A stretch of DNA of 64,000 bases, from the NCBI RefSeq assembly GCF_030655195.1, contig NZ_JAURWA010000195.1, positions 28,160-92,159 of the forward strand, read 5' to 3'. This DNA is from Patulibacter sp. Lineage in GTDB: Bacteria; Actinomycetota; Thermoleophilia; Solirubrobacterales; Solirubrobacteraceae. The position numbers and the translations under genes were made by a program. The notes beneath the pieces were generated by a model, which was not told the DNA's origin, ran no database searches, and was given only the letters and a program-made list of their open reading frames with translations. Shown piece by piece: positions 1 to 64,000 of this stretch. How positions within the stretch are numbered: the first letter of the stretch is position 1; every line of letters starts with the position of its first letter.

Positions 1-793
1 CCGGGGTGGAGAGCCACTGCTCGCCGATGATCGGCTTGTCGAACATGCCGAGCTGCTTGGCGGCCTTGTAGCCGTTCGGGTTCAGCGTCTCGATGTAGTA
101 GACGTCCGGGTTGGACGCCTTCATCTTCGTCAGCTGCGCCGTGACCTGGTCGGTCGACGCCGTGCCCGAGGACGCCTGGACCGAGGTGACCTTGCAGCCG
201 ATCTCCTTGCAGCGCGCCTCGATCGCCGGGGCCAGGCCCGTCGAGAAGTCCGCGTCGTAGTGCAGGACCGCGACCGACTTCTTCTTCAGGACGTTGGTCA
301 TGTACGAGATCGCGGAGGTCGCGTACTCCGAGCCGGCGGAGTTCTGGAACATGTACTTCTTGACCGGGTCGATGAGCTTGTCGCTGCCGCTGGCGGCGAT
401 GGCCGGCATCTTGACCTGGTCGGTCAGACCGCTGATGGCCAGCGCGCCGGCCGACCCGTTGAAGCCGCCGATGACGGCCTTGTCGCGGGCCGAGTCGCGG
501 TAGGCCGTGGCCGCGCCCTGCGGCGTCGCCCCGGTCTCCTTGAGCACGAGCTCGATCTTCCGGCCGTCGACGCCGCCCGCGGCGTTGATCTGCTTCGCGG
601 CGAGCTTCATCCCGTCCTGGTAGTCCGGGCCGCCCTGGGCCGCCGGCCCGATGTAGCCGGCGATCTTGATCGGCCCGGAGGACGCGCCCCCGCCGCCCGA
701 TGAACCGCCGTCGTCGCTGCTCCCACACGCGGCGGCACCGAACGACAGCACCACCACCCCACAAACCGACACCATCTGCGTCAGACGCGACAT
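1..793 (-). CDS. ABC transporter substrate-binding lipoprotein, branched-chain amino-acid type (partial, 3' end beyond window)
   Basis: This ORF is absent from the supplied track because it runs off the left edge; I translated it from the minus strand. It starts MSRLTQMVSV with a hydrophobic signal segment ending GAAAC at about residue 24, a plausible if imperfect lipobox, followed by a Ser/Gly/Asp-rich linker. The mature part (IKIAGYIGPAAQGG, then AAKQINAAGGVDGRKIEL) has the N-terminal pattern of periplasmic-binding-fold Leu/Ile/Val receptors (Peripla_BP_6). About 264 codons are visible. A purine-rich RBS (GAGAGAGGTGGGG) precedes the ATG. It lies downstream of livHMGF on the same strand and should supply the extracellular receptor. 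The true ligand (amino acid, amide or other) cannot be read from sequence. Confidence 0.88.
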   Translation of the reverse strand, partial: MSRLTQMVSVCGVVVLSFGAAACGSSDDGGSSGGGGASSGPIKIAGYIGPAAQGGPDYQDGMKLAAKQINAAGGVDGRKIELVLKETGATPQGAATAYRDSARDKAVIGGFNGSAGALAISGLTDQVKMPAIAASGSDKLIDPVKKYMFQNSAGSEYATSAISYMTNVLKKKSVAVLHYDADFSTGLAPAIEARCKEIGCKVTSVQASSGTASTDQVTAQLTKMKASNPDVYYIETLNPNGYKAAKQLGMFDKPIIGEQWLSTP

Positions 794-862
794 GTGCCCC
801 ACCTCTCTCCGTGTGTGTGTTCGAAACCGGCAGTGCCGTGCTCCGTGTTGGTCACTGAGGCG

Positions 863-889
863 ACTCTAGGAGGGGCCGCAGTGTGAGAA
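863..889 (-). promoter_or_regulatory. Candidate promoter for the substrate-binding protein gene
   Basis: Reading the minus strand, TAGAGT (868-863) fits an actinobacterial -10, with TTCTCA 15 nt further upstream as a poor -35. It sits in the 166-bp gap between livF and the receptor gene and would allow the receptor to be expressed more strongly than the membrane components. Assigned by eye only. Confidence 0.3.
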
Positions 890-959
890 CGCTCCACGTG
901 TGCGCCGTTTCGTGGGGAGTTCCAAAACACCCACCTCTCGCCACACGTCGGCGCCTGGC

Positions 960-1691
960 TCAGGCCGCGGCCGCCTCGAAGCCCAGGTACGCCTCGCGCA
1001 CGCGGGCGTCGGCCTGCAGCTCCTCCGACGTCCCCTCGATGACGACCTCGCCGCGCTGCAGCACGTACGCGCGGTCCGCCAGGGCCAGGGTCATCATCAC
1101 GTTCTGCTCGACGACGAGGATCGTCACGCCCTGCTCCCGCAGCGCGCGCAGCGCGTCGAAGACCTGGGCCAGCACCGCCGGCGCCAGCCCGAGCGACGGC
1201 TCGTCGAGCAGCAGCACCTTGGGCCCGGCCATCAGGCCGCGACCGATGGCCACCATCTGCTGCTGGCCGCCGCTGAGGCTGCCGGCGATCTGGTCTGCCC
1301 GCTCCTCGAGGATCGGGAACAGCGCGTGGGCCTGCGCCAGGCGCTCCCGCACGACGCTCTTGTGCCGGCGCTCCGCGTAGGCGCCGAGCAGGAGGTTCTC
1401 GCGCACCGTCATCCCCGAGAACAGCTGACGACCCTCGGGCACCATCACCAGGCCCGATCGCGAGACGTCCTCGGGGTTGCGGCCCGCGACGTCCGCGCCG
1501 TCCAGGCGGATCGTGCCGGCGGTCGGCTTCAGCAGACCGCTGATCGTGCGCAGGAGCGTGCTCTTGCCGGCCCCGTTGCTGCCGAGGATGGCCACGATCT
1601 CGCCGTCCCGGACCTCCATGTCGAGCCCGCGCAGCACGCCGACACGGCCGTAGCCGGCGTCGAGTCCTGCGATCTCCAGCGTCCCGCTCAT
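960..1691 (-). CDS. livF: LivF-type ABC transporter ATP-binding protein
   Basis: 243-residue cytoplasmic ATPase of the branched-chain amino-acid uptake family. Walker A is GSNGAGKST (about residues 37-45), the signature motif is LSGGQQQM, Walker B is LLLDEPSLGLAP and the H-loop region is VVEQN, which with the short length is typical of LivF rather than LivG. The start overlaps the end of livG by 4 bp (ATGA), showing translational coupling in the order livHM-livG-livF. It should pair with LivG to energise the fused LivHM permease. Confidence 0.93.
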   Translation of the reverse strand: MSGTLEIAGLDAGYGRVGVLRGLDMEVRDGEIVAILGSNGAGKSTLLRTISGLLKPTAGTIRLDGADVAGRNPEDVSRSGLVMVPEGRQLFSGMTVRENLLLGAYAERRHKSVVRERLAQAHALFPILEERADQIAGSLSGGQQQMVAIGRGLMAGPKVLLLDEPSLGLAPAVLAQVFDALRALREQGVTILVVEQNVMMTLALADRAYVLQRGEVVIEGTSEELQADARVREAYLGFEAAAA

Positions 1692-2500
1692 GCCGCCACC
1701 GTCCCCAGGTAGGCCTCGATCACCGCGGGGTCCGCGGCGACCTCCTTCGGTGTCCCGGCCGCCAGGAGGCGCCCGCGGTCGAGCACCACGACGTCGTCGG
1801 CGATGCTCATCACCATCCGCATGTCGTGCTCGACGAGGAGGACCGCGAGGCCCTCCGCCGCGATCTCGCGGATCAGCGCCGTCAGGTCGTGCGTCTCGGT
1901 GTGGTCGAGGCCGGCGGCGGGCTCGTCGAGCAGCAGGACGTCGGGCTCCGACGCCAGCGCACGGGCGACGTCGACCAGCCGCTGACTGCCGACCGGCAGC
2001 GAGGTCGCCAGCCGATCGGCCTGGTGGGCGAGGCCTACCCGCTCGAGGTGCGCCATCGCCGCGGCGTGCGACGCCCGGCGGTCGCGACGGGTGCGCGGCG
2101 TGCGCAGGGCGATCTCCAGGAACGACGCCCGGCCGAACCGGTCGCGGGCCAGCATCACCATGTCCAGCACGGTCATGCCCTCGTAGAGCTTCGGGGTCTG
2201 GAAGGTCCGGGCCAGGCCGCGCAGGGCGACCTCCTCGGCCCGCAGTCCCTCGACGCGCACGTCGGCGATCCGCACCTGACCCGCCGTCGGGATCAGCGTC
2301 CCGGCGAGCAGGTTGATGACGGTGGACTTGCCCGCACCGTTGGGGCCGATCAGGGCGGTGACGCGGCCGGGCCGCAGCTCGATCGAGACGTCGTCGACCG
2401 CGACGAACGTGCCGAAGGTGCGGCGCAGGCCCTCGGCCCGCAGGACGGGCGCGGCCGGCGGCGCCGGGGTCCCGGGTGCGACCTGCTCCACCGCGCTCAT
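1688..2500 (-). CDS. livG: LivG-type ABC transporter ATP-binding protein
   Basis: The track ORF begins further upstream, but I take the ATG at 2500 (MSAVEQVAPG) because it overlaps the livHM stop in an ATGA. The resulting 270-residue protein has Walker A GPNGAGKST, Walker B LLLDEPAAGLDH and the LivG-style H-loop VEHDM, followed by the usual C-terminal extension ending AYLGTV. The signature region reads LPVGSQRLVD instead of a canonical LSGGQ, a divergence common in LivG proteins (SYGxQR). It is the second ATPase of the transporter. Confidence 0.92.
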   Translation of the reverse strand: MSAVEQVAPGTPAPPAAPVLRAEGLRRTFGTFVAVDDVSIELRPGRVTALIGPNGAGKSTVINLLAGTLIPTAGQVRIADVRVEGLRAEEVALRGLARTFQTPKLYEGMTVLDMVMLARDRFGRASFLEIALRTPRTRRDRRASHAAAMAHLERVGLAHQADRLATSLPVGSQRLVDVARALASEPDVLLLDEPAAGLDHTETHDLTALIREIAAEGLAVLLVEHDMRMVMSIADDVVVLDRGRLLAAGTPKEVAADPAVIEAYLGTVAA

Positions 2501-4509
2501 CGGGCCGCTCCGCTCGTGCCGGCCGCCGTGGGGATGTCGGCTCCCGGAGGCCCGGAGGCGGAGGTGCGCCGCCGGCGCAGGCGATCGAGCCCGCCGGTCA
2601 CCGAGTCGGCCTTGAACGCCCTGGCCAGCCCGTCCTTGAAGAAGAGGACGAAGACCACGAGCAGCAGGCCGTACATGATCAGCTCCCACTGCAGCGAGGC
2701 ACCCTCGAGGCCGGAGGTCGCGTGGTACCGGATCCAGTACTCGAGGCCGCCGACGACCACCGCGCCGATCAGACCGCCGTAGACGCTGCCGATGCCGCCG
2801 ACGATGACGTAGGTGACGAGGCTGATGGTGAGCGTGAAGTCCCAGTTGGCCGGGGCCGCGAACTGCAGCGTGAACGCCCAGAGCCCGCCGGCCAGGCCGG
2901 CCATGCCGGCGCTCACGACGAACACCACGAGCTTCAGGCGGAAGGGGTTGATGCCCATGCTCCGGGCCCCGTCCTCGTCCTGGCCGACGGCGCGCAGCGC
3001 CTGGCCGACCCGCGAGCCGGAGATGTTCCGGGCGACCCAGAGGCAGGCGACCAGCACCACCATCGCGGCCCAGTAGAAGTCGGACGGGTCGGCCAGGTCG
3101 AGCCCGAGCACGGTGAGCGTCGGGATGCCGATGATCCCCAGCGCCCCGCCGGTCAGGCTCGTCGCCTGCGAGACGACCACGAGCAGCGACAGGTGGATCG
3201 CCAGCGTGGCGATCGCCAGGTTGAAGCCCTGCAGCCGCAGGGTCATCGCGCCGATGAGGCCGCCCCCGATCACCGAGAGGACCACGCCGGCCAGCAGCGC
3301 GGCGGTCGGGTCCCAGCCGTGCTTGGTGGTGAGGATCGCGACCGTGTAGCCGCCGACGAGCACGAACGCCGCCTGCCCGAGGCTGAACTGCCCGGCCAGG
3401 CCCATCACGAGCCCCAGGCCCGTCGCGGCGATCGCCGCGAGCACGACGAAGGTCGCCGAGGAGAGCTCCTGGCTGCCGGACTCCAGGAAGAACGGCGCCA
3501 GGGCCAGGAGCAGCAGCGCGACGACGGGGACGAGCATCGGCCAGGCGAAGCGGGGGCCGTCGGGGACGGCGTCGCCGGCGTCGGGCACCCGGCTGACCGC
3601 CCGTCGCGGACGCTTGGTGCGGCTCGTGGCGCGGGCCGCCACGATCCGGCGGATCATGCCGTCGGCGTCGAACAGGTCGCGGCCGAGGAGGTAGACGATG
3701 AGCGTCATGTAGACGATCGCGTCGCGGTACTCCGAGGAGATCACGCCGGCGCCGACGCTCTGGACGACGCCGAGGCCCAGGCCGGCCAGGACCGCCCGGC
3801 CGGGGTGCTCGAAGCCGGCGAGCGCGGCGGCGATGAAGCCGATCAGGCCCACCGTGATGCCGCTGTCCCAGGAGACGCCCGAGACCGGGACGATCATCGC
3901 GCCGAGCGTGCCGCTGATCGCGCCGGCGAGCACGAACGCCGACATCGACATGCGGCCCGTGCGGATGCCGAGCAGCCGGGCGGCGGTCGGGTTGGACGCA
4001 CAGGCCCGCATCGCCTTGCCGGTGATGGTGAAGCGGAAGAGTCCGACGACGCCGATCAGGACCACGACCGTGGTGCCCCAGATGAACCAGGTCTGGTCGT
4101 CGAGGCGCGCGCCGAGGAGCCCGAACGTGCCGTCGTGGAAGGACGGGAGCGACAGCGGGTCCTTGTCCCAGATCAGGAGCGCGAGACCGCGCAGGACGAT
4201 GCCGAAGCCGAGGCTGGCGATCACGAGCCCGAGCATCCCGACCCGTCTGCGGACCGGCGCGACGGTCAACCGCTCCTGCGCCAGGGCGACGAGGGCGACC
4301 GCCACGGCGGAGGTCAGGACGCCGACCAGGAGCGGCCAGCCGGCCGTCTGGGTCGCCACCATGATCATGCCGCCGACCATCACGTAATCACCCTGGGCGA
4401 AGTTGTAGACACCGGTCACGTTGGCCACGATCACGAAGCCCAACGCCACCAAGGCGAACACACACCCTGCCGACAATCCCGACAACACGTACTGCGCTAG
4501 ATCGCTCAT
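2497..4509 (-). CDS. Fused LivH-LivM branched-chain amino-acid ABC permease
   Basis: 670 residues, about twice one permease. The first half (roughly 1-290) is LivH-like, opening QYVLSGLSAGCVFALVALGF and containing YNFAQGDYVMVGG. A basic linker (TSRTKRPRRAVSRV, about 300) leads to a LivM-like half with GQFSLGQAAFVLVGGY and the conserved VGGIGSVYGGLIGA. Each half carries multiple membrane segments. One continuous frame encodes both, so the two TM domains are made in fixed 1:1 ratio. An RBS (GGAGGTGGGGCG) precedes the ATG. Downstream livG overlaps by 4 bp. LivHM fusions are known in actinobacteria, so this is not a sequencing artefact. Confidence 0.93.
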   Translation of the reverse strand: MSDLAQYVLSGLSAGCVFALVALGFVIVANVTGVYNFAQGDYVMVGGMIMVATQTAGWPLLVGVLTSAVAVALVALAQERLTVAPVRRRVGMLGLVIASLGFGIVLRGLALLIWDKDPLSLPSFHDGTFGLLGARLDDQTWFIWGTTVVVLIGVVGLFRFTITGKAMRACASNPTAARLLGIRTGRMSMSAFVLAGAISGTLGAMIVPVSGVSWDSGITVGLIGFIAAALAGFEHPGRAVLAGLGLGVVQSVGAGVISSEYRDAIVYMTLIVYLLGRDLFDADGMIRRIVAARATSRTKRPRRAVSRVPDAGDAVPDGPRFAWPMLVPVVALLLLALAPFFLESGSQELSSATFVVLAAIAATGLGLVMGLAGQFSLGQAAFVLVGGYTVAILTTKHGWDPTAALLAGVVLSVIGGGLIGAMTLRLQGFNLAIATLAIHLSLLVVVSQATSLTGGALGIIGIPTLTVLGLDLADPSDFYWAAMVVLVACLWVARNISGSRVGQALRAVGQDEDGARSMGINPFRLKLVVFVVSAGMAGLAGGLWAFTLQFAAPANWDFTLTISLVTYVIVGGIGSVYGGLIGAVVVGGLEYWIRYHATSGLEGASLQWELIMYGLLLVVFVLFFKDGLARAFKADSVTGGLDRLRRRRTSASGPPGADIPTAAGTSGAAR

Positions 4510-4695
4510 CGCCCCACCTCCGTCGCACCGACGCCGACCCCCTCACCTCCGGCGGGGGACCGACCCATTCCGCGCCGATCTTGCGCAGGGCCTCCGAGCA
4601 GGTGCGGGGGGTTTCGTCGGGTGCGTTCGTGGTTTTCTCCACAACCGGCGGAGCAGGCTCCCCAGCGGCCCCGGGACGGGGAGCAGCATCGGGCC

Positions 4696-5373
4696 ATGAT
4701 CAAGGTCTTCGCGCTCATCCCCCGTCGACCCGACGTGCCGGTCGAGGAGTTCCACGACCACTGGCGTCACCCGCACGGCGACCTCGCGCTGCGGATCACG
4801 ACGATGCAGGGGTACCTGCAGAGCCACCGCCTCGCCGCCCCGGGCGGCGGCCTGGTCGACCCGCCCTACGAGGGCATCGCGGAGGTCTGGTTCGACGACC
4901 TCGCGACCGCCGCCGGCATGGGCGAGGACCCGAACTACGTCGAGGGGTGCCACGCCGACGAGCCGCTCTTCATCGACGTCGACCGACTCGCGTTCCTCAT
5001 GACGGAGCCGGACGTCATCGCCCCCGGCCCCCCGGTGCCCCAGGACGCTCCGGGCGTGAAGCTGCTGCTGCTCCTGCCCGCCGACGACGACGGCGCCGGA
5101 GCGGTCGGGCCGTCGCGCGAGCAGGAGCACGAGCTCGGCGAGCGGCTCGGGGCCACCCGCCACGTGCTCTGCCGCCCGTCCTCGGAGGCGTACGCCGACG
5201 ACGCACCCCCGTACGGTGGGGTCCGCGAGCTCTGGTGGCCGGATCGCCGGGCCTACGAGGCCGGGCGGGACGGCGCGCCGGACGCCTGGAAGCAGCTCGT
5301 CGGATCGACGACGGAGGCGCTGCTGGCGACGGAGCACCGGGTGCTCTGGCCGTCGGCGCGCGTCTCGGGCTGA
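4696..5373 (+). CDS. EthD-like tandem dimeric alpha/beta-barrel protein
   Basis: I start at MIKVFALIPRRPDV (4696), where homology begins, not at the upstream in-frame ATG of the track ORF. The 225-residue protein has two repeats of the EthD/dimeric alpha-beta-barrel type: residues 1-105 (VEEFHDHWRHPHGDLA is the EthD hallmark) and about 115-215 (VKLLLLLPADDDG...). EthD proteins accompany degradative oxygenases, but their chemistry is poorly defined. The gene ends 5 bp before a flavin reductase, so the two probably form an operon serving an oxidative catabolic step whose oxygenase is not in the window. Confidence 0.75.
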   Translation: MIKVFALIPRRPDVPVEEFHDHWRHPHGDLALRITTMQGYLQSHRLAAPGGGLVDPPYEGIAEVWFDDLATAAGMGEDPNYVEGCHADEPLFIDVDRLAFLMTEPDVIAPGPPVPQDAPGVKLLLLLPADDDGAGAVGPSREQEHELGERLGATRHVLCRPSSEAYADDAPPYGGVRELWWPDRRAYEAGRDGAPDAWKQLVGSTTEALLATEHRVLWPSARVSG

Positions 5374-5378
5374 CGCCG

Positions 5379-5900
5379 ATGCGCTCGGCTCCGCAGACGC
5401 GCCGCGTCGTCCCGCACGGTGACCCGGCGGCCTTCCGGCACGTCCTCTCCCACGTCCCCACGAGCGTCGTCGTGGTCACCGGCGTCGACGCCGACGGGGC
5501 GAGGGCCGGCATGGTCATCGGCTCGTTCACCTCGATCTCGCTGACGCCGCAGCTCGTCGGCTTCTACCCCACGCACGCCTCCACGAGCTGGCCGGCGATC
5601 CGTGGGGCCGGGCGCTTCGTCGTCAACGTCCTCGCCCAGGGCCAGGACGGGATCGCCCGCCAGTTCTCCCGCAAGGGTGGGGACAAGTTCGACGGCGTCG
5701 AGACCCACCCCGCGCCGCACTCCGGCGCGCCGATCCTGCGCGAGGGCATCGTGGCCTGGATCGACTGCGAGCTGGACCGCGAGATCGAGCTCGGCGACCA
5801 CTTCCTGGCCGTCGGTCGCGTCCTGGACCTCGACGTCGTCTCCGGCGACGACCACCCCATGGTGTTCAGCCGCGGCACGTACCCGCTCCTCGGCGGGTAG
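5379..5900 (+). CDS. Flavin reductase-like (HpaC-type) FMN-binding protein
   Basis: 173 residues of the flavin-reductase-like split-barrel family. Visible family features are VVVVTGVDADGARAGMVIGSF near the N-terminus, the SWPAIRGAGRFVVNVL segment, and GDHFLAVGRVLDLD near the C-terminus. Such proteins reduce FMN or FAD with NAD(P)H for a partner monooxygenase. The start at 5379 lies just after the EthD stop. Because no monooxygenase is adjacent, the partner is unknown; a stand-alone FMN-binding role is also possible. Confidence 0.85.
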   Translation: MRSAPQTRRVVPHGDPAAFRHVLSHVPTSVVVVTGVDADGARAGMVIGSFTSISLTPQLVGFYPTHASTSWPAIRGAGRFVVNVLAQGQDGIARQFSRKGGDKFDGVETHPAPHSGAPILREGIVAWIDCELDREIELGDHFLAVGRVLDLDVVSGDDHPMVFSRGTYPLLGG

Positions 5901-6114
5901 GGCCGGGGAGCGGCGCCGACCGGGTGCGACGCCGGGCCCGGGTGCGGCGACGACCGGTGCCCCGCGCCTCCGGGGACTAGGCTGGTCGCGCAGGGCGGAG
6001 GCGAAGCGCGGTCGCGTCGCGTCGGGGCCGTCCCGCACGACGTGCCCAAGGAGACGATCCGGTTCCCGGATCGGACGGCCGGGGTTTCCGGTTCGTGGTC
6101 GTCCGAAGGCCCGC

Positions 6115-7146
6115 ATGCCCGAGAGTCCCGTGGTGCCGCAGCACGACCTCCCCGACCGGGCGGCGCGGCCTCGCGGTCCCGACCCGGGCGTGGACCCGGA
6201 CCCGGTCCGGTGGATGAAGATCGGCCAGCTCGCACTCCACACCGGGGTGCCGTCGGACACCCTGCGGGCCTGGGAGCGCCGCTACGCGCTGCTGCACCCC
6301 CGGCGCACGGCGGGCAACCAGCGCCTGTACTCCAACCTCGACGAGCAGCGCGTCCGGATCATGCGCGGCCACCTGGCCTTCGGGACGCCGGCCGCGCTCG
6401 CCGCGGAGCGCACCCTCGAGATCCGGATGGGGGCCACCGTCGGGACGGAGCAGGTGGTCGGGCCCGCGGAGGTCCTGGTCGCCCACCGGGACCTGCGCGA
6501 GGCGCTCGACGCGTTCGACGAGACCGCCGGGCAGCGGGTGCTGGAGCGGCTCTTCCTCGCCCACTCCCGCCTGGCGGTCCTGCGCGACGTGCTGCTGCCG
6601 TACATGTCCGACGTCGGCCGGCGTTGGACGGACGCGCACCTGACCATCGCGCAGGAGCACTTCGCGAGCTCGTTCCTCGAGGTGCGGCTGATGGCCGTCG
6701 CCCGGGGCTGGGATCGGGGATCCGGACCGCGCGCCCTGCTGGCCTGCGCGCCCGGGGAACGCCACTCGCTCGGGCTCGTCTGCTTCGGCATCGCCCTCCA
6801 TCAACAGGGGTGGCGCATCGTCAACCTGGGAGCCGACACCCCGATCGAGGTCGTCGCGGACGCCGCGGAGCAGATCGACGCGGACCTCGTCGTGGTGACC
6901 GCGTCGCTGGGCGGACGTCTCGTCGACGGACCCGTCCTCCGCGGCCTGGCCGCGACACGGCGCTGCGCGATCGGCGGGTCCGGGGCGCTCGAGGGGCTCG
7001 CCGAGAGGATCGGGGCGGAGTTCCTCTCCGGCGATCCCGTCTCCGCCGCCCTCGCGCTCGGGGAGGGGCGGGGCCCACGCCCCACCGCGACCGGCGGGAT
7101 CGGAGAACCTGGACAAGACGTGTACACCGCCGCCGGTTCCTCGTAG
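6115..7146 (+). CDS. CarH/LitR-type MerR-family regulator with B12-binding domain (predicted light sensor)
   Basis: 343 residues from MPESPVV (alternative start MKIGQLALH at 6214). Domain order: MerR-type winged helix (IGQLALHTGVPSDTLRAWERRY, then GNQRLYS), a helical bundle with the Wx9EH signature (W-TDAHLTIAQ-EH), and a cobalamin-binding Rossmann domain with ExHxxG as ERHSLG, supplying the lower histidine ligand. These are the hallmarks of CarH/LitR adenosylcobalamin photoreceptors, which repress in the dark and release DNA on illumination (established family knowledge). The next gene, 29 bp away, is an ECF sigma factor, matching the litR-litS arrangement of Streptomyces. No carotenoid genes lie in the window, so its targets are elsewhere or are the sigma gene itself. 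Confidence 0.9.
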   Translation: MPESPVVPQHDLPDRAARPRGPDPGVDPDPVRWMKIGQLALHTGVPSDTLRAWERRYALLHPRRTAGNQRLYSNLDEQRVRIMRGHLAFGTPAALAAERTLEIRMGATVGTEQVVGPAEVLVAHRDLREALDAFDETAGQRVLERLFLAHSRLAVLRDVLLPYMSDVGRRWTDAHLTIAQEHFASSFLEVRLMAVARGWDRGSGPRALLACAPGERHSLGLVCFGIALHQQGWRIVNLGADTPIEVVADAAEQIDADLVVVTASLGGRLVDGPVLRGLAATRRCAIGGSGALEGLAERIGAEFLSGDPVSAALALGEGRGPRPTATGGIGEPGQDVYTAAGSS

Positions 7147-7175
7147 TCCGCGGGGGGGCCGTCTACGTTGGGCCG

Positions 7176-7811
7176 ATGGTCACCTCCGAGCGCCCCTCGA
7201 CGACGTCCCCCGCGGATCTGTCGTGCGTCCCCGACGACGCGCTCATGCGGCGTGCCGCGCACCACGACGCGCGGGCGTTCGAGGCGTTCTACGACCGGCA
7301 CATCTCGTCGGCCTGGGCCGTGTCGTTCCGGGCGGTGGGCACCGCGCAGCGCGCCGACGACGTCTGCCAGGAGGCGTTCCTCTCGGTCTGGAGGGCCGCC
7401 GGGCGCTTCGACCCGGCGCGAGGGACCGCGCGGTCGTGGGTCCTGGCGATCGTGCGCAACCGCGCGATCGACCAGCTCCGGGTGTATCAGCGCACGACCG
7501 ACCGGGATGCGCTCGACGACGCGTCCGTCGAGCTGCAGCCCACCGATCCCCTCGGCGGGACGGAGTCCTCGGCCCTGCGCAACGTCAGCTCCCTCGCCAC
7601 CCGGCGGCTGCTGCACGTCCTCGACGCCGACCAGCAGCAGGTCGTCGAGCTGGCGTTCTTTCGCGGGCTCTCCCACGCGGAGATCGCGGTGCGGCTCGGG
7701 CTCCCGCTCGGCACGGTCAAGGCACGCATCCAGCGCGGCCTCGCCAGGATGCGCGCGGCCGCTGGTGGGCCCGGACCCGACACGGCGCCGGCGCAGCCGA
7801 AGGCGGCGTGA
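7176..7811 (+). CDS. ECF RNA polymerase sigma factor (LitS-like by context)
   Basis: 211 residues. Sigma region 2 is seen as AFEAFYDRHI...DDVCQEAFLSVW and FDPARGTARSWVLAIVRNRAID; region 4 is LDADQQQVVELAFF through GTVKARIQRGLARM. The ATG at 7176 is preceded by TACGTT and 6 nt, so the transcript is probably leaderless; no Shine-Dalgarno is visible. It sits directly after the CarH/LitR-like gene, and its stop overlaps the GTG of the DUF2294 gene. I infer a light-induced sigma factor. No anti-sigma factor gene is adjacent. Confidence 0.9.
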   Translation: MVTSERPSTTSPADLSCVPDDALMRRAAHHDARAFEAFYDRHISSAWAVSFRAVGTAQRADDVCQEAFLSVWRAAGRFDPARGTARSWVLAIVRNRAIDQLRVYQRTTDRDALDDASVELQPTDPLGGTESSALRNVSSLATRRLLHVLDADQQQVVELAFFRGLSHAEIAVRLGLPLGTVKARIQRGLARMRAAAGGPGPDTAPAQPKAA

Positions 7812-8161
7812 CCGTCCAGGACCGGCCGCCGTCGACGACCGTGGAGATCGCCGACGGGATCGCCCGCGTCTACAAGGCGCGGTACGGGCGCGGCCCGCTG
7901 CGCATCGACGTCCACGTCGCCGGGGACGCCGTCGTCTGCGTCCTGCGCGGCGTCAACACCCCCGCCCAGAGGTCTCTCGTCGAGTACGACCACGCCGGCG
8001 TCGCCCAAGCGGTCCACGAGCGCCTGCAGACGGGCATGGCCCCGGAGATGGAGGCGGTCGTCGAGCGCGCCACGGGTCGCGCCGTGGGCGCGTACGTCCC
8101 GGGGTTCAACGCCCGGGCCGACGCCACGACGGACACCTTCCTGCTGGAGCCGGTGACCTGA
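7808..8161 (+). CDS. DUF2294 (MpsC-like) domain protein
   Basis: GTG start at 7808 overlaps the sigma stop (GTGA), so translation is coupled. The 117-residue protein has the DUF2294 pattern: ARVYKARYGRGPLRIDVHV, CVLRGVNTPAQRSLVE and ATGRAVGAYVPGFN. The family is small, soluble and poorly characterised. A second, divergent copy lies at 54624-55025 beside the stress island. Its coupling to a probable light-response sigma factor is the only functional hint. Confidence 0.8.
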   Translation: MTVQDRPPSTTVEIADGIARVYKARYGRGPLRIDVHVAGDAVVCVLRGVNTPAQRSLVEYDHAGVAQAVHERLQTGMAPEMEAVVERATGRAVGAYVPGFNARADATTDTFLLEPVT

Positions 8162-8203
8162 GGGAGCCGCCGGGCCGCTGGAGCCGGTGACCCGCGACCG
8201 GCG

Positions 8204-8653
8204 TCAGGCGGTCGCGCCCGACCCCACCGCCACCGAGGCGCGCTGCAGGCGCCGACCGTCCCGCGCCAGGCGCTCGCCCTCGGCACGGATCCGCCGGTCC
8301 TCGGTCAGCGATCCCGCACACCGCGCGATCAGGGCCTGGGCCTCCTCGCACTCGCTTGCCACCGCCGCGGCGCACCGTGCGAGCTCCTCCGGCGAGGCGT
8401 GGGCCTCGGGCCGGGCGCGCAGGCGGGTCGCGAGGTCCTGCAGGTTCCGGATCACGTGGAGCAGGCGGTCGCGGATCTCCTCGGCGTCGACGTCGACGGC
8501 GGGCAGCCCGACGACCGCGTCGGCGATGTCCTGACGCGAGGCGTAGAGCCGCTGGGCGACGTCCTCGGTGATCCAGTCCGCGAACACGTGGGGCGTGAGC
8601 CGGTCGCCCGCCGCCCTCGCGTCGTCGGTCCGGCCCTGGGGGCGCTCTTCCAT
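8204..8653 (-). CDS. Hypothetical helical protein
   Basis: 149 residues from MEERPQGRTD; not recognised. It is acidic, predicted largely helical and soluble, with TPHVFADWITEDVAQRLY near the N-terminus and a central AEEIRDRLLHVIRNLQDLATRL that looks coiled-coil-like. The start at 8653 is preferred over the track start because GATAGT lies exactly 6 nt upstream, resembling the leaderless -10s of neighbouring genes. It is convergent with the DUF2294 gene. Confidence 0.6.
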   Translation of the reverse strand: MEERPQGRTDDARAAGDRLTPHVFADWITEDVAQRLYASRQDIADAVVGLPAVDVDAEEIRDRLLHVIRNLQDLATRLRARPEAHASPEELARCAAAVASECEEAQALIARCAGSLTEDRRIRAEGERLARDGRRLQRASVAVGSGATA

Positions 8654-8986
8654 GGATCGACTATCTCCCCGGGGCCGCCGGCTCCGCAAGCGATCCTCAG
8701 GATCCGCTCACACCCCGCCGCTCGCCGTCCACCGCACGCGTCACCCCACGTCGGTGCCCGGAAGACCACTCGTGGCGGGGCATCGGCGACGGAGGGAGCC
8801 CATCGACGACGCGGGGCTGGACGGACGTCCTCCACGCACCGTCCAGTTCCGTTGACCAGTTTGCCCTGGACGTTCGTCCAGGCACCACGCGAATCCTCAA
8901 CCCCCAGCAGGAGACCGGCCCGCCCGGCCGCCCGCGACCCCCTGAACGGCCCGGACGCGGCGCGGCGGCGGGCGTAGCTTCCGGTT
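8654..8986. other. 333-bp intergenic region with one palindrome
   Basis: No gene is convincing here; the track ORFs crossing it are shadows. The region carries the divergent leaderless promoters of the flanking genes (GATAGT on minus near 8660-8665; TAGCTT at 8975-8980) and an isolated inverted repeat at 8865-8882. Confidence 0.6.
8865..8882. promoter_or_regulatory. Perfect 8+8 inverted repeat, possible operator
   Basis: CCTGGACG-TT-CGTCCAGG, 11 nt downstream of TTGACC (8852-8857), which resembles a -35. The palindrome overlies where a -10 and start site would fall. The nearest plus-strand gene starts at 8987. Its regulator is unknown. Confidence 0.35.
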
Positions 8987-9169
8987 ATGACGACGAGGAC
9001 GCAGCTCAAGGCCGGCACCCGCGTATGGCTGCCTTCGCGGACCGAGGGGTGGCCCGGCTACTACGGCACCGTCCTCTCGACCCGGGACGACGAGCGCCAG
9101 GTCGAGGTCCAGTTCGAGCAGGCCATCGGCCGCGAGTTCTCGCTCGACGAGCTCCGCGTCGTCGACTGA
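8987..9169 (+). CDS. Small 60-residue protein, SH3/KOW-like
   Basis: MTTRTQLKAGTRVWLPSRTEGW... ending DELRVVD. The pattern of short beta strands with GTRVWLPS, GYYGTVLS and QVEVQFEQ suggests a small SH3- or Tudor-like barrel, but no family is recognised. TAGCTT ends 6 nt before the ATG, supporting a leaderless transcript and this start. Acidic C-terminus; no membrane segment. Confidence 0.55.
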   Translation: MTTRTQLKAGTRVWLPSRTEGWPGYYGTVLSTRDDERQVEVQFEQAIGREFSLDELRVVD

Positions 9170-9293
9170 CGGACGGCGGGGCCGGGCCCGGCCGCCGCGG
9201 TCCTCCCCGTCCCCCGCCGTCGCCGACGCCCGCGCGGCGCCCGGGACGGGACGACCCCTCCGGCCCGGGGCGCCCGGGGGTACCCTGCGCGCG

Positions 9294-9914
9294 ATGCCCG
9301 ACGAGCCGGCCACCGGGTCCACGATCCGCCGGGGCGAGGCCCGGGAGCGGATCCTGCAGGCGGCCGCCTCCGTGATCGCCCACCGCGGCGTCCGGCAGAT
9401 GCGGATCGAGGACGTCGCCCGCGCGGCGGGGATCTCCAACGGGCTCCTCTACTACCACTTCGGCGACCGCTCGGGACTCGTCCGGGCGGCGCTGGAGCAC
9501 GCCAACGCGCAGGCCCCGAGCACGCTGGACTCCGTCGTCGGGGACGGCACGGACGGCGTCCGCTCCCGGCTCGTCGCGGCACTCCTGGCCGAGCTCGACG
9601 AGGCCCCGCAGGTGCGCAACAACTCCGTCGTCTGGAACGAGGTCAGCGCGTCGGCGATCTTCGACCCCGCGCTCCGCGAGGCACTCGGGCGGGTGACCGA
9701 CGACTGGAACGCGAAGGTCGTGCGCGCCGTCGAGGCCGCCGTGGCGGACGGCTCCGCCCGCGCACCCGGCGGCGCCGCGGACGCCGCCGAGTACCTCACG
9801 ACGATGATCGAGGGCCTGAGCCTGCGCTGGCTCGCCGGCACGATGACGCTCGACCGCGCGCGGGAGCACCTGCGCGCCGCCGTCGAGCACGTCCTGCCGG
9901 GGACGGCGGAGTAA
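9294..9914 (+). CDS. TetR-family transcriptional regulator
   Basis: 206 residues. The N-terminal helix-turn-helix is clear: RERILQAAASVIAHRG, MRIEDVARAAGISNGLLYYHFG, with a ligand-binding helical C-terminal domain. TACCCT sits 7 nt before the ATG (leaderless). The protein is followed by a hairpin (9926-9946) and then a perfect palindrome (9984-10008) in front of aguB-aguA, so it most likely represses the agmatine/putrescine genes, with a polyamine or intermediate as candidate inducer (inference). Confidence 0.9.
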   Translation: MPDEPATGSTIRRGEARERILQAAASVIAHRGVRQMRIEDVARAAGISNGLLYYHFGDRSGLVRAALEHANAQAPSTLDSVVGDGTDGVRSRLVAALLAELDEAPQVRNNSVVWNEVSASAIFDPALREALGRVTDDWNAKVVRAVEAAVADGSARAPGGAADAAEYLTTMIEGLSLRWLAGTMTLDRAREHLRAAVEHVLPGTAE

Positions 9915-9925
9915 CCCCGCTCCGA

Positions 9926-9946
9926 CGCGGGCCGCCCCGGCCCGCG
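9926..9946 (+). terminator. Hairpin after tetR gene
   Basis: Perfect 8-bp stem CGCGGGCC / GGCCCGCG with a GCCCC loop begins 11 bp after the TetR stop codon. No T-run follows, as is common in very GC-rich genomes. Confidence 0.5.
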
Positions 9947-9950
9947 CGCC

Positions 9951-9979
9951 TTGACTTCCGCGCCTCCCGTTGGCACGCT
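9951..9979 (+). promoter_or_regulatory. Candidate promoter of aguB-aguA
   Basis: TTGACT (9951-9956), a 17-nt spacer and CACGCT (9974-9979) give a near-consensus -35 with a weaker -10. The predicted transcription start falls inside the 25-bp palindrome immediately downstream, so a bound repressor would block initiation. Confidence 0.5.
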
Positions 9980-9983
9980 CGAC

Positions 9984-10008
9984 CCGTCCTGAAAAAGTTT
10001 CAGGACGG
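9984..10008. promoter_or_regulatory. TetR-type operator palindrome
   Basis: CCGTCCTGAAA-AAG-TTTCAGGACGG: two perfect 11-bp arms around a 3-nt centre, 28 bp before the aguB start and 70 bp after the TetR gene. The CTGAAAnnnTTTCAG core is typical of TetR-family operators. Confidence 0.7.
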
Positions 10009-10035
10009 TCTCGAACCGCCGGCGGAGGTCCTCCC

Positions 10036-11016
10036 ATGCAGCTGATCACCAACTTCGGGTCCGGCACGTCGCCGGCCCGCGTCCGGGACACCGACCGTGC
10101 GCCGCTGCGCGTCGGGGCGGTCCAGCACCACTGGGACACCGACCTCGAGCGGCACCTCGCCGGCCTCGACGAGGGGATTCGCCTCGCCGCCGAGAACGGG
10201 GCGCGGATCGTCTTCCTGCAGGAGCTGACGCTGGCGCGGTACTTCGCCGACGTCGTCCCCGACGGCGCGCCCGACGCGACGGCCGAGGACCTGCCCGGCG
10301 GCCCGACGCACGCGTTCGCCACGGCCGCCGCCGCGCGGCACGGCGTCCACGTCCACGCGTCGGTCTTCGAGCGCGCCCCCGAGGCCGACGGGCGCGGGTT
10401 CAACACGGCGTTCGTCGTCGCCCCGGACGGCACCATGGTCGCCCGGACGCGCAAGCTCCACATCCCGGTCACCGCCGGCTACTACGAGGACCGGTACTTC
10501 CGGCCCGGCCCCGCGGCCGACGACCCCTACCCCGTCCTGCGGCTCGGGCCGGACCTCGCCGACGGCCGGATCGGGCTGCCGACCTGCTGGGACCAGTGGT
10601 TCCCCGAGGTCGCACGGGCCTACTCGCTCGCGGGCGCCGAGGTCCTCGTCTACCCGACCGCCATCGGGTCCGAGCCCGACCACCCGGAGTTCGACACCCA
10701 GCCGCTGTGGCAGCAGGTCATCGTCGGCAACGGGATCGCCAACGGCACGTTCATGGTCGTCGTCAACCGCATCGGCGACGAGCGGCTGCAGCGTCCCGAC
10801 GGCACGACGACGGGCAACGTCTTCTACGGGTCGTCGTTCATCTCCGACCCCTACGGCCGGGTCCTCGTGCAGGCGCCGCGCGACGAGCCGGCGGTGCTCG
10901 TCGCCGACCTCGACCTCGACCAGCGGCGCGACTGGCTCGACCTGTTCCCGTTCCTGGGCACCCGCCGTCCGGACACCTACGGCCGGCTGACCGACCCGGT
11001 GGAGGACGCGCGATGA
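10036..11016 (+). CDS. aguB: N-carbamoylputrescine amidase (carbon-nitrogen hydrolase)
   Basis: 326 residues; start at MQLITNFG because GGAGG lies 8 nt upstream. The Glu-Lys-Cys triad of the nitrilase superfamily is visible: E in FLQELTLARYF, K in RKLHIPVTAGYYED, C in LPTCWDQWFPE. YYEDRYFRPG and the TCWDQWFPE context match plant-type N-carbamoylputrescine amidases. It hydrolyses N-carbamoylputrescine to putrescine, CO2 and ammonia. The stop overlaps the aguA start (ATGA), so the two enzymes of the pathway are translationally coupled. Confidence 0.92.
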   Translation: MQLITNFGSGTSPARVRDTDRAPLRVGAVQHHWDTDLERHLAGLDEGIRLAAENGARIVFLQELTLARYFADVVPDGAPDATAEDLPGGPTHAFATAAAARHGVHVHASVFERAPEADGRGFNTAFVVAPDGTMVARTRKLHIPVTAGYYEDRYFRPGPAADDPYPVLRLGPDLADGRIGLPTCWDQWFPEVARAYSLAGAEVLVYPTAIGSEPDHPEFDTQPLWQQVIVGNGIANGTFMVVVNRIGDERLQRPDGTTTGNVFYGSSFISDPYGRVLVQAPRDEPAVLVADLDLDQRRDWLDLFPFLGTRRPDTYGRLTDPVEDAR

Positions 11017-12098
11017 CCGGCTCCGGCCCGTCCGGGGCCTGGCGCATGCCCGCGGAGTGGTCGCCCCACGCCCGCACCTGGATGGCGTGGCCGTCGGCGG
11101 GCTACACGCTCGGCGACAGCGCGCAGGACGCCGAGCGGGCCCGGGGTGCCTGGGCCGCCGTGGCCGCCGCCGTCGTCGCGTTCGAGCCGGTGACGATGGT
11201 CGTCGACCCCGGCTCGGTCGCCGACGCCGAGCGTCACCTCCCGCCCGGCGTCGAGGTCCTCGTGACCCCGATCGACGACGCGTGGATCCGCGACAGCGGC
11301 CCGTCGTTCGTGCTCGGGGCCGACGGCCGGCTCGGGGCCGTCGACTGGGTCTTCAACGGCTGGGGCGGGCAGGCGTGGGCCTCGTGGGAGCACGACGCGC
11401 AGCTCGCCCGCACCGTCGCCGGCGCGGCGGGCGCGGAGGTCGTCGCGTCGCCGATGGTCCACGAGGGCGGCGGCATCCACGTCGACGGCGAGGGCACCGC
11501 GCTGGTCACCCGCACCGTCCAGCTCGACGAGGGCCGCAACCCCGGCTGGAGCGCCGCCGACGTCGAGGCCGAGCTCGCCCGGACCCTCGGGGTGGAGCGG
11601 GCGATCTGGCTGCCCCGCGGTCTGACCCGCGACTACGACGAGTTCGGCACCCGCGGCCACGTCGACATCGTCGCGACGTTCGCGAGCCCGGGGGTCGTCC
11701 TCGTCCACGACCAGCAGGACCCCGCGCACCCCGACCACGAGGTGAGCAGGACGACGATCGAGCAGCTCCGCGGCGAGCGCGACGCCCGCGGCCGGCTCCT
11801 CGAGGTCGTCCCGGTCCCCGCGCCGGCGTGCACCCACGACGACGACGGCCCGGTCGACTACAGCTACATCAACCACCTCGTCGTCAACGGCGGCGTCGTG
11901 CTCTGCGCCTTCGGCGAGCCCGAGGCCGACGAACGGGCCGCGGAGATCGTGCGGGGCGCCTACACGGGCCGGACCGTCGTGGGCGTGGACGCGCGCGAGC
12001 TCTTCGCGCGCGGCGGCGGCGTCCACTGCATCACCCAGCAGCAGCCGGCGGCCGGGGTCGGGCCGGGAGCGGTCACGAGCTCCGGGGCTCCCAGGTGA
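11013..12098 (+). CDS. aguA: Agmatine deiminase
   Basis: 361-residue peptidyl-arginine-deiminase-family enzyme. Motifs: MPAEWSPHARTWMAWP at the N-terminus, DAWIRDSGPSFV, FNGWGGQAW, EGGGIHVDGEGT and the catalytic-cysteine motif GGGVHCITQQQP at the C-terminus, all typical of AguA. It converts agmatine to N-carbamoylputrescine, the substrate of AguB upstream. The 3' end overlaps the convergent ABC-2 permease gene by 26 bp. No arginine decarboxylase gene is in the window, so agmatine may be imported or made elsewhere. Confidence 0.94.
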   Translation: MTGSGPSGAWRMPAEWSPHARTWMAWPSAGYTLGDSAQDAERARGAWAAVAAAVVAFEPVTMVVDPGSVADAERHLPPGVEVLVTPIDDAWIRDSGPSFVLGADGRLGAVDWVFNGWGGQAWASWEHDAQLARTVAGAAGAEVVASPMVHEGGGIHVDGEGTALVTRTVQLDEGRNPGWSAADVEAELARTLGVERAIWLPRGLTRDYDEFGTRGHVDIVATFASPGVVLVHDQQDPAHPDHEVSRTTIEQLRGERDARGRLLEVVPVPAPACTHDDDGPVDYSYINHLVVNGGVVLCAFGEPEADERAAEIVRGAYTGRTVVGVDARELFARGGGVHCITQQQPAAGVGPGAVTSSGAPR

Positions 12099-12849
12099 AG
12101 GTCCGCTTGGCGATCTCGTAGGCCAGGCCGGCCCAGAAGACGAGCGCCGCGGCCGCGGTGAGCATGTCGCCGCCGCCGCCGTCCCAGCCGCCCTGGACCA
12201 GGTGCATGATCGCGCCGCCGGGGTTGACGATCATCAGCGTCGTGGCCTCGTCGAGGGGCTTGGTGATCGTCCAGAACGCGCCGGCCAGGGCCGCGAAGAA
12301 GAGCGGCAGCGTGGTGACCTGCGCCGTCTCGGGGGTCGCGGTGACCCGGACGGTCACCAGTGCGAAGAGGGCGAAGAGCACCGCCCCGCCGACCGCGCCG
12401 GCGAGGACCAGGAGCGGGTTCTCGGGCAGGTCGGCTCCGAACGCGACGAACACGGCGCCGATCAGCACCGACTGGGCCGCCGCCAGGACGACCGTCGGCA
12501 GCAGCATCCCGGCGAGGATGGCCCACTCCCGCGTCTCGCCGCTGCGCATGCGCTTGAGCACCAGACCGGTGCGCCGCGCCGCGATCGAGGTGGTCGCCGC
12601 CATGTAGACGGTCAGGAGCAGCATGGTGAGGACCATGAGGGCGATGGTGGTGCCCGACCCGTCGCCGTAGCGCAGGCCGGAGGCGCCGTACCCCACCGCC
12701 ATCAGGACCGGGATGACCAGCGCGGTCGTCGCGACCAGGCGGTTGCGGAGCAGGAGGCGGACCTCGCTGCCCGCCAGGGCGAGGATCGCCTTCGTCGTCG
12801 AGACGTTCCCGGTGGGCGGGGAGGTCGTCGGGGTCGCGGCGGGACGCAT
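12073..12849 (-). CDS. ABC-2 type transporter permease
   Basis: 258 residues with about six hydrophobic segments (e.g. VATTALVIPVLMAVGYG, TIALMVLTMLLLTVYMAATTS, PLFFAALAGAFWTITKP). The arrangement matches ABC-2 exporter permeases of the drug/bacteriocin type. I chose the ATG at 12849 (MRPAATPT) because AAGGAG precedes it by 9 nt; an alternative start at 12933 overlaps the ATPase stop as ATGA and adds 28 Thr/Pro-rich residues. It forms an exporter with the ATPase upstream. Confidence 0.82.
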   Translation of the reverse strand: MRPAATPTTSPPTGNVSTTKAILALAGSEVRLLLRNRLVATTALVIPVLMAVGYGASGLRYGDGSGTTIALMVLTMLLLTVYMAATTSIAARRTGLVLKRMRSGETREWAILAGMLLPTVVLAAAQSVLIGAVFVAFGADLPENPLLVLAGAVGGAVLFALFALVTVRVTATPETAQVTTLPLFFAALAGAFWTITKPLDEATTLMIVNPGGAIMHLVQGGWDGGGGDMLTAAAALVFWAGLAYEIAKRTFTWEPRSS

Positions 12850-12929
12850 GGTCGGGTGCTCCTTCGTGGTGGTGGGTGCCTGCGTGGTGTCGTCGAGCGT
12901 CGTCCGGGTCGAGCCCCCGGTGGAGGGGC

Positions 12930-13844
12930 TCATGCCTGGACCCCGGCGAACACGTCGTCCAGCGAGCTCTCGGACGCCTGGAGCCGGCCGAGCGCCAGGT
13001 CGTGGCCGTCGGCCCAGGCCAGCAGCGTCGCGAGGTCCCGCTGCAGGTGGTCGGTGGTCACGACGACCACCCCGCCGCGGGCGGCCTCGACGGTCCCGGC
13101 CAGGTCGGGCAGGGCCGGCGGCGGGTTCCGCGGGTCGTCGTCCTCGGGGAGGACGAACGAGATCGTGCCGTCGAGGCCCGCCACGAGCTGCGCCATCGTG
13201 CCCTCGCGGGCGATCCGCCCGCCGTCGAGGATCGCGATCCGGTCGGCGAGCTTCTCGGCCTCCTCCATGTAGTGCGTCGTCATCAGGACGGCGGTGCCGC
13301 CGGCGACGAGGTCGGCGATGACGTCCCACGTCCGTCGTCGCGACTGCGGGTCCAGCCCGGTCGAGGGCTCGTCGAGGAAGAGCACCTCGGGATCGCCGAG
13401 CAGCGCGATCGCCATGTCGAGGCGGCGCTGCTCACCGCCGGAGAGCTGCTTGACCTGCACGTCGCGGCGGTGCGCGAGGTCCAGGCGCTCGAGCGCGGCG
13501 TCGGGGCTGCCGGCCCGGGAGCGCAGGCGCGTCCACAGCTTCGCGGTCTCGTGGACGGTCAGCTCGCCGGCGAAGCCGCTGGACTGGAGCATGATCCCCA
13601 TCCGCGGGCGGATCTCGTCGCGGTCCCTCCACGGGTCGTGGCCGAGCACCGTCACCGTCCCGCCCTGGGCCGCCCGATGCCCCTCGATGGTCTCCATCGT
13701 CGTCGTCTTGCCCGCGCCGTTGGTGCCCAGCAGGGCCACCAGCTCCCCGCGGTCGACGGTGAGGTCCACCCCGTCGACCGCCACGTGGTCGCCGTAGGCG
13801 GCACGCAGTCCCTGGACGTCGATCGCTCTGTCGTTCGTCTCCAT
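12930..13844 (-). CDS. ABC transporter ATP-binding protein (ABC-2 exporter)
   Basis: 304 residues from METNDRAID (the track ORF is far too long). Walker A GTNGAGKTTT, signature QLSGGEQRRLD, Walker B VLFLDEPSTGLDP and H-loop MTTHYMEEAE are all intact. The C-terminal extension of about 80 residues ends ESSLDDVFAGV, as in the DrrA/CcmA-like exporter ATPases. Paired with the permease downstream and divergent from a DesK/DesR-like two-component system, an arrangement often seen for envelope- or drug-stress exporters under control of the adjacent regulator. Confidence 0.9.
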   Translation of the reverse strand: METNDRAIDVQGLRAAYGDHVAVDGVDLTVDRGELVALLGTNGAGKTTTMETIEGHRAAQGGTVTVLGHDPWRDRDEIRPRMGIMLQSSGFAGELTVHETAKLWTRLRSRAGSPDAALERLDLAHRRDVQVKQLSGGEQRRLDMAIALLGDPEVLFLDEPSTGLDPQSRRRTWDVIADLVAGGTAVLMTTHYMEEAEKLADRIAILDGGRIAREGTMAQLVAGLDGTISFVLPEDDDPRNPPPALPDLAGTVEAARGGVVVVTTDHLQRDLATLLAWADGHDLALGRLQASESSLDDVFAGVQA

Positions 13845-13958
13845 GGACCGCACCATCGCGGCACGACGAGGGGGCCACCAGAGCCCGGTCGTCACCGGAT
13901 CACGTGCACCTGTCATCCCGGGGCGGGCGAGCGTCAGGGCGCCGCTACATTGATCGTG

Positions 13959-15191
13959 ATGGCCGCAGCCCACGCACGTCCGGACGACGCCGACGCTCCG
14001 GGTCCCGGCGGCGCGGCCACCCGGCCGCCGTCGTCCGGCCGGCCGGACGACCTGGCCCGGGTCCGCACCTTCACGCGCTGGTCGCTGATCTTCGTCGCGG
14101 TGATGACCGTGGCCCTGCCCGTCGTCGACCTCGCCGGGCGGGACCTCGCGCCGGCCGCCGTCGCCGCGGTCGCCCTGGCGCTGCTGGTCGTCGGTGCCGA
14201 GCAGCTCCGGCTCCTGCTGGGCGCGATGGACGTGGTCGACGAGCGGGAGCTCCGGCGGCCGCGCGTGCCGGCCGCCGGACTCGTCGCGCTCGCGCTGCTG
14301 GCCGTGCTCTCCTCCGGCGACGGTTCCACCGGCCAGACGTGGTGGGGGCTGCCGTTCGCCGGGCTGCTCGGCGCGGCGACGCTCTGGCTCCCCGCGCGGC
14401 GCCGCCGGGCGTTCATCGTCGCGGGCGCGGTGCTGGCCGCGGCCGTCGGCGGGGCGGCGGCCGCCGCCTCCGGGAACGACGTCCTCGGCATCCTGATCGC
14501 GACCGTCGTCGCCGTCGTGTTCATCGCCGTGGCGGACGTCCTCCAGATGTGGCTGTGGGACGTGACCGTCCGCCTCGACGAGGCCCGCTCCACCGCGGGC
14601 GAGCTCGCCGTCCTGCGCGAGCGCCTGCGCTTCGCGGCCGATCTGCACGACGTCCAGGGCCACCACCTGCAGGCGATCTCGCTGAAGGCCGAGCTGGCCC
14701 GGCGGCTCGTCGGCACCGACGACGACGGTGCGCGGCGGCACGCCGCGGACGTCCAGGACCTGACCCTCAAGGCGCTCGCGGAGACCCGGGCGCTGGTCCG
14801 GGGCTACCGCCGGGTGGGGCTCGTCACCGAGCTCGAGAACGCGGTCCAGATCCTGCGCGCCGCCGGGGTGGAGACCACGATCACCGGGACGCCCGAGCAG
14901 GTCCCCGAGCCGCTCCAGCCCCTGTTCGGCTCCCTCGTCCGCGAGGGGGCGACCAACCTGCTGCGCCACACGCAGGCCGGGCGCTGCACGCTGTCGGTCC
15001 GGGTCGAGGGCACGGACGTCGTGCTGCGGGTGCAGGACGACGGCGTCGCCCGCCCACCGGACGACGCGGAGGACGAGCCGGGCACCGGCGTGGTCGGCCT
15101 GCGCGAGCGGTTCGCGGCGGTCGGCGGGCACGTCGAGGCCGGCGCGCTGCCCGGCCGCGGGTTCGCGCTGACCGGGCGGGCGCCCCGATGA
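13959..15191 (+). CDS. Membrane sensor histidine kinase, DesK/NarL-partner type
   Basis: 410 residues. An N-terminal membrane region (about 40-190) has around six hydrophobic stretches in hairpins with no large extracellular loop. It is followed by a coiled linker, the HisKA_3 motif FAADLHDVQGHHLQAISLK with the phosphorylated histidine, and a HATPase domain (VREGATNLLRHT, TGVVGLRERFAAVGG). TACATT lies 7 nt before the ATG, indicating a leaderless message. The stop overlaps the response regulator start by ATGA. The sensor topology is like DesK, so membrane state or a membrane-active compound is a plausible signal. Confidence 0.88.
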   Translation: MAAAHARPDDADAPGPGGAATRPPSSGRPDDLARVRTFTRWSLIFVAVMTVALPVVDLAGRDLAPAAVAAVALALLVVGAEQLRLLLGAMDVVDERELRRPRVPAAGLVALALLAVLSSGDGSTGQTWWGLPFAGLLGAATLWLPARRRRAFIVAGAVLAAAVGGAAAAASGNDVLGILIATVVAVVFIAVADVLQMWLWDVTVRLDEARSTAGELAVLRERLRFAADLHDVQGHHLQAISLKAELARRLVGTDDDGARRHAADVQDLTLKALAETRALVRGYRRVGLVTELENAVQILRAAGVETTITGTPEQVPEPLQPLFGSLVREGATNLLRHTQAGRCTLSVRVEGTDVVLRVQDDGVARPPDDAEDEPGTGVVGLRERFAAVGGHVEAGALPGRGFALTGRAPR

Positions 15192-15790
15192 TCCGTCTGC
15201 TGCTGGCCGACGACGAGGACCTGCTGCGCGACGCGCTCGCGTCGCTCCTGGGGCTCGAGGCCGACATGACCGTCGTCGCGCAGGCCGGCGACGGCGAGCA
15301 GGCCGTCGCCCTGGCCGCCGAGCACGAGCCCGACCTCGTCGTGCTGGACCTCGAGATGCCCCGGCTCGACGGCGTCGAGGCCGCCCTGCGGATCCTCGCG
15401 CACCGCACCGTGCCGATCGTGCTGGTGACGCGCCACGCGCGCCCCGGGGTCCTGCGTCGCGCGCTGGCCGGCGGGGTCCGCGGCTTCGTGCCCAAGACCA
15501 CCCCGGCCGACCGACTGGCCCGGATCCTCCGCGACGTGCACGCCGGCGGCCGGTACGTCGACTCCGAGATCGCGGCCACCGCCCTGACCGAGGGCGCCTG
15601 CCCGCTCAGCGACCGCGAGCTCGAGGTGCTGCGGCTCGTCCGCGAGGGCCTGAGCGCCGGTGCGATCGCCACCGCCGCGCACCTGGCGCCGGGCACCGTG
15701 CGCAACTACCTCTCCGCGGCGATGGCGAAGCTCGGGGCCTCGTCGCGCGCCGATGCCGCACGGATCGCGTGGGAGGAGGGCTGGATCTAG
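15188..15790 (+). CDS. NarL/LuxR-family response regulator (DesR-like)
   Basis: 200 residues. Receiver domain with ADDEDLLRDAL, phosphoacceptor Asp in VVLDLEMPRLDG and the conserved Lys in FVPKTTPADRL; C-terminal LuxR helix-turn-helix LSDRELEVLRLVREGLSAGAIAT. Translationally coupled to the kinase. It probably regulates the divergent ABC-2 exporter 115 bp the other side of the kinase start. Confidence 0.92.
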   Translation: MIRLLLADDEDLLRDALASLLGLEADMTVVAQAGDGEQAVALAAEHEPDLVVLDLEMPRLDGVEAALRILAHRTVPIVLVTRHARPGVLRRALAGGVRGFVPKTTPADRLARILRDVHAGGRYVDSEIAATALTEGACPLSDRELEVLRLVREGLSAGAIATAAHLAPGTVRNYLSAAMAKLGASSRADAARIAWEEGWI

Positions 15791-15810
15791 GGGCGGCGAC
15801 GGCGCGCGAT

Positions 15811-15876
15811 GCGTAGACCTCCGCAGCATCACGCCGGCTCCGCCCCGATGTCCGAGCGGGCGGCCGGACCTACGCT
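15811..15876 (+). promoter_or_regulatory. Island-type promoter of hemG-like/sulP operon
   Basis: Box GCGTAGACCTCCGCAG (15811-15826), GATGT (15847-15851), exactly 19 nt, then TACGCT (15871-15876). The GTG start follows after 8 nt, so the transcript is probably nearly leaderless. Confidence 0.6.
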
Positions 15877-15884
15877 CGGGACCC

Positions 15885-16607
15885 GTGCTCAGCCCCACCG
15901 TCCTCGTCCTCTACTCCAGCGTCCACGGCCACGCGCGCCGGATCGCCGAGCACGTCGCCTCCGCCGTGACGGCTGCGGGTCTGCGGGCGCGGACCGTCCC
16001 GGCGCACGACGCCCGGTCGGCGGACCCCGAGCACGCCACGGGGATCGTCGTCGTCGCACCCGTCCACCACCGCAGCCACGACGGCGACACGGTCGCGTGG
16101 ATGGCGCGCCATCGGGCGGCGATCGACCGGGGGCCGACGCTCGTGCTCTCCGTCTCGCTCGCGGCCGCCGGCACGAGCGCGGGCTCGAGGTCGGAGGCAC
16201 GGGCGCTCCTGGCGGAGCTCGTCCTGCGGTCGGACGTCTCCCCGGCCATCGCGGCGAGCATCGGGGGCGCGGTGGACCACGACGGCACCCCGCCGTTCGC
16301 CCGGGCGGGGCTGCGCGAGGAAGCCGCGCGGCACGGCCTCGACGCCGCCGCCGGGCACGACACCGACTTCACGGACTGGGAGGCCCTCGCCAAGCTCGAG
16401 CAGCGCTTCCTCGCTCTGCTCACGGATCCCGCCGGCGCCGCCGGGAGGCAGCACGTCGTGGCCCCGTCCGTCCCGGCGTCCCCGCGGACCGTGCAGCACT
16501 CCCCCGCCTCGCTGCTGACGCACCGCCCCGCAGGCCGCACCGTCCCGGGCACCTCCGCCCCGGACGGCCCGGCCGTGCCGTCCGGGCGCGACCCGTCAGG
16601 GCGATGA
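15885..16607 (+). CDS. Flavodoxin-fold protein resembling HemG protoporphyrinogen oxidase
   Basis: GTG start at 15885 giving 240 residues. The first 180 form a flavodoxin-like domain: LVLYSSVHGHARRIAEHVA (FMN phosphate loop), VVVAPVHHRSHDGDTVAWM, TLVLSVSLAAAG and the HemG-like DTDFTDWEALAKLEQ. The last 60 residues are Pro/Ser/Thr-rich and probably disordered. HemG oxidises protoporphyrinogen IX using quinones in heme synthesis; function here is by similarity only. Translation is coupled to the SulP gene (ATGA overlap). It has an island-type promoter, so heme or quinone redox chemistry under low oxygen would fit. Confidence 0.65.
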   Translation: MLSPTVLVLYSSVHGHARRIAEHVASAVTAAGLRARTVPAHDARSADPEHATGIVVVAPVHHRSHDGDTVAWMARHRAAIDRGPTLVLSVSLAAAGTSAGSRSEARALLAELVLRSDVSPAIAASIGGAVDHDGTPPFARAGLREEAARHGLDAAAGHDTDFTDWEALAKLEQRFLALLTDPAGAAGRQHVVAPSVPASPRTVQHSPASLLTHRPAGRTVPGTSAPDGPAVPSGRDPSGR

Positions 16608-18328
16608 CGCACCCCGGCACCGGGGCGGCGTCGGTGCCGGCCCTCGTCGCCCGCCTGCGCGCGCTCGCGCCCCGGGCCTCCGACTACGACGGCCTGCGGT
16701 CCCGCGGATGGACCGGCGACCTGGTCGCCGGCGTCACGGTCGCGGTCGTCGCGCTGCCCCTGGCGCTGGCCTTCGGCGCGGCGTCCGGGGTCGGCGCGAC
16801 CGCCGGGCTCGTGACCGCCGTGGTCGCGGGGACGCTGGCGGCGGTCTTCGGCGGGTCGTCGGTCCAGGTCTCGGGCCCGACCGGCGCGATGACCGTCGTC
16901 CTCGTGCCGCTCGTCGCCGCCCACGGCGTCGGCGTCGTCCCCGCGGTCGCCCTGCTGGCGGGCGTCTTCGTCGTCCTCGCGGGGGTCCTGGGGCTCGGAC
17001 GGCTCGTCGCCTTCATCCCGTGGCCGGTCGTCGAGGGCTTCACCCTCGGCATCGCCGTGGTCATCGCCGCGCAGCAGGTGCCCTCCGCCCTGGGCGTCGA
17101 GAAGCCCGACGGCGAGAACGCGGCGCTCGTCGCGGGGCGGGCGATCGGCCGGTTCGCCGAGCACCCCGACGTCGGCGTCGTCGGCCTGCTCGTAATCGCC
17201 GCCGGCCTGACGGCCCTGCTGCCCCGTCTGCACCGGGCGCTGCCGGCGAGCCTCGTCGCGATCGTCGTCGCGACCCTGCTCGCCGGGGTCCTGGGCCTCG
17301 ACGTCGCGCGCATCGGCGCACTGCCCAGCAGTCTGCCGACCCCCGCCCTGCCCGACCTGACCGGGCTCGGCGGGCTCGTCGTACCGGCACTCGTCGTCGC
17401 CGCACTGGCCGCGCTGGAGAGCCTGCTCTCCGCCGAGGTCGCCGACGGCATGAGCGACCGCGAGCGCCACGACCCCGACCGCGAGCTCGTCGGCCAGGGC
17501 GTCGCGAACGTCGGGTCGGCGTTCTTCGGCGGCCTGCCCGCGACGGGGGCGCTCGCCCGGACGGCGGTCAACGTCCGCTCGGGCGCCCGCACGCGGGCCG
17601 CCGCGGTCGTCCACGCCCTCGTGCTGCTGGCCCTGATGGCGGCGGCGTCGGGCGTCGTCGCCCGGATCCCCCTCGTCGCGCTCGCCGGCGTGCTGCTCGT
17701 GACGGCGTGGCGGATGGTCGAGCGGCACACGGTCGCGGCCGTCCTGCGCTCCACCCGCACCGACGCCGCGGTCTTCGTGCTGACCGCCGGGGCCACCGTG
17801 GTCTTCGACCTCGTCACCGCCGTCGAGCTCGGCATCGCGGTCGCCGTGCTGGTCGCCGTCGTCAAGCTGGCCGGGACCGCGCAGGCGGTGCGGGTGGAGC
17901 AGGACTTCGGCGTGGACGACGAGACGGAGCGCGAGCTCCTCCGCCGCCACGTCCTCGTCTACCGGCTCGACGGGCCGCTGTTCTTCGCCGTCGCCGCCCG
18001 GTTCCTGCGGGAGCTGACCGCCACGACCGACGTCCGCGTCGTCGTCCTGCGGCTCGGCGACCTGGCGATGCTGGACGCCACCGGCGCGCGGGCCCTCGGG
18101 GCGATCGTGCAGGAGCTGCACGACCGCGACATCGAGGTGCTGCTGAAGGTCGCGGACCCGGCACACGCCGGCCTGCTGCGCACCGTCGGCGCGCTGGAGG
18201 ACGTCGAGCGCACGGGGCACGTCTTCGCGGAGCTGGAGCCGGCCCTGCGGCTCGCGCGGCTCCTCGCGCGCCCCGCTGATCCGCCGGGCCCGGGGGCCGC
18301 GCCGACCGCGGGGGCCGCCACCGCCTGA
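16604..18328 (+). CDS. SulP-family anion transporter with STAS domain
   Basis: 574 residues. The membrane part (about 35-430) opens with LVAGVTVAVVALPLALAFG, and contains GGSSVQVSGPTGAMTVVL and the ESLLSAEVADGMSDRERHDPDRELVGQGVAN segment characteristic of SulP. The C-terminal STAS domain (about 450-555) contains VYRLDGPLFFAVAARF and LDATGARALGAIV. SulP members carry sulfate, bicarbonate or other anions; the substrate is not readable. It forms a two-gene unit with the flavodoxin. Confidence 0.9.
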   Translation: MTHPGTGAASVPALVARLRALAPRASDYDGLRSRGWTGDLVAGVTVAVVALPLALAFGAASGVGATAGLVTAVVAGTLAAVFGGSSVQVSGPTGAMTVVLVPLVAAHGVGVVPAVALLAGVFVVLAGVLGLGRLVAFIPWPVVEGFTLGIAVVIAAQQVPSALGVEKPDGENAALVAGRAIGRFAEHPDVGVVGLLVIAAGLTALLPRLHRALPASLVAIVVATLLAGVLGLDVARIGALPSSLPTPALPDLTGLGGLVVPALVVAALAALESLLSAEVADGMSDRERHDPDRELVGQGVANVGSAFFGGLPATGALARTAVNVRSGARTRAAAVVHALVLLALMAAASGVVARIPLVALAGVLLVTAWRMVERHTVAAVLRSTRTDAAVFVLTAGATVVFDLVTAVELGIAVAVLVAVVKLAGTAQAVRVEQDFGVDDETERELLRRHVLVYRLDGPLFFAVAARFLRELTATTDVRVVVLRLGDLAMLDATGARALGAIVQELHDRDIEVLLKVADPAHAGLLRTVGALEDVERTGHVFAELEPALRLARLLARPADPPGPGAAPTAGAATA

Positions 18329-18352
18329 GCGGGTCCGAGCAGGACCGGGCGA

Positions 18353-18904
18353 CTACCGAGCCGCGGCCACACCGTCCGGGAGCCCCGGACCGGCCGCGGT
18401 CGTTGCCGACAACGCGCCCCGCACCAGCTCTCGCACCTCGTCGTAGCTGGGGTCCGGGGCCGCGGCACGCGCACGGTGGTCGTCGATGTCGGCCCGCTTG
18501 ACCACCAGCGCGAGGTCCCGCGCGGGACCGGCAGGGGCGGCGATCACCCGACGGGTGTGGTCGAGGAGGCGCTCCCCGGTGGTCTTCGTGAGGAGCACGA
18601 GGGCTTCGCGCTCCTCGGCCGTCAGGTGCAGCCGGACGGCGACCTGGTCCGGTGTCCCGCCGTCCCGTTCGCAGACGTCGTGGACGAGCGCCACCGTCCG
18701 CGCAGCCGGCGGCACGGACGCCGCGACCCGGAGGACGTGGTCGAGCATGTGGCCGCCCAGGCGGTCCATCTGACCGTCGTGGACCTGACCCGCCAGCCGA
18801 CGCGCGCGCCGGTCGGACGGCGACGGCGGAACGTCCGACCACCGCGCCGGGACGTCGGCAGGGGCCGCCGGCGCGGTGACCGCTCGGCGGTCGGTGGTCC
18901 TCAT
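18353..18904 (-). CDS. HD-domain-like protein
   Basis: 183 residues from MRTTDRRAV, with GAGG upstream. The pattern DRLGGHMLDHVLRVAASVP...VALVHDVCERDGGTP has spaced His and an HD pair, followed by LTAEEREALVLLTKT and VVKRADIDDH, which matches small HD-superfamily metal-dependent phosphohydrolases of the YfbR/guanosine-polyphosphate-hydrolase-like kind. The substrate is unknown. It shares a single regulatory box with the divergent gene at 19059. Confidence 0.7.
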   Translation of the reverse strand: MRTTDRRAVTAPAAPADVPARWSDVPPSPSDRRARRLAGQVHDGQMDRLGGHMLDHVLRVAASVPPAARTVALVHDVCERDGGTPDQVAVRLHLTAEEREALVLLTKTTGERLLDHTRRVIAAPAGPARDLALVVKRADIDDHRARAAAPDPSYDEVRELVRGALSATTAAGPGLPDGVAAAR

Positions 18905-18934
18905 CGGTGGTCCTCGGTCGGGGCGATGCAGCCG

Positions 18935-19000
18935 ACTGTCGCGATCGCGACCCGGCCGGGCATCGGGGCCTTCCACGGCCCGTCCTCCGGGGTTGTCCGC
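18935..19000 (-). promoter_or_regulatory. Island-type promoter of HD-domain gene (box shared with divergent gene)
   Basis: On the minus strand: box GCGGACAACCCCGG (19000-18987), GATGC (18964-18960), 19 nt, GACAGT (18940-18935). The distance from box centre to GATGC centre is about 31 bp, equal to that on the other side. Confidence 0.6.
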
Positions 19001-19052
19001 AGCGCGCCGGGGGCTCCGCCCCCATGCGCGGGCCGTCAGCCGCTCCTACGCT
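18987..19052 (+). promoter_or_regulatory. Island-type promoter of 19059 gene
   Basis: Box CCGGGGTTGTCCGC (18987-19000), CATGC (19023-19027) in the position of GATGG, 19 nt, TACGCT (19047-19052), then 6 nt to the ATG. Confidence 0.6.
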
Positions 19053-19058
19053 CGGTCC

Positions 19059-19484
19059 ATGACCACGATCGCGCCCCTGACCTCCCTCTCCCACCGCGCC
19101 AAGCAGGTCGAGGACGCCGCCAACGGGGCGGCGTCGCGCACCCGCGGCGAGCTCGCCGAGCAGGTGTCGCACGCCCGCGACGCGGCGCACCACGGAGCGT
19201 CCGGCCTGCAGGCCGGCGCCGCCGTCGTCCGCGACGACGTCTCCGCCTGGTGGGGTGACCTGCACCGGAGCTGGAGCACCAACGTCGCGCGCATCCGCAG
19301 GACCGAGGACCACGCGAAGGCCGACCACGACGCCCAGCGCGCGGAGGCCCGCGCCGACCGCGCCGGCGCCGACGCCGACGCCGCTCTCGCCCTGGCCTAC
19401 GCCGCGCTGGACGAGGCCGAGTACGCCCTCCTGGACTCGTCGCTGGCCCGCATGGACGCACGCGACGCGCGCGACGCCGTCTGA
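19059..19484 (+). CDS. Small helical, coiled-coil-like hypothetical protein
   Basis: 141 residues, Ala/Asp/Arg-rich and strongly helical. Residues 10-50 (SHRAKQVEDAANGAASRTRG) and 85-140 (HDAQRAEARADRAGADADAALALAY) look like amphipathic coiled coil. A WWGDLHRSWSTNVARI segment lies between them. No signal peptide or membrane helix. Not recognised, but its promoter belongs to the stress-island set, so a structural or stress role is likely. Confidence 0.65.
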   Translation: MTTIAPLTSLSHRAKQVEDAANGAASRTRGELAEQVSHARDAAHHGASGLQAGAAVVRDDVSAWWGDLHRSWSTNVARIRRTEDHAKADHDAQRAEARADRAGADADAALALAYAALDEAEYALLDSSLARMDARDARDAV

Positions 19485-19548
19485 CCCGCGGCGGCCCGGC
19501 ACGGCGATCGGCGGTCCCGGTGGCCGACGTGCGGGGAACTCCCCGCGC

Positions 19549-21228
19549 TCAGTCAGCCGCGAGCGTCACGGCCCGCGGCGCCAGCGCGGCCTCCTCGGGC
19601 CGATGGGCGACGATCAGCGCCGCGCGACCGGGGACGGCGTCGAGGACCGCCCGGAGGGCCTCCACCGCCTCCGCGGGCGGCAGGTGGCTGGCCGGCTCGT
19701 CCAGCAGGACGAGCGCGTGGCCGCGGGCCAGCACCCCGCGGGCCAGGCCGATCCGCTGGCGCTCGCCGCCCGAGCACCGGGCCCCGCGATCGCCCAGCGG
19801 CGTGTCGAGGCCGTCCTCCAGACCGGCGAGCCAGGCCCCCGCCCCCACGGCGCGCAGCGCCGCGACCAGCTCGTCGTCGCCGGCGTCGGGTCGGGCGAGG
19901 ACGAGGTTCGCCCGCAGGCTCGCGTCGAAGACGTAGGGGTCCTGCGGCAGACCGAGCACCGTCCGGCGGAGCGCACGGCCGTCGGCGGTGCGCAGGTCGC
20001 AGCCGCCGACGGAGGCCTCGCCGGTCCACTCCCCGGGGTCGACGAACCCGACCAGGAGGTCCACGATCGTGCTCTTGCCCACGCCGCTGGGCCCGACGAG
20101 CGCGACGCGCTCCCCCGCGCCGACGGTCATCGACGTGCCGCGTAGGACGGTCCGACCGCCACGACGGACCGCGACGTCGCGGAGCCGGACGACCCCGCCG
20201 TCGGGGCGTCCGGTGCCGTCCTCCGGCCGTGCCGCCCCACCGGTCGCCGGCGCCGCGGCCAGGCGCTCGACGCGGCGGACCGCGTCGGTGCTGTCGTGCA
20301 GCTCGCGGGCCGCCTGCGGCAGCCCGGTCAACGCCTCGCCCAGCCCGAGTGCCAGGAGCGCGAGGAGCCCGACGGAGGTCGGACCGATGCGCCCGTCGGC
20401 GCGCGCGAGCAGCGCGACCGCGACGACCGCGACGGTGCCCAGACCGGCCACCGCCACCGCGGTCGCCCCGACGAGGGCGTCGCGGGTGGCGACGCGCAGC
20501 TCCAGCGCCGTGAGGCGGTCGGACGCGCTCGCGACGCGCTCGGCGTGCCGGTCAGCGGCGCCCGACATCACGATCTCCGGGGCCGCGTCGAGCGTCGTCG
20601 CGACGTCCCGGACGACCCGGGCGCGCAGCGGGGCCAGGCGGGCGGCGGTCCCGCGGGCCGCACGGCGGGCGACCGCGGGGACGACCGCCCCGAGGAGGAC
20701 CGCGACGACGAGCACGACGACCGCCGCGGCCGGCAGCACGAGTGCGGCCGCGACCACGCCCGCGACGGTGACGAGCAGGCCCGCGGCGAGCGGGGCCAGC
20801 GAGCGGAGGAAGACGTCCTGGACGCGGTCGACGTCGGCGACGATCCCGTCGAGGAGCTCGGCGCTGGAGCGGCCGCCGACCGCGCCGGGGATCCGGGGGA
20901 CGAGCGCGGCGAAGGTCCCCGCCCGCAGGCGGGTCAGCGTGCCGAGGACGGCGTCGTGCCCGACGAGCCGCTCCGCGTACCGCGAGACGGCACGCAGGAC
21001 GCCGAGGCCCCGCACGCAGACGATCGCGACCGTCAGCGACAGGACCGGCGGCTGCTCCGCGGCACGCGCGATGAGGTAGCCCGACAGGGCCAGGAGCGCG
21101 GTGCCCGCCAGGCTGGAGACCGCCCCCAGCGCGGCGGCCCCCGCAAGCCGGCGCCGCTCGTCGGGCGAGGCGATCCGGACCGCGCGTCGGACGGTGGCGA
21201 GGGTGCCCTCGCGGGCGACGGTGCTCAC
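19549..21228 (-). CDS. cydC: CydC: ABC exporter subunit for cytochrome bd assembly
   Basis: 559 residues: an N-terminal six-helix exporter domain (about 25-310; GTALLALSGYLIARAAEQPP is the CydC-like TM1-2) and a nucleotide-binding domain with Walker A GPSGVGKST, signature CSGGERQRIGLARG and Walker B LVLLDEPASHLPP. CydDC exports cysteine/glutathione and is needed for heme insertion in bd oxidase. The start overlaps the cydD stop (ATGA); it is the last gene of cydABDC. Confidence 0.9.
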   Translation of the reverse strand: MSTVAREGTLATVRRAVRIASPDERRRLAGAAALGAVSSLAGTALLALSGYLIARAAEQPPVLSLTVAIVCVRGLGVLRAVSRYAERLVGHDAVLGTLTRLRAGTFAALVPRIPGAVGGRSSAELLDGIVADVDRVQDVFLRSLAPLAAGLLVTVAGVVAAALVLPAAAVVVLVVAVLLGAVVPAVARRAARGTAARLAPLRARVVRDVATTLDAAPEIVMSGAADRHAERVASASDRLTALELRVATRDALVGATAVAVAGLGTVAVVAVALLARADGRIGPTSVGLLALLALGLGEALTGLPQAARELHDSTDAVRRVERLAAAPATGGAARPEDGTGRPDGGVVRLRDVAVRRGGRTVLRGTSMTVGAGERVALVGPSGVGKSTIVDLLVGFVDPGEWTGEASVGGCDLRTADGRALRRTVLGLPQDPYVFDASLRANLVLARPDAGDDELVAALRAVGAGAWLAGLEDGLDTPLGDRGARCSGGERQRIGLARGVLARGHALVLLDEPASHLPPAEAVEALRAVLDAVPGRAALIVAHRPEEAALAPRAVTLAAD

Positions 21229-22967
21229 GCCCGGGCCCCCGCCGTCGCGGGCACCGCGGCCGGGAGACCGGGCGGCGGATCCCCGACCGGCCCGACCGGC
21301 CCGTCGCGCCGCCCGTCCCGGAGCGCGACGACCTCGTCCGCCAGGCTCAGCGGTGCCGAGTCGTGGGTGCAGAGGACGGCGGTCCGACCGCGCAGCAGGT
21401 GCTCCAGGGCGTCGACGACCCCGGCCGCGGTGACCGCGTCGAGGTTGGCCGTCGGCTCGTCGACGAGGACCAGGCGGGGGCGGCTCGCGATCGCGCGGGC
21501 GATCGCCACCCGGCGCCGCTCACCGGCCGAGAGCGGCAGCCCGCCGTCACCGACGACGGTGTCCAGTCCGTGCGGCAGCGCCCGCAGGAGCGGCCCGAGT
21601 CCCACCGCCCGGAGCGCCTCCCCGAGCGCGGCGTCGTCGGCGTCCGCGCCGAGAGCGACGTTCTCGCGCAGCGTGCCCGGGAGCAGGACGGGGTGCTGGG
21701 GGATCCAGGCGACGCCCGCCCGCCAGCCGTCGAGGTCCGCGTCGGCCAGGGCGACGTCGCCGCAGCCGACGGTCCCCCCGTCGGGGCCGCGCAGGCCGGC
21801 CAGCAGGCGCAGGACCGTCGTCTTGCCGGAGCCGGGCGGGCCGACGAGCGCGGTCGTGCGACCCGCCGCCACGTGCAGGTCGAGGCCGTCGAGCGCCGGG
21901 CGCTCGCGGCCCGGGGCGGCCACCCGGACGCCGCGCAGGACCAGCGCCTCGCGGGCCGGATCGGGCAGCGGTCCGTCGGGCTCGCCGGTGGGGACGAGGT
22001 GGTCGCGGTCGCCGCCCTCGACCAGCGCCCGCAGGACGGGCTCCGCCTCGGCCGCCGCGTGGTACTCCGCGCCCAGGCGGCGCAGCGGGGCGAAGACCTC
22101 CGGGGCGAGGACCAGCGCGGCGATCGCGGGCGCGAACGCCATGTCGCCCGCGGCCAGTCGGATGCCGCAGGCGACGGCCACCAGCGCGGTGCCGAGCATC
22201 GCCACGAACTCGAGCACGAAGCCCGAGAGGAACGCGGCGCGCAGGACGGCCATGGTGCCGCGGCGGTAGGACTCGCCCGCGACGCGCACCTGCCGGATCT
22301 GCACGTCCTCCCGACCGAACGCCCGCAGCACGGGGAGGCCCCGGAGCACGTCGAGCAGATGCCCGTCGAGCAGCCCGAGCGCGGCGGTGCGGTGCTCGGC
22401 GGCGTCGCGGGCCTGCAGGCCGACCAGGGCGAGGAAGAGGATCACGATCGGGACGGCGACGGCCAGGAGCGCGGCCGACAGCGGGTCGAAGGCGGCGACC
22501 GCGGCGAGCGCGAGGATCGGCCCGACCCCGGCGACGGCGCGCTGGGGCACGTAGCGGCCGGCGTAGTCCGCCAGCGCGCCGGCGCCGTGGACGCTGGTCG
22601 CCGCCAGGGCGCCGGGCCGGGCGGCACCCGAGGACGCGGAGGCGAGGGTCATGACCACGACGCGTCGCCGCAGCGCCGCGACCGCGCGGTGCCCGGTGCG
22701 GCGGCCGTCGATCTCCGCGGCCGCCCCGAGGGCGGCCCGCAGCAGCACCGCGACGGCCAGCGCTCCGAGGGTCCGGACGGCGTCGTCGGTCCGCGGCACG
22801 CCCTCCACCCCGATCGCGATGGCGTGCGCCAGGAGGACGGCGCCGGCCAGGGTGCACGCCGTCGCGGCCACGCCGAGCGCGGCCGTGCGCCGGGTCAGCG
22901 GCCGCAGCTCCGGGGCGAGGACCGTGAGGTCGCGGCGCCCGCGACCGCGGCGCGGCTCGGCGGCCAT
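21225..22967 (-). CDS. cydD: CydD: ABC exporter subunit for cytochrome bd assembly
   Basis: 580 residues. Exporter membrane domain (about 30-320) followed by an ABC domain with Walker A GPPGSGKTT, signature LSAGERRRVAIARA (LSAGE instead of LSGGE) and Walker B LVLVDEPTANLDA. Begins 1 bp after the cydB stop and overlaps cydC, so all four genes are one transcription unit. The extreme Ala/Leu/Arg richness is typical of this genome. Confidence 0.9.
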   Translation of the reverse strand: MAAEPRRGRGRRDLTVLAPELRPLTRRTAALGVAATACTLAGAVLLAHAIAIGVEGVPRTDDAVRTLGALAVAVLLRAALGAAAEIDGRRTGHRAVAALRRRVVVMTLASASSGAARPGALAATSVHGAGALADYAGRYVPQRAVAGVGPILALAAVAAFDPLSAALLAVAVPIVILFLALVGLQARDAAEHRTAALGLLDGHLLDVLRGLPVLRAFGREDVQIRQVRVAGESYRRGTMAVLRAAFLSGFVLEFVAMLGTALVAVACGIRLAAGDMAFAPAIAALVLAPEVFAPLRRLGAEYHAAAEAEPVLRALVEGGDRDHLVPTGEPDGPLPDPAREALVLRGVRVAAPGRERPALDGLDLHVAAGRTTALVGPPGSGKTTVLRLLAGLRGPDGGTVGCGDVALADADLDGWRAGVAWIPQHPVLLPGTLRENVALGADADDAALGEALRAVGLGPLLRALPHGLDTVVGDGGLPLSAGERRRVAIARAIASRPRLVLVDEPTANLDAVTAAGVVDALEHLLRGRTAVLCTHDSAPLSLADEVVALRDGRRDGPVGPVGDPPPGLPAAVPATAGARA

Positions 22968-22968
22968 C

Positions 22969-24027
22969 TCAGGCGTCCTCGGCGGCGCGCCGCCGCTGCA
23001 GGGCGTCCAGCGGGCTCGCCGCCGTCGAGAACCCGTCGGCGGCGACCCGGTGGCGGAAGATCCAGTAGGACCACCCCTGGTAGAGGAAGACGATCGGTGC
23101 CATGACGACCGCCACCCAGGTCATGACCTTCAGCGTGTAGGGCGAGGACGCGGCGCTCGCGACGCTGAGCGTGCCGGCCGGGTCGTCGGTCGAGGGCAGC
23201 ACGTTCGGCCACAGCTGGGCGAACAGCAGCACCGCGGCGCCGAGGATCGTCACGACCGTCCCGGCGAACGCGGCGGACTCGTGCCCGCGCAGGAGCGCCG
23301 CTCCGCCGGCGAGCAGGCCGGCGACGGCGACGGCGACCCCGACGGCTCCGACGACGGACGCGCCGCCGCCCTGACCGAACAGCGACCACAGCCCGAAGGC
23401 CCCCACGAGCACCGTCGCGACCGGCCACGCCCGAAGCGCCAGCCGACGGCTGCGCTGGCGCAGCGCCCCCTCGGTCCGGACCCCGAGGAACGTCGCGCCG
23501 TGGAGCACGAAGAGCGAGAGGATCGCGACGACGCCGAGCAACGCATAGGGGCTCAGCAGGTCGAGGAGGGTCCCCGTGAAGTCGCTGTTGGCGTCGAGCG
23601 GGATCCCGCGCACGACGTCGGCGAGCGCGGCGGCGACCATCGCCGGGGCGAGCACCGAGCAGCCGACCAGGACGCGGTCCCAGCGCGTGGTCCAGACGAT
23701 GTCGTCCTCGTGCTTGCGGCGGTACTCGATGGCGAGCACGCGCAGGATCAGCGCGACGAGCAGGATCAGCAGCGGCAGGTACAGCGCGCTGAACATCGAC
23801 GCGTACCAGTTGGGGAACGCCGCGAACATCGAGGCGCCGGCGACGATCAGCCAGACCTCGTTGCCGTCCCAGACGGGCCCGAAGGTGCGGACCATCTGGT
23901 CGCGCTCCCCCGGGGTCTTCGCCAGGACGAACAGGAGCATGCCGACGCCGAAGTCGAAGCCCTCGAGGACGAGGTAGCCGGCCCAGAAGGCGGCGATGAG
24001 GAGGAACCAGACGGTGGGGAGGTCCAT
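22969..24027 (-). CDS. cydB: Cytochrome bd ubiquinol/menaquinol oxidase subunit II
   Basis: 352 residues from MDLPTVWFLLIAAFW, with eight or nine predicted membrane helices. The family motif LEGFDFGVGML lies in the first helix pair and GNEVWLIVAGASMFAAFP follows (the GNEVWL segment is CydB-specific). The C-terminal YQGWSYWIFRHRV matches the last helix. It forms the heterodimer with CydA. Lies 32 bp after cydA. Confidence 0.94.
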   Translation of the reverse strand: MDLPTVWFLLIAAFWAGYLVLEGFDFGVGMLLFVLAKTPGERDQMVRTFGPVWDGNEVWLIVAGASMFAAFPNWYASMFSALYLPLLILLVALILRVLAIEYRRKHEDDIVWTTRWDRVLVGCSVLAPAMVAAALADVVRGIPLDANSDFTGTLLDLLSPYALLGVVAILSLFVLHGATFLGVRTEGALRQRSRRLALRAWPVATVLVGAFGLWSLFGQGGGASVVGAVGVAVAVAGLLAGGAALLRGHESAAFAGTVVTILGAAVLLFAQLWPNVLPSTDDPAGTLSVASAASSPYTLKVMTWVAVVMAPIVFLYQGWSYWIFRHRVAADGFSTAASPLDALQRRRAAEDA

Positions 24028-24059
24028 GAGCGTGTGCCGGATCGATTCGCGGTCGGAGG

Positions 24060-25574
24060 TCAGTAGACGAGGAGCGGCACGTGCGGGTGCTCGTGGTCCT
24101 CGTCGTGGTCGTGGTCGTCCAGCTCGTCCCGCTCCGGCGTCGGTGCGTCGCCGTTCCCGGAGGCCGCCGGCGGCCGGTCGCCACCCTCGGGGCCCTTCCG
24201 GGCGAGCGTCGTGAACAGCCGGAACTCGATCGCGCCGATCGCGACGTAGAGCACGATGAACACGCCCAGCGAGATCGCGATGGTCGAGACCCCGATCTTC
24301 GACACGGCGTCCTGGGTCTTCAGCAGGCCGGTGACGACCCACGGCTGGCGGCCGACCTCGGTGAACATCCAGCCGGCGGCGTGACCGAGGAAGCCCGCGG
24401 CGAGCGTCCCGAGCGCCAGGCGCCGGAACCACGTGCGCGTGGCGAGCCGCTCGATCCGTCCGGGCGCCCGGCGCATCAGCAGCAGCCCGACGACGGCGAC
24501 CCCGAGCATCCAGAAGCCGAGCCCCATCATCAGACGGAAGGTCCAGTAGGTGACGCCGACGATCGGGTAGTACTCGGCCTCCGCGGGGTCGCGGCCCTGC
24601 GCCCGCTCGTAGGGCGCGAACCGACGCACGTCCTGCGCCTGCAGGTCGTCGATGCCCTCGACCGTCCCGTTGAAGCTGTTGGTCGCGAGGAACGAGGTCA
24701 GCCCCGGGATCTTCAGCTCGAACGACGGGCGGTCGGGCTTCTTCTCCAGCGGGGCGATCGTCATCAGGGACAGCGGGGCGCTCTTCTCCGTGGTGTAGAG
24801 CGCCTCGGCCGCGGCCATCTTCATCGGCTGCTTCTCGGTCATGTACTGCCCGAAGAAGTGGCCGACGACGATCGTCAGGAGCGAGGCGACGAGCATGCCC
24901 TTCAGACCCCAGGACAGCGAGCGGCGGAAGAACGCGGTCTCGTGTCCGGCTCGGCGTCCGAGGTGCCAGATCGAGATGCCGGCCATCAGCCCGGCGGCGG
25001 TCAGGACCGCGGCGGGGATCGTGTGGAGGTACGCGAAGACGGCGTTGCCGCTGGAGAGCACCGCCCAGATCGAGGTCAGGGCGGCGTTGCCGGTCTCCGG
25101 GTCGATGCGGTAGCCGACGGGGTGCTGCATCCAGGCGTTCGCCGCGAGGATGAAGTAGGCGGAGAGGTTCGTGCCGACGAAGACGAGCCAGATCGACGCG
25201 AGATGGAGCTTCTTCGGCAGGTGGTCCCAACCGAAGATCCAGATCCCCAGGAACGTCGACTCGAGGAAGAACGCGGCCAGGCCCTCCATGGCCAGCGGCG
25301 CGCCGAAGACGTCGCCGACGTAGCGCGAGTATGCGCTCCACGCCATGCCGAACTGGAACTCCTGCACCAGGCCGGTCGCGATGCCGATCGCGAAGTTGAT
25401 CAGCAGCAGCTTGCCCCAGAACCGCGTCATCCGCCGGTACTGGTCGTCGCCTGAACGCACCCACCGCGTCTGCATCAGCGCGACGAGGCCCGACAGGCCG
25501 ATCGTCAGCGGGACGAAGATGAAGTGGAAGACGGTGGTGAAGGCGAACTGCCAGCGTGCGAGCTCGAGGAGCAT
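24060..25574 (-). CDS. cydA: Cytochrome bd oxidase subunit I, with His/Asp-rich tail
   Basis: 504 residues. Quinol oxidase signatures: RWQFAFTTVFHFIFVPLTIG (axial His), ESTFLGIWIFGWDHLPKK, and GRQPWVVTGLLKTQDAVS, the GRQPW motif of the family. The quinol-binding loop is short (non-E. coli type). It reduces O2 to water with high affinity and supports respiration at very low oxygen. The last 20 residues are unusually rich in Asp/His (DDHDHDEDHEHPH), possibly metal-binding. Its promoter is of the island type (box 25682-25699). Confidence 0.96.
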   Translation of the reverse strand: MLLELARWQFAFTTVFHFIFVPLTIGLSGLVALMQTRWVRSGDDQYRRMTRFWGKLLLINFAIGIATGLVQEFQFGMAWSAYSRYVGDVFGAPLAMEGLAAFFLESTFLGIWIFGWDHLPKKLHLASIWLVFVGTNLSAYFILAANAWMQHPVGYRIDPETGNAALTSIWAVLSSGNAVFAYLHTIPAAVLTAAGLMAGISIWHLGRRAGHETAFFRRSLSWGLKGMLVASLLTIVVGHFFGQYMTEKQPMKMAAAEALYTTEKSAPLSLMTIAPLEKKPDRPSFELKIPGLTSFLATNSFNGTVEGIDDLQAQDVRRFAPYERAQGRDPAEAEYYPIVGVTYWTFRLMMGLGFWMLGVAVVGLLLMRRAPGRIERLATRTWFRRLALGTLAAGFLGHAAGWMFTEVGRQPWVVTGLLKTQDAVSKIGVSTIAISLGVFIVLYVAIGAIEFRLFTTLARKGPEGGDRPPAASGNGDAPTPERDELDDHDHDEDHEHPHVPLLVY

Positions 25575-25631
25575 GGGGTCGTTTCGCGCCGAGGAGAGAG
25601 GGAGGGACGACCGATCTCCGGCCGCCCCGCC

Positions 25632-25699
25632 ACGCTACGAAGCCCCTCTCCGCCGCTCATCCGTGCGGAATCCGCGACCGGCTGCGGACGACTACGGAG
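25632..25699 (-). promoter_or_regulatory. Island-type promoter of cydABDC
   Basis: Minus strand: box CTCCGTAGTCGTCCGCAG (25699-25682, overlapping the 3' end of the adh gene), GATGA (25661-25657), 19 nt, TAGCGT (25637-25632), about 57 bp before the cydA start. Confidence 0.7.
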
Positions 25700-26765
25700 C
25701 GGCGACCGCGCCCACGCCGGCGACGGCCTCGGGGCGCAGCGGCGCCGGCTGGAGCCGGAACACCGTCCGCGCCGCACCGGCCGTCCCGTCGAGGACCGCG
25801 GCGATCGCCTCGTTCACGTCCTCCAGCCGGGCCTCGGTCCGCTCGACCCGCGTGAGTCCGCGGCGGTGCAGCTCGAAGACGTCGACGACGTCCTGGTGCG
25901 TCCCGACGATCGACCCCTTGATGGTCAGGCCGCCGACGACGGTCTCGAAGATCGGGACGCCCATCTCGTTCTCCGCCGGCATGCCGACGCAGACGAGCGT
26001 GCCGCCGCGCGACAGCGACCCGAGGGCCTGCTCGAACGCACGTGGACTGACGGCCGTCGCGATCGCCGCGTCGGCCCCGCCGAGGGCCTGGATCACGGCG
26101 ACCGGGTCCTGCTCGAGCGGGTTGACGACGTGGTCGGCGCCGAGGGCGGTGGCGGTCGCCAGCCGCTCCGGGTTGATGTCCACCGCGATCACCTCGGCGC
26201 CGGTGATCCGCGCGTACTGCACCGCCAGGTGGCCCAGACCGCCGACGCCGAAGACGACGACCCGGCTCGACGACGTGCAGCCGGACTCCTTGACCGCCTT
26301 GTAGGTCGTGACGCCCGCGCAGGTCAGCGGTGCGGCGTCCGCCGGGTCGATGCCGTCGGGGACCCGGACGACGTGGCGCGACCAGCCCACGACGTACTCG
26401 GCGAGCCCGCCGTCGACGGAGTAGCCCGTGTTCTCCTGGGACGCGCAGAGCGTCTCGCGACCGGAGTTGCAGTACCGGCAGTCGCCGCAGGCGTAGCCGA
26501 GCCACGGCACCGCGACGCGCATCCCGAGCTCGAGGCCGTGGGCGTTGCCCAGCCCGAGCTGCTCGACCAGGCCGACGGCCTCGTGGCCGGGCACGAACGG
26601 CGGCGACGGCTTGGCCGGCCAGTCGCCGTGGGCGGCGTGGATGTCGGTGTGGCAGAGCCCGGACGCTTCGACGCGGACCAGGACCTGCTCGGGCCCGGGC
26701 CGCGGCACGGGGATCTCGTCGATCGTGAGCGGGTCGGTGAACTGGTGGACGACGGCGGCCTTCAT
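25692..26765 (-). CDS. Zinc-dependent alcohol dehydrogenase (AdhA/AdhP type)
   Basis: 357 residues of the MDR superfamily. Catalytic-zinc ligands C/H/E are in [15 protein letters not shown] and [10 protein letters not shown]; structural zinc cysteines in [17 protein letters not shown]; Rossmann motif [15 protein letters not shown]; a [12 protein letters not shown] segment supports the AdhP/AdhA class that interconverts ethanol and acetaldehyde with NAD(H). RBS GAGGAG precedes the ATG. Divergent from an aldehyde dehydrogenase with matching island promoters, suggesting a two-step ethanol/acetaldehyde route. Confidence 0.92.
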
Positions 26766-26808
26766 GGCGTGCTCCTCGGGTGGTCCCGACGGGACGCCGG
26801 GCCCGTCC

Positions 26809-26877
26809 ACCTTCACCCGCGGCTCCCGGCGCGTCATCGGGAGGGACCCCGGCGGGGACCGCGTAGTTCGTCCCCCG
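26809..26877 (-). promoter_or_regulatory. Island-type promoter of alcohol dehydrogenase
   Basis: Minus strand: box GGGGGACGAACTACGCG (26876-26860) within the palindromic GGGGAC...GTCCCC, GATGA (26838-26834), 19 nt, GAAGGT (26814-26809). Confidence 0.6.
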
Positions 26878-26895
26878 CGTGGACCTCCTCGGGAC

Positions 26896-26931
26896 GACCG
26901 GACCCCGGACGGGAAGACCGGACCCCGGACG
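26896..26931. repeat. Two direct 16-bp repeats between divergent adh and ald promoters
   Basis: GACCGGACCCCGGACG occurs at 26896-26911 and 26916-26931 (20-bp period), midway between the two island-type boxes. Could be an additional regulator site or a slippage product. Confidence 0.6.
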
Positions 26932-26959
26932 AGCACCGCGGACGGACCACGGTCCCCGT

Positions 26960-27026
26960 CGCGTACTCCGCCGCAGCCGGCCCGCCACGGTTCCGCGATG
27001 TGCCCGGGAGGCACGCATGGTCCGCT
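26960..27026 (+). promoter_or_regulatory. Island-type promoter of aldehyde dehydrogenase
   Basis: Box CGCGTACTCCGCCGC (26960-26974), GATGT (26997-27001), 19 nt, TCCGCT (27021-27026). The -10 is the poorest of the set. Confidence 0.5.
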
Positions 27027-27060
27027 GGAGGAACTCCGAACATCGACCCGAGGACCCTCC

Positions 27061-28605
<1,545 letters not shown>

Positions 28606-28683
28606 CCCCGACGGACCGCGCCCTCGCACCGACCCGGGCCGCGGCGGACGAGCGGCCCACGAGGACGGATCCATGGCCCTCGC

Positions 28684-29112
28684 TCAATCCCCGACGGGGG
28701 CGGTGCGCAGCGCGGCGACGACGTCGAGGGTCGAGACGATCCCGACAGGACGCTCGTCGTCGGTGACGACGGCGTGCGACGTCCCGTTCTCGGCGAGCGC
28801 GACGGCGATCACCAGCAGGTCGTCCTCCGCGTCGACGCAGAGCACCGGCGACCGGGCGATGCCGCCGGCGGTCGTGCCGCTGCCGGTGATCGCGCCGCGG
28901 ACGAGGTCGAGGTCGGAGACCACCGACCAGACGAGACGGTCGCCGGAAGCGTCGTGGACGATGCCGTCGACGAGGAGGCAGTGGATCCGCTGGTCGGCCA
29001 TCGCCGCGGCGACCTCGGCCAGCGGCGTCGACGGATCGCACGACGTGATCGGTGAGTGCATGACGTCGCGGGCGAACGTCGCGGCCAGGGAGCGGGTGAG
29101 GATCGTGGTCAT
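28684..29112 (-). CDS. CBS-pair domain protein (Hrp1-like)
   Basis: 142 residues, almost entirely two CBS motifs: ARDVMHSPITSCDPSTPLAEVAAAM... and ...SPVLCVDAEDDLLVIAVAL with the second closing ERPVGIVSTLDVVAAL. CBS pairs bind adenine nucleotides. In Mycobacterium, stand-alone CBS protein Hrp1 belongs to the DosR regulon (established knowledge), which matches the island promoter seen here. TACGGT lies 6 nt before the ATG, making a leaderless message. Confidence 0.88.
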   Translation of the reverse strand: MTTILTRSLAATFARDVMHSPITSCDPSTPLAEVAAAMADQRIHCLLVDGIVHDASGDRLVWSVVSDLDLVRGAITGSGTTAGGIARSPVLCVDAEDDLLVIAVALAENGTSHAVVTDDERPVGIVSTLDVVAALRTAPVGD

Positions 29113-29118
29113 CGCTCG

Positions 29119-29184
29119 ACCGTACGGACGGGCCGTGGCGTCGCCATCCGCGAACACCCACCGCCGCGCGGGACGTTCTACGGA
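29119..29184 (-). promoter_or_regulatory. Island-type promoter of CBS gene
   Basis: Minus strand: box CTCCGTAGAACGTCCCGCG (29184-29166), GATGG (29148-29144), 19 nt, TACGGT (29124-29119), 6 nt to the ATG. Confidence 0.65.
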
Positions 29185-29295
29185 GTCGCCCGGGGCGTCC
29201 CAGCGCCAGATCCGCCAGATCGTGCGGGACGAGGCGATCATGACGGCCGACGTAGGGCGGCCCGGGCGACGTGGTCGGGGGTGCTCCTCGGGGCG

Positions 29296-29997
29296 TCAGA
29301 CCCCGGTCCCCACGAGCGCCCCGATGCCGGAGGTGACCGCCATCGCGACGACGCCCCAGAGCACGACGCGGACGGTCGCCGGACGCACCGGCGCGCCGCC
29401 CAGGCGCGCGCCGGCGGTGCCGAGGGCCGCGAGGGCGACCAGGGTGACCGCGACGATCGTGACGGTGCGCGCGCCACCGGTGAGCAGGGCCGCCGCCAGC
29501 AGCGGCAGCGCAGCACCCGACGCGAAAGAGACCGCGGAGGACCACGCGGCCTGCAGCGGCCGCGCCCGGCGCTCCTCCTCGAGGCCGAGCTCGTCGCGCA
29601 CGTGGGCGGCGAGGGCGTCGCGGTCGGTCAGGGACTGCGCCACCTGCAGCGCCAGGTCCGCCGAGAGCCCGCGGCCCTCGTAGATCCTCGCGAGCTCACG
29701 CAGCTCGCCCTCGGGGTCCGTGCGCAGCTCGCGCTGTTCGAGCCGGACGTCGGCGGCCTCCGTGTCGCGCTGCGAGCTGACGGAGACGTACTCCCCGGCG
29801 GCCATCGACAGCGCCCCGCCGACGAGACCCGCGACCCCGGCCGTCACCACGGCGCCGCTCGATGCACCGGAGCCCGCCACGCCGAGCACGAGGCTCGAGG
29901 TCGAGACGATCCCGTCGTTGGCGCCGAGGACCGCCGCGCGGAGCCAGCCGGCGCGGTGGCTGAGGTGGCGCTCGGCGAGGATCGCGGCGTCGGGCAT
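29296..29997 (-). CDS. VIT1/CCC1-family iron/manganese transporter
   Basis: 233 residues from MPDAAILAERH. LRAAVLGANDGIVSTSSLVLGVAG is the family's first helix signature; AAGEYVSVSSQRDTE and a cytoplasmic metal-binding-loop-like region (about 75-135) precede three C-terminal helices. Moves Fe2+ or Mn2+ out of the cytosol. TAGCCT is 7 nt before the ATG (leaderless), and GATGG lies 18 nt upstream of that, close to but not exactly the island rule; no good box was seen. Confidence 0.88.
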   Translation of the reverse strand: MPDAAILAERHLSHRAGWLRAAVLGANDGIVSTSSLVLGVAGSGASSGAVVTAGVAGLVGGALSMAAGEYVSVSSQRDTEAADVRLEQRELRTDPEGELRELARIYEGRGLSADLALQVAQSLTDRDALAAHVRDELGLEEERRARPLQAAWSSAVSFASGAALPLLAAALLTGGARTVTIVAVTLVALAALGTAGARLGGAPVRPATVRVVLWGVVAMAVTSGIGALVGTGV

Positions 29998-30106
29998 CGA
30001 GGCGAGGCTACGCCCTCCCGCGTGGGCACCATCGTCGCGCCCCGCCGGCGCGCGCGCCGGCGACCCGGCGGCCCGTCCGGCGACGACGGCCCGCCCGGCG
30101 GACGTT

Positions 30107-30172
30107 GCGGGCAACTACCGGGGCGGCCGTCGGTCCCTCCCCGATGGTCCGCGGGGACGGCGGTCGTAGCGT
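30107..30172 (+). promoter_or_regulatory. Island-type promoter of UspA-family gene 30207
   Basis: Box GCGGGCAACTACCGG (30107-30121), GATGG (30143-30147), 19 nt, TAGCGT (30167-30172). The same box sequence recurs exactly at 51474-51488. Confidence 0.75.
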
Positions 30173-30206
30173 CCCTGCGGACCGGAACCGCCACCCCAGG
30201 ACCACC

Positions 30207-31124
30207 ATGCGCTCGCAGATCATCGTCGGATACACCGACACCGAGGGAGGCCGGGACGCGCTCGAGCTCGCCCTGACGCTCGCCGAGGCCGACGATGGGC
30301 GGGCGGCGCTCACGGTCGCGTCGATCTGGCCGGTGAACCCCCACGAGATGGTCCAGCCCGGCGTGCACATCGCCTACGAGCGGGCGCTCGCCGCGGACGC
30401 GGAGAGCCGGCTCCAAGGCGCACGGGACCACTGCGGTGACCGCGAGGACGTCTCGTTCGTCGCCCGCGGCGGGACCTCCCCCGCCCACGGTCTGCAGCTC
30501 ATCGCCCAGGAGCTCGGGGCCGAACTGATCGTGGTCGGGCGCAGCCACACCGGCCCGGTCGGGCGCGCGTTCGTCGGCAGCGTCACGGAGCAGACCCTGC
30601 ACGGCGCGGCGTGCGCCGTCGCCGTCGCGCCGAAGGGCTACGCCGGCACCGAACACCGCGTGGCGCTGGTCGCGGTCGCCTACGACGGGTCCCCAGAGAG
30701 CGAGCACGCGCTCGCCCACGCCCTCCGGATCGCGAGGGACCGGGGCGCGGCGCTGCGGCTCGTGCGCGTCGTCGAACCCATGCCGGTCGCCTACGGCGGG
30801 ATGGTCGATCCCTACCCGTTCGCCCTCCGGCACTCCGACGTCGAGGACCAGCTGCACGCCGTCGTCGAGCGCATCGACGGCGTCCCCGTCACGACCGCGA
30901 TGGTCGACGGCACCGCGGCCCACGCCCTCGCGGAGCAGGCCGCCGACGCGGACCTCCTCGTCACGGGCTCCCGCGACTTCGGGCCCGTCGGCCGGATCCT
31001 CCTCGGGGGCACGAGCTCCCGGCTGTCCCGCCACTGCGCCTGCCCGTTGCTCGTCGTCCCGCGGTCGACCGCCGACGCGGTCGCGCCGGCCTTGGCGGCC
31101 GACGCCGCGGTGGCCGCGCCCTGA
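30207..31124 (+). CDS. Tandem-domain universal stress protein
   Basis: 305 residues with two Usp folds. Domain 1 (1-145): IIVGYTDTEGGRDALELAL, VVGRSHTGPVGRAFVGSVTEQTLHGA. Domain 2 (150-290): VAVAYDGSPESEHALAHAL and TGSRDFGPVGRILLGGTSSRLSRHCACPLLVVP, which has the GxxG(9-10)G(S/T) ATP-binding pattern. Usp proteins bind ATP and are linked to dormancy in mycobacteria. Close paralogue at 50449-51366 shares the odd QIIVGYTDT/DIIAGYTDT opening. Confidence 0.92.
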   Translation: MRSQIIVGYTDTEGGRDALELALTLAEADDGRAALTVASIWPVNPHEMVQPGVHIAYERALAADAESRLQGARDHCGDREDVSFVARGGTSPAHGLQLIAQELGAELIVVGRSHTGPVGRAFVGSVTEQTLHGAACAVAVAPKGYAGTEHRVALVAVAYDGSPESEHALAHALRIARDRGAALRLVRVVEPMPVAYGGMVDPYPFALRHSDVEDQLHAVVERIDGVPVTTAMVDGTAAHALAEQAADADLLVTGSRDFGPVGRILLGGTSSRLSRHCACPLLVVPRSTADAVAPALAADAAVAAP

Positions 31125-31137
31125 CCGGCCGCGACGT

Positions 31138-31202
31138 GCGGACAAGTACCCGCGGGGTCGGGGCTCGGCCCCGATGGCGGGGCCGCCGGCCGCTGCGATC
31201 GT
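31138..31202 (+). promoter_or_regulatory. Island-type promoter of YflT-like/Usp pair
   Basis: Box GCGGACAAGTACCCG (31138-31152), GATGG (31173-31177), 19 nt, GATCGT (31197-31202). Confidence 0.6.
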
Positions 31203-31236
31203 CGGGGACGACCGGATCCCGAGCACCGAGCGACCC

Positions 31237-31788
31237 ATGAGCACGACCGACGAGACCACCCGCACGCTCCCCCCGGAGCAGCAGAACGCGACCGTCGCGG
31301 TCTACGCGGACCTGCAGCACGCCGAGGACGGCGTGCGCGCCCTGGAGGCCGCCGGGTTCGACATGACCCAGCTCTCGATCGTGGCCCGCGGCGAGCAGAC
31401 CGAGCGCCACGTGATCGGCTTCGACGACCGTCGGCACCGCGAGCAGACGTGGGCGGGCTGGGGTGCGCTCTGGGGCGTGCTGTTCGGCGCGTTCTTCTTC
31501 GTCCCGGGGATCGGCAACGTCGCGTTCGGCGGCTGGCTGCTCTTCTCGATCGTCGGCGGGGCGCTCGGCGCGGGGATGGGGGCCATCACCGCCGCGCTCG
31601 CGTCGGTGGGCGTGCCCGACGACGCGAGCCTCCGGTACGTCACCGCGATCAAGGCCGACAAGCAGCTCGTCGTCGCCCACGGCACCGCCGACGACATCGC
31701 CTTCGCCCACCGCGTGCTGGACGGCGGCGACGCCGAGACCGTCGAGTCGCACCTGGGTCGCACCGCCGTGCCGGACCGGAAGGCCTGA
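31237..31788 (+). CDS. YflT/general stress protein 17M-like membrane protein
   Basis: 183 residues. N-terminal VAVYADLQHAEDGVRALEAAGFDMTQLSIVARG matches the heat-induced stress protein YflT domain; the middle (about 75-130) contains Gly-zipper membrane helices (WGALWGVLFGAFFFVPGIG, FSIVGGALGAGMGAITAAL). The C-terminus repeats the small alpha/beta pattern (LVVAHGTADDIAFAHRVL). Four bp before the next Usp gene, so a two-gene operon. Confidence 0.8.
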   Translation: MSTTDETTRTLPPEQQNATVAVYADLQHAEDGVRALEAAGFDMTQLSIVARGEQTERHVIGFDDRRHREQTWAGWGALWGVLFGAFFFVPGIGNVAFGGWLLFSIVGGALGAGMGAITAALASVGVPDDASLRYVTAIKADKQLVVAHGTADDIAFAHRVLDGGDAETVESHLGRTAVPDRKA

Positions 31789-31792
31789 TCCC

Positions 31793-32695
31793 GTGTTCCA
31801 CCGCATCCTCGTCGGCTTCGACGGCACCCCGGCGGCGCGCAGCGCCCTGCGGTTCGCCGTCTCCGTGGCCGCACCCGACTCGTCGATCACCGTCACGACC
31901 GTCGCGATCGAGCGTGCCGAGACCGGCTTCGCCGCCGAGGTCGACGCACTGACCGGCGTCACCGCGGACGACCGCACCCTGCTGGCCGAGGCCCGCGACC
32001 TGCTGGGCGACCGGGCCGGGGTGTCGTACCGCTCCCCGGTCGGGCCGAGCGTCGGGACCGTGCTGCACCGCCTCGCCGCCCAGCACGAGGCCGACCTCGT
32101 CGTGGTCGGCGCCGGGCACCGCCACGGACTGCGACGCGTCCTGTCGGGCAGCGACGCGGAGGATGCGCTGCACGGCGCGACCTGCGCCGTCTGCGTCGTC
32201 CCGGAGCGGGACGCGGGACCGCTGCACCGGATCGCGGTGGGGTTCGACGGCTCGGACGCCTCGCGCCCCGCCGTCGCCGTCGCGGCCGCCGTCGCCGGGC
32301 AGACGGGCGCCGCGCTGGACGTCGTCACCGTCGTCGACACGGACCACCCGTTCGACGCCGGCCCCGACGGCACGGACCTCCCGCACGAAGGTCGCCGCCT
32401 GCTCGACGCCGAGGTCGCCCGGCTCGGCGCCGACACGCCCGCCCACGCCGTCCTGACGGAGGGCGATCCGACGGCGCAGCTGCTCCGCGCCGCCCACGAC
32501 GTCGACCTGCTGGTCCTGGGCGGCCGCGCCCGCGGGCCGGTCCTCCGTCGTCTGCTCGGCAGCGTCGCCGACGAGGTCGTCCGGCTGGCCCCGTGTCCCG
32601 TCCTCGTGGTGCCCGAGCACGCCGCGGCCGGAGCGGTCCCGGCCGGCGCGGCGGCCGGCGACGCGACGCCCGCCCGGCGCGGGGTGTCCTGGTAG
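31793..32695 (+). CDS. Tandem-domain universal stress protein
   Basis: GTG start at 31793 (MFHRILVGFDGT), 300 residues, two Usp domains. The first has VVVGAGHRHGLRRVLSGSDAEDALHGATC; the second RIAVGFDGSDASRPAVAVA and VLGGRARGPVLRRLLGSVADEVVRLAPCPVLVVP, with an intact ATP-binding signature. Domain 1's motif (LSGSDAE) closely resembles that of the 51692 protein (LLGSDAE), marking them as paralogues. Confidence 0.92.
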   Translation: MFHRILVGFDGTPAARSALRFAVSVAAPDSSITVTTVAIERAETGFAAEVDALTGVTADDRTLLAEARDLLGDRAGVSYRSPVGPSVGTVLHRLAAQHEADLVVVGAGHRHGLRRVLSGSDAEDALHGATCAVCVVPERDAGPLHRIAVGFDGSDASRPAVAVAAAVAGQTGAALDVVTVVDTDHPFDAGPDGTDLPHEGRRLLDAEVARLGADTPAHAVLTEGDPTAQLLRAAHDVDLLVLGGRARGPVLRRLLGSVADEVVRLAPCPVLVVPEHAAAGAVPAGAAAGDATPARRGVSW

Positions 32696-32747
32696 GGACC
32701 AGGACGGGCGGGTCCGCGCGCCGCCGCCGGGGCGGGCCGGGATCCCG

Positions 32748-33452
32748 TCAGCGGGTCTCCATGCGCAGCAGCTGCGCCGCGAACGCGTCGCGGTCCGCTG
32801 CCGCCGGCTGGCGCAGCGCCCCGACCGGGAACCGCACCGTCACGCTCGTCCCCGACGGCACGACCGGGAGGATCTCCACGTCGCCGCCGAGGCGCCGGGC
32901 CCGGCGTGACAGCCGCCCGAGACCGATGTGTCCCGCGGCCCGTGCCGCGTCGGCCTCGGCGGGATCGAGGCCGACGCCGTCGTCGACGACGCGCAGCACC
33001 AGGTCGTCGCCGGCCAGGGCGATTCCCACGACGGCCGTCGTCGCTGCCGCGTGCCGGGCGACGTTCGTCACCAGCTCGCGCACGGTCTCTCGGACGACCG
33101 GGTCGTTGAAGCCGTCCGTGCCGGGCTCGACGTCCACCACGATCCGCACCCGACCCCGGATGCGCAGCGCGCCGACGACGCGATCGATCGCCTCCCGGAG
33201 GGGCAGCTCGTCCAGCGACGGCTCGTGCATCGCCCCGGTGAGGGCCCGCAGCTCGGCGGTCATCCGACGCAGACCGTCCTGCAGCCCGGCCAGGGCGACC
33301 GGATCGCCCGCGACCGCCCCCGCGCAGTCCTGGCGGAGCCCGAGGACCTCCTGCAGCGCTCCGTCGTGCAGCGCGTCGGCCAGCCGTGTCCGCTCCCGGA
33401 GCACGACGGCCCACCTCAGGTCGTCGTCCCGCAGCTCGCTCAGCGTGGCCAT
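32748..33452 (-). CDS. Soluble sensor-less histidine kinase (HisKA_3)
   Basis: 234 residues and no sensory domain. MATLSELRDDDLRW leads straight into the phospho-acceptor helix ADALHDGALQEVLGLRQ, followed by an HATPase domain (VRELVTNVARHA, VVDDGVGLDPAE, GHIGLGRLSRRARRLGGD). A strong RBS (GGAGGT) precedes the ATG. No response regulator is adjacent; the nearest NarL-type one is the DevR-like protein at 36682. Could receive a signal from a protein partner or cross-feed the DosS-like kinase's regulator. Confidence 0.88.
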   Translation of the reverse strand: MATLSELRDDDLRWAVVLRERTRLADALHDGALQEVLGLRQDCAGAVAGDPVALAGLQDGLRRMTAELRALTGAMHEPSLDELPLREAIDRVVGALRIRGRVRIVVDVEPGTDGFNDPVVRETVRELVTNVARHAAATTAVVGIALAGDDLVLRVVDDGVGLDPAEADAARAAGHIGLGRLSRRARRLGGDVEILPVVPSGTSVTVRFPVGALRQPAAADRDAFAAQLLRMETR

Positions 33453-33488
33453 CGGTACCTCCTGCGGCGGGCACGTGGCCTGCCTTCG

Positions 33489-33567
33489 AGACCGAACCGC
33501 TCCCGCGGCGCGACCATCCTCGTCCTTCGGGAGCCGCCCACAGGGGGTGCGGCGCGTACTCCGTCCC
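33489..33567 (-). promoter_or_regulatory. Island-type promoter of orphan kinase gene (long spacing)
   Basis: Minus strand: box GGGACGGAGTACGCG (33567-33553), GATGG (33518-33514), 19 nt, CGGTCT (33494-33489). Box-to-GATGG distance is about 44 bp rather than 31, i.e. one helical turn longer. Confidence 0.45.
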
Positions 33568-33612
33568 TCCGACGCTAGTCCTCTGCGCCCCGATTGCAAG
33601 GGGACCTGGTCC

Positions 33613-34797
33613 TCAGCCCAGCCGCAGCTGCACGTCGACGCCCTCGACGCGGCGGTCCGCGTGCACCGGCAGGTGGACGAGGCCGCGGGCCTCCAGGTAC
33701 GGCGAGAGGTAGTGCCCGGAGACCTTCGACGGCGGCCACCAGAGCGGCCGGTCGTCCGCCTCGCTCCGGCCGCTCTCCCCCGGTCCGCGGCGAAGGAAGC
33801 GGTCGCCGTGACCGGTCAGCAGGCGTCCCCGGAGCTCCGGGACGTACGGCAGCGGCGAGACGTGCCCCCCGGCGTGCGAGGCGATGCAGGTGGCGACGGC
33901 GTCCGCCTGCTGGCAGGCGAGCCCGCCCTGCTTCACCGGGTGGGTCGTGGCGTCCCCGGCGGCCCAGACCCCGTCGACGCCGGCGACGGAGCCGAAGCGG
34001 TCGACCGGCAGGAAGCCCTGGGCGTCGCTCGGCAGACCCGCGATGCGCGGGCCGTCGAGGAGCGGGAGCGCGACGATCCGCTCGACGTGGAGGTCCTGCC
34101 CGTTCCCGAGGTCGACGTGGTTGTTGCGCGCGACGTCCGCCCGGACGCCGGCGTGCAGCGTGATGCCGGCCGCTCGCAGCAGGTCGGCGACCGCCGCACC
34201 GGCCTCCTCGCCGAAGATCTCGAGCGGGACCCGCTCCGGCGTGACGAGGTGCAGCTCCACGTCGTCGGCGTCCATCCCCCACACGTCCTGCGCGGTCATC
34301 AGCGCGAGCTCGTAGAGCGGCAGCGGCCAGGTGCTGCCGTCGGGGACGACGAACGCGACGCTCTGGGAATAGCCCTCCTCGAGGTCCGCCAGGAGACCGC
34401 CGATCGCCAGGAAGTCCGACCCGAAGGTCAGGCTGTGGCCGAACGCGGGCCGCGCCTCGGCCCCGACCGCGACGACGAGCACGTCGTAGGGCTCGTCCGG
34501 CCCCGTCGAGCACCGGACGGTTCGTCGCTCCGCGTCGACGCCGGTGACGGCGGTCCGGCGGAACCGACCGCCGTGCTCGTCCATGAACGCCGCGAGGTCC
34601 AGCCGGTCCGCGTGGCCGCGGGCGAACGGCCGGGCGACGTTCAGCGGCCGCAGGGTGAACTCGGGCTCGGGGGCGATCATCGTGGTCCGCACCAGCCCCG
34701 GGGCCAGGTCGTGGAGGGCCAGCACGAGCTCCAGCGCGGCGATGCCGCCCCCGACGACGACGACTGCGGGGCGTTCTGCGGGCGCGCTGCGATCCAT
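33613..34797 (-). CDS. FAD/NAD(P)-dependent oxidoreductase, NDH-2/sulfide-quinone-reductase-like (paralogue 1)
   Basis: 394 residues. N-terminal FAD motif VVVVGGGIAALELVLAL; second dinucleotide region about 150-250; GVWAAGDATTHPVKQGGLACQQADAVA is the FAD-ribityl contact typical of the NDH-2/SQR/FCSD group. The SQR catalytic cysteine pair is not evident. The C-terminus has RPLWWPPSKVSG, shared with the second copy at 52587 (GPLWWPPTKIAG). Substrate unknown; quinone or flavocytochrome partner plausible. Confidence 0.82.
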   Translation of the reverse strand: MDRSAPAERPAVVVVGGGIAALELVLALHDLAPGLVRTTMIAPEPEFTLRPLNVARPFARGHADRLDLAAFMDEHGGRFRRTAVTGVDAERRTVRCSTGPDEPYDVLVVAVGAEARPAFGHSLTFGSDFLAIGGLLADLEEGYSQSVAFVVPDGSTWPLPLYELALMTAQDVWGMDADDVELHLVTPERVPLEIFGEEAGAAVADLLRAAGITLHAGVRADVARNNHVDLGNGQDLHVERIVALPLLDGPRIAGLPSDAQGFLPVDRFGSVAGVDGVWAAGDATTHPVKQGGLACQQADAVATCIASHAGGHVSPLPYVPELRGRLLTGHGDRFLRRGPGESGRSEADDRPLWWPPSKVSGHYLSPYLEARGLVHLPVHADRRVEGVDVQLRLG

Positions 34798-34803
34798 GAC
34801 GAC

Positions 34804-34869
34804 ATCGTCCGCCCGGCGACCCTGGACGGCATCCGGGACCGACCACCGGAGACCGCGTGGTTCCTACCC
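34804..34869 (-). promoter_or_regulatory. Island-type promoter of FAD oxidoreductase 1
   Basis: Minus strand: box GGGTAGGAACCACGCG (34869-34854, overlapping the end of the kinase gene), GATGC (34833-34829), 19 nt, GACGAT (34809-34804). Confidence 0.55.
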
Positions 34870-36591
34870 GTCGGCGCCGGCGCCGGGGGGCCGGAGCGGC
34901 AGGTCGAGGGCCACGACGGTGCCGCCGCCCGACCCCGGACCGATCGTCGTCACGCCGCCGGCGAGCGCCGCCCGCTCCAGCATCCCGACCACCCCGAAGC
35001 CCGACCCGACCGGGGCCTCCGGGCGGCGGTCGCCACCGGCGCCGGGAGCGGCACCACCCCCGCCCGGTCCCCGCCCGTCGTCGACCACCCGGAGCAGGAA
35101 CCGGTCGGCGTCCTGACGGACCACGAGCTCGACGGACGACGCCCCGGCGTGCTTGAGCACGTTGGTCACCGCCTCCTGCGCCACGCGGTAGGCGGTCGTC
35201 TCGACCTCGGGCGGGAGCCGCGCCCGACCCAGGTCGATGTCCACCCGGGCGCGTACCCCGGTCCCGCCCGTCAGGCGGGCGACGAGCGTGCGGAGCGCGG
35301 GCTCCAGCCCCAGCTCGTCGAGGGCCGCGGGGCGCAGATCGGCGATGATGGCCCGCAGCGCCTCGATCTCGTGCTCGACCTGCCCGACCGCAGACTCCAC
35401 CGCGGGCCGTCCGGTTCCCGAGGGCGCGCGCAGCGCCCCGCCCAGGAGGATCTTCAGCGACGCGAGGCCCTGGAGCGTCTGGTCGTGCAGCTCCCGCGCC
35501 CAGCGGGTGCGCTCGGCCTCCGCGGCGGCCATCGTGTCCTGCAGCCGCTGGCGCTCGACCAGGCGGGCCGTCGCGACGGCCGTCGACGCGCTGGCCGCGA
35601 AGGCCGCGAGCGTCCGCTCGTGGTCGGCACCGAACGTCGTCGAGGTCCCCCGGCGATCGAACGCCACCAGCACGCCGAGGCCCTGGCCGCGGTGGGTCAG
35701 CGGGACCACGAGGGCGCTGCGGGCACCGTCCATCCCGAACTCCGCCGGGTCGGCCCGCAGTGACCGGGCGTCGGCGACGCGTACGGGCCGACCGGTCCGG
35801 AGCGCCTCGCCGGCGGTCGATCCGTCGACCGGGATCGACGCCGCGGACGGCACCTCCTCGTCCCCGGCGACCGCGGCGATCCGCAGCTCGTCGCCCTCCC
35901 GCAACCAGATCAGCAGGCCGTGGGCGTCGACGAGCTCGCGGGCCCGACGGGCGATCAGCTCGAGGATCGGAGGGAGCCCGGTGTCGGAGCCGATCGCCTC
36001 GGCGATCTCGATCGTCGTCCGCATGGTCTGCTCGACCTCGGCCCGTCCGCGGGCGGACTCGGCGAACAGCCGGGCGTTGTCGATCGCGATCCCCGCCCAC
36101 TGCGCGAGCGTCACGATCGAGTCCACATCGTCGTCGTCGAAGTCCTCCCCGGTCCGCTTCTCCGACAGGTAGAGGTTCCCCCAGATCCGGCCGTGGACCG
36201 TGATCGGTGCCCCGAGGAAGCTCCGCATCGGCGGATGGCCGGGCGGGAACCCGTAGGAGCGCGGATGTTGCGAGATGTCGTGGAGCCGGATCGGGGTCGG
36301 GCGATCGATCAGCAGGCCGAGGATCCCGTGGCCGCGGGGGAGGTCCCCGATGGTCTCGCGGGTCTCCTCGTCGAGCCCGAGCGTGAGGAACTCGGCCAGG
36401 CCGGTCCGCGCCTCGTCGAGCACCCCGAGCGCGGCGTACCGCGCGCCGGTCAGGTCCCGGCCCGCGACGAGCAGGCGGTCGAGCATGGTCTGCAGGTCGA
36501 GCTCGGCGGTCAGCGCCCGGCCCGCGGCCAGGAGCCGCTCGAGGCGGACGACGTGGCGCTCGGAGGCGTCGATGGGAGTGGGCACGGGCAC
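34864..36591 (-). CDS. DosS/DevS-type heme-GAF sensor histidine kinase
   Basis: 575 residues from a GTG at 36591; the track ORF runs too far upstream. TACGCT lies 4 nt before this GTG; a second GTG at 36585 is an alternative. Order: GAF-A (about 30-165), GAF-B (about 180-330), HisKA_3 (WARELHDQTLQGLASLK) and HATPase (GFGVVGMLERAALAGG). GAF-A is strikingly DosS-like: DISQHPRSYGFPPGHPPMRS and WGNLYLSEK. The histidine before PPM (H119) corresponds to the DosS heme ligand H149 and the tyrosine of NLYL (Y141) to distal Y171, with the same 22-residue spacing. DosS/DosT sense O2, NO, CO or redox through this heme. Divergent from its probable partner regulator. Confidence 0.93.
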   Translation of the reverse strand: MPVPTPIDASERHVVRLERLLAAGRALTAELDLQTMLDRLLVAGRDLTGARYAALGVLDEARTGLAEFLTLGLDEETRETIGDLPRGHGILGLLIDRPTPIRLHDISQHPRSYGFPPGHPPMRSFLGAPITVHGRIWGNLYLSEKRTGEDFDDDDVDSIVTLAQWAGIAIDNARLFAESARGRAEVEQTMRTTIEIAEAIGSDTGLPPILELIARRARELVDAHGLLIWLREGDELRIAAVAGDEEVPSAASIPVDGSTAGEALRTGRPVRVADARSLRADPAEFGMDGARSALVVPLTHRGQGLGVLVAFDRRGTSTTFGADHERTLAAFAASASTAVATARLVERQRLQDTMAAAEAERTRWARELHDQTLQGLASLKILLGGALRAPSGTGRPAVESAVGQVEHEIEALRAIIADLRPAALDELGLEPALRTLVARLTGGTGVRARVDIDLGRARLPPEVETTAYRVAQEAVTNVLKHAGASSVELVVRQDADRFLLRVVDDGRGPGGGGAAPGAGGDRRPEAPVGSGFGVVGMLERAALAGGVTTIGPGSGGGTVVALDLPLRPPGAGADG

Positions 36592-36681
36592 GGCGAGCGT
36601 AGCCGTGTTCCTCGCGCCCCCGTCCGCGACGGACCGGCGGCCCGGCGGGGGCGGGCTTCGCGGTGGGCGTACGCTCGAGGG

Positions 36682-37323
36682 ATGAGCGCCATCCGCATCG
36701 TCCTCGCGGATGACCACCAGGTGGTGCGCGCCGGTCTCGGGATGCTGCTCGAGGTCGTCGACGGCATCGAGGTCGTCGCACAGGCCGGCGACGTCGACGC
36801 GACGCTGCGCGCCGTCCTCGGCCACAAGCCCGACGTCCTCGTCCTGGACCTGAACATGCCGGGCACGCTCACCTCGCTCGAGGCGATCCCGCTCGTCCGG
36901 GAGCGCTCCCCCCTGACCGCGACCGTCGTCCTGACGATGCAGGAGGACCCGGAGTACGCACGGCGGTCGCTGCGCGCCGGGGCCATGGGCTACGTCCTCA
37001 AGGAGTCCGCCGACACCGAGCTCGTCGAGGCGATCCGGCGGGCGGCCGACGGCCAGACCTACCTCAACCCCTCGCTCGGCGCCCGGCTCGTCGCGATGCC
37101 CGAGAAGCCCACGGGCCCGCCCGGGGACCTCTCCGGCCGCGAGGTCGAGGTGCTCCGGCTCCTGGCCCTCGGGCACACCAACGCCGAGGTCGGGGACCGG
37201 CTGTTCCTGTCGGTCCGCACGGTCGAGACCCACCGCGCGCACGTGCAGCAGAAGCTCTCGCTCAGCACCCGGGCCGAGCTCGTCCGCTACGCGCTGGATC
37301 ACGAGCTGCTCGGCGGCGCCTGA
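36682..37323 (+). CDS. DevR/DosR-like NarL-family response regulator
   Basis: 213 residues. Receiver: LADDHQVVRAGLGMLLE, phospho-Asp in VLVLDLNMPGTLTS, Lys in MGYVLKESADTEL. C-terminal LuxR helix-turn-helix: LSGREVEVLRLLALGHTNAEV and SVRTVETHRAHVQQKL. TACGCT is 6 nt before the ATG (leaderless). 90 bp divergent from the DosS-like kinase; neither gene shows the island box, so the pair may be constitutive and drive the regulon. The 3' end overlaps the convergent DUF1003 gene by 25 bp. Confidence 0.92.
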   Translation: MSAIRIVLADDHQVVRAGLGMLLEVVDGIEVVAQAGDVDATLRAVLGHKPDVLVLDLNMPGTLTSLEAIPLVRERSPLTATVVLTMQEDPEYARRSLRAGAMGYVLKESADTELVEAIRRAADGQTYLNPSLGARLVAMPEKPTGPPGDLSGREVEVLRLLALGHTNAEVGDRLFLSVRTVETHRAHVQQKLSLSTRAELVRYALDHELLGGA

Positions 37324-37778
37324 CGGGCGTAGAGCTCCTCGGTCAGCAGCGCGATCCGCTCGGTCAGCTCGGTGTTGACCCGCAGGAGTTCGCGCAGCCC
37401 GGCGGTCTGCTGCTCGACGTGTGCACGCTGCTCCTCGGCGACCCGGGAGTCCTGCGCCGCGGTCACTTCGTCGCGGTCCGCCTGGCGGGTCTGGGCCAGC
37501 AGGATCAGCGGCGCTGCGTAGGCCGCCTGCGTCGAGAACGCGAGGTTGAGCAGGATGAACGGATAGGGGTCCCAGCGCATCGAGACGGCGACCGCGTTCA
37601 GGGCGATCCACACCGCCACCAGGACCGTCTGCCCGACGATGAACTGCGGCGTGCCGAAGAGCCGGGCGAAGCGCTCGGCGAGCCGGCCGAACCGGTCGGC
37701 CCCGAACGGGCTGTGGGCGACCTCGGAGGCGACGCGGTCGAGGACCGATGGCCTCCGGCGGGCGGGCGTGGTGCTCAC
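37299..37778 (-). CDS. DUF1003 membrane protein
   Basis: GTG start at 37778 in a GTGA overlap with the carbamate kinase stop; 159 residues. Two membrane helices (PQFIVGQTVLVAVWIALNAVAV; PFILLNLAFSTQAAYAAPLILLAQ) separated by a short loop, then the charged coiled tail RQADRDEVTAAQDSRVAEEQ, which is the DUF1003 layout. Function unknown in the family. Coupled to arcC. Confidence 0.82.
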   Translation of the reverse strand: MSTTPARRRPSVLDRVASEVAHSPFGADRFGRLAERFARLFGTPQFIVGQTVLVAVWIALNAVAVSMRWDPYPFILLNLAFSTQAAYAAPLILLAQTRQADRDEVTAAQDSRVAEEQRAHVEQQTAGLRELLRVNTELTERIALLTEELYARQAPPSSS

Positions 37779-38800
37779 GACCCCGGGCCCCCGGCGGTCG
37801 CGAGGCGGCCGGCGGCGTCCGTGGTGCCGGCGTCCGCGGACGCGATCCCGCGGTAGGTCACCTCGGCCTCGCCCGGGCCGGCCGCCCGGACGTGCGTCCC
37901 GGCATCGCCCGCGACGAGCCCCGCCAGATCCGCGAGCCGTCCGATCACCGCCCGGCCGCCCGTCGCCTCGACGAAGCCGCAGACCGCGTCGACCTTCGGA
38001 CCCATCGAGCCCTCTGGGAACGTCTGTCTCCGCAGCCACGCCGGCGACGCGCTCTCGATCGCCCGAGCATCGGGACCGCCCCACCCGACGTAGACCGCGT
38101 CGACGTCGGTGGCCAGCACGAGCAGATCGGCGTCGAGACCCTCCGCCAGGAGCGCCGACGTGAGGTCCTTGTCGATCACGGCCTCGACACCCACCAGCCG
38201 CCCCGCGTCGGCGACGACCGGGACGCCGCCCCCGCCGGCGCAGACCACGAGGAAGCCGCCCGCCACGAGGGTCCGGACGGCCGCGAGCTGCACGATCCGC
38301 CGCGGTACCGGGGAGGGGACCACGCGGCGCCAGTCCTCGCCGTCCTCCCGGACCTCCCACCCGTGCTCGCGGGCCAGGTGCGCCGCGCGTTCTGCGTCGT
38401 AGACCGGTCCGATGAACTTCGTGGGCGTCCGGAAGGCGGGATCGTCGGCGTCGACGACCACGCGGGTGATGACCGTGACGACCTCCTGACGGTCGATCGC
38501 GTCGTCGAGGGCGGACTCGATCACGTAGCCGATCTGGCCCTCGGACTCCGCGTCCAGCACGTCCAGCGGGTAGGGAGCGCCGTCGGCGTAGGCGTCCTCC
38601 TTCAGGGCGAGCAGGCCCACCTGCGGCCCGTTGCCGTGGGTCACCACCAGCCGGGCACCGCCGGCCACAGCCGCGAGCGCGTGCGCGGCCTGCCGGGCCG
38701 AGCGCTGTTGCCCCGCGGCGGTCGCGGGCTCCCCTCGGCGCAGGAGCGCGTTGCCGCCCAGGGCGACGACGGCGAGCGGGCGCGGGGCACGGGTCTGCAT
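37775..38800 (-). CDS. arcC: Carbamate kinase
   Basis: 341 residues from [25 protein letters not shown] is the N-terminal amino-acid-kinase motif, [11 protein letters not shown] and GGGGVPVV are substrate/nucleotide loops, and FIGPVYD plus [12 protein letters not shown] match carbamate kinases. It makes ATP from ADP and carbamoyl phosphate, the energy step of the arginine deiminase pathway. Divergent from the transporter-arcA-arcB genes rather than within them. A GATGG sits 31 bp from the box but too close to the start to be a promoter element of the usual form, so its promoter is unclear. Confidence 0.93.
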
Positions 38801-38829
38801 GCCTCCATCGTCGTCCCCGGTCTCCGCTG

Positions 38830-38923
38830 CGCGTACGGGGTTGTCCGCAGTCCGGCTGCGGACTCGTCCCTGCGCCGGGTGCGGCGGCCGGCGGATGGCA
38901 CGCCCCTCGGCGCCGCTCAGAGT
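38830..38923 (+). promoter_or_regulatory. Island-type promoter of arc transporter-arcA-arcB
   Basis: Box CGCGTACGGGGTTGTCCGC (38830-38848) running into a perfect inverted repeat GTCCGCAG-TCCGG-CTGCGGAC (38843-38863); GATGG (38894-38898), 19 nt, CAGAGT (38918-38923). Inverted-repeat centre to GATGG is about 43 bp. Confidence 0.65.
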
Positions 38924-38973
38924 GCGGTCACACCCCGGGACACCGGGCGACCGAACACCGAAGGAGCGTCGAG

Positions 38974-40593
38974 ATGACCCAGGAGCTGGCCCCAGCACCA
39001 CCCCGCAGCGAGCGGCCCGAGGGCATCCGTCCACCCGACGGGCACGAGCCGCCGGTCGTCCCGGAGCCTCCCGAGGCCGACGCCGACCCGTCCCCGGCCG
39101 GGAAGCCCCGGCGCTTCCCGACCGCCTTCACGGTGCTCGCCGGCGTGCTGCTCGTCGTCTGGCTGCTGTCGTTCGTGATCCCGTCCGGGGCCTACGACGT
39201 CGACCCGAAGTCGGGTGGCCCCGTCCCCGGCACCTACCACCGGGTCGACACCGACAAGTCCGTCGTCCACCAGTTCTCGAAGCTCTGGGCCGCGCCCACC
39301 AACGGTCTCTACGGCGTCGAGAACGACCGCGGCGGGGTGAGCGTCGACAACACCGGGACGCTCTACGGGTCCGCGCAGATCTTCTTCTTCGTGCTCGCCA
39401 TCGGCGCGTTCATCACGGTGACGATGAAGACGGGCGCGATCCAGACCGGGATCGGACGTCTGGCCCTGCGGTTCAGACGGAGCCCCGCGATCCTGATCGT
39501 CGTCCTGATGGTGGTCTTCGCGCTCGGCGGGACGACCGAGGGGATGTGGGAGGAGACCCTCGGGTTCTTCGTCCTCCTCGTCCCCCTCACCCTGGCGCTG
39601 GGCTTCGACCGCATGACCGGCGCGGGGATCGTCTTCCTCGGCTGCGGCTCGGGGGTCCTCGCCTCCACGGTCAACCCGTTCGCCACCGGCGTGGCCTCCG
39701 ACGCCGCCGGGGTCGGCGTCGGCGACGGCATCGCCCTGCGCCTGCTGATGTGGATCGTGATCGTCGGCGTCGCCATCGCCTACGTGCTGCGGTACGCGTT
39801 CCGGGTGCGCAAGGACCCGACCCGCTCGGTCCTCGGCCCCGCCGGCCTGACGTCCGCGGGTCTGCCGATGGCCGACGAAGCGGCCGGCGACGTCGCGCCC
39901 CTGACCCGCCGGCAGGGCTTCGTGCTCGTCCTCTTCTTCTCCGCCTTCGCGCTGATGATCTACGGGTTCATCCCGTGGGACGAGATCTGGCAGACGATCT
40001 TCTCGGCCGACTTCCCGCTGCCGACGTTCGAGGCCTTCTACTTCGCCCAGGCGAGCGTCCTGTTCCTCGTCATGGCCGTCGTCATCGGCATGGTCGCCAA
40101 GCTCGGCGAGAAGGGGACGGTCGGCGCGATCGTCGGCGGCGCCTCGGACTTCCTCGGACCGGCGCTGATCATCGTCCTGGCCCGCGCAGTGACCGTGGTG
40201 ATGAAGAACGCCGAGGTCACCGACACGCTCCTGCACTGGATGGAGAACGGCGTCTCGGGGACCTCCGGCGGCGTCTTCGGCGGGATCGCGGTCCTCGTCA
40301 ACATGCCCATCGCGTTCCTCGTGCCGTCGTCCTCGGGCCACGCCGCGCTGGTGATGCCGATCCTCGGACCCCTCGCGGACTTCGCGAGCGTCCCACGGTC
40401 GATCGCCGTCACCGCGTTCCAGTCCGCGTCGGGCCTCGTGAACCTGATCACGCCGACCTCCGCGGTGATCATGGGCGGCCTCGCGCTCTCCAAGATCGGC
40501 TACGACCGCTACCTGCGCTTCGTCCTGCCGTTCTTCGCCATCGCGCTGGTCCTCTGCCTGGCGTTCGTCGGTGTCGGCGCGGTGGTCTCGTGA
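38974..40593 (+). CDS. YfcC-family (DcuC superfamily) membrane transporter, likely arginine/ornithine
   Basis: 539 residues. A Pro-rich cytoplasmic N-terminus (1-48) precedes about 12 membrane helices. [53 protein letters not shown] and [18 protein letters not shown] are typical of the YfcC/C4-dicarboxylate-anaerobic-carrier-like family, members of which act as arginine/ornithine exchangers next to arginine deiminase genes. RBS AAGGAG. Substrate is inferred from context only. Confidence 0.85.
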
Positions 40594-40736
40594 CCGGCCG
40601 ACGCGCGCCGGGTCGGGCCGGCGGCGGCCCTGCGGCCGACGGCCGCCGTCGTCCCCACCCGGGCCGGACGCGCCCTGCCACCTCACCGGGGTCCACGGAC
40701 CCCAGTACGTCCATCTCCCACGAGAAGAGCTCCACC

Positions 40737-42071
40737 ATGCCGTTCCCCGCCGACGCCGCCATCACCGGCTCCCACTCCCCCACCGTCACGGACTTCTTCG
40801 TCGCTCCGGACGGGAGGACCAGCGCCGCGGCGCCGGAGAGCGGGGCCCGTGAGGGCTTCAGCGTCGACTCCGAGGTGGGCCGGCTGCGCAAGGTCATCGT
40901 CCACCGTCCGGGCCTCGAGCAGCGCCGGCTCACCCCGGACAATGCGGCCGAGCTGCTCTTCGACGACGTCATCTGGGTCCGCAAGGCGAAGGTCGAGCAC
41001 GCCGCGTTCGTCCAGGTGCTGCAGGAGCGCGGCGTCGAGGTCTTCGACGCCGAGGACCTGCTGCTGCAGACCCTCGAGGTCCCCGCCGGCAAGGCGTTCG
41101 TGCTCGACCAGGTGCTGAGCGAGCGCCGCGTCGGGCAGTACCTCGCCCACAGCGGTCGCGAGTGGGCGGAGGGCGCGAGCGCCCGCGACGTCTCGAACTT
41201 CCTGATCGGCGGCATGACCAAGGAGGAGCTCGAGGACGGGGCCGGCCTGTTCTACGACTCCTCCAGCCCGATGGCGATGATGCTGCCGCCGCTGCCCAAC
41301 TTCCTCTTCCAGCGCGACCCGTCGTCGTGGATCTACGGCGGCGTGACGATCAACCCGATGACGAAGGCGGCCCGCAAGCCGGAGACCGCGATCATGGAGG
41401 CGATCTACCGCTTCCACCCGATGTTCGCGGCGGACGGCGGGACCAACGTGTGGTTCGGCGGCGTCGAGCAGGACTGGGGCGCCTGCACGATCGAGGGCGG
41501 CGACGTGCAGACGATCGGCAACGGCGCGGTGATGATCGGCATGGGCGAGCGGACCACCCCGCAGTCGGTCGGGATCCTCGCCCGGAACCTCTTCGACGCG
41601 GGCGCGGCGACCCTCGTCCTGGCGGTCCAGCTGCCCCCGTCGAGGTCCTACATGCACCTCGACACCGTGCTGACGATGGTCGCCCGCGACGTCGTCACGC
41701 TCTACCCGGCGGTCGTCAACGACGACGTGCGGGTCTGGACGCTGCGGCCCGGCGGCGAGGGCGAGCTGCCGGTCGTCGAGGTCTTCGACGGCACGATCCT
41801 GGACGCGATGGAGATGGCGCTCGAGGTCGACCGCCTGCGCGTCGTGCCGACCGGCGGCGACGTCGCCGAGCAGGCCCGCGAGCAGTGGGACGACGGCAAC
41901 AACGTCGTCTGCGTCGAGCCCGGCGTCGTCATCGCCTACGAGCGCAACGTGGACACGAACGCCCGCCTGGAGCAGGCCGGCATCGAGGTCATCACGATCG
42001 ACGGCTCCGAGCTCGGGCGCGGCCGCGGTGGCTCGCACTGCATGACCTGCCCGATCGATCGCGAGGCGTAG
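40737..42071 (+). CDS. arcA: Arginine deiminase
   Basis: 444 residues. Motifs in order: [63 protein letters not shown] (catalytic His) and [13 protein letters not shown] with the catalytic cysteine. Hydrolyses arginine to citrulline and ammonia. The N-terminus carries about 40 extra residues of low complexity before the conserved start (VDSEVGRL). 143 bp after the transporter, 3 bp before arcB. Confidence 0.96.
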
Positions 42072-42074
42072 GAC

Positions 42075-43070
42075 ATGTACAACCTCCGCAACCGCTCGTT
42101 CCTCAAGGAGCTGGACTTCACCCGTGAGGAGCTGGGGCACCTGCTGGCCCTCGCGGCCTCGCTGAAGACCGCGAAGTACGCCGGCACGGAGGTGCCCCGG
42201 CTCTCGGGGAAGAACATCGCGCTGATCTTCGAGAAGAGCTCGACGCGCACCCGCTGCGCGTTCGAGGTCGCCGCCCACGACCAGGGTGCGCACGTCACCT
42301 ACCTCGACCCGACGGGATCGCAGATGGGCCACAAGGAGTCGATCGCCGACACGGGAGCCGTCCTGGGCCGGATGTTCGACGCGATCGAGTACCGCGGCTC
42401 GGCGCAGTCCAACGTCGAGGACCTCGCCGCCCACGCCGGCGTCCCCGTCTTCAACGGGCTGACGAACGAGTGGCACCCGACGCAGATGCTCGCCGACGTC
42501 CTGACGATGCTCGAGCACACCGGCAAGCCGGCCGACGAGCTCGTCTACGCCTTCGTCGGGGACGGCCGGTACAACATGGGCCGCTCGCTCCTGATCACCG
42601 GCGCGATCCTCGGCGCCGACGTCCGGATCGTCACCCCGGCGGCGCTGCGCCCGCCGGAGGACGTGATCGCCCGGGCCCGCGAGATCGCCGAGACCTCGGG
42701 GGCGCGGATCACGATCAGCGACGACCTCGCAGACGTCCAGGGCGTCGACGCGGTCCACACCGACGTGTGGGTCTCGATGGGCGAGCCCGACGACGTGTGG
42801 GCCTCCCGCGCGAAGGAGCTCGCGCCGTTCCAGGTCAACGCGGCGCTGATGGCGTCCACCGGCAACCCCCGCGCGATCTTCATGCACTGCCTCCCGGCGT
42901 TCCACGACGCCGGCACGACCGTCGGGGCCCGGATCGCGGAGGCAACCGGGATGCACGAGGGCCTCGAGGTCACCGACGAAGTCTTCCGCTCGCCCGCCTC
43001 GGTCGTCTTCGACCAGGCCGAGAACCGGCTGCACACGATCAAGGCCGTGCTCGTCGCGACGCTCGCGTAG
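42075..43070 (+). CDS. arcB: Ornithine carbamoyltransferase, catabolic
   Basis: 331 residues. Carbamoyl-phosphate motif [13 protein letters not shown], ornithine loop and [13 protein letters not shown]-terminal [10 protein letters not shown]. The N-terminal [14 protein letters not shown] matches catabolic ArcB enzymes. It splits citrulline to ornithine and carbamoyl phosphate, feeding ArcC. Convergent with the GGDEF gene 9 bp downstream. Confidence 0.96.
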
Positions 43071-43079
43071 CGGGCGGGC

Positions 43080-44009
43080 TCAGGACGCGACGGCGCATCG
43101 GGCCCCGCCCTGGACCTTCGCCCGGTACATCGCCCGGTCGGCGGCCTCGATCAGGGCCGTCGGCGCCTGGGTCCCGGGCGTCGCGCACGCGAGACCCGCG
43201 CTCGCCGTCACGGTCACCGACACCCCGGTCGACGGCAGCTCGAACGGGTGCCCGAGGTCGTCGAGCAGCCGCTCCGCGATCGTCGTCGCGGTCGCGAGCG
43301 GCACGCCCCGGAAGAGGACGACGAACTCGTCGCCCCCGAGCCGGCCGAGGAGGTCCCCGGACCGCAGGGAGCCGGTAAGTCGTCCCGCCACCGCGAGGAG
43401 GAGCTCGTCCCCGGTGCGGTGCCCGTAGGTGTCGTTGACGGCCTTGAAGCCGTCGAGGTCGATGAACGCGACCACCACCGGGGCGTCGCCGTGCAGGGGG
43501 TCGAGGCGGTCGCGGACGGTCTCCAGGAGGTGCGCCCGGTTCGCGAGCCCCGTGAGGTCGTCGTGGGTCGCCGCATGGATCGCCCGCCGCTCCTCCGCCG
43601 CGCGGCGGGGGTCGTCGAACATCGCCGGGCCACGCAGGAGCTGCCCGTAGCGGCGGCGCATCGACAGGTACCAGACCGCGATGCACGCGGTGCCGGCGTC
43701 CCACAGGACCATCGGGGCCGCCGGGGTCGCCGACGCCATCCCCGATCCGTGCCCCGCGTGAAGCGCGTGCACCGCGTGGAAGGCATGGCCGATCGAGCAG
43801 GAGAAGAAGATCAACGCCGTCGCGAGACCCAGCGGGTTGCTCCGGAGCTGGTGCTGGCGGACGAGGCCCTGCAGGATGAAGAAGGCGATGAACCCGTACG
43901 GCACGGCGATCGCGACGTTCGCCGCGACGTTCAGCGTGCTCACGGTCGCAGCGCGGACGCAGCCGGCGGTCCGGCCGTGATGGGACGCGGCTGCACGAGC
44001 ATCCACCAT
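43080..44009 (-). CDS. Membrane-anchored GGDEF diguanylate cyclase
   Basis: 309 residues. The N-terminal half has four or so membrane helices (VAIAVPYGFIAFFILQGLV; GLATALIFFSCSIGHAFHAVHALHAGHG, His-rich). The GGDEF domain (about 145-305) has HAATHDDLTGLANRAHLLE, DLDGFKAVNDTYGH and an intact GRLGGDEFVVLF active site, so c-di-GMP synthesis is likely. No EAL domain. The His-rich membrane hairpin could bind metal or heme. Sits between arcB and the P-type ATPases on the opposite strand. Confidence 0.88.
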   Translation of the reverse strand: MVDARAAASHHGRTAGCVRAATVSTLNVAANVAIAVPYGFIAFFILQGLVRQHQLRSNPLGLATALIFFSCSIGHAFHAVHALHAGHGSGMASATPAAPMVLWDAGTACIAVWYLSMRRRYGQLLRGPAMFDDPRRAAEERRAIHAATHDDLTGLANRAHLLETVRDRLDPLHGDAPVVVAFIDLDGFKAVNDTYGHRTGDELLLAVAGRLTGSLRSGDLLGRLGGDEFVVLFRGVPLATATTIAERLLDDLGHPFELPSTGVSVTVTASAGLACATPGTQAPTALIEAADRAMYRAKVQGGARCAVAS

Positions 44010-44115
44010 CGAATAGCCGATGCCGAACCCGCGTGGCGGTCGGCTGGCCGAGTTGGCCGTCCCGGACGGTCGGGAGCGGTCGTCCGCCGGTCGCCCCGCA
44101 CGTCGACCGCGGCGT

Positions 44116-44204
44116 CGGTGGTTCTCCGCAGACCGGCTGCGGACCGACCCGCGGGACGACCGTGGCGGGCACCGGATGCCACGACCGCGCCGACCGCGCA
44201 GAGT
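44116..44204 (+). promoter_or_regulatory. Island-type promoter of P-type ATPase operon
   Basis: Box CGGTGGTTCTCCGCAG (44116-44131) with inverted repeat CCGCAG-ACCGG-CTGCGG (44126-44142), GATGC (44175-44179), 19 nt, CAGAGT (44199-44204). The whole region to the ATG is visibly similar to the promoter at 38830. Confidence 0.65.
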
Positions 44205-44254
44205 GCGGGAGACCGCCGGGACACCGCCCGACCGAGTACCACGAGGAGGGCCCG

Positions 44255-47024
44255 ATGCAGGACACGGCCACCGTCCGGGAAGCCGACAGGCACCCCGGTC
44301 AGGACGTCGACCCGGAGGAGGACGCGACGCGCCTGCTCGAGCACCTGCGCACGCGCACCGGCGGCCTCGACGAGCGCGAGGCGGCCCGCCGCCTCTTGCA
44401 GGTCGGCCCGAACGAGATCCGACGCGAGACCGGCCCGCCGTGGTGGCGGGCCGTCGTGGACCAGTTCGTCCACCCGCTCGCCCTGCTGCTGTGGCTCGCC
44501 GCGGGGCTGTCGCTTCTCACCTCGTCCTACGCGCTGGCGGCCGCGATCATCGTCGTCATCGTCCTGAACGCCGCGTTCGCGTTCGTGCAGGAGCGTCAGG
44601 CCGAGCACGCCACCGAGGCGCTGCGCGACCTGCTCCCGGCGACGGCGCGGGTCCGCCGCGGCGGGGCGCTCGTCGAGGTCGCGGCCACCAGCCTGGTCCC
44701 CGGCGACCTGCTGCTGCTCGCCGAGGGCGACCGGCTCTCCGCCGACGCCCGGCTCATCTCCGGCGACGTCGAGGTCGACCTGTCGCCGCTGACGGGCGAG
44801 TCGCAACCGGTCTCGCGCACCGCGCGCCGGATCGGGCCACCGGCCCCGCCGCTGGAGGCCGAGGACCTCGTCTTCGCCGGCACGCTCTGCACCGGCGGCG
44901 ACGGCCAGGCCGTCGTCTACGGCACCGGCATGCACACCCAGCTCGGCCGGATCGCCGCACTGTCGCAGACCGTCGTGACCGAGAGCTCGCCGCTGCAGCG
45001 TCAGGTGAACAAGGCCGCCAAGCTCATCGCCCTCGTGGCGATCGGGCTGGGCGTCGCGTTCTTCGTCGTCGGCCACCTCGTCGCGGGGCTCAGCCTGTCC
45101 GATGCGGGCGTCTTCGCCATCGGCCTGCTCGTCGCGAACGTCCCCGAGGGGCTGCTGCCCACGATCACCCTCGCCCTCGCGGTCGGTGTCCGCCGCATGG
45201 CGAGGCGCCGCGCGCTGGTCAAGAAGCTCACCGCCGTCGAGACGCTCGGCTCCACCGACGTCATCTGCACCGACAAGACCGGCACCCTGACCGAGGGCCG
45301 GATGACCGGGACGTCGCTCTGGCAGGACGGGGTGATCACGGCGATCCCCTCGGGGACGGCCACGCCCCCGGTCACCGAGCTCCTCCGCGCCGCCGTCTTC
45401 TGCAACAACGCGACGCTGACCCGCGACGGCACCGGGTGGTCGCGCAGCGGCGACCCGAGCGAGAGCGCGCTGCTGCTCGCCGCCGCCGAGCTCGGGGTCG
45501 ACGTCCCCGCGATCCAGGACGCGCGGGACCGCGACCGCCTGCGGCTCTTCGCCTTCGACGCGCGCCTGAAGCGGATGGCGACGCTGGACCGCGCCGCAGC
45601 CGGACCCGCCCGCATCCACGCCAAGGGCGCCCCGCTGGGCCTCCTCGAGCACTGCACGACCGTGCGCACCGCCGACGGCGGCGAGCGCCCGCTGGACGCC
45701 GCGGGCGTCGCTGCCGTCACCGCCGCGTTCCACGCCTACGCCGCCGACGGCCTGCGCGTCCTGGGGATCGCCGGTCGCGACGCACCTGACGTCTCCCGCG
45801 ACCGTGCCGACGACCGCGACCTCGCGGAGTCCGGCCTCTGCTTCCTCGGCCTGATCGCCATGCGCGACCCGCTGCGTCCTCAGGTTCCCGCCGCCGTGGC
45901 GGACTGCCGCCGCGCCGGGATCCGCATCATCGTCATCACCGGCGACGACGGCCTGACCGCCGGGGCGATCGCCCGCGAGGCCGGGATCGTCGACGGCGAC
46001 GACGCGCAGGTCGTCACCGGCCCCGAGCTCGACGCGCTGGACGACGCCGGCCTGGACCGCGTGCTGCGCGACTCGCCGCACCTGATCGTCGCCCGCAGCT
46101 CGCCCGAGGCGAAGCTGCGCATCGTCGACGGCCTGCGCGCCCAGGGCCACACCGTCGCGATGACCGGCGACGGCGTCAACGACGCCCCCGCCCTGCGCCG
46201 CGCCGACATCGGCATCGCGATGGGCGCCTCGGGCACCGACGTCGCCCGCGAGGCCGCCGACATGGTCCTCACCGACGACGACTTCGCGTCGATCGTCGCC
46301 GCCGTCAAGGAGGGGCGGACGGTCTACGACAACATCCGCAAGTTCGTCGTCTACATCTTCGCCCACGCGACGCCGGAGATGATCCCGTTCCTGCTCTATG
46401 CGCTGTCGGGCGGCAACATCCCGCTGCCGCTGACGGCGCTGATGATCCTCGCGATCGACCTGGGCACGGAGACGCTGCCGGCCCTCGCGCTCGGCCGGGA
46501 GCCCGCCGAGCCGGGCCTCATGGACCAGCCGCCTCGTCCGCGGACCAGCGGCATCCTCACACGGTCGATGCTCGTCCGCGCCTGGCTCTGGCTCGGGCTG
46601 CTCGAGGCGGTCCTCGTGATGGGCGGCTTCTTCTTCGTCCTCGTGCGCGCCGGCTGGTCGCCGGGCGACGCGACCGGGCCGGGGACCGACCTGCACGGCG
46701 CCTACCTGCAGGCCACGACGATGACCTTCGCCGGCATCACGATGTGCCAGGTCGGCACGGCGTTCGCGGCGCGAACGAGCCGCGCGTCGCTGCGCCAGAT
46801 CGGCCTGTTCACCAACCCGATGCTCCTGTGGGGAATCGCGTTCGAGCTCGTCTTCGCCGCGGCGCTGATCTGGCTGCCGCCGCTCCAGGACGTCTTCCGC
46901 ACCGCGTCCCTGGGCGTCGCCGAGGTGGCGATCCTCCTGACGTTCCCGTTCGTCGTCTGGGGCAGCGACGAGCTGCGCCGGGCCGCGGTGCGGCGCCGGG
47001 CCGGCGCACCCACGGAGGTGGTCC

Positions 47025-47038
<14 letters not shown>
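44255..47038 (+). CDS. P2-type cation-transporting ATPase (Na+/K+-ATPase-like M4/M6)
   Basis: 927 residues from MQDTATVREA with RBS GAGGAGG. Actuator motif LTGESQPV, phosphorylation site VICTDKTGTLTEGRM, hinge MTGDGVNDAPAL. M4 is NVPEGLLPTITLAL and M6 is MILAIDLGTETLPALALGRE, both closer to Na+/K+- or H+/K+-ATPase-like P2 members than to Ca2+ pumps. About ten membrane helices. It overlaps the next ATPase by 14 bp. Cation uncertain. Confidence 0.9.
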
Positions 47039-49812
<2,774 letters not shown>

Positions 49813-49820
<8 letters not shown>

Positions 49821-49880
49821 TTCGCCGCGACCCGGCCCGGCGGGTCTACGGATGGCGCCGGTCATCCGCGGTGCGACGCT
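49813..49880 (+). promoter_or_regulatory. Island-type promoter of Usp 49911
   Basis: Box CCGGGTAGTTCGCCGC (49813-49828), GATGG (49851-49855), 19 nt, GACGCT (49875-49880). The box overlaps the ATPase stop codon. Confidence 0.65.
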
Positions 49881-49910
49881 CGGAGGGATCTACGACGAAG
49901 CGAGTGACGC

Positions 49911-50402
49911 ATGATTCTGGTGGCCTACGACGGATCCGACGACGCCCGGGAGGCGATCGCCCACGTCGGTCGGCTGATGCCCGGCGCGACCACGACCGTG
50001 GTCTCGGTGTGGGAGCCGTTCGTCGACGCGCTGCGCCACAGCACCTTCGGCATGGGCACCCTGATGGCCGGCACGGTCGTCGAGACCGAGATCGACGAGG
50101 CCAAGCTCGCCGAGTCGCGGGAGAGCGCCGACGAGGGCGTCGAGCTCGCCGTCGAGGCCGGGCTGGTCGCCCGCCCGCGGTCCGAGTCGCGGGTCGGCAG
50201 CATCGCCGAGACCCTGCTCGTGACCGCCGCGGCGGTCGACGCGGACCTCGTCGTGGCCGGGACCCGCGGCCGCGGAGGCTTCGCGTCGTTCGTCCTCGGC
50301 AGCGTGTCCAACGCACTGGTGCAGCACGCGGACCGGGCGATCCTGATCGTCCCGTCGCCGGCCCTGGCCGAACGCCGCGCCACCGGGACCGACCGGGGCT
50401 GA
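49911..50402 (+). CDS. Single-domain universal stress protein
   Basis: 163 residues, one Usp fold: MILVAYDGSDDAREAIAHVG at the N-terminus and AGTRGRGGFASFVLGSVSNAL with the canonical ATP-binding GxRGxGG(9)GS(V/I)S. A large middle loop contains HSTFGMGTLMAG. Of the five Usp proteins in the island it is the only single-domain, UspA-like one. Confidence 0.92.
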   Translation: MILVAYDGSDDAREAIAHVGRLMPGATTTVVSVWEPFVDALRHSTFGMGTLMAGTVVETEIDEAKLAESRESADEGVELAVEAGLVARPRSESRVGSIAETLLVTAAAVDADLVVAGTRGRGGFASFVLGSVSNALVQHADRAILIVPSPALAERRATGTDRG

Positions 50403-50448
50403 GCCCGGCCGACCCGGACGGGCGGGGGCCCGCTCCGACGGCCCGGGA

Positions 50449-51366
50449 TCAGACCTGCGCGGCACCCACGGCGGCGGTCGCCCGGCCGTCGCCCGGGTGG
50501 CGGGCGACACCACGCGGCACGACGACGGTCGGGCAGCTCGCGTCCCGGACCAGGTGCGAGCTGACGCTGCCGAGGAGCACGCGACGCATCGGACCGAAGC
50601 CACGGGAGCCGAGGACGAGCAGGTCCTCGCCCGCGCTGGCCTCCGCGAGGGCCCGGACGGGCATGCCGTCGAGCACCCTGACACGGACGTCCCGGACCCC
50701 GTGGAGCTCGCCCGCGGCGACGGCCAGCTCGTCCCGGACGATCGTGCGGACGGCGGCGACGTCGTCCGGCCCGACGTAGGAGCCGTACCAGACGGCGGCC
50801 TGCTCGACGGCGCCGAGGATCGTCAGCCGCGCACCGGCGGCCTTCGCGATCTCGCCCGCGCTCAGCAGAGCGAACCAGGACTCCTCGGAGCCGTTGAAGG
50901 CCACGGCGATGCTCTCGATCCGCCGACCCGCGCGGTCGGCGTAGTTCGCCGGCGCCACGGCCACCGCGCACGGCGACCCGTGGATGGTCTGCTCCGTGAC
51001 GCTGCCGACCTGGATCCGGCCCAGGCCGTGGGTGTGGCTGACGCCGACGACGATCGTCGATGCGTAGAGCTCCTCCGCCAGCCGGTGCAGGCCGTCGGCC
51101 GGGGAGACGCCACAGCAGGGGACGACGGTCGTCCGGGGCCGGTCGCCGAGCGTCGCCCGCGCGCGGTCGAGGTCGTCGTCCGCCCGGGCCTTGAGGTCCT
51201 TGCGCCACCCGGCCGGCACCGCCGGTTCGACGGGCGGGTTGTAGAGGTAGGTGCTGGTGACCGTCAGCTCGCTCGCGTCGTCGAGGTCGGCGAGGACGAC
51301 GCTCAGGGCGAGCGCGTCCCGGCCGCCGGCGGTGTCGGTGTATCCCGCGATGATGTCCTGCGTCAT
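50449..51366 (-). CDS. Tandem-domain universal stress protein
   Basis: 305 residues, identical length to the protein at 30207 and similar throughout (DIIAGYTDTAGGRDALALSV; GVSHTHGLGRIQVGSVTEQTIHGSPC; LGSRGFGPMRRVLLGSVSSHLV). Both domains have recognisable nucleotide loops. Divergent from the Usp at 51692; the two share an intergenic region with one box each. Confidence 0.92.
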   Translation of the reverse strand: MTQDIIAGYTDTAGGRDALALSVVLADLDDASELTVTSTYLYNPPVEPAVPAGWRKDLKARADDDLDRARATLGDRPRTTVVPCCGVSPADGLHRLAEELYASTIVVGVSHTHGLGRIQVGSVTEQTIHGSPCAVAVAPANYADRAGRRIESIAVAFNGSEESWFALLSAGEIAKAAGARLTILGAVEQAAVWYGSYVGPDDVAAVRTIVRDELAVAAGELHGVRDVRVRVLDGMPVRALAEASAGEDLLVLGSRGFGPMRRVLLGSVSSHLVRDASCPTVVVPRGVARHPGDGRATAAVGAAQV

Positions 51367-51394
51367 GGAGCGCTCCGTCGTTCGAGGTGCTTCG

Positions 51395-51459
51395 AACGTA
51401 TGCGCCGAGCGGCGGGGCGCCATCGGGAACGGGCCGCGAACCGCCGCGTACTCTCCCGC
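51395..51459 (-). promoter_or_regulatory. Island-type promoter of Usp 50449-51366
   Basis: Minus strand: box GCGGGAGAGTACGCG (51459-51445), GATGG (51424-51420), 19 nt, TACGTT (51400-51395). Confidence 0.7.
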
Positions 51460-51473
51460 AGCCGCGGGGCGGT

Positions 51474-51539
51474 GCGGGCAACTACCGGCGGTGGTCCGGA
51501 GGTGCTCCGGATGGCGGGGCTGCCCGGTCGCCGTAGCGT
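51474..51539 (+). promoter_or_regulatory. Island-type promoter of small ORF and Usp 51692
   Basis: Box GCGGGCAACTACCGG (51474-51488, identical to 30107-30121), GATGG (51510-51514), 19 nt, TAGCGT (51534-51539). Confidence 0.75.
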
Positions 51540-51572
51540 CGGGGTCGACCGGATCGCGACACCGAGGACCCC

Positions 51573-51695
51573 ATGGAACCCCGACCCGACGCCGCCCATC
51601 ACGGCGACGTCACCCGCACGGACGACCCCGACGGCCACGGGGGCGCCGCCCGCCCCACCACCACGACGGGCGCCGGGGCCGTCGCGACCTCATGA
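51573..51695 (+). CDS. Possible 40-residue leader peptide upstream of Usp
   Basis: Too short for the track. ATG at 51573 follows GAGGA, and the frame runs 40 codons (MEPRPDAAHHGDVTR... ending GAVATS) to a TGA that overlaps the Usp ATG (ATGA). Low-complexity, His/Asp/Pro/Thr-rich. The Usp start has no RBS of its own, so this could provide translational coupling. Confidence 0.45.
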   Translation: MEPRPDAAHHGDVTRTDDPDGHGGAARPTTTTGAGAVATS

Positions 51696-52570
51696 GCTTC
51701 CGTCGCATCGTCGTCGGCTTCGACGGATCGCCCGAAGCGCTCGCGGCGCTCGCGATCGCCCGGCAGCTGGCGGCACCCGACGCGGCGATCGTCGTCGCCG
51801 GGATCGCCGTCCTCCCCACCTCGGCCGCCATGGCGGGCGTCGTCGGCGACCTCTCGTTCGTCCGCACGGACGCGGAGCGGTCGCTGCTCGCCGCCCGCGC
51901 CGCCCTCGCCGATCACGCGGACGCCGAGTTCGTGACGCCGACGGCGCTCGGCGTCGCCGCCGGACTGCACGAGCTGGCCGCGGAGACCGGGGCGGACCTC
52001 GTCGTCGTCGGGGCGAGCCGGCACCACGGCATCGGCGAGGTCCTGCTGGGCAGCGACGCCGAGGCGACGCTGCACGGCGCGCCGTGCGCCGTGCTCGTGG
52101 GCCCCGCCGGCGACCCACCGGTCGTCGGCCGCATCGGCGTGGCGTTCGACGGTCTCCCGGCCGGCCGCCGCGCGCTCCGCGCCGCGGGCGCCCTGGCCGT
52201 CGACGTCCACGGGAGCCTGGAGGTCCTCGCCGTCCTCGACACGACCCACCCCTACGCCATGTACGGCACCGCCGGCGGATACGGCGATCCACGCCCCGAC
52301 GCGCGGGACCTGCTGAGCAGCGAGGTCGCCGAGGTCCGGGGCGTGCTCACCGTCGACCCGCGGCTGGAGTCCGGCGACCCGGCCCGCGAGATCCTCGAAC
52401 TCGGTCGCGAGGTCGACCTCCTCGTGCTGGGCTCGAGGAAGCACGGCACGGTCCTGCGCATCCTGCTCGGCAGCGTGTCGAGCAAGGTCGTGCGGCGAGC
52501 GAGCTGCGCGGTCCTCGTCGTGCCCGACAGCGACGCGGTGCCGGGGACCTCGCCCCCCGTGTTCGCCTGA
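51692..52570 (+). CDS. Tandem-domain universal stress protein
   Basis: 292 residues. Domain 1: FRRIVVGFDGSPEALAALAI and GASRHHGIGEVLLGSDAEATLHGAPC. Domain 2: RIGVAFDGLPAGRRALRAAG and LGSRKHGTVLRILLGSVSSKVVRRASC. Paralogue of 31793-32695 by the GSDAE feature of domain 1. Start chosen at the ATGA overlap with the small upstream ORF. Confidence 0.92.
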   Translation: MSFRRIVVGFDGSPEALAALAIARQLAAPDAAIVVAGIAVLPTSAAMAGVVGDLSFVRTDAERSLLAARAALADHADAEFVTPTALGVAAGLHELAAETGADLVVVGASRHHGIGEVLLGSDAEATLHGAPCAVLVGPAGDPPVVGRIGVAFDGLPAGRRALRAAGALAVDVHGSLEVLAVLDTTHPYAMYGTAGGYGDPRPDARDLLSSEVAEVRGVLTVDPRLESGDPAREILELGREVDLLVLGSRKHGTVLRILLGSVSSKVVRRASCAVLVVPDSDAVPGTSPPVFA

Positions 52571-52586
52571 CCCGGCCGCGCCGCCC

Positions 52587-53774
52587 TCAGGCCCCGCCGG
52601 CCCCCAGGAGCGCCGCGGGTCCGCCGGCGTCGCCCGCGCCGTGCGCGTCGAACGCCGCCAGCCACGACGGGAGGCGACCGCCGGCGATCTTCGTCGGCGG
52701 CCACCACAGCGGACCGTCCGAGACCGTCGTCCGAAGCGTGCCGTCCACCCGCTCGGTGCGCAGGTAGAGGGTCCCCGTCCCGTCGAGCAGGGCGGCCCGC
52801 AGGACCGGCGGCACCGACGGGCGGGGCGCGTGACCCGTCAAGGCGAGGCGGTCGGCGACGTCACCGGCGGCGACGTCCGCCTGCAGGACCGCGAATCCGC
52901 CCTGCTTGACCGGGTGCGCGGCGACGTCACCGACGGCCCACACCCGGGCGAGGCCGGGGACGCGACCGCGTGCGTCGACGACCACGAACCCGCGGTCGTC
53001 GCACGGGAGGCCCGGCAGGGAGGGACCGTGCGGACGGGCGAGCGCCACGACCGCGTCGACCTCCGGGGCGCCCTCCAGAGGCAGCCACAGCCGTCCCTCG
53101 TCGAAGGAGTCCGGGGCCGTCGACGTCGTGACCGCGATCCCGCGACGGTCCAGCAGCGCCGTGACGGCGTCGGAGAACTCGCGGCCGGCCATCTCCATCG
53201 GACGGGCCTCGCGGGTGACCACCACCACCGCGGTCCGCCCGTCCGGGGCGGCGTGCTGCAGCAGCAGCGCCAGCTCGTAGGCGGGGAGCGACCACGCCAC
53301 GCCGGAGGGCACGACGACCGCGGCCCGGTCCACCGTCCCCGCCCGGACCCGCTCGACGAGCATCGCGAGCGCGGTCTCGTCGCCCGGTGCGCCCAGGGTG
53401 ATGGCGCCCGGCAGCCCCTCACCCTGGATCGCCCCGGTCGCCAGCACCATCGCGTCGAAGGCGATCGCGCCGCCGTGGGCCGTCCGGGCGACCTGGGCCT
53501 CCGCGTCGAGGGTCGCGAGCCGGTCGCAGACCAGTCCGGCGCCCGCGGCGGCGGCGAACCGCGCCAGGTCGACGGTGCGCGAGGCGTCCGGCGCGAGCCC
53601 CGCGTAGGCACTGAGCGGCCGGTACCGGAAGCGGTCGTCCGGGCTGAGCAGCGTCGTGTGGAACGACGTCGGGCCATGCTCACGCAGCGCGAGCAAGACC
53701 TCGAGCGCCGCGACGCCGCCGCCGGCCACGAGGACCCGCGGACGCCGGCCGGAGCCGACGGGGATCGACGTCAC
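52587..53774 (-). CDS. FAD/NAD(P)-dependent oxidoreductase, NDH-2/SQR-like (paralogue 2)
   Basis: GTG start in a GTGA overlap with the acetyltransferase stop; 395 residues. VLVAGGGVAALEVLLAL at the N-terminus and RVWAVGDVAAHPVKQGGFAVLQADVAA at the FAD contact. The C-terminus has DGPLWWPPTKIAG as in paralogue 1. Cysteines that would form the SQR active disulfide are not seen. Same size and island membership as 33613-34797; the two differ clearly in sequence, so not a recent duplication. Confidence 0.82.
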   Translation of the reverse strand: MTSIPVGSGRRPRVLVAGGGVAALEVLLALREHGPTSFHTTLLSPDDRFRYRPLSAYAGLAPDASRTVDLARFAAAAGAGLVCDRLATLDAEAQVARTAHGGAIAFDAMVLATGAIQGEGLPGAITLGAPGDETALAMLVERVRAGTVDRAAVVVPSGVAWSLPAYELALLLQHAAPDGRTAVVVVTREARPMEMAGREFSDAVTALLDRRGIAVTTSTAPDSFDEGRLWLPLEGAPEVDAVVALARPHGPSLPGLPCDDRGFVVVDARGRVPGLARVWAVGDVAAHPVKQGGFAVLQADVAAGDVADRLALTGHAPRPSVPPVLRAALLDGTGTLYLRTERVDGTLRTTVSDGPLWWPPTKIAGGRLPSWLAAFDAHGAGDAGGPAALLGAGGA

Positions 53775-54445
53775 CGGGACGTCCCCGCCGGGTCGGCCGG
53801 TCCCCCGGGAGCCGGTGCGACCGCGTCCGGGGGACCGGACGCCGGCACCACGGGATGCGACGACACCGGTGCCGCCGCGGACGCCGGTGCGCGGGGCGCA
53901 GGCGCGAGGGTGATCCGCACGCTGCGGATCCCGCCCGCGGTCGTGCTGCGCAGCTCCCGGCCCGACGATGCGAGCAGATCGAGCATGTCGCGGTTGGACG
54001 GCAGCACCTCGGCGACGACGCCGGTGAACCCGTCGGCCCGGGCGCGGACGAGGAGGTGCTGGAGCATGATCCCGCCGACGCCGCGGCGGTGGTGGCCGTC
54101 GGCGACCTCGAAGGCGACCTCCGCCTCTCCCCCGCCGGCATCGACGCACATGCCGTGCCCGAGGACCGTCGCCCCGTCGCCGGACAGCACGAGGACGCCC
54201 GGTCCCCGGTCGCCGTCGCCCCGGGCCTCGATCGCGGCAGCCTTGTGGATGTCCGCTCCACCGGTGAAGAACCGGAACCACCGGGAGTCGCCGGTGACGT
54301 GTTCGAGCAGCCCGAGCAGCCGGGCCTCGTCGCCCGGGACGACGTCGCGCACGAGCACGGGCTCGCCGGTGCTCAGCGTGTGCCTGGACGTGCCGACAAG
54401 GTCCGCGGAGCGAGGGTCGGTGGTGCGATGGGTCGCGGCCTTCAT
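53771..54445 (-). CDS. GNAT-family N-acetyltransferase
   Basis: 224 residues. The GNAT core lies at about 25-180: VLVRDVVPGDEARLLGLLEHV, SRWFRFFTGG, EVAFEVADGHHRRGVGGIML (acetyl-CoA loop RRGVGG) and GVVAEVLPSNRDMLDLLASSG. The last 45 residues are Ala/Pro-rich. The opening and SRWFRFF pattern resemble the acetyltransferase part of protein lysine acetyltransferases (PatA/KAT type). Substrate unknown. Coupled to the FAD oxidoreductase downstream. Confidence 0.85.
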   Translation of the reverse strand: MKAATHRTTDPRSADLVGTSRHTLSTGEPVLVRDVVPGDEARLLGLLEHVTGDSRWFRFFTGGADIHKAAAIEARGDGDRGPGVLVLSGDGATVLGHGMCVDAGGGEAEVAFEVADGHHRRGVGGIMLQHLLVRARADGFTGVVAEVLPSNRDMLDLLASSGRELRSTTAGGIRSVRITLAPAPRAPASAAAPVSSHPVVPASGPPDAVAPAPGGPADPAGTSR

Positions 54446-54489
54446 GCGGGCTCCTCGGGATGACGGACGGCTGTCGCGTCGCTCCGCCG

Positions 54490-54554
54490 ATGCTCGCGGC
54501 TCGGCCGCGCCGCGTCATCCGTGTCGTCCCCGGCGCCGCGCGCGTAGTTCCCCC
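54490..54554 (-). promoter_or_regulatory. Island-type promoter of GNAT-FAD oxidoreductase operon
   Basis: Minus strand: box GGGGGAACTACGCG (54554-54541), GATGA (54519-54515), 19 nt, GAGCAT (54495-54490). Confidence 0.65.
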
Positions 54555-54623
54555 GGAGCCTGACGGGTGCTCGCCCCTCCCGACGCCGCCGTCGCCGGAC
54601 GCCACGGCCCGCCGTGCCGGGGC

Positions 54624-55025
54624 TCAGCCGGGTCCGGCGGCCGCCGTCGCGGGGTCCGCCTCCGCGGGAAGCGTCCTGCCGAGCAGGAAGATCTCCGACG
54701 CCACGTCCGGCTCGACGCTGTTGGCGCTGAGGAACGACGTCACCTCGCGCCGGAGGATGCGTTCGATCGCGGCCGTGTACGAGCCGCGCATGGTGCTCTG
54801 GAACGTCCGCCGCAGCTCGAGGACCTGTTCCTGCTCCCCGTGCTCGACGAGGACCTGCTCGCCGCGGGTCAGCGAGTCGAACAGCAGCACGAAGACCGCC
54901 TCGCGATCGATCACCGTCCGGGAGTGGGTGGGGCCGCGGCCGGTGAAGTCGCGGGTGATCCGGACGATGGCGGAGCTGAGCTCCGTCCTCACGCCCTGCG
55001 ATGGGTCCTGGACCTGATGGGGCAC
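54624..55025 (-). CDS. DUF2294 (MpsC-like) domain protein
   Basis: GTG start at 55025 (MPHQVQDPSQ), with GGGAGAGG upstream; the track ORF is longer but unsupported. 133 residues containing IVRITRDFTGRGPTHSRTVI and VLLFDSLTRGEQVLVEHGEQ, the DUF2294 pattern also found at 7808-8161. Possible island-type promoter upstream (weak). Function unknown. Confidence 0.75.
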   Translation of the reverse strand: MPHQVQDPSQGVRTELSSAIVRITRDFTGRGPTHSRTVIDREAVFVLLFDSLTRGEQVLVEHGEQEQVLELRRTFQSTMRGSYTAAIERILRREVTSFLSANSVEPDVASEIFLLGRTLPAEADPATAAAGPG

Positions 55026-55456
55026 GGGGCCCTCTCCCGCCCTCCGCGTGGTCGCCCGGCACGGGACGAGGAGGGCGAGGGCCCAGAGCCGGACACGCAT
55101 CGCCCGACGGTCGCCGCAGCGCGCGCCGGAACCCCTCGTGGTGGCGGACTCTCGCAGGTCGCGGGGAGGAGCGGGCCGAATCGGCGGGGACCGGCGACGC
55201 CGTCCTGCGGATCCGGGGACGGCCGCCCCGGATCTCAAGGCGGCCGCCTTGCCGAACGTCGTTCGGCTTGCGCGAGGCTCGGACGGACCGCTCCTCGTAC
55301 CACCCTTCAAGTACCCCTCGTGGGGAAGCCGAACCATCCGGGCCTCGCCGGCGGCCGGCGGGACCGCGCGGGTGGGGCACCCCGACGCGCGAGCGCCTAC
55401 CCGCCAGGATCGCTTGGCGCGTGCAACTTTCCGGGCCCGCGTCGGTCTCAACAGTC
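55026..55456. other. 431-bp intergenic region
   Basis: Holds the upstream region of the DUF2294 gene (minus) and the start region of the secreted protein (plus). I see no gene, strong hairpin or repeat in it. A candidate minus-strand promoter lies at 55072-55139; the remainder shows nothing I can interpret. Confidence 0.6.
55072..55139 (-). promoter_or_regulatory. Weak island-type promoter candidate for DUF2294 gene
   Basis: Minus strand: box-like CGAGGGGTTCCGGCGC (55139-55124 region), GATGC (55101-55097), 19 nt, CGCCCT (55077-55072). Spacing fits; box and -10 are poor. Confidence 0.3.
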
Positions 55457-56482
55457 ATGTCCCGTCCCACCAGCACGCCGAATCCCCGCCCCCTCCGTCG
55501 CACCGGCCGGCCCGCCGTCCTCGCCGCCGTCGCCGCCGCGACCCTCGTCTCCGCCGCCTCCGCCTCCGCGGCGACCGCCCCCGTCACCGTGCAGGAGCCG
55601 TTGCAGCCCGCCGCCCCGGGCACCGTCCTCGCCTCCGTCGGCAACGGCCGGCAGGCGTGGATCGTCCAGGCCGACGGCGCGCCGCCGGTGCTGTGGACGC
55701 TCCGCGACGGCGCCGCGGCGCAGGTCGCCACGCTGCCCGGTCCCTCCTCGGCCCAGGTCCAGCAGCTCGAGGTCGGCACCGCGAAGGACGGCACGCCCGT
55801 CGCCGCGGTCCGCGCCGGCCTGGCCGACGGGGGTTCCACCCTCCGCCTGGTCCGCCTCGACACCGGGGCGGTCCGGACGATCTCGAGCACCCGCCGTGGC
55901 CTGCGGATCGGAGGCGTCGGCCTGGACGCCGGGCGGTTGTACTACACGCTGCACGCGGCGAAGACGACCTCCCGCAGCACCTCCAGCCTCTGGCGCGCGA
56001 CCCTCACGGGCACGTCGATCGGCCGCGCGACGAAGCTGCGCGACTCCCGGCGGGGCGAGGCCTGGGACGAGGTCGTCGCCGACCGCAACCGCGTCGCGGT
56101 GGAGACCACGCGCCCCGTCAGCGACGGCACCGGCGTCTACGCCCGGGCCGAGTGGGCCTTCGGCACACCGCGCGGCAGCTGGAACCGCACCGGCCTGGTG
56201 CTCGAGAACGACGGGGAGTTCTCCCCCGTCGCGGCCGCGGGCTTCACGCATGACCGCTCGGCGCTCGTGACCTACCAGGGCGGGTTCCCGGACGGCCCGC
56301 GGGCCGTGCGGACGCCGATCCGCCGCGGCAAGGTCGGGACCGTCACCGCCGCATCGCCGGCCGACGACACCGGCCTCGCGCTCGCGCCCGCGCTGGACCC
56401 CGCGACGGGCCGCCTGCTCACACGTGGCACCGACGCCTCGGGCACGGTCTCGATCGGCTGGACCGCACCGCTGTTCCCGTAG
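55457..56482 (+). CDS. Secreted protein of unknown function
   Basis: 341 residues. A twin-Arg-like n-region (RPLRRTGRP) and hydrophobic core AVLAAVAAATLVSAASASAATA give a clear signal peptide with an AxA cleavage site near residue 39. The mature part consists of repeating short beta-strand units (TVLASVGNGRQAWIVQADG; STLRLVRLDTGAVRTISS), suggestive of a beta-propeller, but no family is recognised. No anchoring motif seen. Confidence 0.75.
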   Translation: MSRPTSTPNPRPLRRTGRPAVLAAVAAATLVSAASASAATAPVTVQEPLQPAAPGTVLASVGNGRQAWIVQADGAPPVLWTLRDGAAAQVATLPGPSSAQVQQLEVGTAKDGTPVAAVRAGLADGGSTLRLVRLDTGAVRTISSTRRGLRIGGVGLDAGRLYYTLHAAKTTSRSTSSLWRATLTGTSIGRATKLRDSRRGEAWDEVVADRNRVAVETTRPVSDGTGVYARAEWAFGTPRGSWNRTGLVLENDGEFSPVAAAGFTHDRSALVTYQGGFPDGPRAVRTPIRRGKVGTVTAASPADDTGLALAPALDPATGRLLTRGTDASGTVSIGWTAPLFP

Positions 56483-56518
56483 GAAGGTCCGTGTGTCCGC
56501 CCCCGGCCGATCGGGCAG

Positions 56519-57304
56519 ATGTCCGGGGTGCTCGCGTCGCTGCTCCTCCCCGGACTCCCTTCGGTGTGGGTGGCCGTCGCCGTCGTCGCCCTCTTCCTCG
56601 CCGTCTGGGCGGTGAGCGTCCGGATCGAGGACGTCGGCATCGTCGACACGTTCTGGGGGCTGTCGTTCGTCCTCGTCGCCGCGATCGTCGCGGTGACGGG
56701 CGAGGGCGACACCGGTCTGCGCTGGATCCTCCTGGCGATGACCGCCCTGTGGGGCGTCCGGCTCGGTGGCTTCCTCTTCGCCCGCTTCCGCCGGCACGAC
56801 GAGGAGGACCCGCGGTACGCCGCGATCCGCAAGCGACAGAGCCACCGGTTCGCGGTCTACAGCCTGGTCGTGATCTTCGGGACCCAGGCCGTCGCGGTGC
56901 TGCTCGTGTCGCTGCCGATCCAGGTCGCCGGGCAGTCCGACGCCGACGTCGGCGCCCTGGTCCTCGTCGGCATCGTCGTCTGGGCGATCGGCGTCGTGAT
57001 CGAGGCGCTCGGGGACGAGCAGAAGCGGCGGCACTCGGCGGCCAAGGACGGCTCGGTGCTCGACTCGGGGCTGTGGCGCTACAGCCGCCACCCCAACAAG
57101 TTCGGCGACGCCCTGGCCTGGTGGGGCATCTGGCTCGTCGCGGCCACCGCCGGCGGCACCTGGTGGACCTTCATCGGCCCGGCGGTCATGACCTTCGTTC
57201 TCGTCCGGGGCACGGGCGAGGACGACCACGACACGTCCTCCGACGAGGAGGCCGCGTACGTCCGCCGCACCTCGAAGTTCGTCCCCCTCCCGCCCCGCTC
57301 CTGA
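56519..57304 (+). CDS. DUF1295 membrane protein (steroid-reductase/ICMT-like)
   Basis: 261 residues with six or so membrane helices. VDTFWGLSFVLVA, LWGVRLGGFLFARF and LWRYSRHPNKFGDALAWWGIW are signatures of DUF1295, related to isoprenylcysteine methyltransferase and steroid 5-alpha-reductase folds. RYSRHPN is the conserved C-terminal motif. Enzymatic substrate unknown. Confidence 0.88.
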   Translation: MSGVLASLLLPGLPSVWVAVAVVALFLAVWAVSVRIEDVGIVDTFWGLSFVLVAAIVAVTGEGDTGLRWILLAMTALWGVRLGGFLFARFRRHDEEDPRYAAIRKRQSHRFAVYSLVVIFGTQAVAVLLVSLPIQVAGQSDADVGALVLVGIVVWAIGVVIEALGDEQKRRHSAAKDGSVLDSGLWRYSRHPNKFGDALAWWGIWLVAATAGGTWWTFIGPAVMTFVLVRGTGEDDHDTSSDEEAAYVRRTSKFVPLPPRS

Positions 57305-57357
57305 CGTTCCGGCGACGGTTCCCGCTCGGGCGCGACCCCACCATCGACTCCCCTGAC

Positions 57358-57885
57358 ATGACCGACGACGCCGCCCGCCCCACGCCTCCGCCCGGTTCCC
57401 CGTCCGACGACGCCCGCCACGTCCGGCGTGCCTGGGACCTGGCGCTGCAGAACGTCGACGAGGGCGGCCGTCCGTTCGGCTGCGTGGTCGTCGACGCGGC
57501 GACGGGCGAGGTGCTCGCCGAGGCCAGGAACCAGGTCGCGCAGTCGGGCGACAAGACCGCCCACGCCGAGGTCGTCGCGATCCGCGAGCTCGCCGCAAGG
57601 GGCCGCGACACCCTCGAGGGCTGCGACGTCTTCGTCACCGCCTACCCATGCCCGATGTGCCTCGGCGCGCTGTACTACGCCCAGCCCGACCGGCTCGTCC
57701 ACGGCGCGACGCGCGAGCAGGAGGACGAGCACTACGAGGACGGCAACGCGCTCTTCCGCCTGCGGACGTTCTACGACGAGTTCGCCAAGGACCCGAAGGA
57801 CCGCGCGCTCCGCGCCGAGCAGCTCGAGCCCGACGACCCCACGCGCCCCTTCCGCGAGTACACCGCCCGCCACGCCGACGCCTGA
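57358..57885 (+). CDS. Nucleoside/tRNA deaminase-family protein (guanine deaminase-like)
   Basis: 175 residues of the CDA fold. Zinc and catalytic motifs are HAEVVAI (HAE) and YPCPMCLGALYYA (PCxxC). RRAWDLALQNVDEGGRPFGCVVVD and the C-terminal DPTRPFREYTAR resemble bacterial guanine deaminases (GuaD-type) more than tRNA adenosine deaminase. Start ATG at 57358; no neighbour suggests a pathway. Confidence 0.85.
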   Translation: MTDDAARPTPPPGSPSDDARHVRRAWDLALQNVDEGGRPFGCVVVDAATGEVLAEARNQVAQSGDKTAHAEVVAIRELAARGRDTLEGCDVFVTAYPCPMCLGALYYAQPDRLVHGATREQEDEHYEDGNALFRLRTFYDEFAKDPKDRALRAEQLEPDDPTRPFREYTARHADA

Positions 57886-57910
57886 GCGCCGGACGTGGGA
57901 CCGTTGCCCG

Positions 57911-58978
57911 ATGAGCGACGGGACGCAGGGGCCGACTCCACCGATGGGACCGTCCGGGATCGATGTCCCGAAGGTCACGGCGTGGCTGCAGGACGTGCTG
58001 CCGGCCGCCGCGGCGCCCTTCACGTTCACCCGCATCGGCGACGGACGATCCAACCTGACGTTCCGGGTGGCCGACACCGCCGGGGCGGCCTGGATCCTGC
58101 GCCGACCGCCGCTGGGCCCGCGGCTGCGGGGCGCCCACGACATGGTCCGTGAGCACCGGCTGCTCGCCGCCCTGCACCCCGCCGGCGTGCGGGTCCCCGA
58201 GCCCCTGGGCCTGTGCGAGGACGAGGCCGTGACGGGCGCGCCCTTCTACCTGATGGAGCTCGCCGAGGGCACCGTCGTGACGGGGAACGCGGACCTCGAG
58301 GCGTTCTCGCCGGAGGACCGCGCGACCGCGAGCCGGTCGATGGTCGCGGCCCTGGCCGAGCTGCACGCCGTCGACGTCGACGCGGTCGGCCTGGGCGACC
58401 TCTCCCGCCACGAGGGCTACGCGGAGCGCCAGCTCAAGGGCTGGTGGCGCCAGTGGGAGGCGTCGAAGACCCGTGAGGTCCCGGCGATCGACCGCGTCCG
58501 CGACCTGCTGGCGGCAGCCGTCCCGGACCAGCGGCGGGTCGGCGTCGTCCACGGCGACTACAAGCTGGAGAACGTCGTGCTGGGCGCGGACGGCGAGGTC
58601 GTCGCGATCCTCGACTGGGAGCTCTGCACCCTCGGCGACCCGGTGGCCGACCTCGGCACGCTGATGACGTACTGGATCGAGTCCGGCGACCCGAGCGACT
58701 GGGCGCTGGGCGGCAGCGACGCGCCGACCAGCGCCGAGGGCTTCCTCACCCGCGCCGAAATGGCCGAGGCCTACTCCGCCGCGACGGGCGACCCGCTCGA
58801 CGGCCTGCCGTTCTTCGAGGCCCAGGGCTGCTGGAAGCTGGCGATCATCCTGCAAGGCGTCATCCGCCGCTTCCGCGACACGCCGGAGAACGCCAACGCC
58901 GACCCCGACGTCCTCGAGCCGACGCTCGACAGCCTGGCCGACCGGGCCGAGCGGATCGCGACGACGCTGCGGGGCTGA
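57911..58978 (+). CDS. Phosphotransferase-family (APH-like) protein, ACAD10/11 kinase type
   Basis: 355 residues with a kinase-like fold: IGDGRSNLTFRVADTAG, WILRRPPLGPRLRGAHDMVR, catalytic GVVHGDYKLENVVL and metal-binding AILDWELCTLGDPVADL. RRPPLGPRLRGAHDM is typical of the acyl-CoA-dehydrogenase-associated phosphotransferases, which phosphorylate hydroxyacyl-CoA. No drug-resistance role is implied. Starts 26 bp after the deaminase gene, with GACCGT 6 nt before the ATG. Confidence 0.9.
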   Translation: MSDGTQGPTPPMGPSGIDVPKVTAWLQDVLPAAAAPFTFTRIGDGRSNLTFRVADTAGAAWILRRPPLGPRLRGAHDMVREHRLLAALHPAGVRVPEPLGLCEDEAVTGAPFYLMELAEGTVVTGNADLEAFSPEDRATASRSMVAALAELHAVDVDAVGLGDLSRHEGYAERQLKGWWRQWEASKTREVPAIDRVRDLLAAAVPDQRRVGVVHGDYKLENVVLGADGEVVAILDWELCTLGDPVADLGTLMTYWIESGDPSDWALGGSDAPTSAEGFLTRAEMAEAYSAATGDPLDGLPFFEAQGCWKLAIILQGVIRRFRDTPENANADPDVLEPTLDSLADRAERIATTLRG

Positions 58979-59282
58979 GCGGCCGGAGGGAGCCGAAGGG
59001 GCCGGACGGGACACGGGCCGGGACGCGACGGCCGCCTCGTTCGGCCCCGCGCGCCCGGCGTGCACGCCTCCCGGCGGTCGGCCGATCACCGGCCGATCAC
59101 CGGCCGGTCGACGGACCGTCCACGCGCCGAGGGGGCCATCCGTCCGGACGCTGTGCAATTCGCAACCGGGCGTCGCAGGATCGTCCGACGAGGAGGACAG
59201 GCCCCGGATCCAGGGGCCGGTGGTGTCGGGCTCCGCCGGAGTCGGACCGCCGGCCTTCCGCGCCGACTCCCCCACCGTCCCC
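58979..59282. other. 304-bp intergenic region
   Basis: Contains a tandem GGCCGATCACC duplication (59080-59101) and otherwise no gene, hairpin or recognisable promoter. The PAS gene start beyond it is uncertain; an in-frame ATG at 59220 would take up the last 63 bases. Confidence 0.5.
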
Positions 59283-60395
59283 ATGTTCTCCGTCTCGACC
59301 CTCACCATCGGGGACGTCGGCATCGTCGTCCGTCCGATCTCCTCGTCCGCCCAGCTGCGCGAGACCCTCGACGCCGTCTCCTCGATCCGGGGCATCGACC
59401 GTGCCGCGGTCGACCGGGTGCACGGCGACACCGCGCACCTCAAGGCCCACGCCGAGCGCCCGGTCGCGCTGGCCAGCGAGCTGCGGTCGGCGTTCCGCCA
59501 GCGCGTCGTCTCCTGCACCGCGTCCGAGGGGCGCATCGTCGTCGAGCTCGCCGGGGCCCGTCCCGCCCCGGGCGCCGACGACGCACCGCGCACACCCCGC
59601 GCCGACGGTCCGCCCGTGACGGACGGTCCGCGGGCGACGGACGGTCCGCGGGTGGCGCCCACGGGCCGGGACGCGGCCTCCGCGGCCCTGGACGAGTGCG
59701 ACGACGTGTCGGTCCTCCACTTCGACCTGGAGCAGCGCTTCACCGCCGCGGCAGGCGGGATGCACCGCCGGCTCGGCCACGACTTCGAGCAGCTCCGCGG
59801 CAGGACGGCCAAGGACGTCGTCCCCGCGGGGACGTGGTGGCTGCTGCGCCCCGCCTACGCCGACGCCCTCGCGGGCCGCACCCGCGTCATGGACGTGCCC
59901 CTGGCCGCGGGTCTTGCGACCTACGAGGCCACCTTCCGCCCCGTCACGGACGACGGCGTCGTCACCGGCGGCACCGTCACCGTCCGGGACGTCACCCGCC
60001 AGCGGGTCACGGAGCGGGCGCTGGCCGAGTCCACCGCCGTCCTCGCCGCCGTGCTCGACGCGTCCGACACCCCGTTCGGGCTGCTGGCCCCGAACGGCCG
60101 GTGGGCCCGCGTCAACGCCGCGATGCTCGCCCTCCTGGACGAGGACGAGGCGACGATGCTGACCTCCAACCTGTTCGACCGCACCCGGCCGGACGAGACC
60201 CGCGTGCTCGAGAGGGCGCTGACCGAGATGATCGACAACCGCTGCGACCACCACCTCGACGGCCTGCGCGTGCGGCGACGGCACGGGGAGTGGATCGACG
60301 TGTCCGCCCGGCTGACCGCCGTGCGGTCCGGCGTCGGACTGAACGGCGTGGTGGTCGAGCTGCGCCCAGGGGTCGCCGTGGAGGTGGCCTGCTGA
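59283..60395 (+). CDS. PAS-domain protein with unknown N-terminal domain
   Basis: 370 residues from MFSVSTLTIG (alternative 59220). An N-terminal alpha/beta domain (1-90; LRETLDAVSSIRGIDRAAVDRVHG, VVSCTASEGRIVVELAG) resembles small ferredoxin-like folds but lacks a metal CxxC. A Pro/Asp-rich linker with an 18-bp tandem repeat follows. Then two PAS-like domains (about 135-235, 245-360; the second has LAAVLDASDTPFGLLAPNGRW). No output domain. Stop overlaps the next gene's start (TGATG), so the two act together. Confidence 0.7.
   Translation: MFSVSTLTIGDVGIVVRPISSSAQLRETLDAVSSIRGIDRAAVDRVHGDTAHLKAHAERPVALASELRSAFRQRVVSCTASEGRIVVELAGARPAPGADDAPRTPRADGPPVTDGPRATDGPRVAPTGRDAASAALDECDDVSVLHFDLEQRFTAAAGGMHRRLGHDFEQLRGRTAKDVVPAGTWWLLRPAYADALAGRTRVMDVPLAAGLATYEATFRPVTDDGVVTGGTVTVRDVTRQRVTERALAESTAVLAAVLDASDTPFGLLAPNGRWARVNAAMLALLDEDEATMLTSNLFDRTRPDETRVLERALTEMIDNRCDHHLDGLRVRRRHGEWIDVSARLTAVRSGVGLNGVVVELRPGVAVEVAC
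59617..59652 (+). repeat. 18-bp tandem duplication inside PAS gene linker
   Basis: GACGGACGGTCCGCGGG with one preceding variable base occurs twice in direct succession, encoding TDGPR(A/V). In frame; probably replication slippage in an unconstrained linker. Confidence 0.8.
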
Positions 60396-61366
60396 TGCTG
60401 CGCGACGTTCCGGAGCCCCTACGGGCCATGAGCGCCGCGCTCGACGCGGTACCCGATCACGTCGTCGTGCTCGGCGAGGACGGTCGGATCCTCCACACCA
60501 ACGCGGCCTGGCGCCGGTTCGCCCGCGAGAACGGCGGCGATCGCGACTGGACCGGCGTGGACTACCTGGCCGTCGGGGACGACGGGCCGGACGACGGACG
60601 GACCGACGACGTGAGCCGCGGCATCCGCGAGGTCGTCGAGGGCCGGCGCGAGCGGTTCGAGCACGAGTACGACTGCCACGCGCCCGACCGGCTGCGCTGG
60701 TTCCGGCTGACGGCGACCCGCGTGGGCGTGGCGGGGGTCGGCGCCGTCGTCGCGCACACCGACGTCTCCCGTGCGCGGACCACCGCGGCCGTGCTCGGCT
60801 CGCGCGCCACGCACGACGCGCTGACGGGGGTGCTCACCGGCGAGGCGATCGAGTCGCACGCCCGGCAGATGGTCGCCGAGGGACGGGGCGTGACGGTCGT
60901 GCGCGTCCGGCTGGAGGACGAGCCCTCCCGCGACCGCGACGCCGACCTCGCCCGCGCGGCGTCGACGCTGCAGGGCCTGTTCCCCGCCCCCGCGATGCTC
61001 GGGCGCACCGACCACGGGCTCGTCGTCGTGCAGGGCGGCGAGACCGACGACGAGCTGCTCGAGGCGCTGGGGACCACCTACGGCGCGCTCGCCGCGGGCT
61101 TCCCGGACCTGCACGTGACGATCACCGGCGAGCGCCTCTCCCGGGGCAGCGGGGTGCGCCCGGACGACGGTGTCCCGGTCGGCCCGGCGCACCGGGTCGC
61201 GACGCCGGCGGCCGAGACCCCTCCGACGACACCGACCGCCGCGCGCCGGGACGCGACGCCGGCCACGCGGACCGGGACGTCCGCGGCCGGGGACCGGGAC
61301 GTGCCGGACCCGGCGGCGCCGGCGGCCGAGGACCGCGCGAGCGCACCGGCGGGCCGGGGCGGCTGA
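60395..61366 (+). CDS. PAS protein with degenerate GGDEF-like domain
   Basis: 323 residues. PAS domain (about 8-130; DAVPDHVVVLGEDGRILHTNAAW). Then ATHDALTGVLTGEAIESHARQM, the usual opening of a GGDEF domain, but the active-site position reads GRTDHGLVVV instead of GGDEFxxxL, so it should not make c-di-GMP. The C-terminal 70 residues are Thr/Pro/Ala-rich. Overlap with the upstream PAS gene implies a two-protein sensory unit. Confidence 0.72.
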   Translation: MLRDVPEPLRAMSAALDAVPDHVVVLGEDGRILHTNAAWRRFARENGGDRDWTGVDYLAVGDDGPDDGRTDDVSRGIREVVEGRRERFEHEYDCHAPDRLRWFRLTATRVGVAGVGAVVAHTDVSRARTTAAVLGSRATHDALTGVLTGEAIESHARQMVAEGRGVTVVRVRLEDEPSRDRDADLARAASTLQGLFPAPAMLGRTDHGLVVVQGGETDDELLEALGTTYGALAAGFPDLHVTITGERLSRGSGVRPDDGVPVGPAHRVATPAAETPPTTPTAARRDATPATRTGTSAAGDRDVPDPAAPAAEDRASAPAGRGG

Positions 61367-61566
61367 CGCGCGGACGATCCGCCGAAGACGCCTGCACCGG
61401 GGCGCATTCGGGCCAGGCCCTCGACGAATGATCTACCCGGGGCCTCGTTCCTTGGGGAATCGGGGTTCCAGCGCGATAGACCGCCGTCGTCCGGGTAGTG
61501 CTGGAGAAGCCGCACCTCGCGGAACACCGCGTCTCGCGGAGCCCCCCAACCTCGAAGGAGCCCCTC

Positions 61567-61839
61567 ATGGGCATCATCGGTTTCCTCATCCTCGGCCTCA
61601 TCGCCGGCTTCATCGCCCGCTCGATCCACAAGGGCCCTGAGCCCAACGGTCTGCTCGGCACGCTCGTCGTAGGCGTCGTCGGCGCGATCGTCGGTGGCCT
61701 GATCGCCTCCGCCATCGGCATCGGCGGCATCGACGAGTTCTTCAGCATCGGCACGTGGATCACCGCCATCGTCGGCGCCCTCGTGTTCCTGTTCGCCTAC
61801 AGCGCGCTGGTCGGCAACCGCTCGGCCGCGCACCGCTAG
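61567..61839 (+). CDS. GlsB/YeaQ/YmgE-family small membrane protein
   Basis: 90 residues with three membrane helices rich in Gly: MGIIGFLILGLIAGFIARSI, LLGTLVVGVVGAIVGGLIAS, FFSIGTWITAIVGALVFLF. RBS GAAGGAG. The family (transglycosylase-associated, stress-induced) is of unclear function. Followed 10 bp later by a strong hairpin. Confidence 0.92.
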   Translation: MGIIGFLILGLIAGFIARSIHKGPEPNGLLGTLVVGVVGAIVGGLIASAIGIGGIDEFFSIGTWITAIVGALVFLFAYSALVGNRSAAHR

Positions 61840-61849
61840 CAGCACCCCC

Positions 61850-61883
61850 GCCGCCGCCCGGCCCGCACGGGCCGGGCGGCGGC
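61850..61883 (+). terminator. Strong GC hairpin terminator
   Basis: GCCGCCGCCCGGCCCG-CA-CGGGCCGGGCGGCGGC, 16-base perfectly complementary arms, beginning 11 bp after the GlsB stop codon. No T-run. Confidence 0.75.
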
Positions 61884-62001
61884 ACCGCGCACCCGCGCGC
61901 CTCCCACCCACCCGGGTCCGGAGGCGCGGGTCGGGCGCGCCGAAGGCCCGGATCGCCGCTCCCCACGGGGCGCCGCCCCGCGTCCGCCACCATCTACGGC
62001 G

Positions 62002-62586
62002 ATGTCGACGCTGATCGTCACCGCCCACGCGGACACCGACTCCCTCACGCACCGGGCCGCCGGAGCGCTCCGGGACCTCGTCGGGCCCGGGCGGACCCGG
62101 ATGGCCCACCTCGCCCAGGAGGGCTTCGACCCGCGGTTCACGACCGAGGACCTCGCCGCCTACCGCGGCCGGGGCTCCACCGACCACGGCATCCGTGCCC
62201 AGCAACGTCGCGTCGACGGCGCCTCCGACCTCGTGCTCGTCTTCCCCGTCTACTGGTGGTCGATGCCGGCGCTGCTGAAGGGCTGGATCGACCGCGTCTT
62301 CGTCGCCGGCTGGGCCTTCGGCCTCGTCGACGACCGGATCGCCCCGCGGCTGACCGACCTGACGGCGCATCTCCTGCCCGTCTCCGGCACCTCGGCGGAG
62401 TCGTTCGCCCGGCACGGGTACGCCGACGCGTTCCGCACCCAGGTCGAGGTCGGCATCCTGGACTTCTGCGGCATCCGTCGCGGCAGGACCTCGTTCCTCC
62501 ACGACGCGGAGTCGACGGACGCGGCCGCGGTCGCCCAGGGGCTCGAGACCGCCGTCACGGCGATCGCGGCGGCGATCGGCGAGTAG
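62002..62586 (+). CDS. NAD(P)H:quinone reductase-like flavodoxin_2 protein
   Basis: 194 residues: LIVTAHADTDSLTHRAA (FMN loop), LVFPVYWWSMPALLKGWIDRVFVAGWAF (the MdaB/KefF/NQO signature) and PVSGTSAESFARHGY. Reduces quinones or other acceptors two electrons at a time, using FAD or FMN. Stand-alone gene. Confidence 0.9.
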   Translation: MSTLIVTAHADTDSLTHRAAGALRDLVGPGRTRMAHLAQEGFDPRFTTEDLAAYRGRGSTDHGIRAQQRRVDGASDLVLVFPVYWWSMPALLKGWIDRVFVAGWAFGLVDDRIAPRLTDLTAHLLPVSGTSAESFARHGYADAFRTQVEVGILDFCGIRRGRTSFLHDAESTDAAAVAQGLETAVTAIAAAIGE

Positions 62587-62636
62587 CGCCCGACGAGGCC
62601 CTCGACCGGCTCCCGGCCCGGCTCTACGCTCGACGC

Positions 62637-63011
62637 ATGCCGACCCTCGACCCCGACGACGTGCGCGCGATCTGCCTGGGCCTCCCCGAGGCGGAGGAGC
62701 GGACCAGCCACGGCAACCCGGCGTTCTTCGCGGGGTCCAAGGGCCGGATGTTCGCCGCCCACCTCGTCGACCACCACGGCGACGGCCGCATCGCGGTCTG
62801 GCTCGCCGCCCCCGACGGCGCGCAGTCCGCACTCGTGGACGGTGACCCCGACGCCTTCTTCGTCCCACCCTACGTCGGGCACCGCGGCTGGATCGGCGTC
62901 CACCTCGATCGCGGGCTCACGCGCGACGGGCTCGCCGAGCTCGTCGCCGACGCCTTCGTCACCGTCGCCCCGGCACGGCTGGCCCGGCAGGTCGAGGACG
63001 ACGAGAGCTGA
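62637..63011 (+). CDS. MmcQ/YjbR-family DNA-binding-like protein
   Basis: 124 residues with VRAICLGLPEAEERTSHGNPAF, the start of the YjbR fold, then FFVPPYVGHRGWIGVHLDRG. TACGCT is 6 nt before the ATG (leaderless). The family is structurally a double-wing fold; no defined function. Confidence 0.88.
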   Translation: MPTLDPDDVRAICLGLPEAEERTSHGNPAFFAGSKGRMFAAHLVDHHGDGRIAVWLAAPDGAQSALVDGDPDAFFVPPYVGHRGWIGVHLDRGLTRDGLAELVADAFVTVAPARLARQVEDDES

Positions 63012-63107
63012 CGGCCGCCCCGACGGAGGCGGGAGCTGGGAGGGTCGCGGGGGCCGCACGGCTCGTCGCCGCCGACGACCGCGGCCGACCGCGGCCCGGC
63101 CGGATCC

Positions 63108-63386
63108 TCAGCCGACGGCCGCCCGACGGAGCCGCTCGACGACCGCCTCGACCTCGAGCACGACCTGGTCGTCCTCGGGGTCCCCGGAGTCGCTCAGGTC
63201 GTCGAGGTGGCGCTCCAGGTCACGAGCGGCGAGGGCGGCCGCGGCGCGCCGGTCGTCCGGAGGCCCCGCGCCGTCCGCGAGGGTACCCAGCGCGCCGGCG
63301 AGGAGCCCGATGGAGGAGGTCGACAGGACCGCGCGCTCGGCCGCGCGCTGCCGCTGTCCCGACGTCTGATCGACTCGAACGTCCAT
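63108..63386 (-). CDS. Small helical hypothetical protein
   Basis: 92 residues from MDVRVDQTSGQRQ. Predominantly helical (AERAVLSTSSIGLLAGALGTLAD; ALAARDLERHLDDL), acidic C-terminus. No family recognised; the start is uncertain and no RBS is visible. Confidence 0.5.
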   Translation of the reverse strand: MDVRVDQTSGQRQRAAERAVLSTSSIGLLAGALGTLADGAGPPDDRRAAAALAARDLERHLDDLSDSGDPEDDQVVLEVEAVVERLRRAAVG

Positions 63387-63466
63387 ACGAGGTACATCGG
63401 GTCGGGCAGGGCGGCGGATGCGATCTGTGACGAGGGCCACGGCGCTCCCCCGGGGCCGTCCCACCG

Positions 63467-63874
63467 CTACGACCGGACGGCGAAGACCGCCCGGGCCCGC
63501 ACGATCTCGTCCCCCGCGGCGTGCAGCGAGCAGTCGGCGAACGCGAGCTCGCCGCCGACCTGCTCGACCGCGGTCCGCGCCTCGATCCACGCCCCCTCGG
63601 GGCCGGGTCGCAGGAAGTCCGTGGTCAGGGAGACCGTCGCGACCTTCGGCTCGCCGTCGGCGGCGCGACGGATCGCGTGGCCCAGCGCGGCGTCGACGAC
63701 CGTCGCCAGGAAGCCGCCCATCGCGGTGCCGGCGGCGTTGAGGTGCTCGGCCCGCACGCGGGCCCCGAGCGTGCCGTCCTCCTCCCGGACGTGGAGCGGC
63801 CCGACGTGGTCGAGGAACGCCCCGGCGTCGGTGTAGGGGACGAATCCGGCGGGGACGGGCGGGTCGGCGGGCAT
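63467..63874 (-). CDS. PaaI-type acyl-CoA thioesterase (hotdog fold)
   Basis: 135 residues. LNAAGTAMGGFLATVVDAALGHAIRR contains the HxxGGxxxxxxDxxxG-like core with N in the place of the usual His (NAAGTAMGG), and VATVSLTTDFLRPGPEG follows. Typical of the PaaI/YbgC hotdog group hydrolysing aryl- or acyl-CoA esters. TAGCGA lies 6 nt before the ATG. Confidence 0.85.
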   Translation of the reverse strand: MPADPPVPAGFVPYTDAGAFLDHVGPLHVREEDGTLGARVRAEHLNAAGTAMGGFLATVVDAALGHAIRRAADGEPKVATVSLTTDFLRPGPEGAWIEARTAVEQVGGELAFADCSLHAAGDEIVRARAVFAVRS

Positions 63875-64000
63875 GCGGGGTCGCTACCCGGTGGGCGCGT
63901 CGCCACCGGTGACGGGCGCTCGGGGCGGGGGTGCCACCGAGGCCCCGTCCGCGCAGGGCGCGGCGCGGGTGGCAATGCCTGGCTCAACTCCTTGGCAATC

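What the first reader, a model, noticed from the sequence alone, without database searches (positions are those of the whole stretch)
34864..36591. Sensor kinase keeps the DosS/DosT heme pocket
GAF-A contains DISQHPRSYGFPPGHPPMRS and WGNLYLSEK. The histidine before PPM and the tyrosine in NLYL match DosS H149 (heme ligand) and Y171 (distal) with identical 22-residue spacing. This strongly predicts a heme-based O2/NO/CO or redox sensor and gives a signal for the surrounding regulon.
Basis: partly seen in the sequence, partly recalled or inferred. Interest (0 to 1): 0.72.

Follow-up and report, generated by a model that had tools for sequence, protein, structure and literature searches.

The report
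DosT-like heme oxygen-sensor histidine kinase
This actinobacterium (probably order Solirubrobacterales) carries a sensor kinase whose first sensing domain has the key heme-pocket residues of the tuberculosis oxygen sensors DosS and DosT, so it probably detects oxygen, NO or CO; it belongs to a known kind, but to a large branch not found in the papers searched and paired with a different gene regulator.

Summary
The minus-strand gene 34864-36591 (575 aa) encodes GAF-GAF-HisKA_3-HATPase_c. Its GAF-A matches the heme-bound GAF-A of Mtb DosT (E 3e-43, 54% identity) and DosS (E 3e-38, 47%). H119 and Y141 fall on DosS H149 (heme ligand) and Y171 (distal) with the same 22-residue spacing, and the AlphaFold GAF-A superposes on the heme-bound crystal structures at TM about 0.9. 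H and Y are kept in all 50 related GAF-A domains examined, while the paired GAF-B and every other alignable GAF domain of the genome lack the pair. The position of DosS E87 is Gly (G56), as in DosT, and 4 of 7 DosS/DosT-discriminating residues are DosT-like, so an O2-binding gas sensor is favoured over a DosS-type redox/H2S sensor.

The 'surrounding regulon' is only partly supported. The adjacent response regulator co-localises with such kinases (35/40 loci versus 0/20 controls), as do a flavoprotein (25/40) and Usp genes (17/40). But it is not DosR-like, no DosR/OsdR box is enriched, and links to cytochrome bd and arcC are not significant. Verdict: a new member of a known kind, in its own clade; heme binding is inferred, not shown.

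The parts
34864..36591 (-). DosS/DosT-type sensor histidine kinase, 575 aa: GAF-A (aa 32-170), GAF-B (209-340), HisKA_3 (360-424; H369), HATPase_c (464-567; N477, D504, G506, G508)
   Evidence: Pfam; PDB phmmer; invariant kinase residues, checked; model
36082..36498 (-). GAF-A, the predicted heme domain, aa 32-170
   Evidence: E 3e-43 to DosT 2vzw, E 3e-38 to DosS 2w3d; TM about 0.9 to heme-bound GAF-A structures
36235..36237 (-). codon of H119, equivalent of DosS proximal heme ligand H149
   Evidence: invariant in 50/50 related GAF-A domains
36169..36171 (-). codon of Y141, equivalent of DosS distal Y171
   Evidence: invariant in 50/50 related GAF-A domains
36424..36426 (-). codon of G56, at the DosS E87 / DosT G85 position
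   Evidence: Gly in 50/50 related GAF-A domains and in all 80 loci of the genome-contig scan
36682..37323 (+). divergently transcribed NarL-family response regulator, the likely partner
   Evidence: Pfam; homologue near the kinase in 35/40 loci versus 0/20 control regions
33613..34797 (-). FAD/NAD pyridine-nucleotide oxidoreductase without conserved cysteines, possibly in an operon with the kinase
   Evidence: Pfam; homologue near the kinase in 25/40 versus 0/20 controls; no conserved Cys
32748..33599 (-). histidine kinase core (DHp plus HATPase) without a recognised sensor domain, third gene of the run
   Evidence: present in the closest relative G003 at 69% identity
30105..31124 (+). tandem universal stress protein; Usp genes are associated with such kinases
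   Evidence: Pfam; Usp near the kinase in 17/40 versus 0/20 controls

Best explanation
The gene encodes a heme-based gas-sensor histidine kinase of the DosS/DosT family. GAF-A binds heme b through H119, and Y141 on the distal side hydrogen-bonds the bound gas. With Gly56 in place of DosS Glu87 the ligand channel is open, so it most likely forms a stable ferrous-O2 complex as DosT does: kinase off with O2 bound, on when deoxy or bound to NO/CO. The signal passes through GAF-B and the helical linker to H369 and then to the adjacent divergent NarL-type response regulator, which would adjust nearby stress and low-oxygen genes. Shown here: homology, pocket residues, predicted fold, intact kinase motifs and conserved neighbouring genes. 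Inferred: heme binding, ligand preference, direction of the switch, phosphotransfer and target genes.
For: GAF-A matches DosT E 3e-43 and DosS E 3e-38, 54% and 47% identity. H119=H149, Y141=Y171, G56=DosT G85, N139=DosT Asn; 4 of 7 DosS/DosT-discriminating positions are DosT-type (positions and their functional roles from PMC4082495). H, Y and Gly are invariant in 50 related GAF-A domains; the H/Y pair is absent from the paired GAF-B domains. In the tree the query's clade (100/97) lies next to the clade holding DosS and DosT. The AlphaFold GAF-A superposes on heme-bound DosS/DosT at TM 0.86-0.93, rmsd mostly 1.4-1.8 A. Kinase catalytic residues are intact. A response-regulator homologue lies nearby in 35/40 loci versus 0/20 controls (p=1e-11). 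The window also holds cytochrome bd genes, itself a heme enzyme.
Against: No spectroscopy. Residue 58 is Leu where DosS has His89 and DosT Arg, so the DosS distal hydrogen-bond chain is not retained. The transmitter is not specifically DosS-like (VraS scores a little higher than DosS), and the response regulator is not specially DosR-like. The AlphaFold model was built without heme, and the loop before H119 is among its less certain parts (pLDDT 67). The 80 loci were found with patterns that include the H and Y motifs, so only the BLAST-found set is unbiased for those two residues.
Confidence: 0.85

Rival explanations
1. It binds heme but works as a DosS-type redox or H2S sensor: O2 oxidises the heme to the ferric, inactive state, and the neighbouring flavoprotein or the quinone pool re-reduces it.
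For: DosS has been proposed as a redox sensor (PMC4082495) and binds H2S through ferric heme (PMC9062744). A flavoprotein gene co-localises with such kinases in 25/40 loci.
Against: Gly56 replaces Glu87, the residue blamed for DosS autooxidation, and E87G/E87A DosS was reported to form stable oxy complexes (PMC4082495). DosT showed no increase in activity with sulfide (PMC9062744). The flavoprotein lacks conserved cysteines, so it is probably not a sulfide:quinone reductase.
Confidence: 0.1
2. GAF-A keeps the fold and motif by descent but binds another ligand, or no cofactor, in this clade.
For: GAF domains bind many ligands (general knowledge), and neither sequence nor an apo model can show heme.
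Against: The proximal His, distal Tyr and Gly are invariant across 50 divergent homologues, while GAF-B in the same proteins lacks the His/Tyr pair.
Confidence: 0.05

Closest known systems
DosT (Rv2027c) of Mycobacterium tuberculosis
   Same: Tandem GAF plus histidine kinase plan; proximal His, distal Tyr, open-channel Gly, Asn two before the Tyr; 54% identity in GAF-A
   Different: Leu58 instead of Arg at the H89 position; generic transmitter; partner is not specially DosR-like; separate clade
DosS/DevS of Mycobacterium tuberculosis
   Same: Same domain plan, H149 and Y171 equivalents, 47% identity in GAF-A
   Different: Gly56 instead of Glu87, Leu58 instead of His89, Asn139 instead of Thr169
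OsdK/OsdR of Streptomyces coelicolor (PMC5069765)
   Same: DosS-type kinase lying among universal stress protein genes outside mycobacteria
   Different: OsdR is 61% identical to DevR and binds DevR sites; the regulator here is not specially DevR-like and no OsdR-type box is enriched

Membership tests
DosS/DosT heme GAF sensor kinases | Two N-terminal GAF domains followed by a HisKA_3 and HATPase_c kinase core | tested here: met
   Pfam
DosS/DosT heme GAF sensor kinases | Proximal heme histidine (H149) in GAF-A | tested here: met
   H119
DosS/DosT heme GAF sensor kinases | Distal tyrosine (Y171) in GAF-A | tested here: met
   Y141
DosS/DosT heme GAF sensor kinases | GAF-A fold of the heme-bound structures | tested here: met
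   Predicted model, TM 0.86-0.93 to 2vzw, 2w3d-h, 2y79, 2y8h, 4ynr, 4yof
DosS/DosT heme GAF sensor kinases | Bound heme b and ligand-dependent autophosphorylation | not testable with these tools
   Needs purified protein
DosS/DosT heme GAF sensor kinases | GAF-A groups with DosS and DosT in a tree | tested here: inconclusive
   The query's clade lies next to the one holding DosS/DosT, with the second GAF group outside, but the joining fork is weak (93/49) and the root is a midpoint root
DosR dormancy two-component system | Partner regulator of the DosR type | tested here: not met
   VraR, ChrA and NarL score above DevR; the C-terminal domain is closer to VraR than to DosR
DosR dormancy two-component system | DosR or OsdR boxes near target genes | tested here: not met
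   0 DosR boxes with up to 3 mismatches; 7 GGGAC-N4-GTCCC pairs with up to 1 mismatch versus 13 expected; 5 OsdR-type sites versus 6.6 expected

The most novel reading that the evidence does not exclude
In this lineage the heme kinase works as a module with a dedicated flavoprotein oxidoreductase (33613-34797) that reduces the sensor heme or links it to the NADH or quinone pool, and with a non-DosR regulator controlling an independent low-oxygen regulon.
Probability: 0.12. Interest if true: 0.6.

Novelty: new member of a known kind. Interest (0 to 1): 0.33.

Why it matters
It extends DosS/DosT-type gas sensing, known to me mainly from mycobacteria and Streptomyces, to another actinobacterial order in which 60 of 101 genomes searched carry a strong homologue (count), uniformly with the DosT-type Gly in those examined. 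That gives a set of natural open-channel sensors with which to test whether Glu87 makes DosS unusual, and a conserved kinase-regulator-flavoprotein neighbourhood in which the physiological reductant of such heme sensors could be sought.

Tried and rejected
DosR box and half-site scans: nothing above chance. OsdR-type site: not enriched. A shared operator in the kinase/regulator intergenic region of four relatives: no conserved palindrome seen by eye. Sulfide:quinone reductase identity for the flavoprotein: rejected as unlikely, since no cysteine is conserved and the only PDB match is weak (E 1e-4, about 100 N-terminal residues). A second DosS-type GAF-A kinase in the own genome: none found. 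No paper in the library holds both Solirubrobacter and DosR. The PdtaS heme-sensing paper (heme on a PAS domain) was read and does not apply.

Full report
What is there. The minus-strand ORF 34864-36591 encodes 575 aa with a GTG start and coding-like codon composition. Pfam finds GAF (32-170), a second GAF (209-340), HisKA_3 (360-424) and HATPase_c (464-567). The quoted peptides are present. H119 and Y141 are 22 residues apart, as are DosS H149 and Y171.

Is the match real? Phmmer against the PDB puts GAF-A first against DosT GAF-A (2vzw, E 3e-43) and then the DosS GAF-A structures (E 3e-39 to 3e-38); the next match is E 9e-6. H119 falls on H149 and Y141 on Y171 with no gap between them; identity is 54% to DosT and 47% to DosS over 140 columns. 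H149 was identified as the heme ligand and Y171 as the ligand-discriminating residue in Mtb DosS (PMC4082495).

Is the motif specific? Homologues were taken by BLAST from 100 related genomes, a search that does not demand the motif. All 50 DosS-type GAF-A domains read keep His, Tyr and the Gly, Asn and Pro named here; a second group of more distant GAF kinases (42-47% identity) keeps Gly, His and Tyr too (10/10); the GAF-B domains of the same proteins and still more distant GAFs do not keep the His/Tyr pair. In the window's own genome 13 GAF domains were found and only GAF-A of this protein carries the pair among those that align. Eighty further loci, mostly actinobacterial with one Chloroflexota and one Dormiibacterota, all keep G-H-Y, but those were found with patterns that include the H and Y motifs, so they are weaker evidence for H and Y (the Gly was not in a pattern).

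Which kind of Dos sensor? The DosS residue Glu87, blamed for blocking the heme channel and for autooxidation, is Gly85 in DosT and Gly56 here. Of seven positions that separate DosS from DosT (PMC4082495), four are DosT-type here (Gly, Glu, Arg, Asn), one is DosS-type (Asp90), two are neither (Leu58 at H89, His88 at L118). This favours a DosT-like O2-binding gas sensor. Whether Glu87 truly controls autooxidation is itself disputed in the review, so this is an inference.

Structure. An AlphaFold model from a 23-sequence alignment (mean pLDDT 86) places H119 in the loop before strand 125-132 and Y141 in strand 135-145. Foldseek gives TM 0.86-0.93 (by target length), rmsd mostly 1.4-1.8 A, to the heme-bound DosS and DosT GAF-A crystals. 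Full-length multi-domain GAF proteins such as phytochromes and PDEs rank higher by E-value because they match more than one domain, at 14-18% identity. The model has no heme, and the loop before H119 is one of its less certain parts.

Kinship. In a GAF-A tree of 106 sequences the query sits in a clade of 58 rows (100/97) made up of same-order relatives and named Solirubrobacterales/Thermoleophilia records, next to a clade (99/96) holding DosS, DosT, Streptomyces, Nocardioides and others, with the second GAF group outside. The tree has few columns, the joining fork is weak, and it is midpoint-rooted. Sixty of 101 genomes carry a homologue at 158 bits or more (my count from the list).

Transmitter and partner. 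The kinase residues H369, N477, D504, G506 and G508 are intact, but the transmitter is not specially DosS-like: VraS scores a little above DosS. The divergent NarL-family regulator 36682-37323 scores higher against VraR, ChrA and NarL than against DevR. A homologue lies in the region of up to 20 kb around the kinase in 35 of 40 loci from relatives and in 0 of 20 control regions (p=1e-11). In most relatives it lies just downstream on the opposite strand; in the query's closest kin it is upstream and divergent. The 40 loci are not all independent (some genomes give two) and some contigs are shorter than 20 kb.

The surroundings. The same comparison finds the flavoprotein 33613-34797 in 25/40 (p=8e-7) and Usp genes in 17/40 (p=2e-4); cydA, arcC and CBS genes are not significant. 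The window itself is rich in genes recalling DosR and OsdR regulons: cydABDC, aldehyde dehydrogenase, CBS, VIT, Usp, DUF1269/YflT, carbamate kinase, a YfcC-type carrier and two P-type ATPases. But no DosR or OsdR site is enriched and no shared operator was seen, so control of these genes by this system is not shown.

The flavoprotein. It matches Pyr_redox_2, TIGR03169-type oxidoreductases well below their cut-off and, weakly, sulfide:quinone reductase, but its homologues conserve no cysteine, so it is probably not a sulfide:quinone reductase. A role in reducing the sensor heme is speculation.

Verdict. The observation and the heme reading stand; the sensor is best called a DosT-like member of a known kind, in a clade for which the library search found no DosR-related paper. 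Heme binding, ligand response and targets await experiment.

Noticed in passing
L040-L049 (for example L044:172-1284 -): A second group of GAF kinases in the related genomes (370 aa with one GAF domain in L044) keeps the same His and Tyr (HPxM...Y) in 10/10 members; possibly another heme-sensor group, 41-47% identical to GAF-A.
   Followed up: partly
window 32748-33599 (-): Histidine kinase core without a recognised sensor domain, directly after the flavoprotein gene; conserved at 69% in the closest relative, so the run may be kinase - flavoprotein - second kinase.
   Followed up: partly
window 19549-25574 (-): Cytochrome bd set (cydA, cydB and two CydDC-type ABC genes) about 10 kb from the sensor kinase.
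   Followed up: partly
window 37775-40593: Carbamate kinase (arcC) beside a YfcC/DcuC-type carrier, suggesting fermentative amino-acid energy metabolism; their start regions overlap as listed.
   Followed up: no
window 44033-51423: Two consecutive P-type cation ATPases followed by two Usp genes, recalling the ctpF/usp pairing of the DosR regulon (recalled from memory).
   Followed up: no
window 6042-8161 (+): MpsC-family protein (Na+-translocating membrane potential-generating system) just after an ECF-type sigma factor ORF.
   Followed up: no
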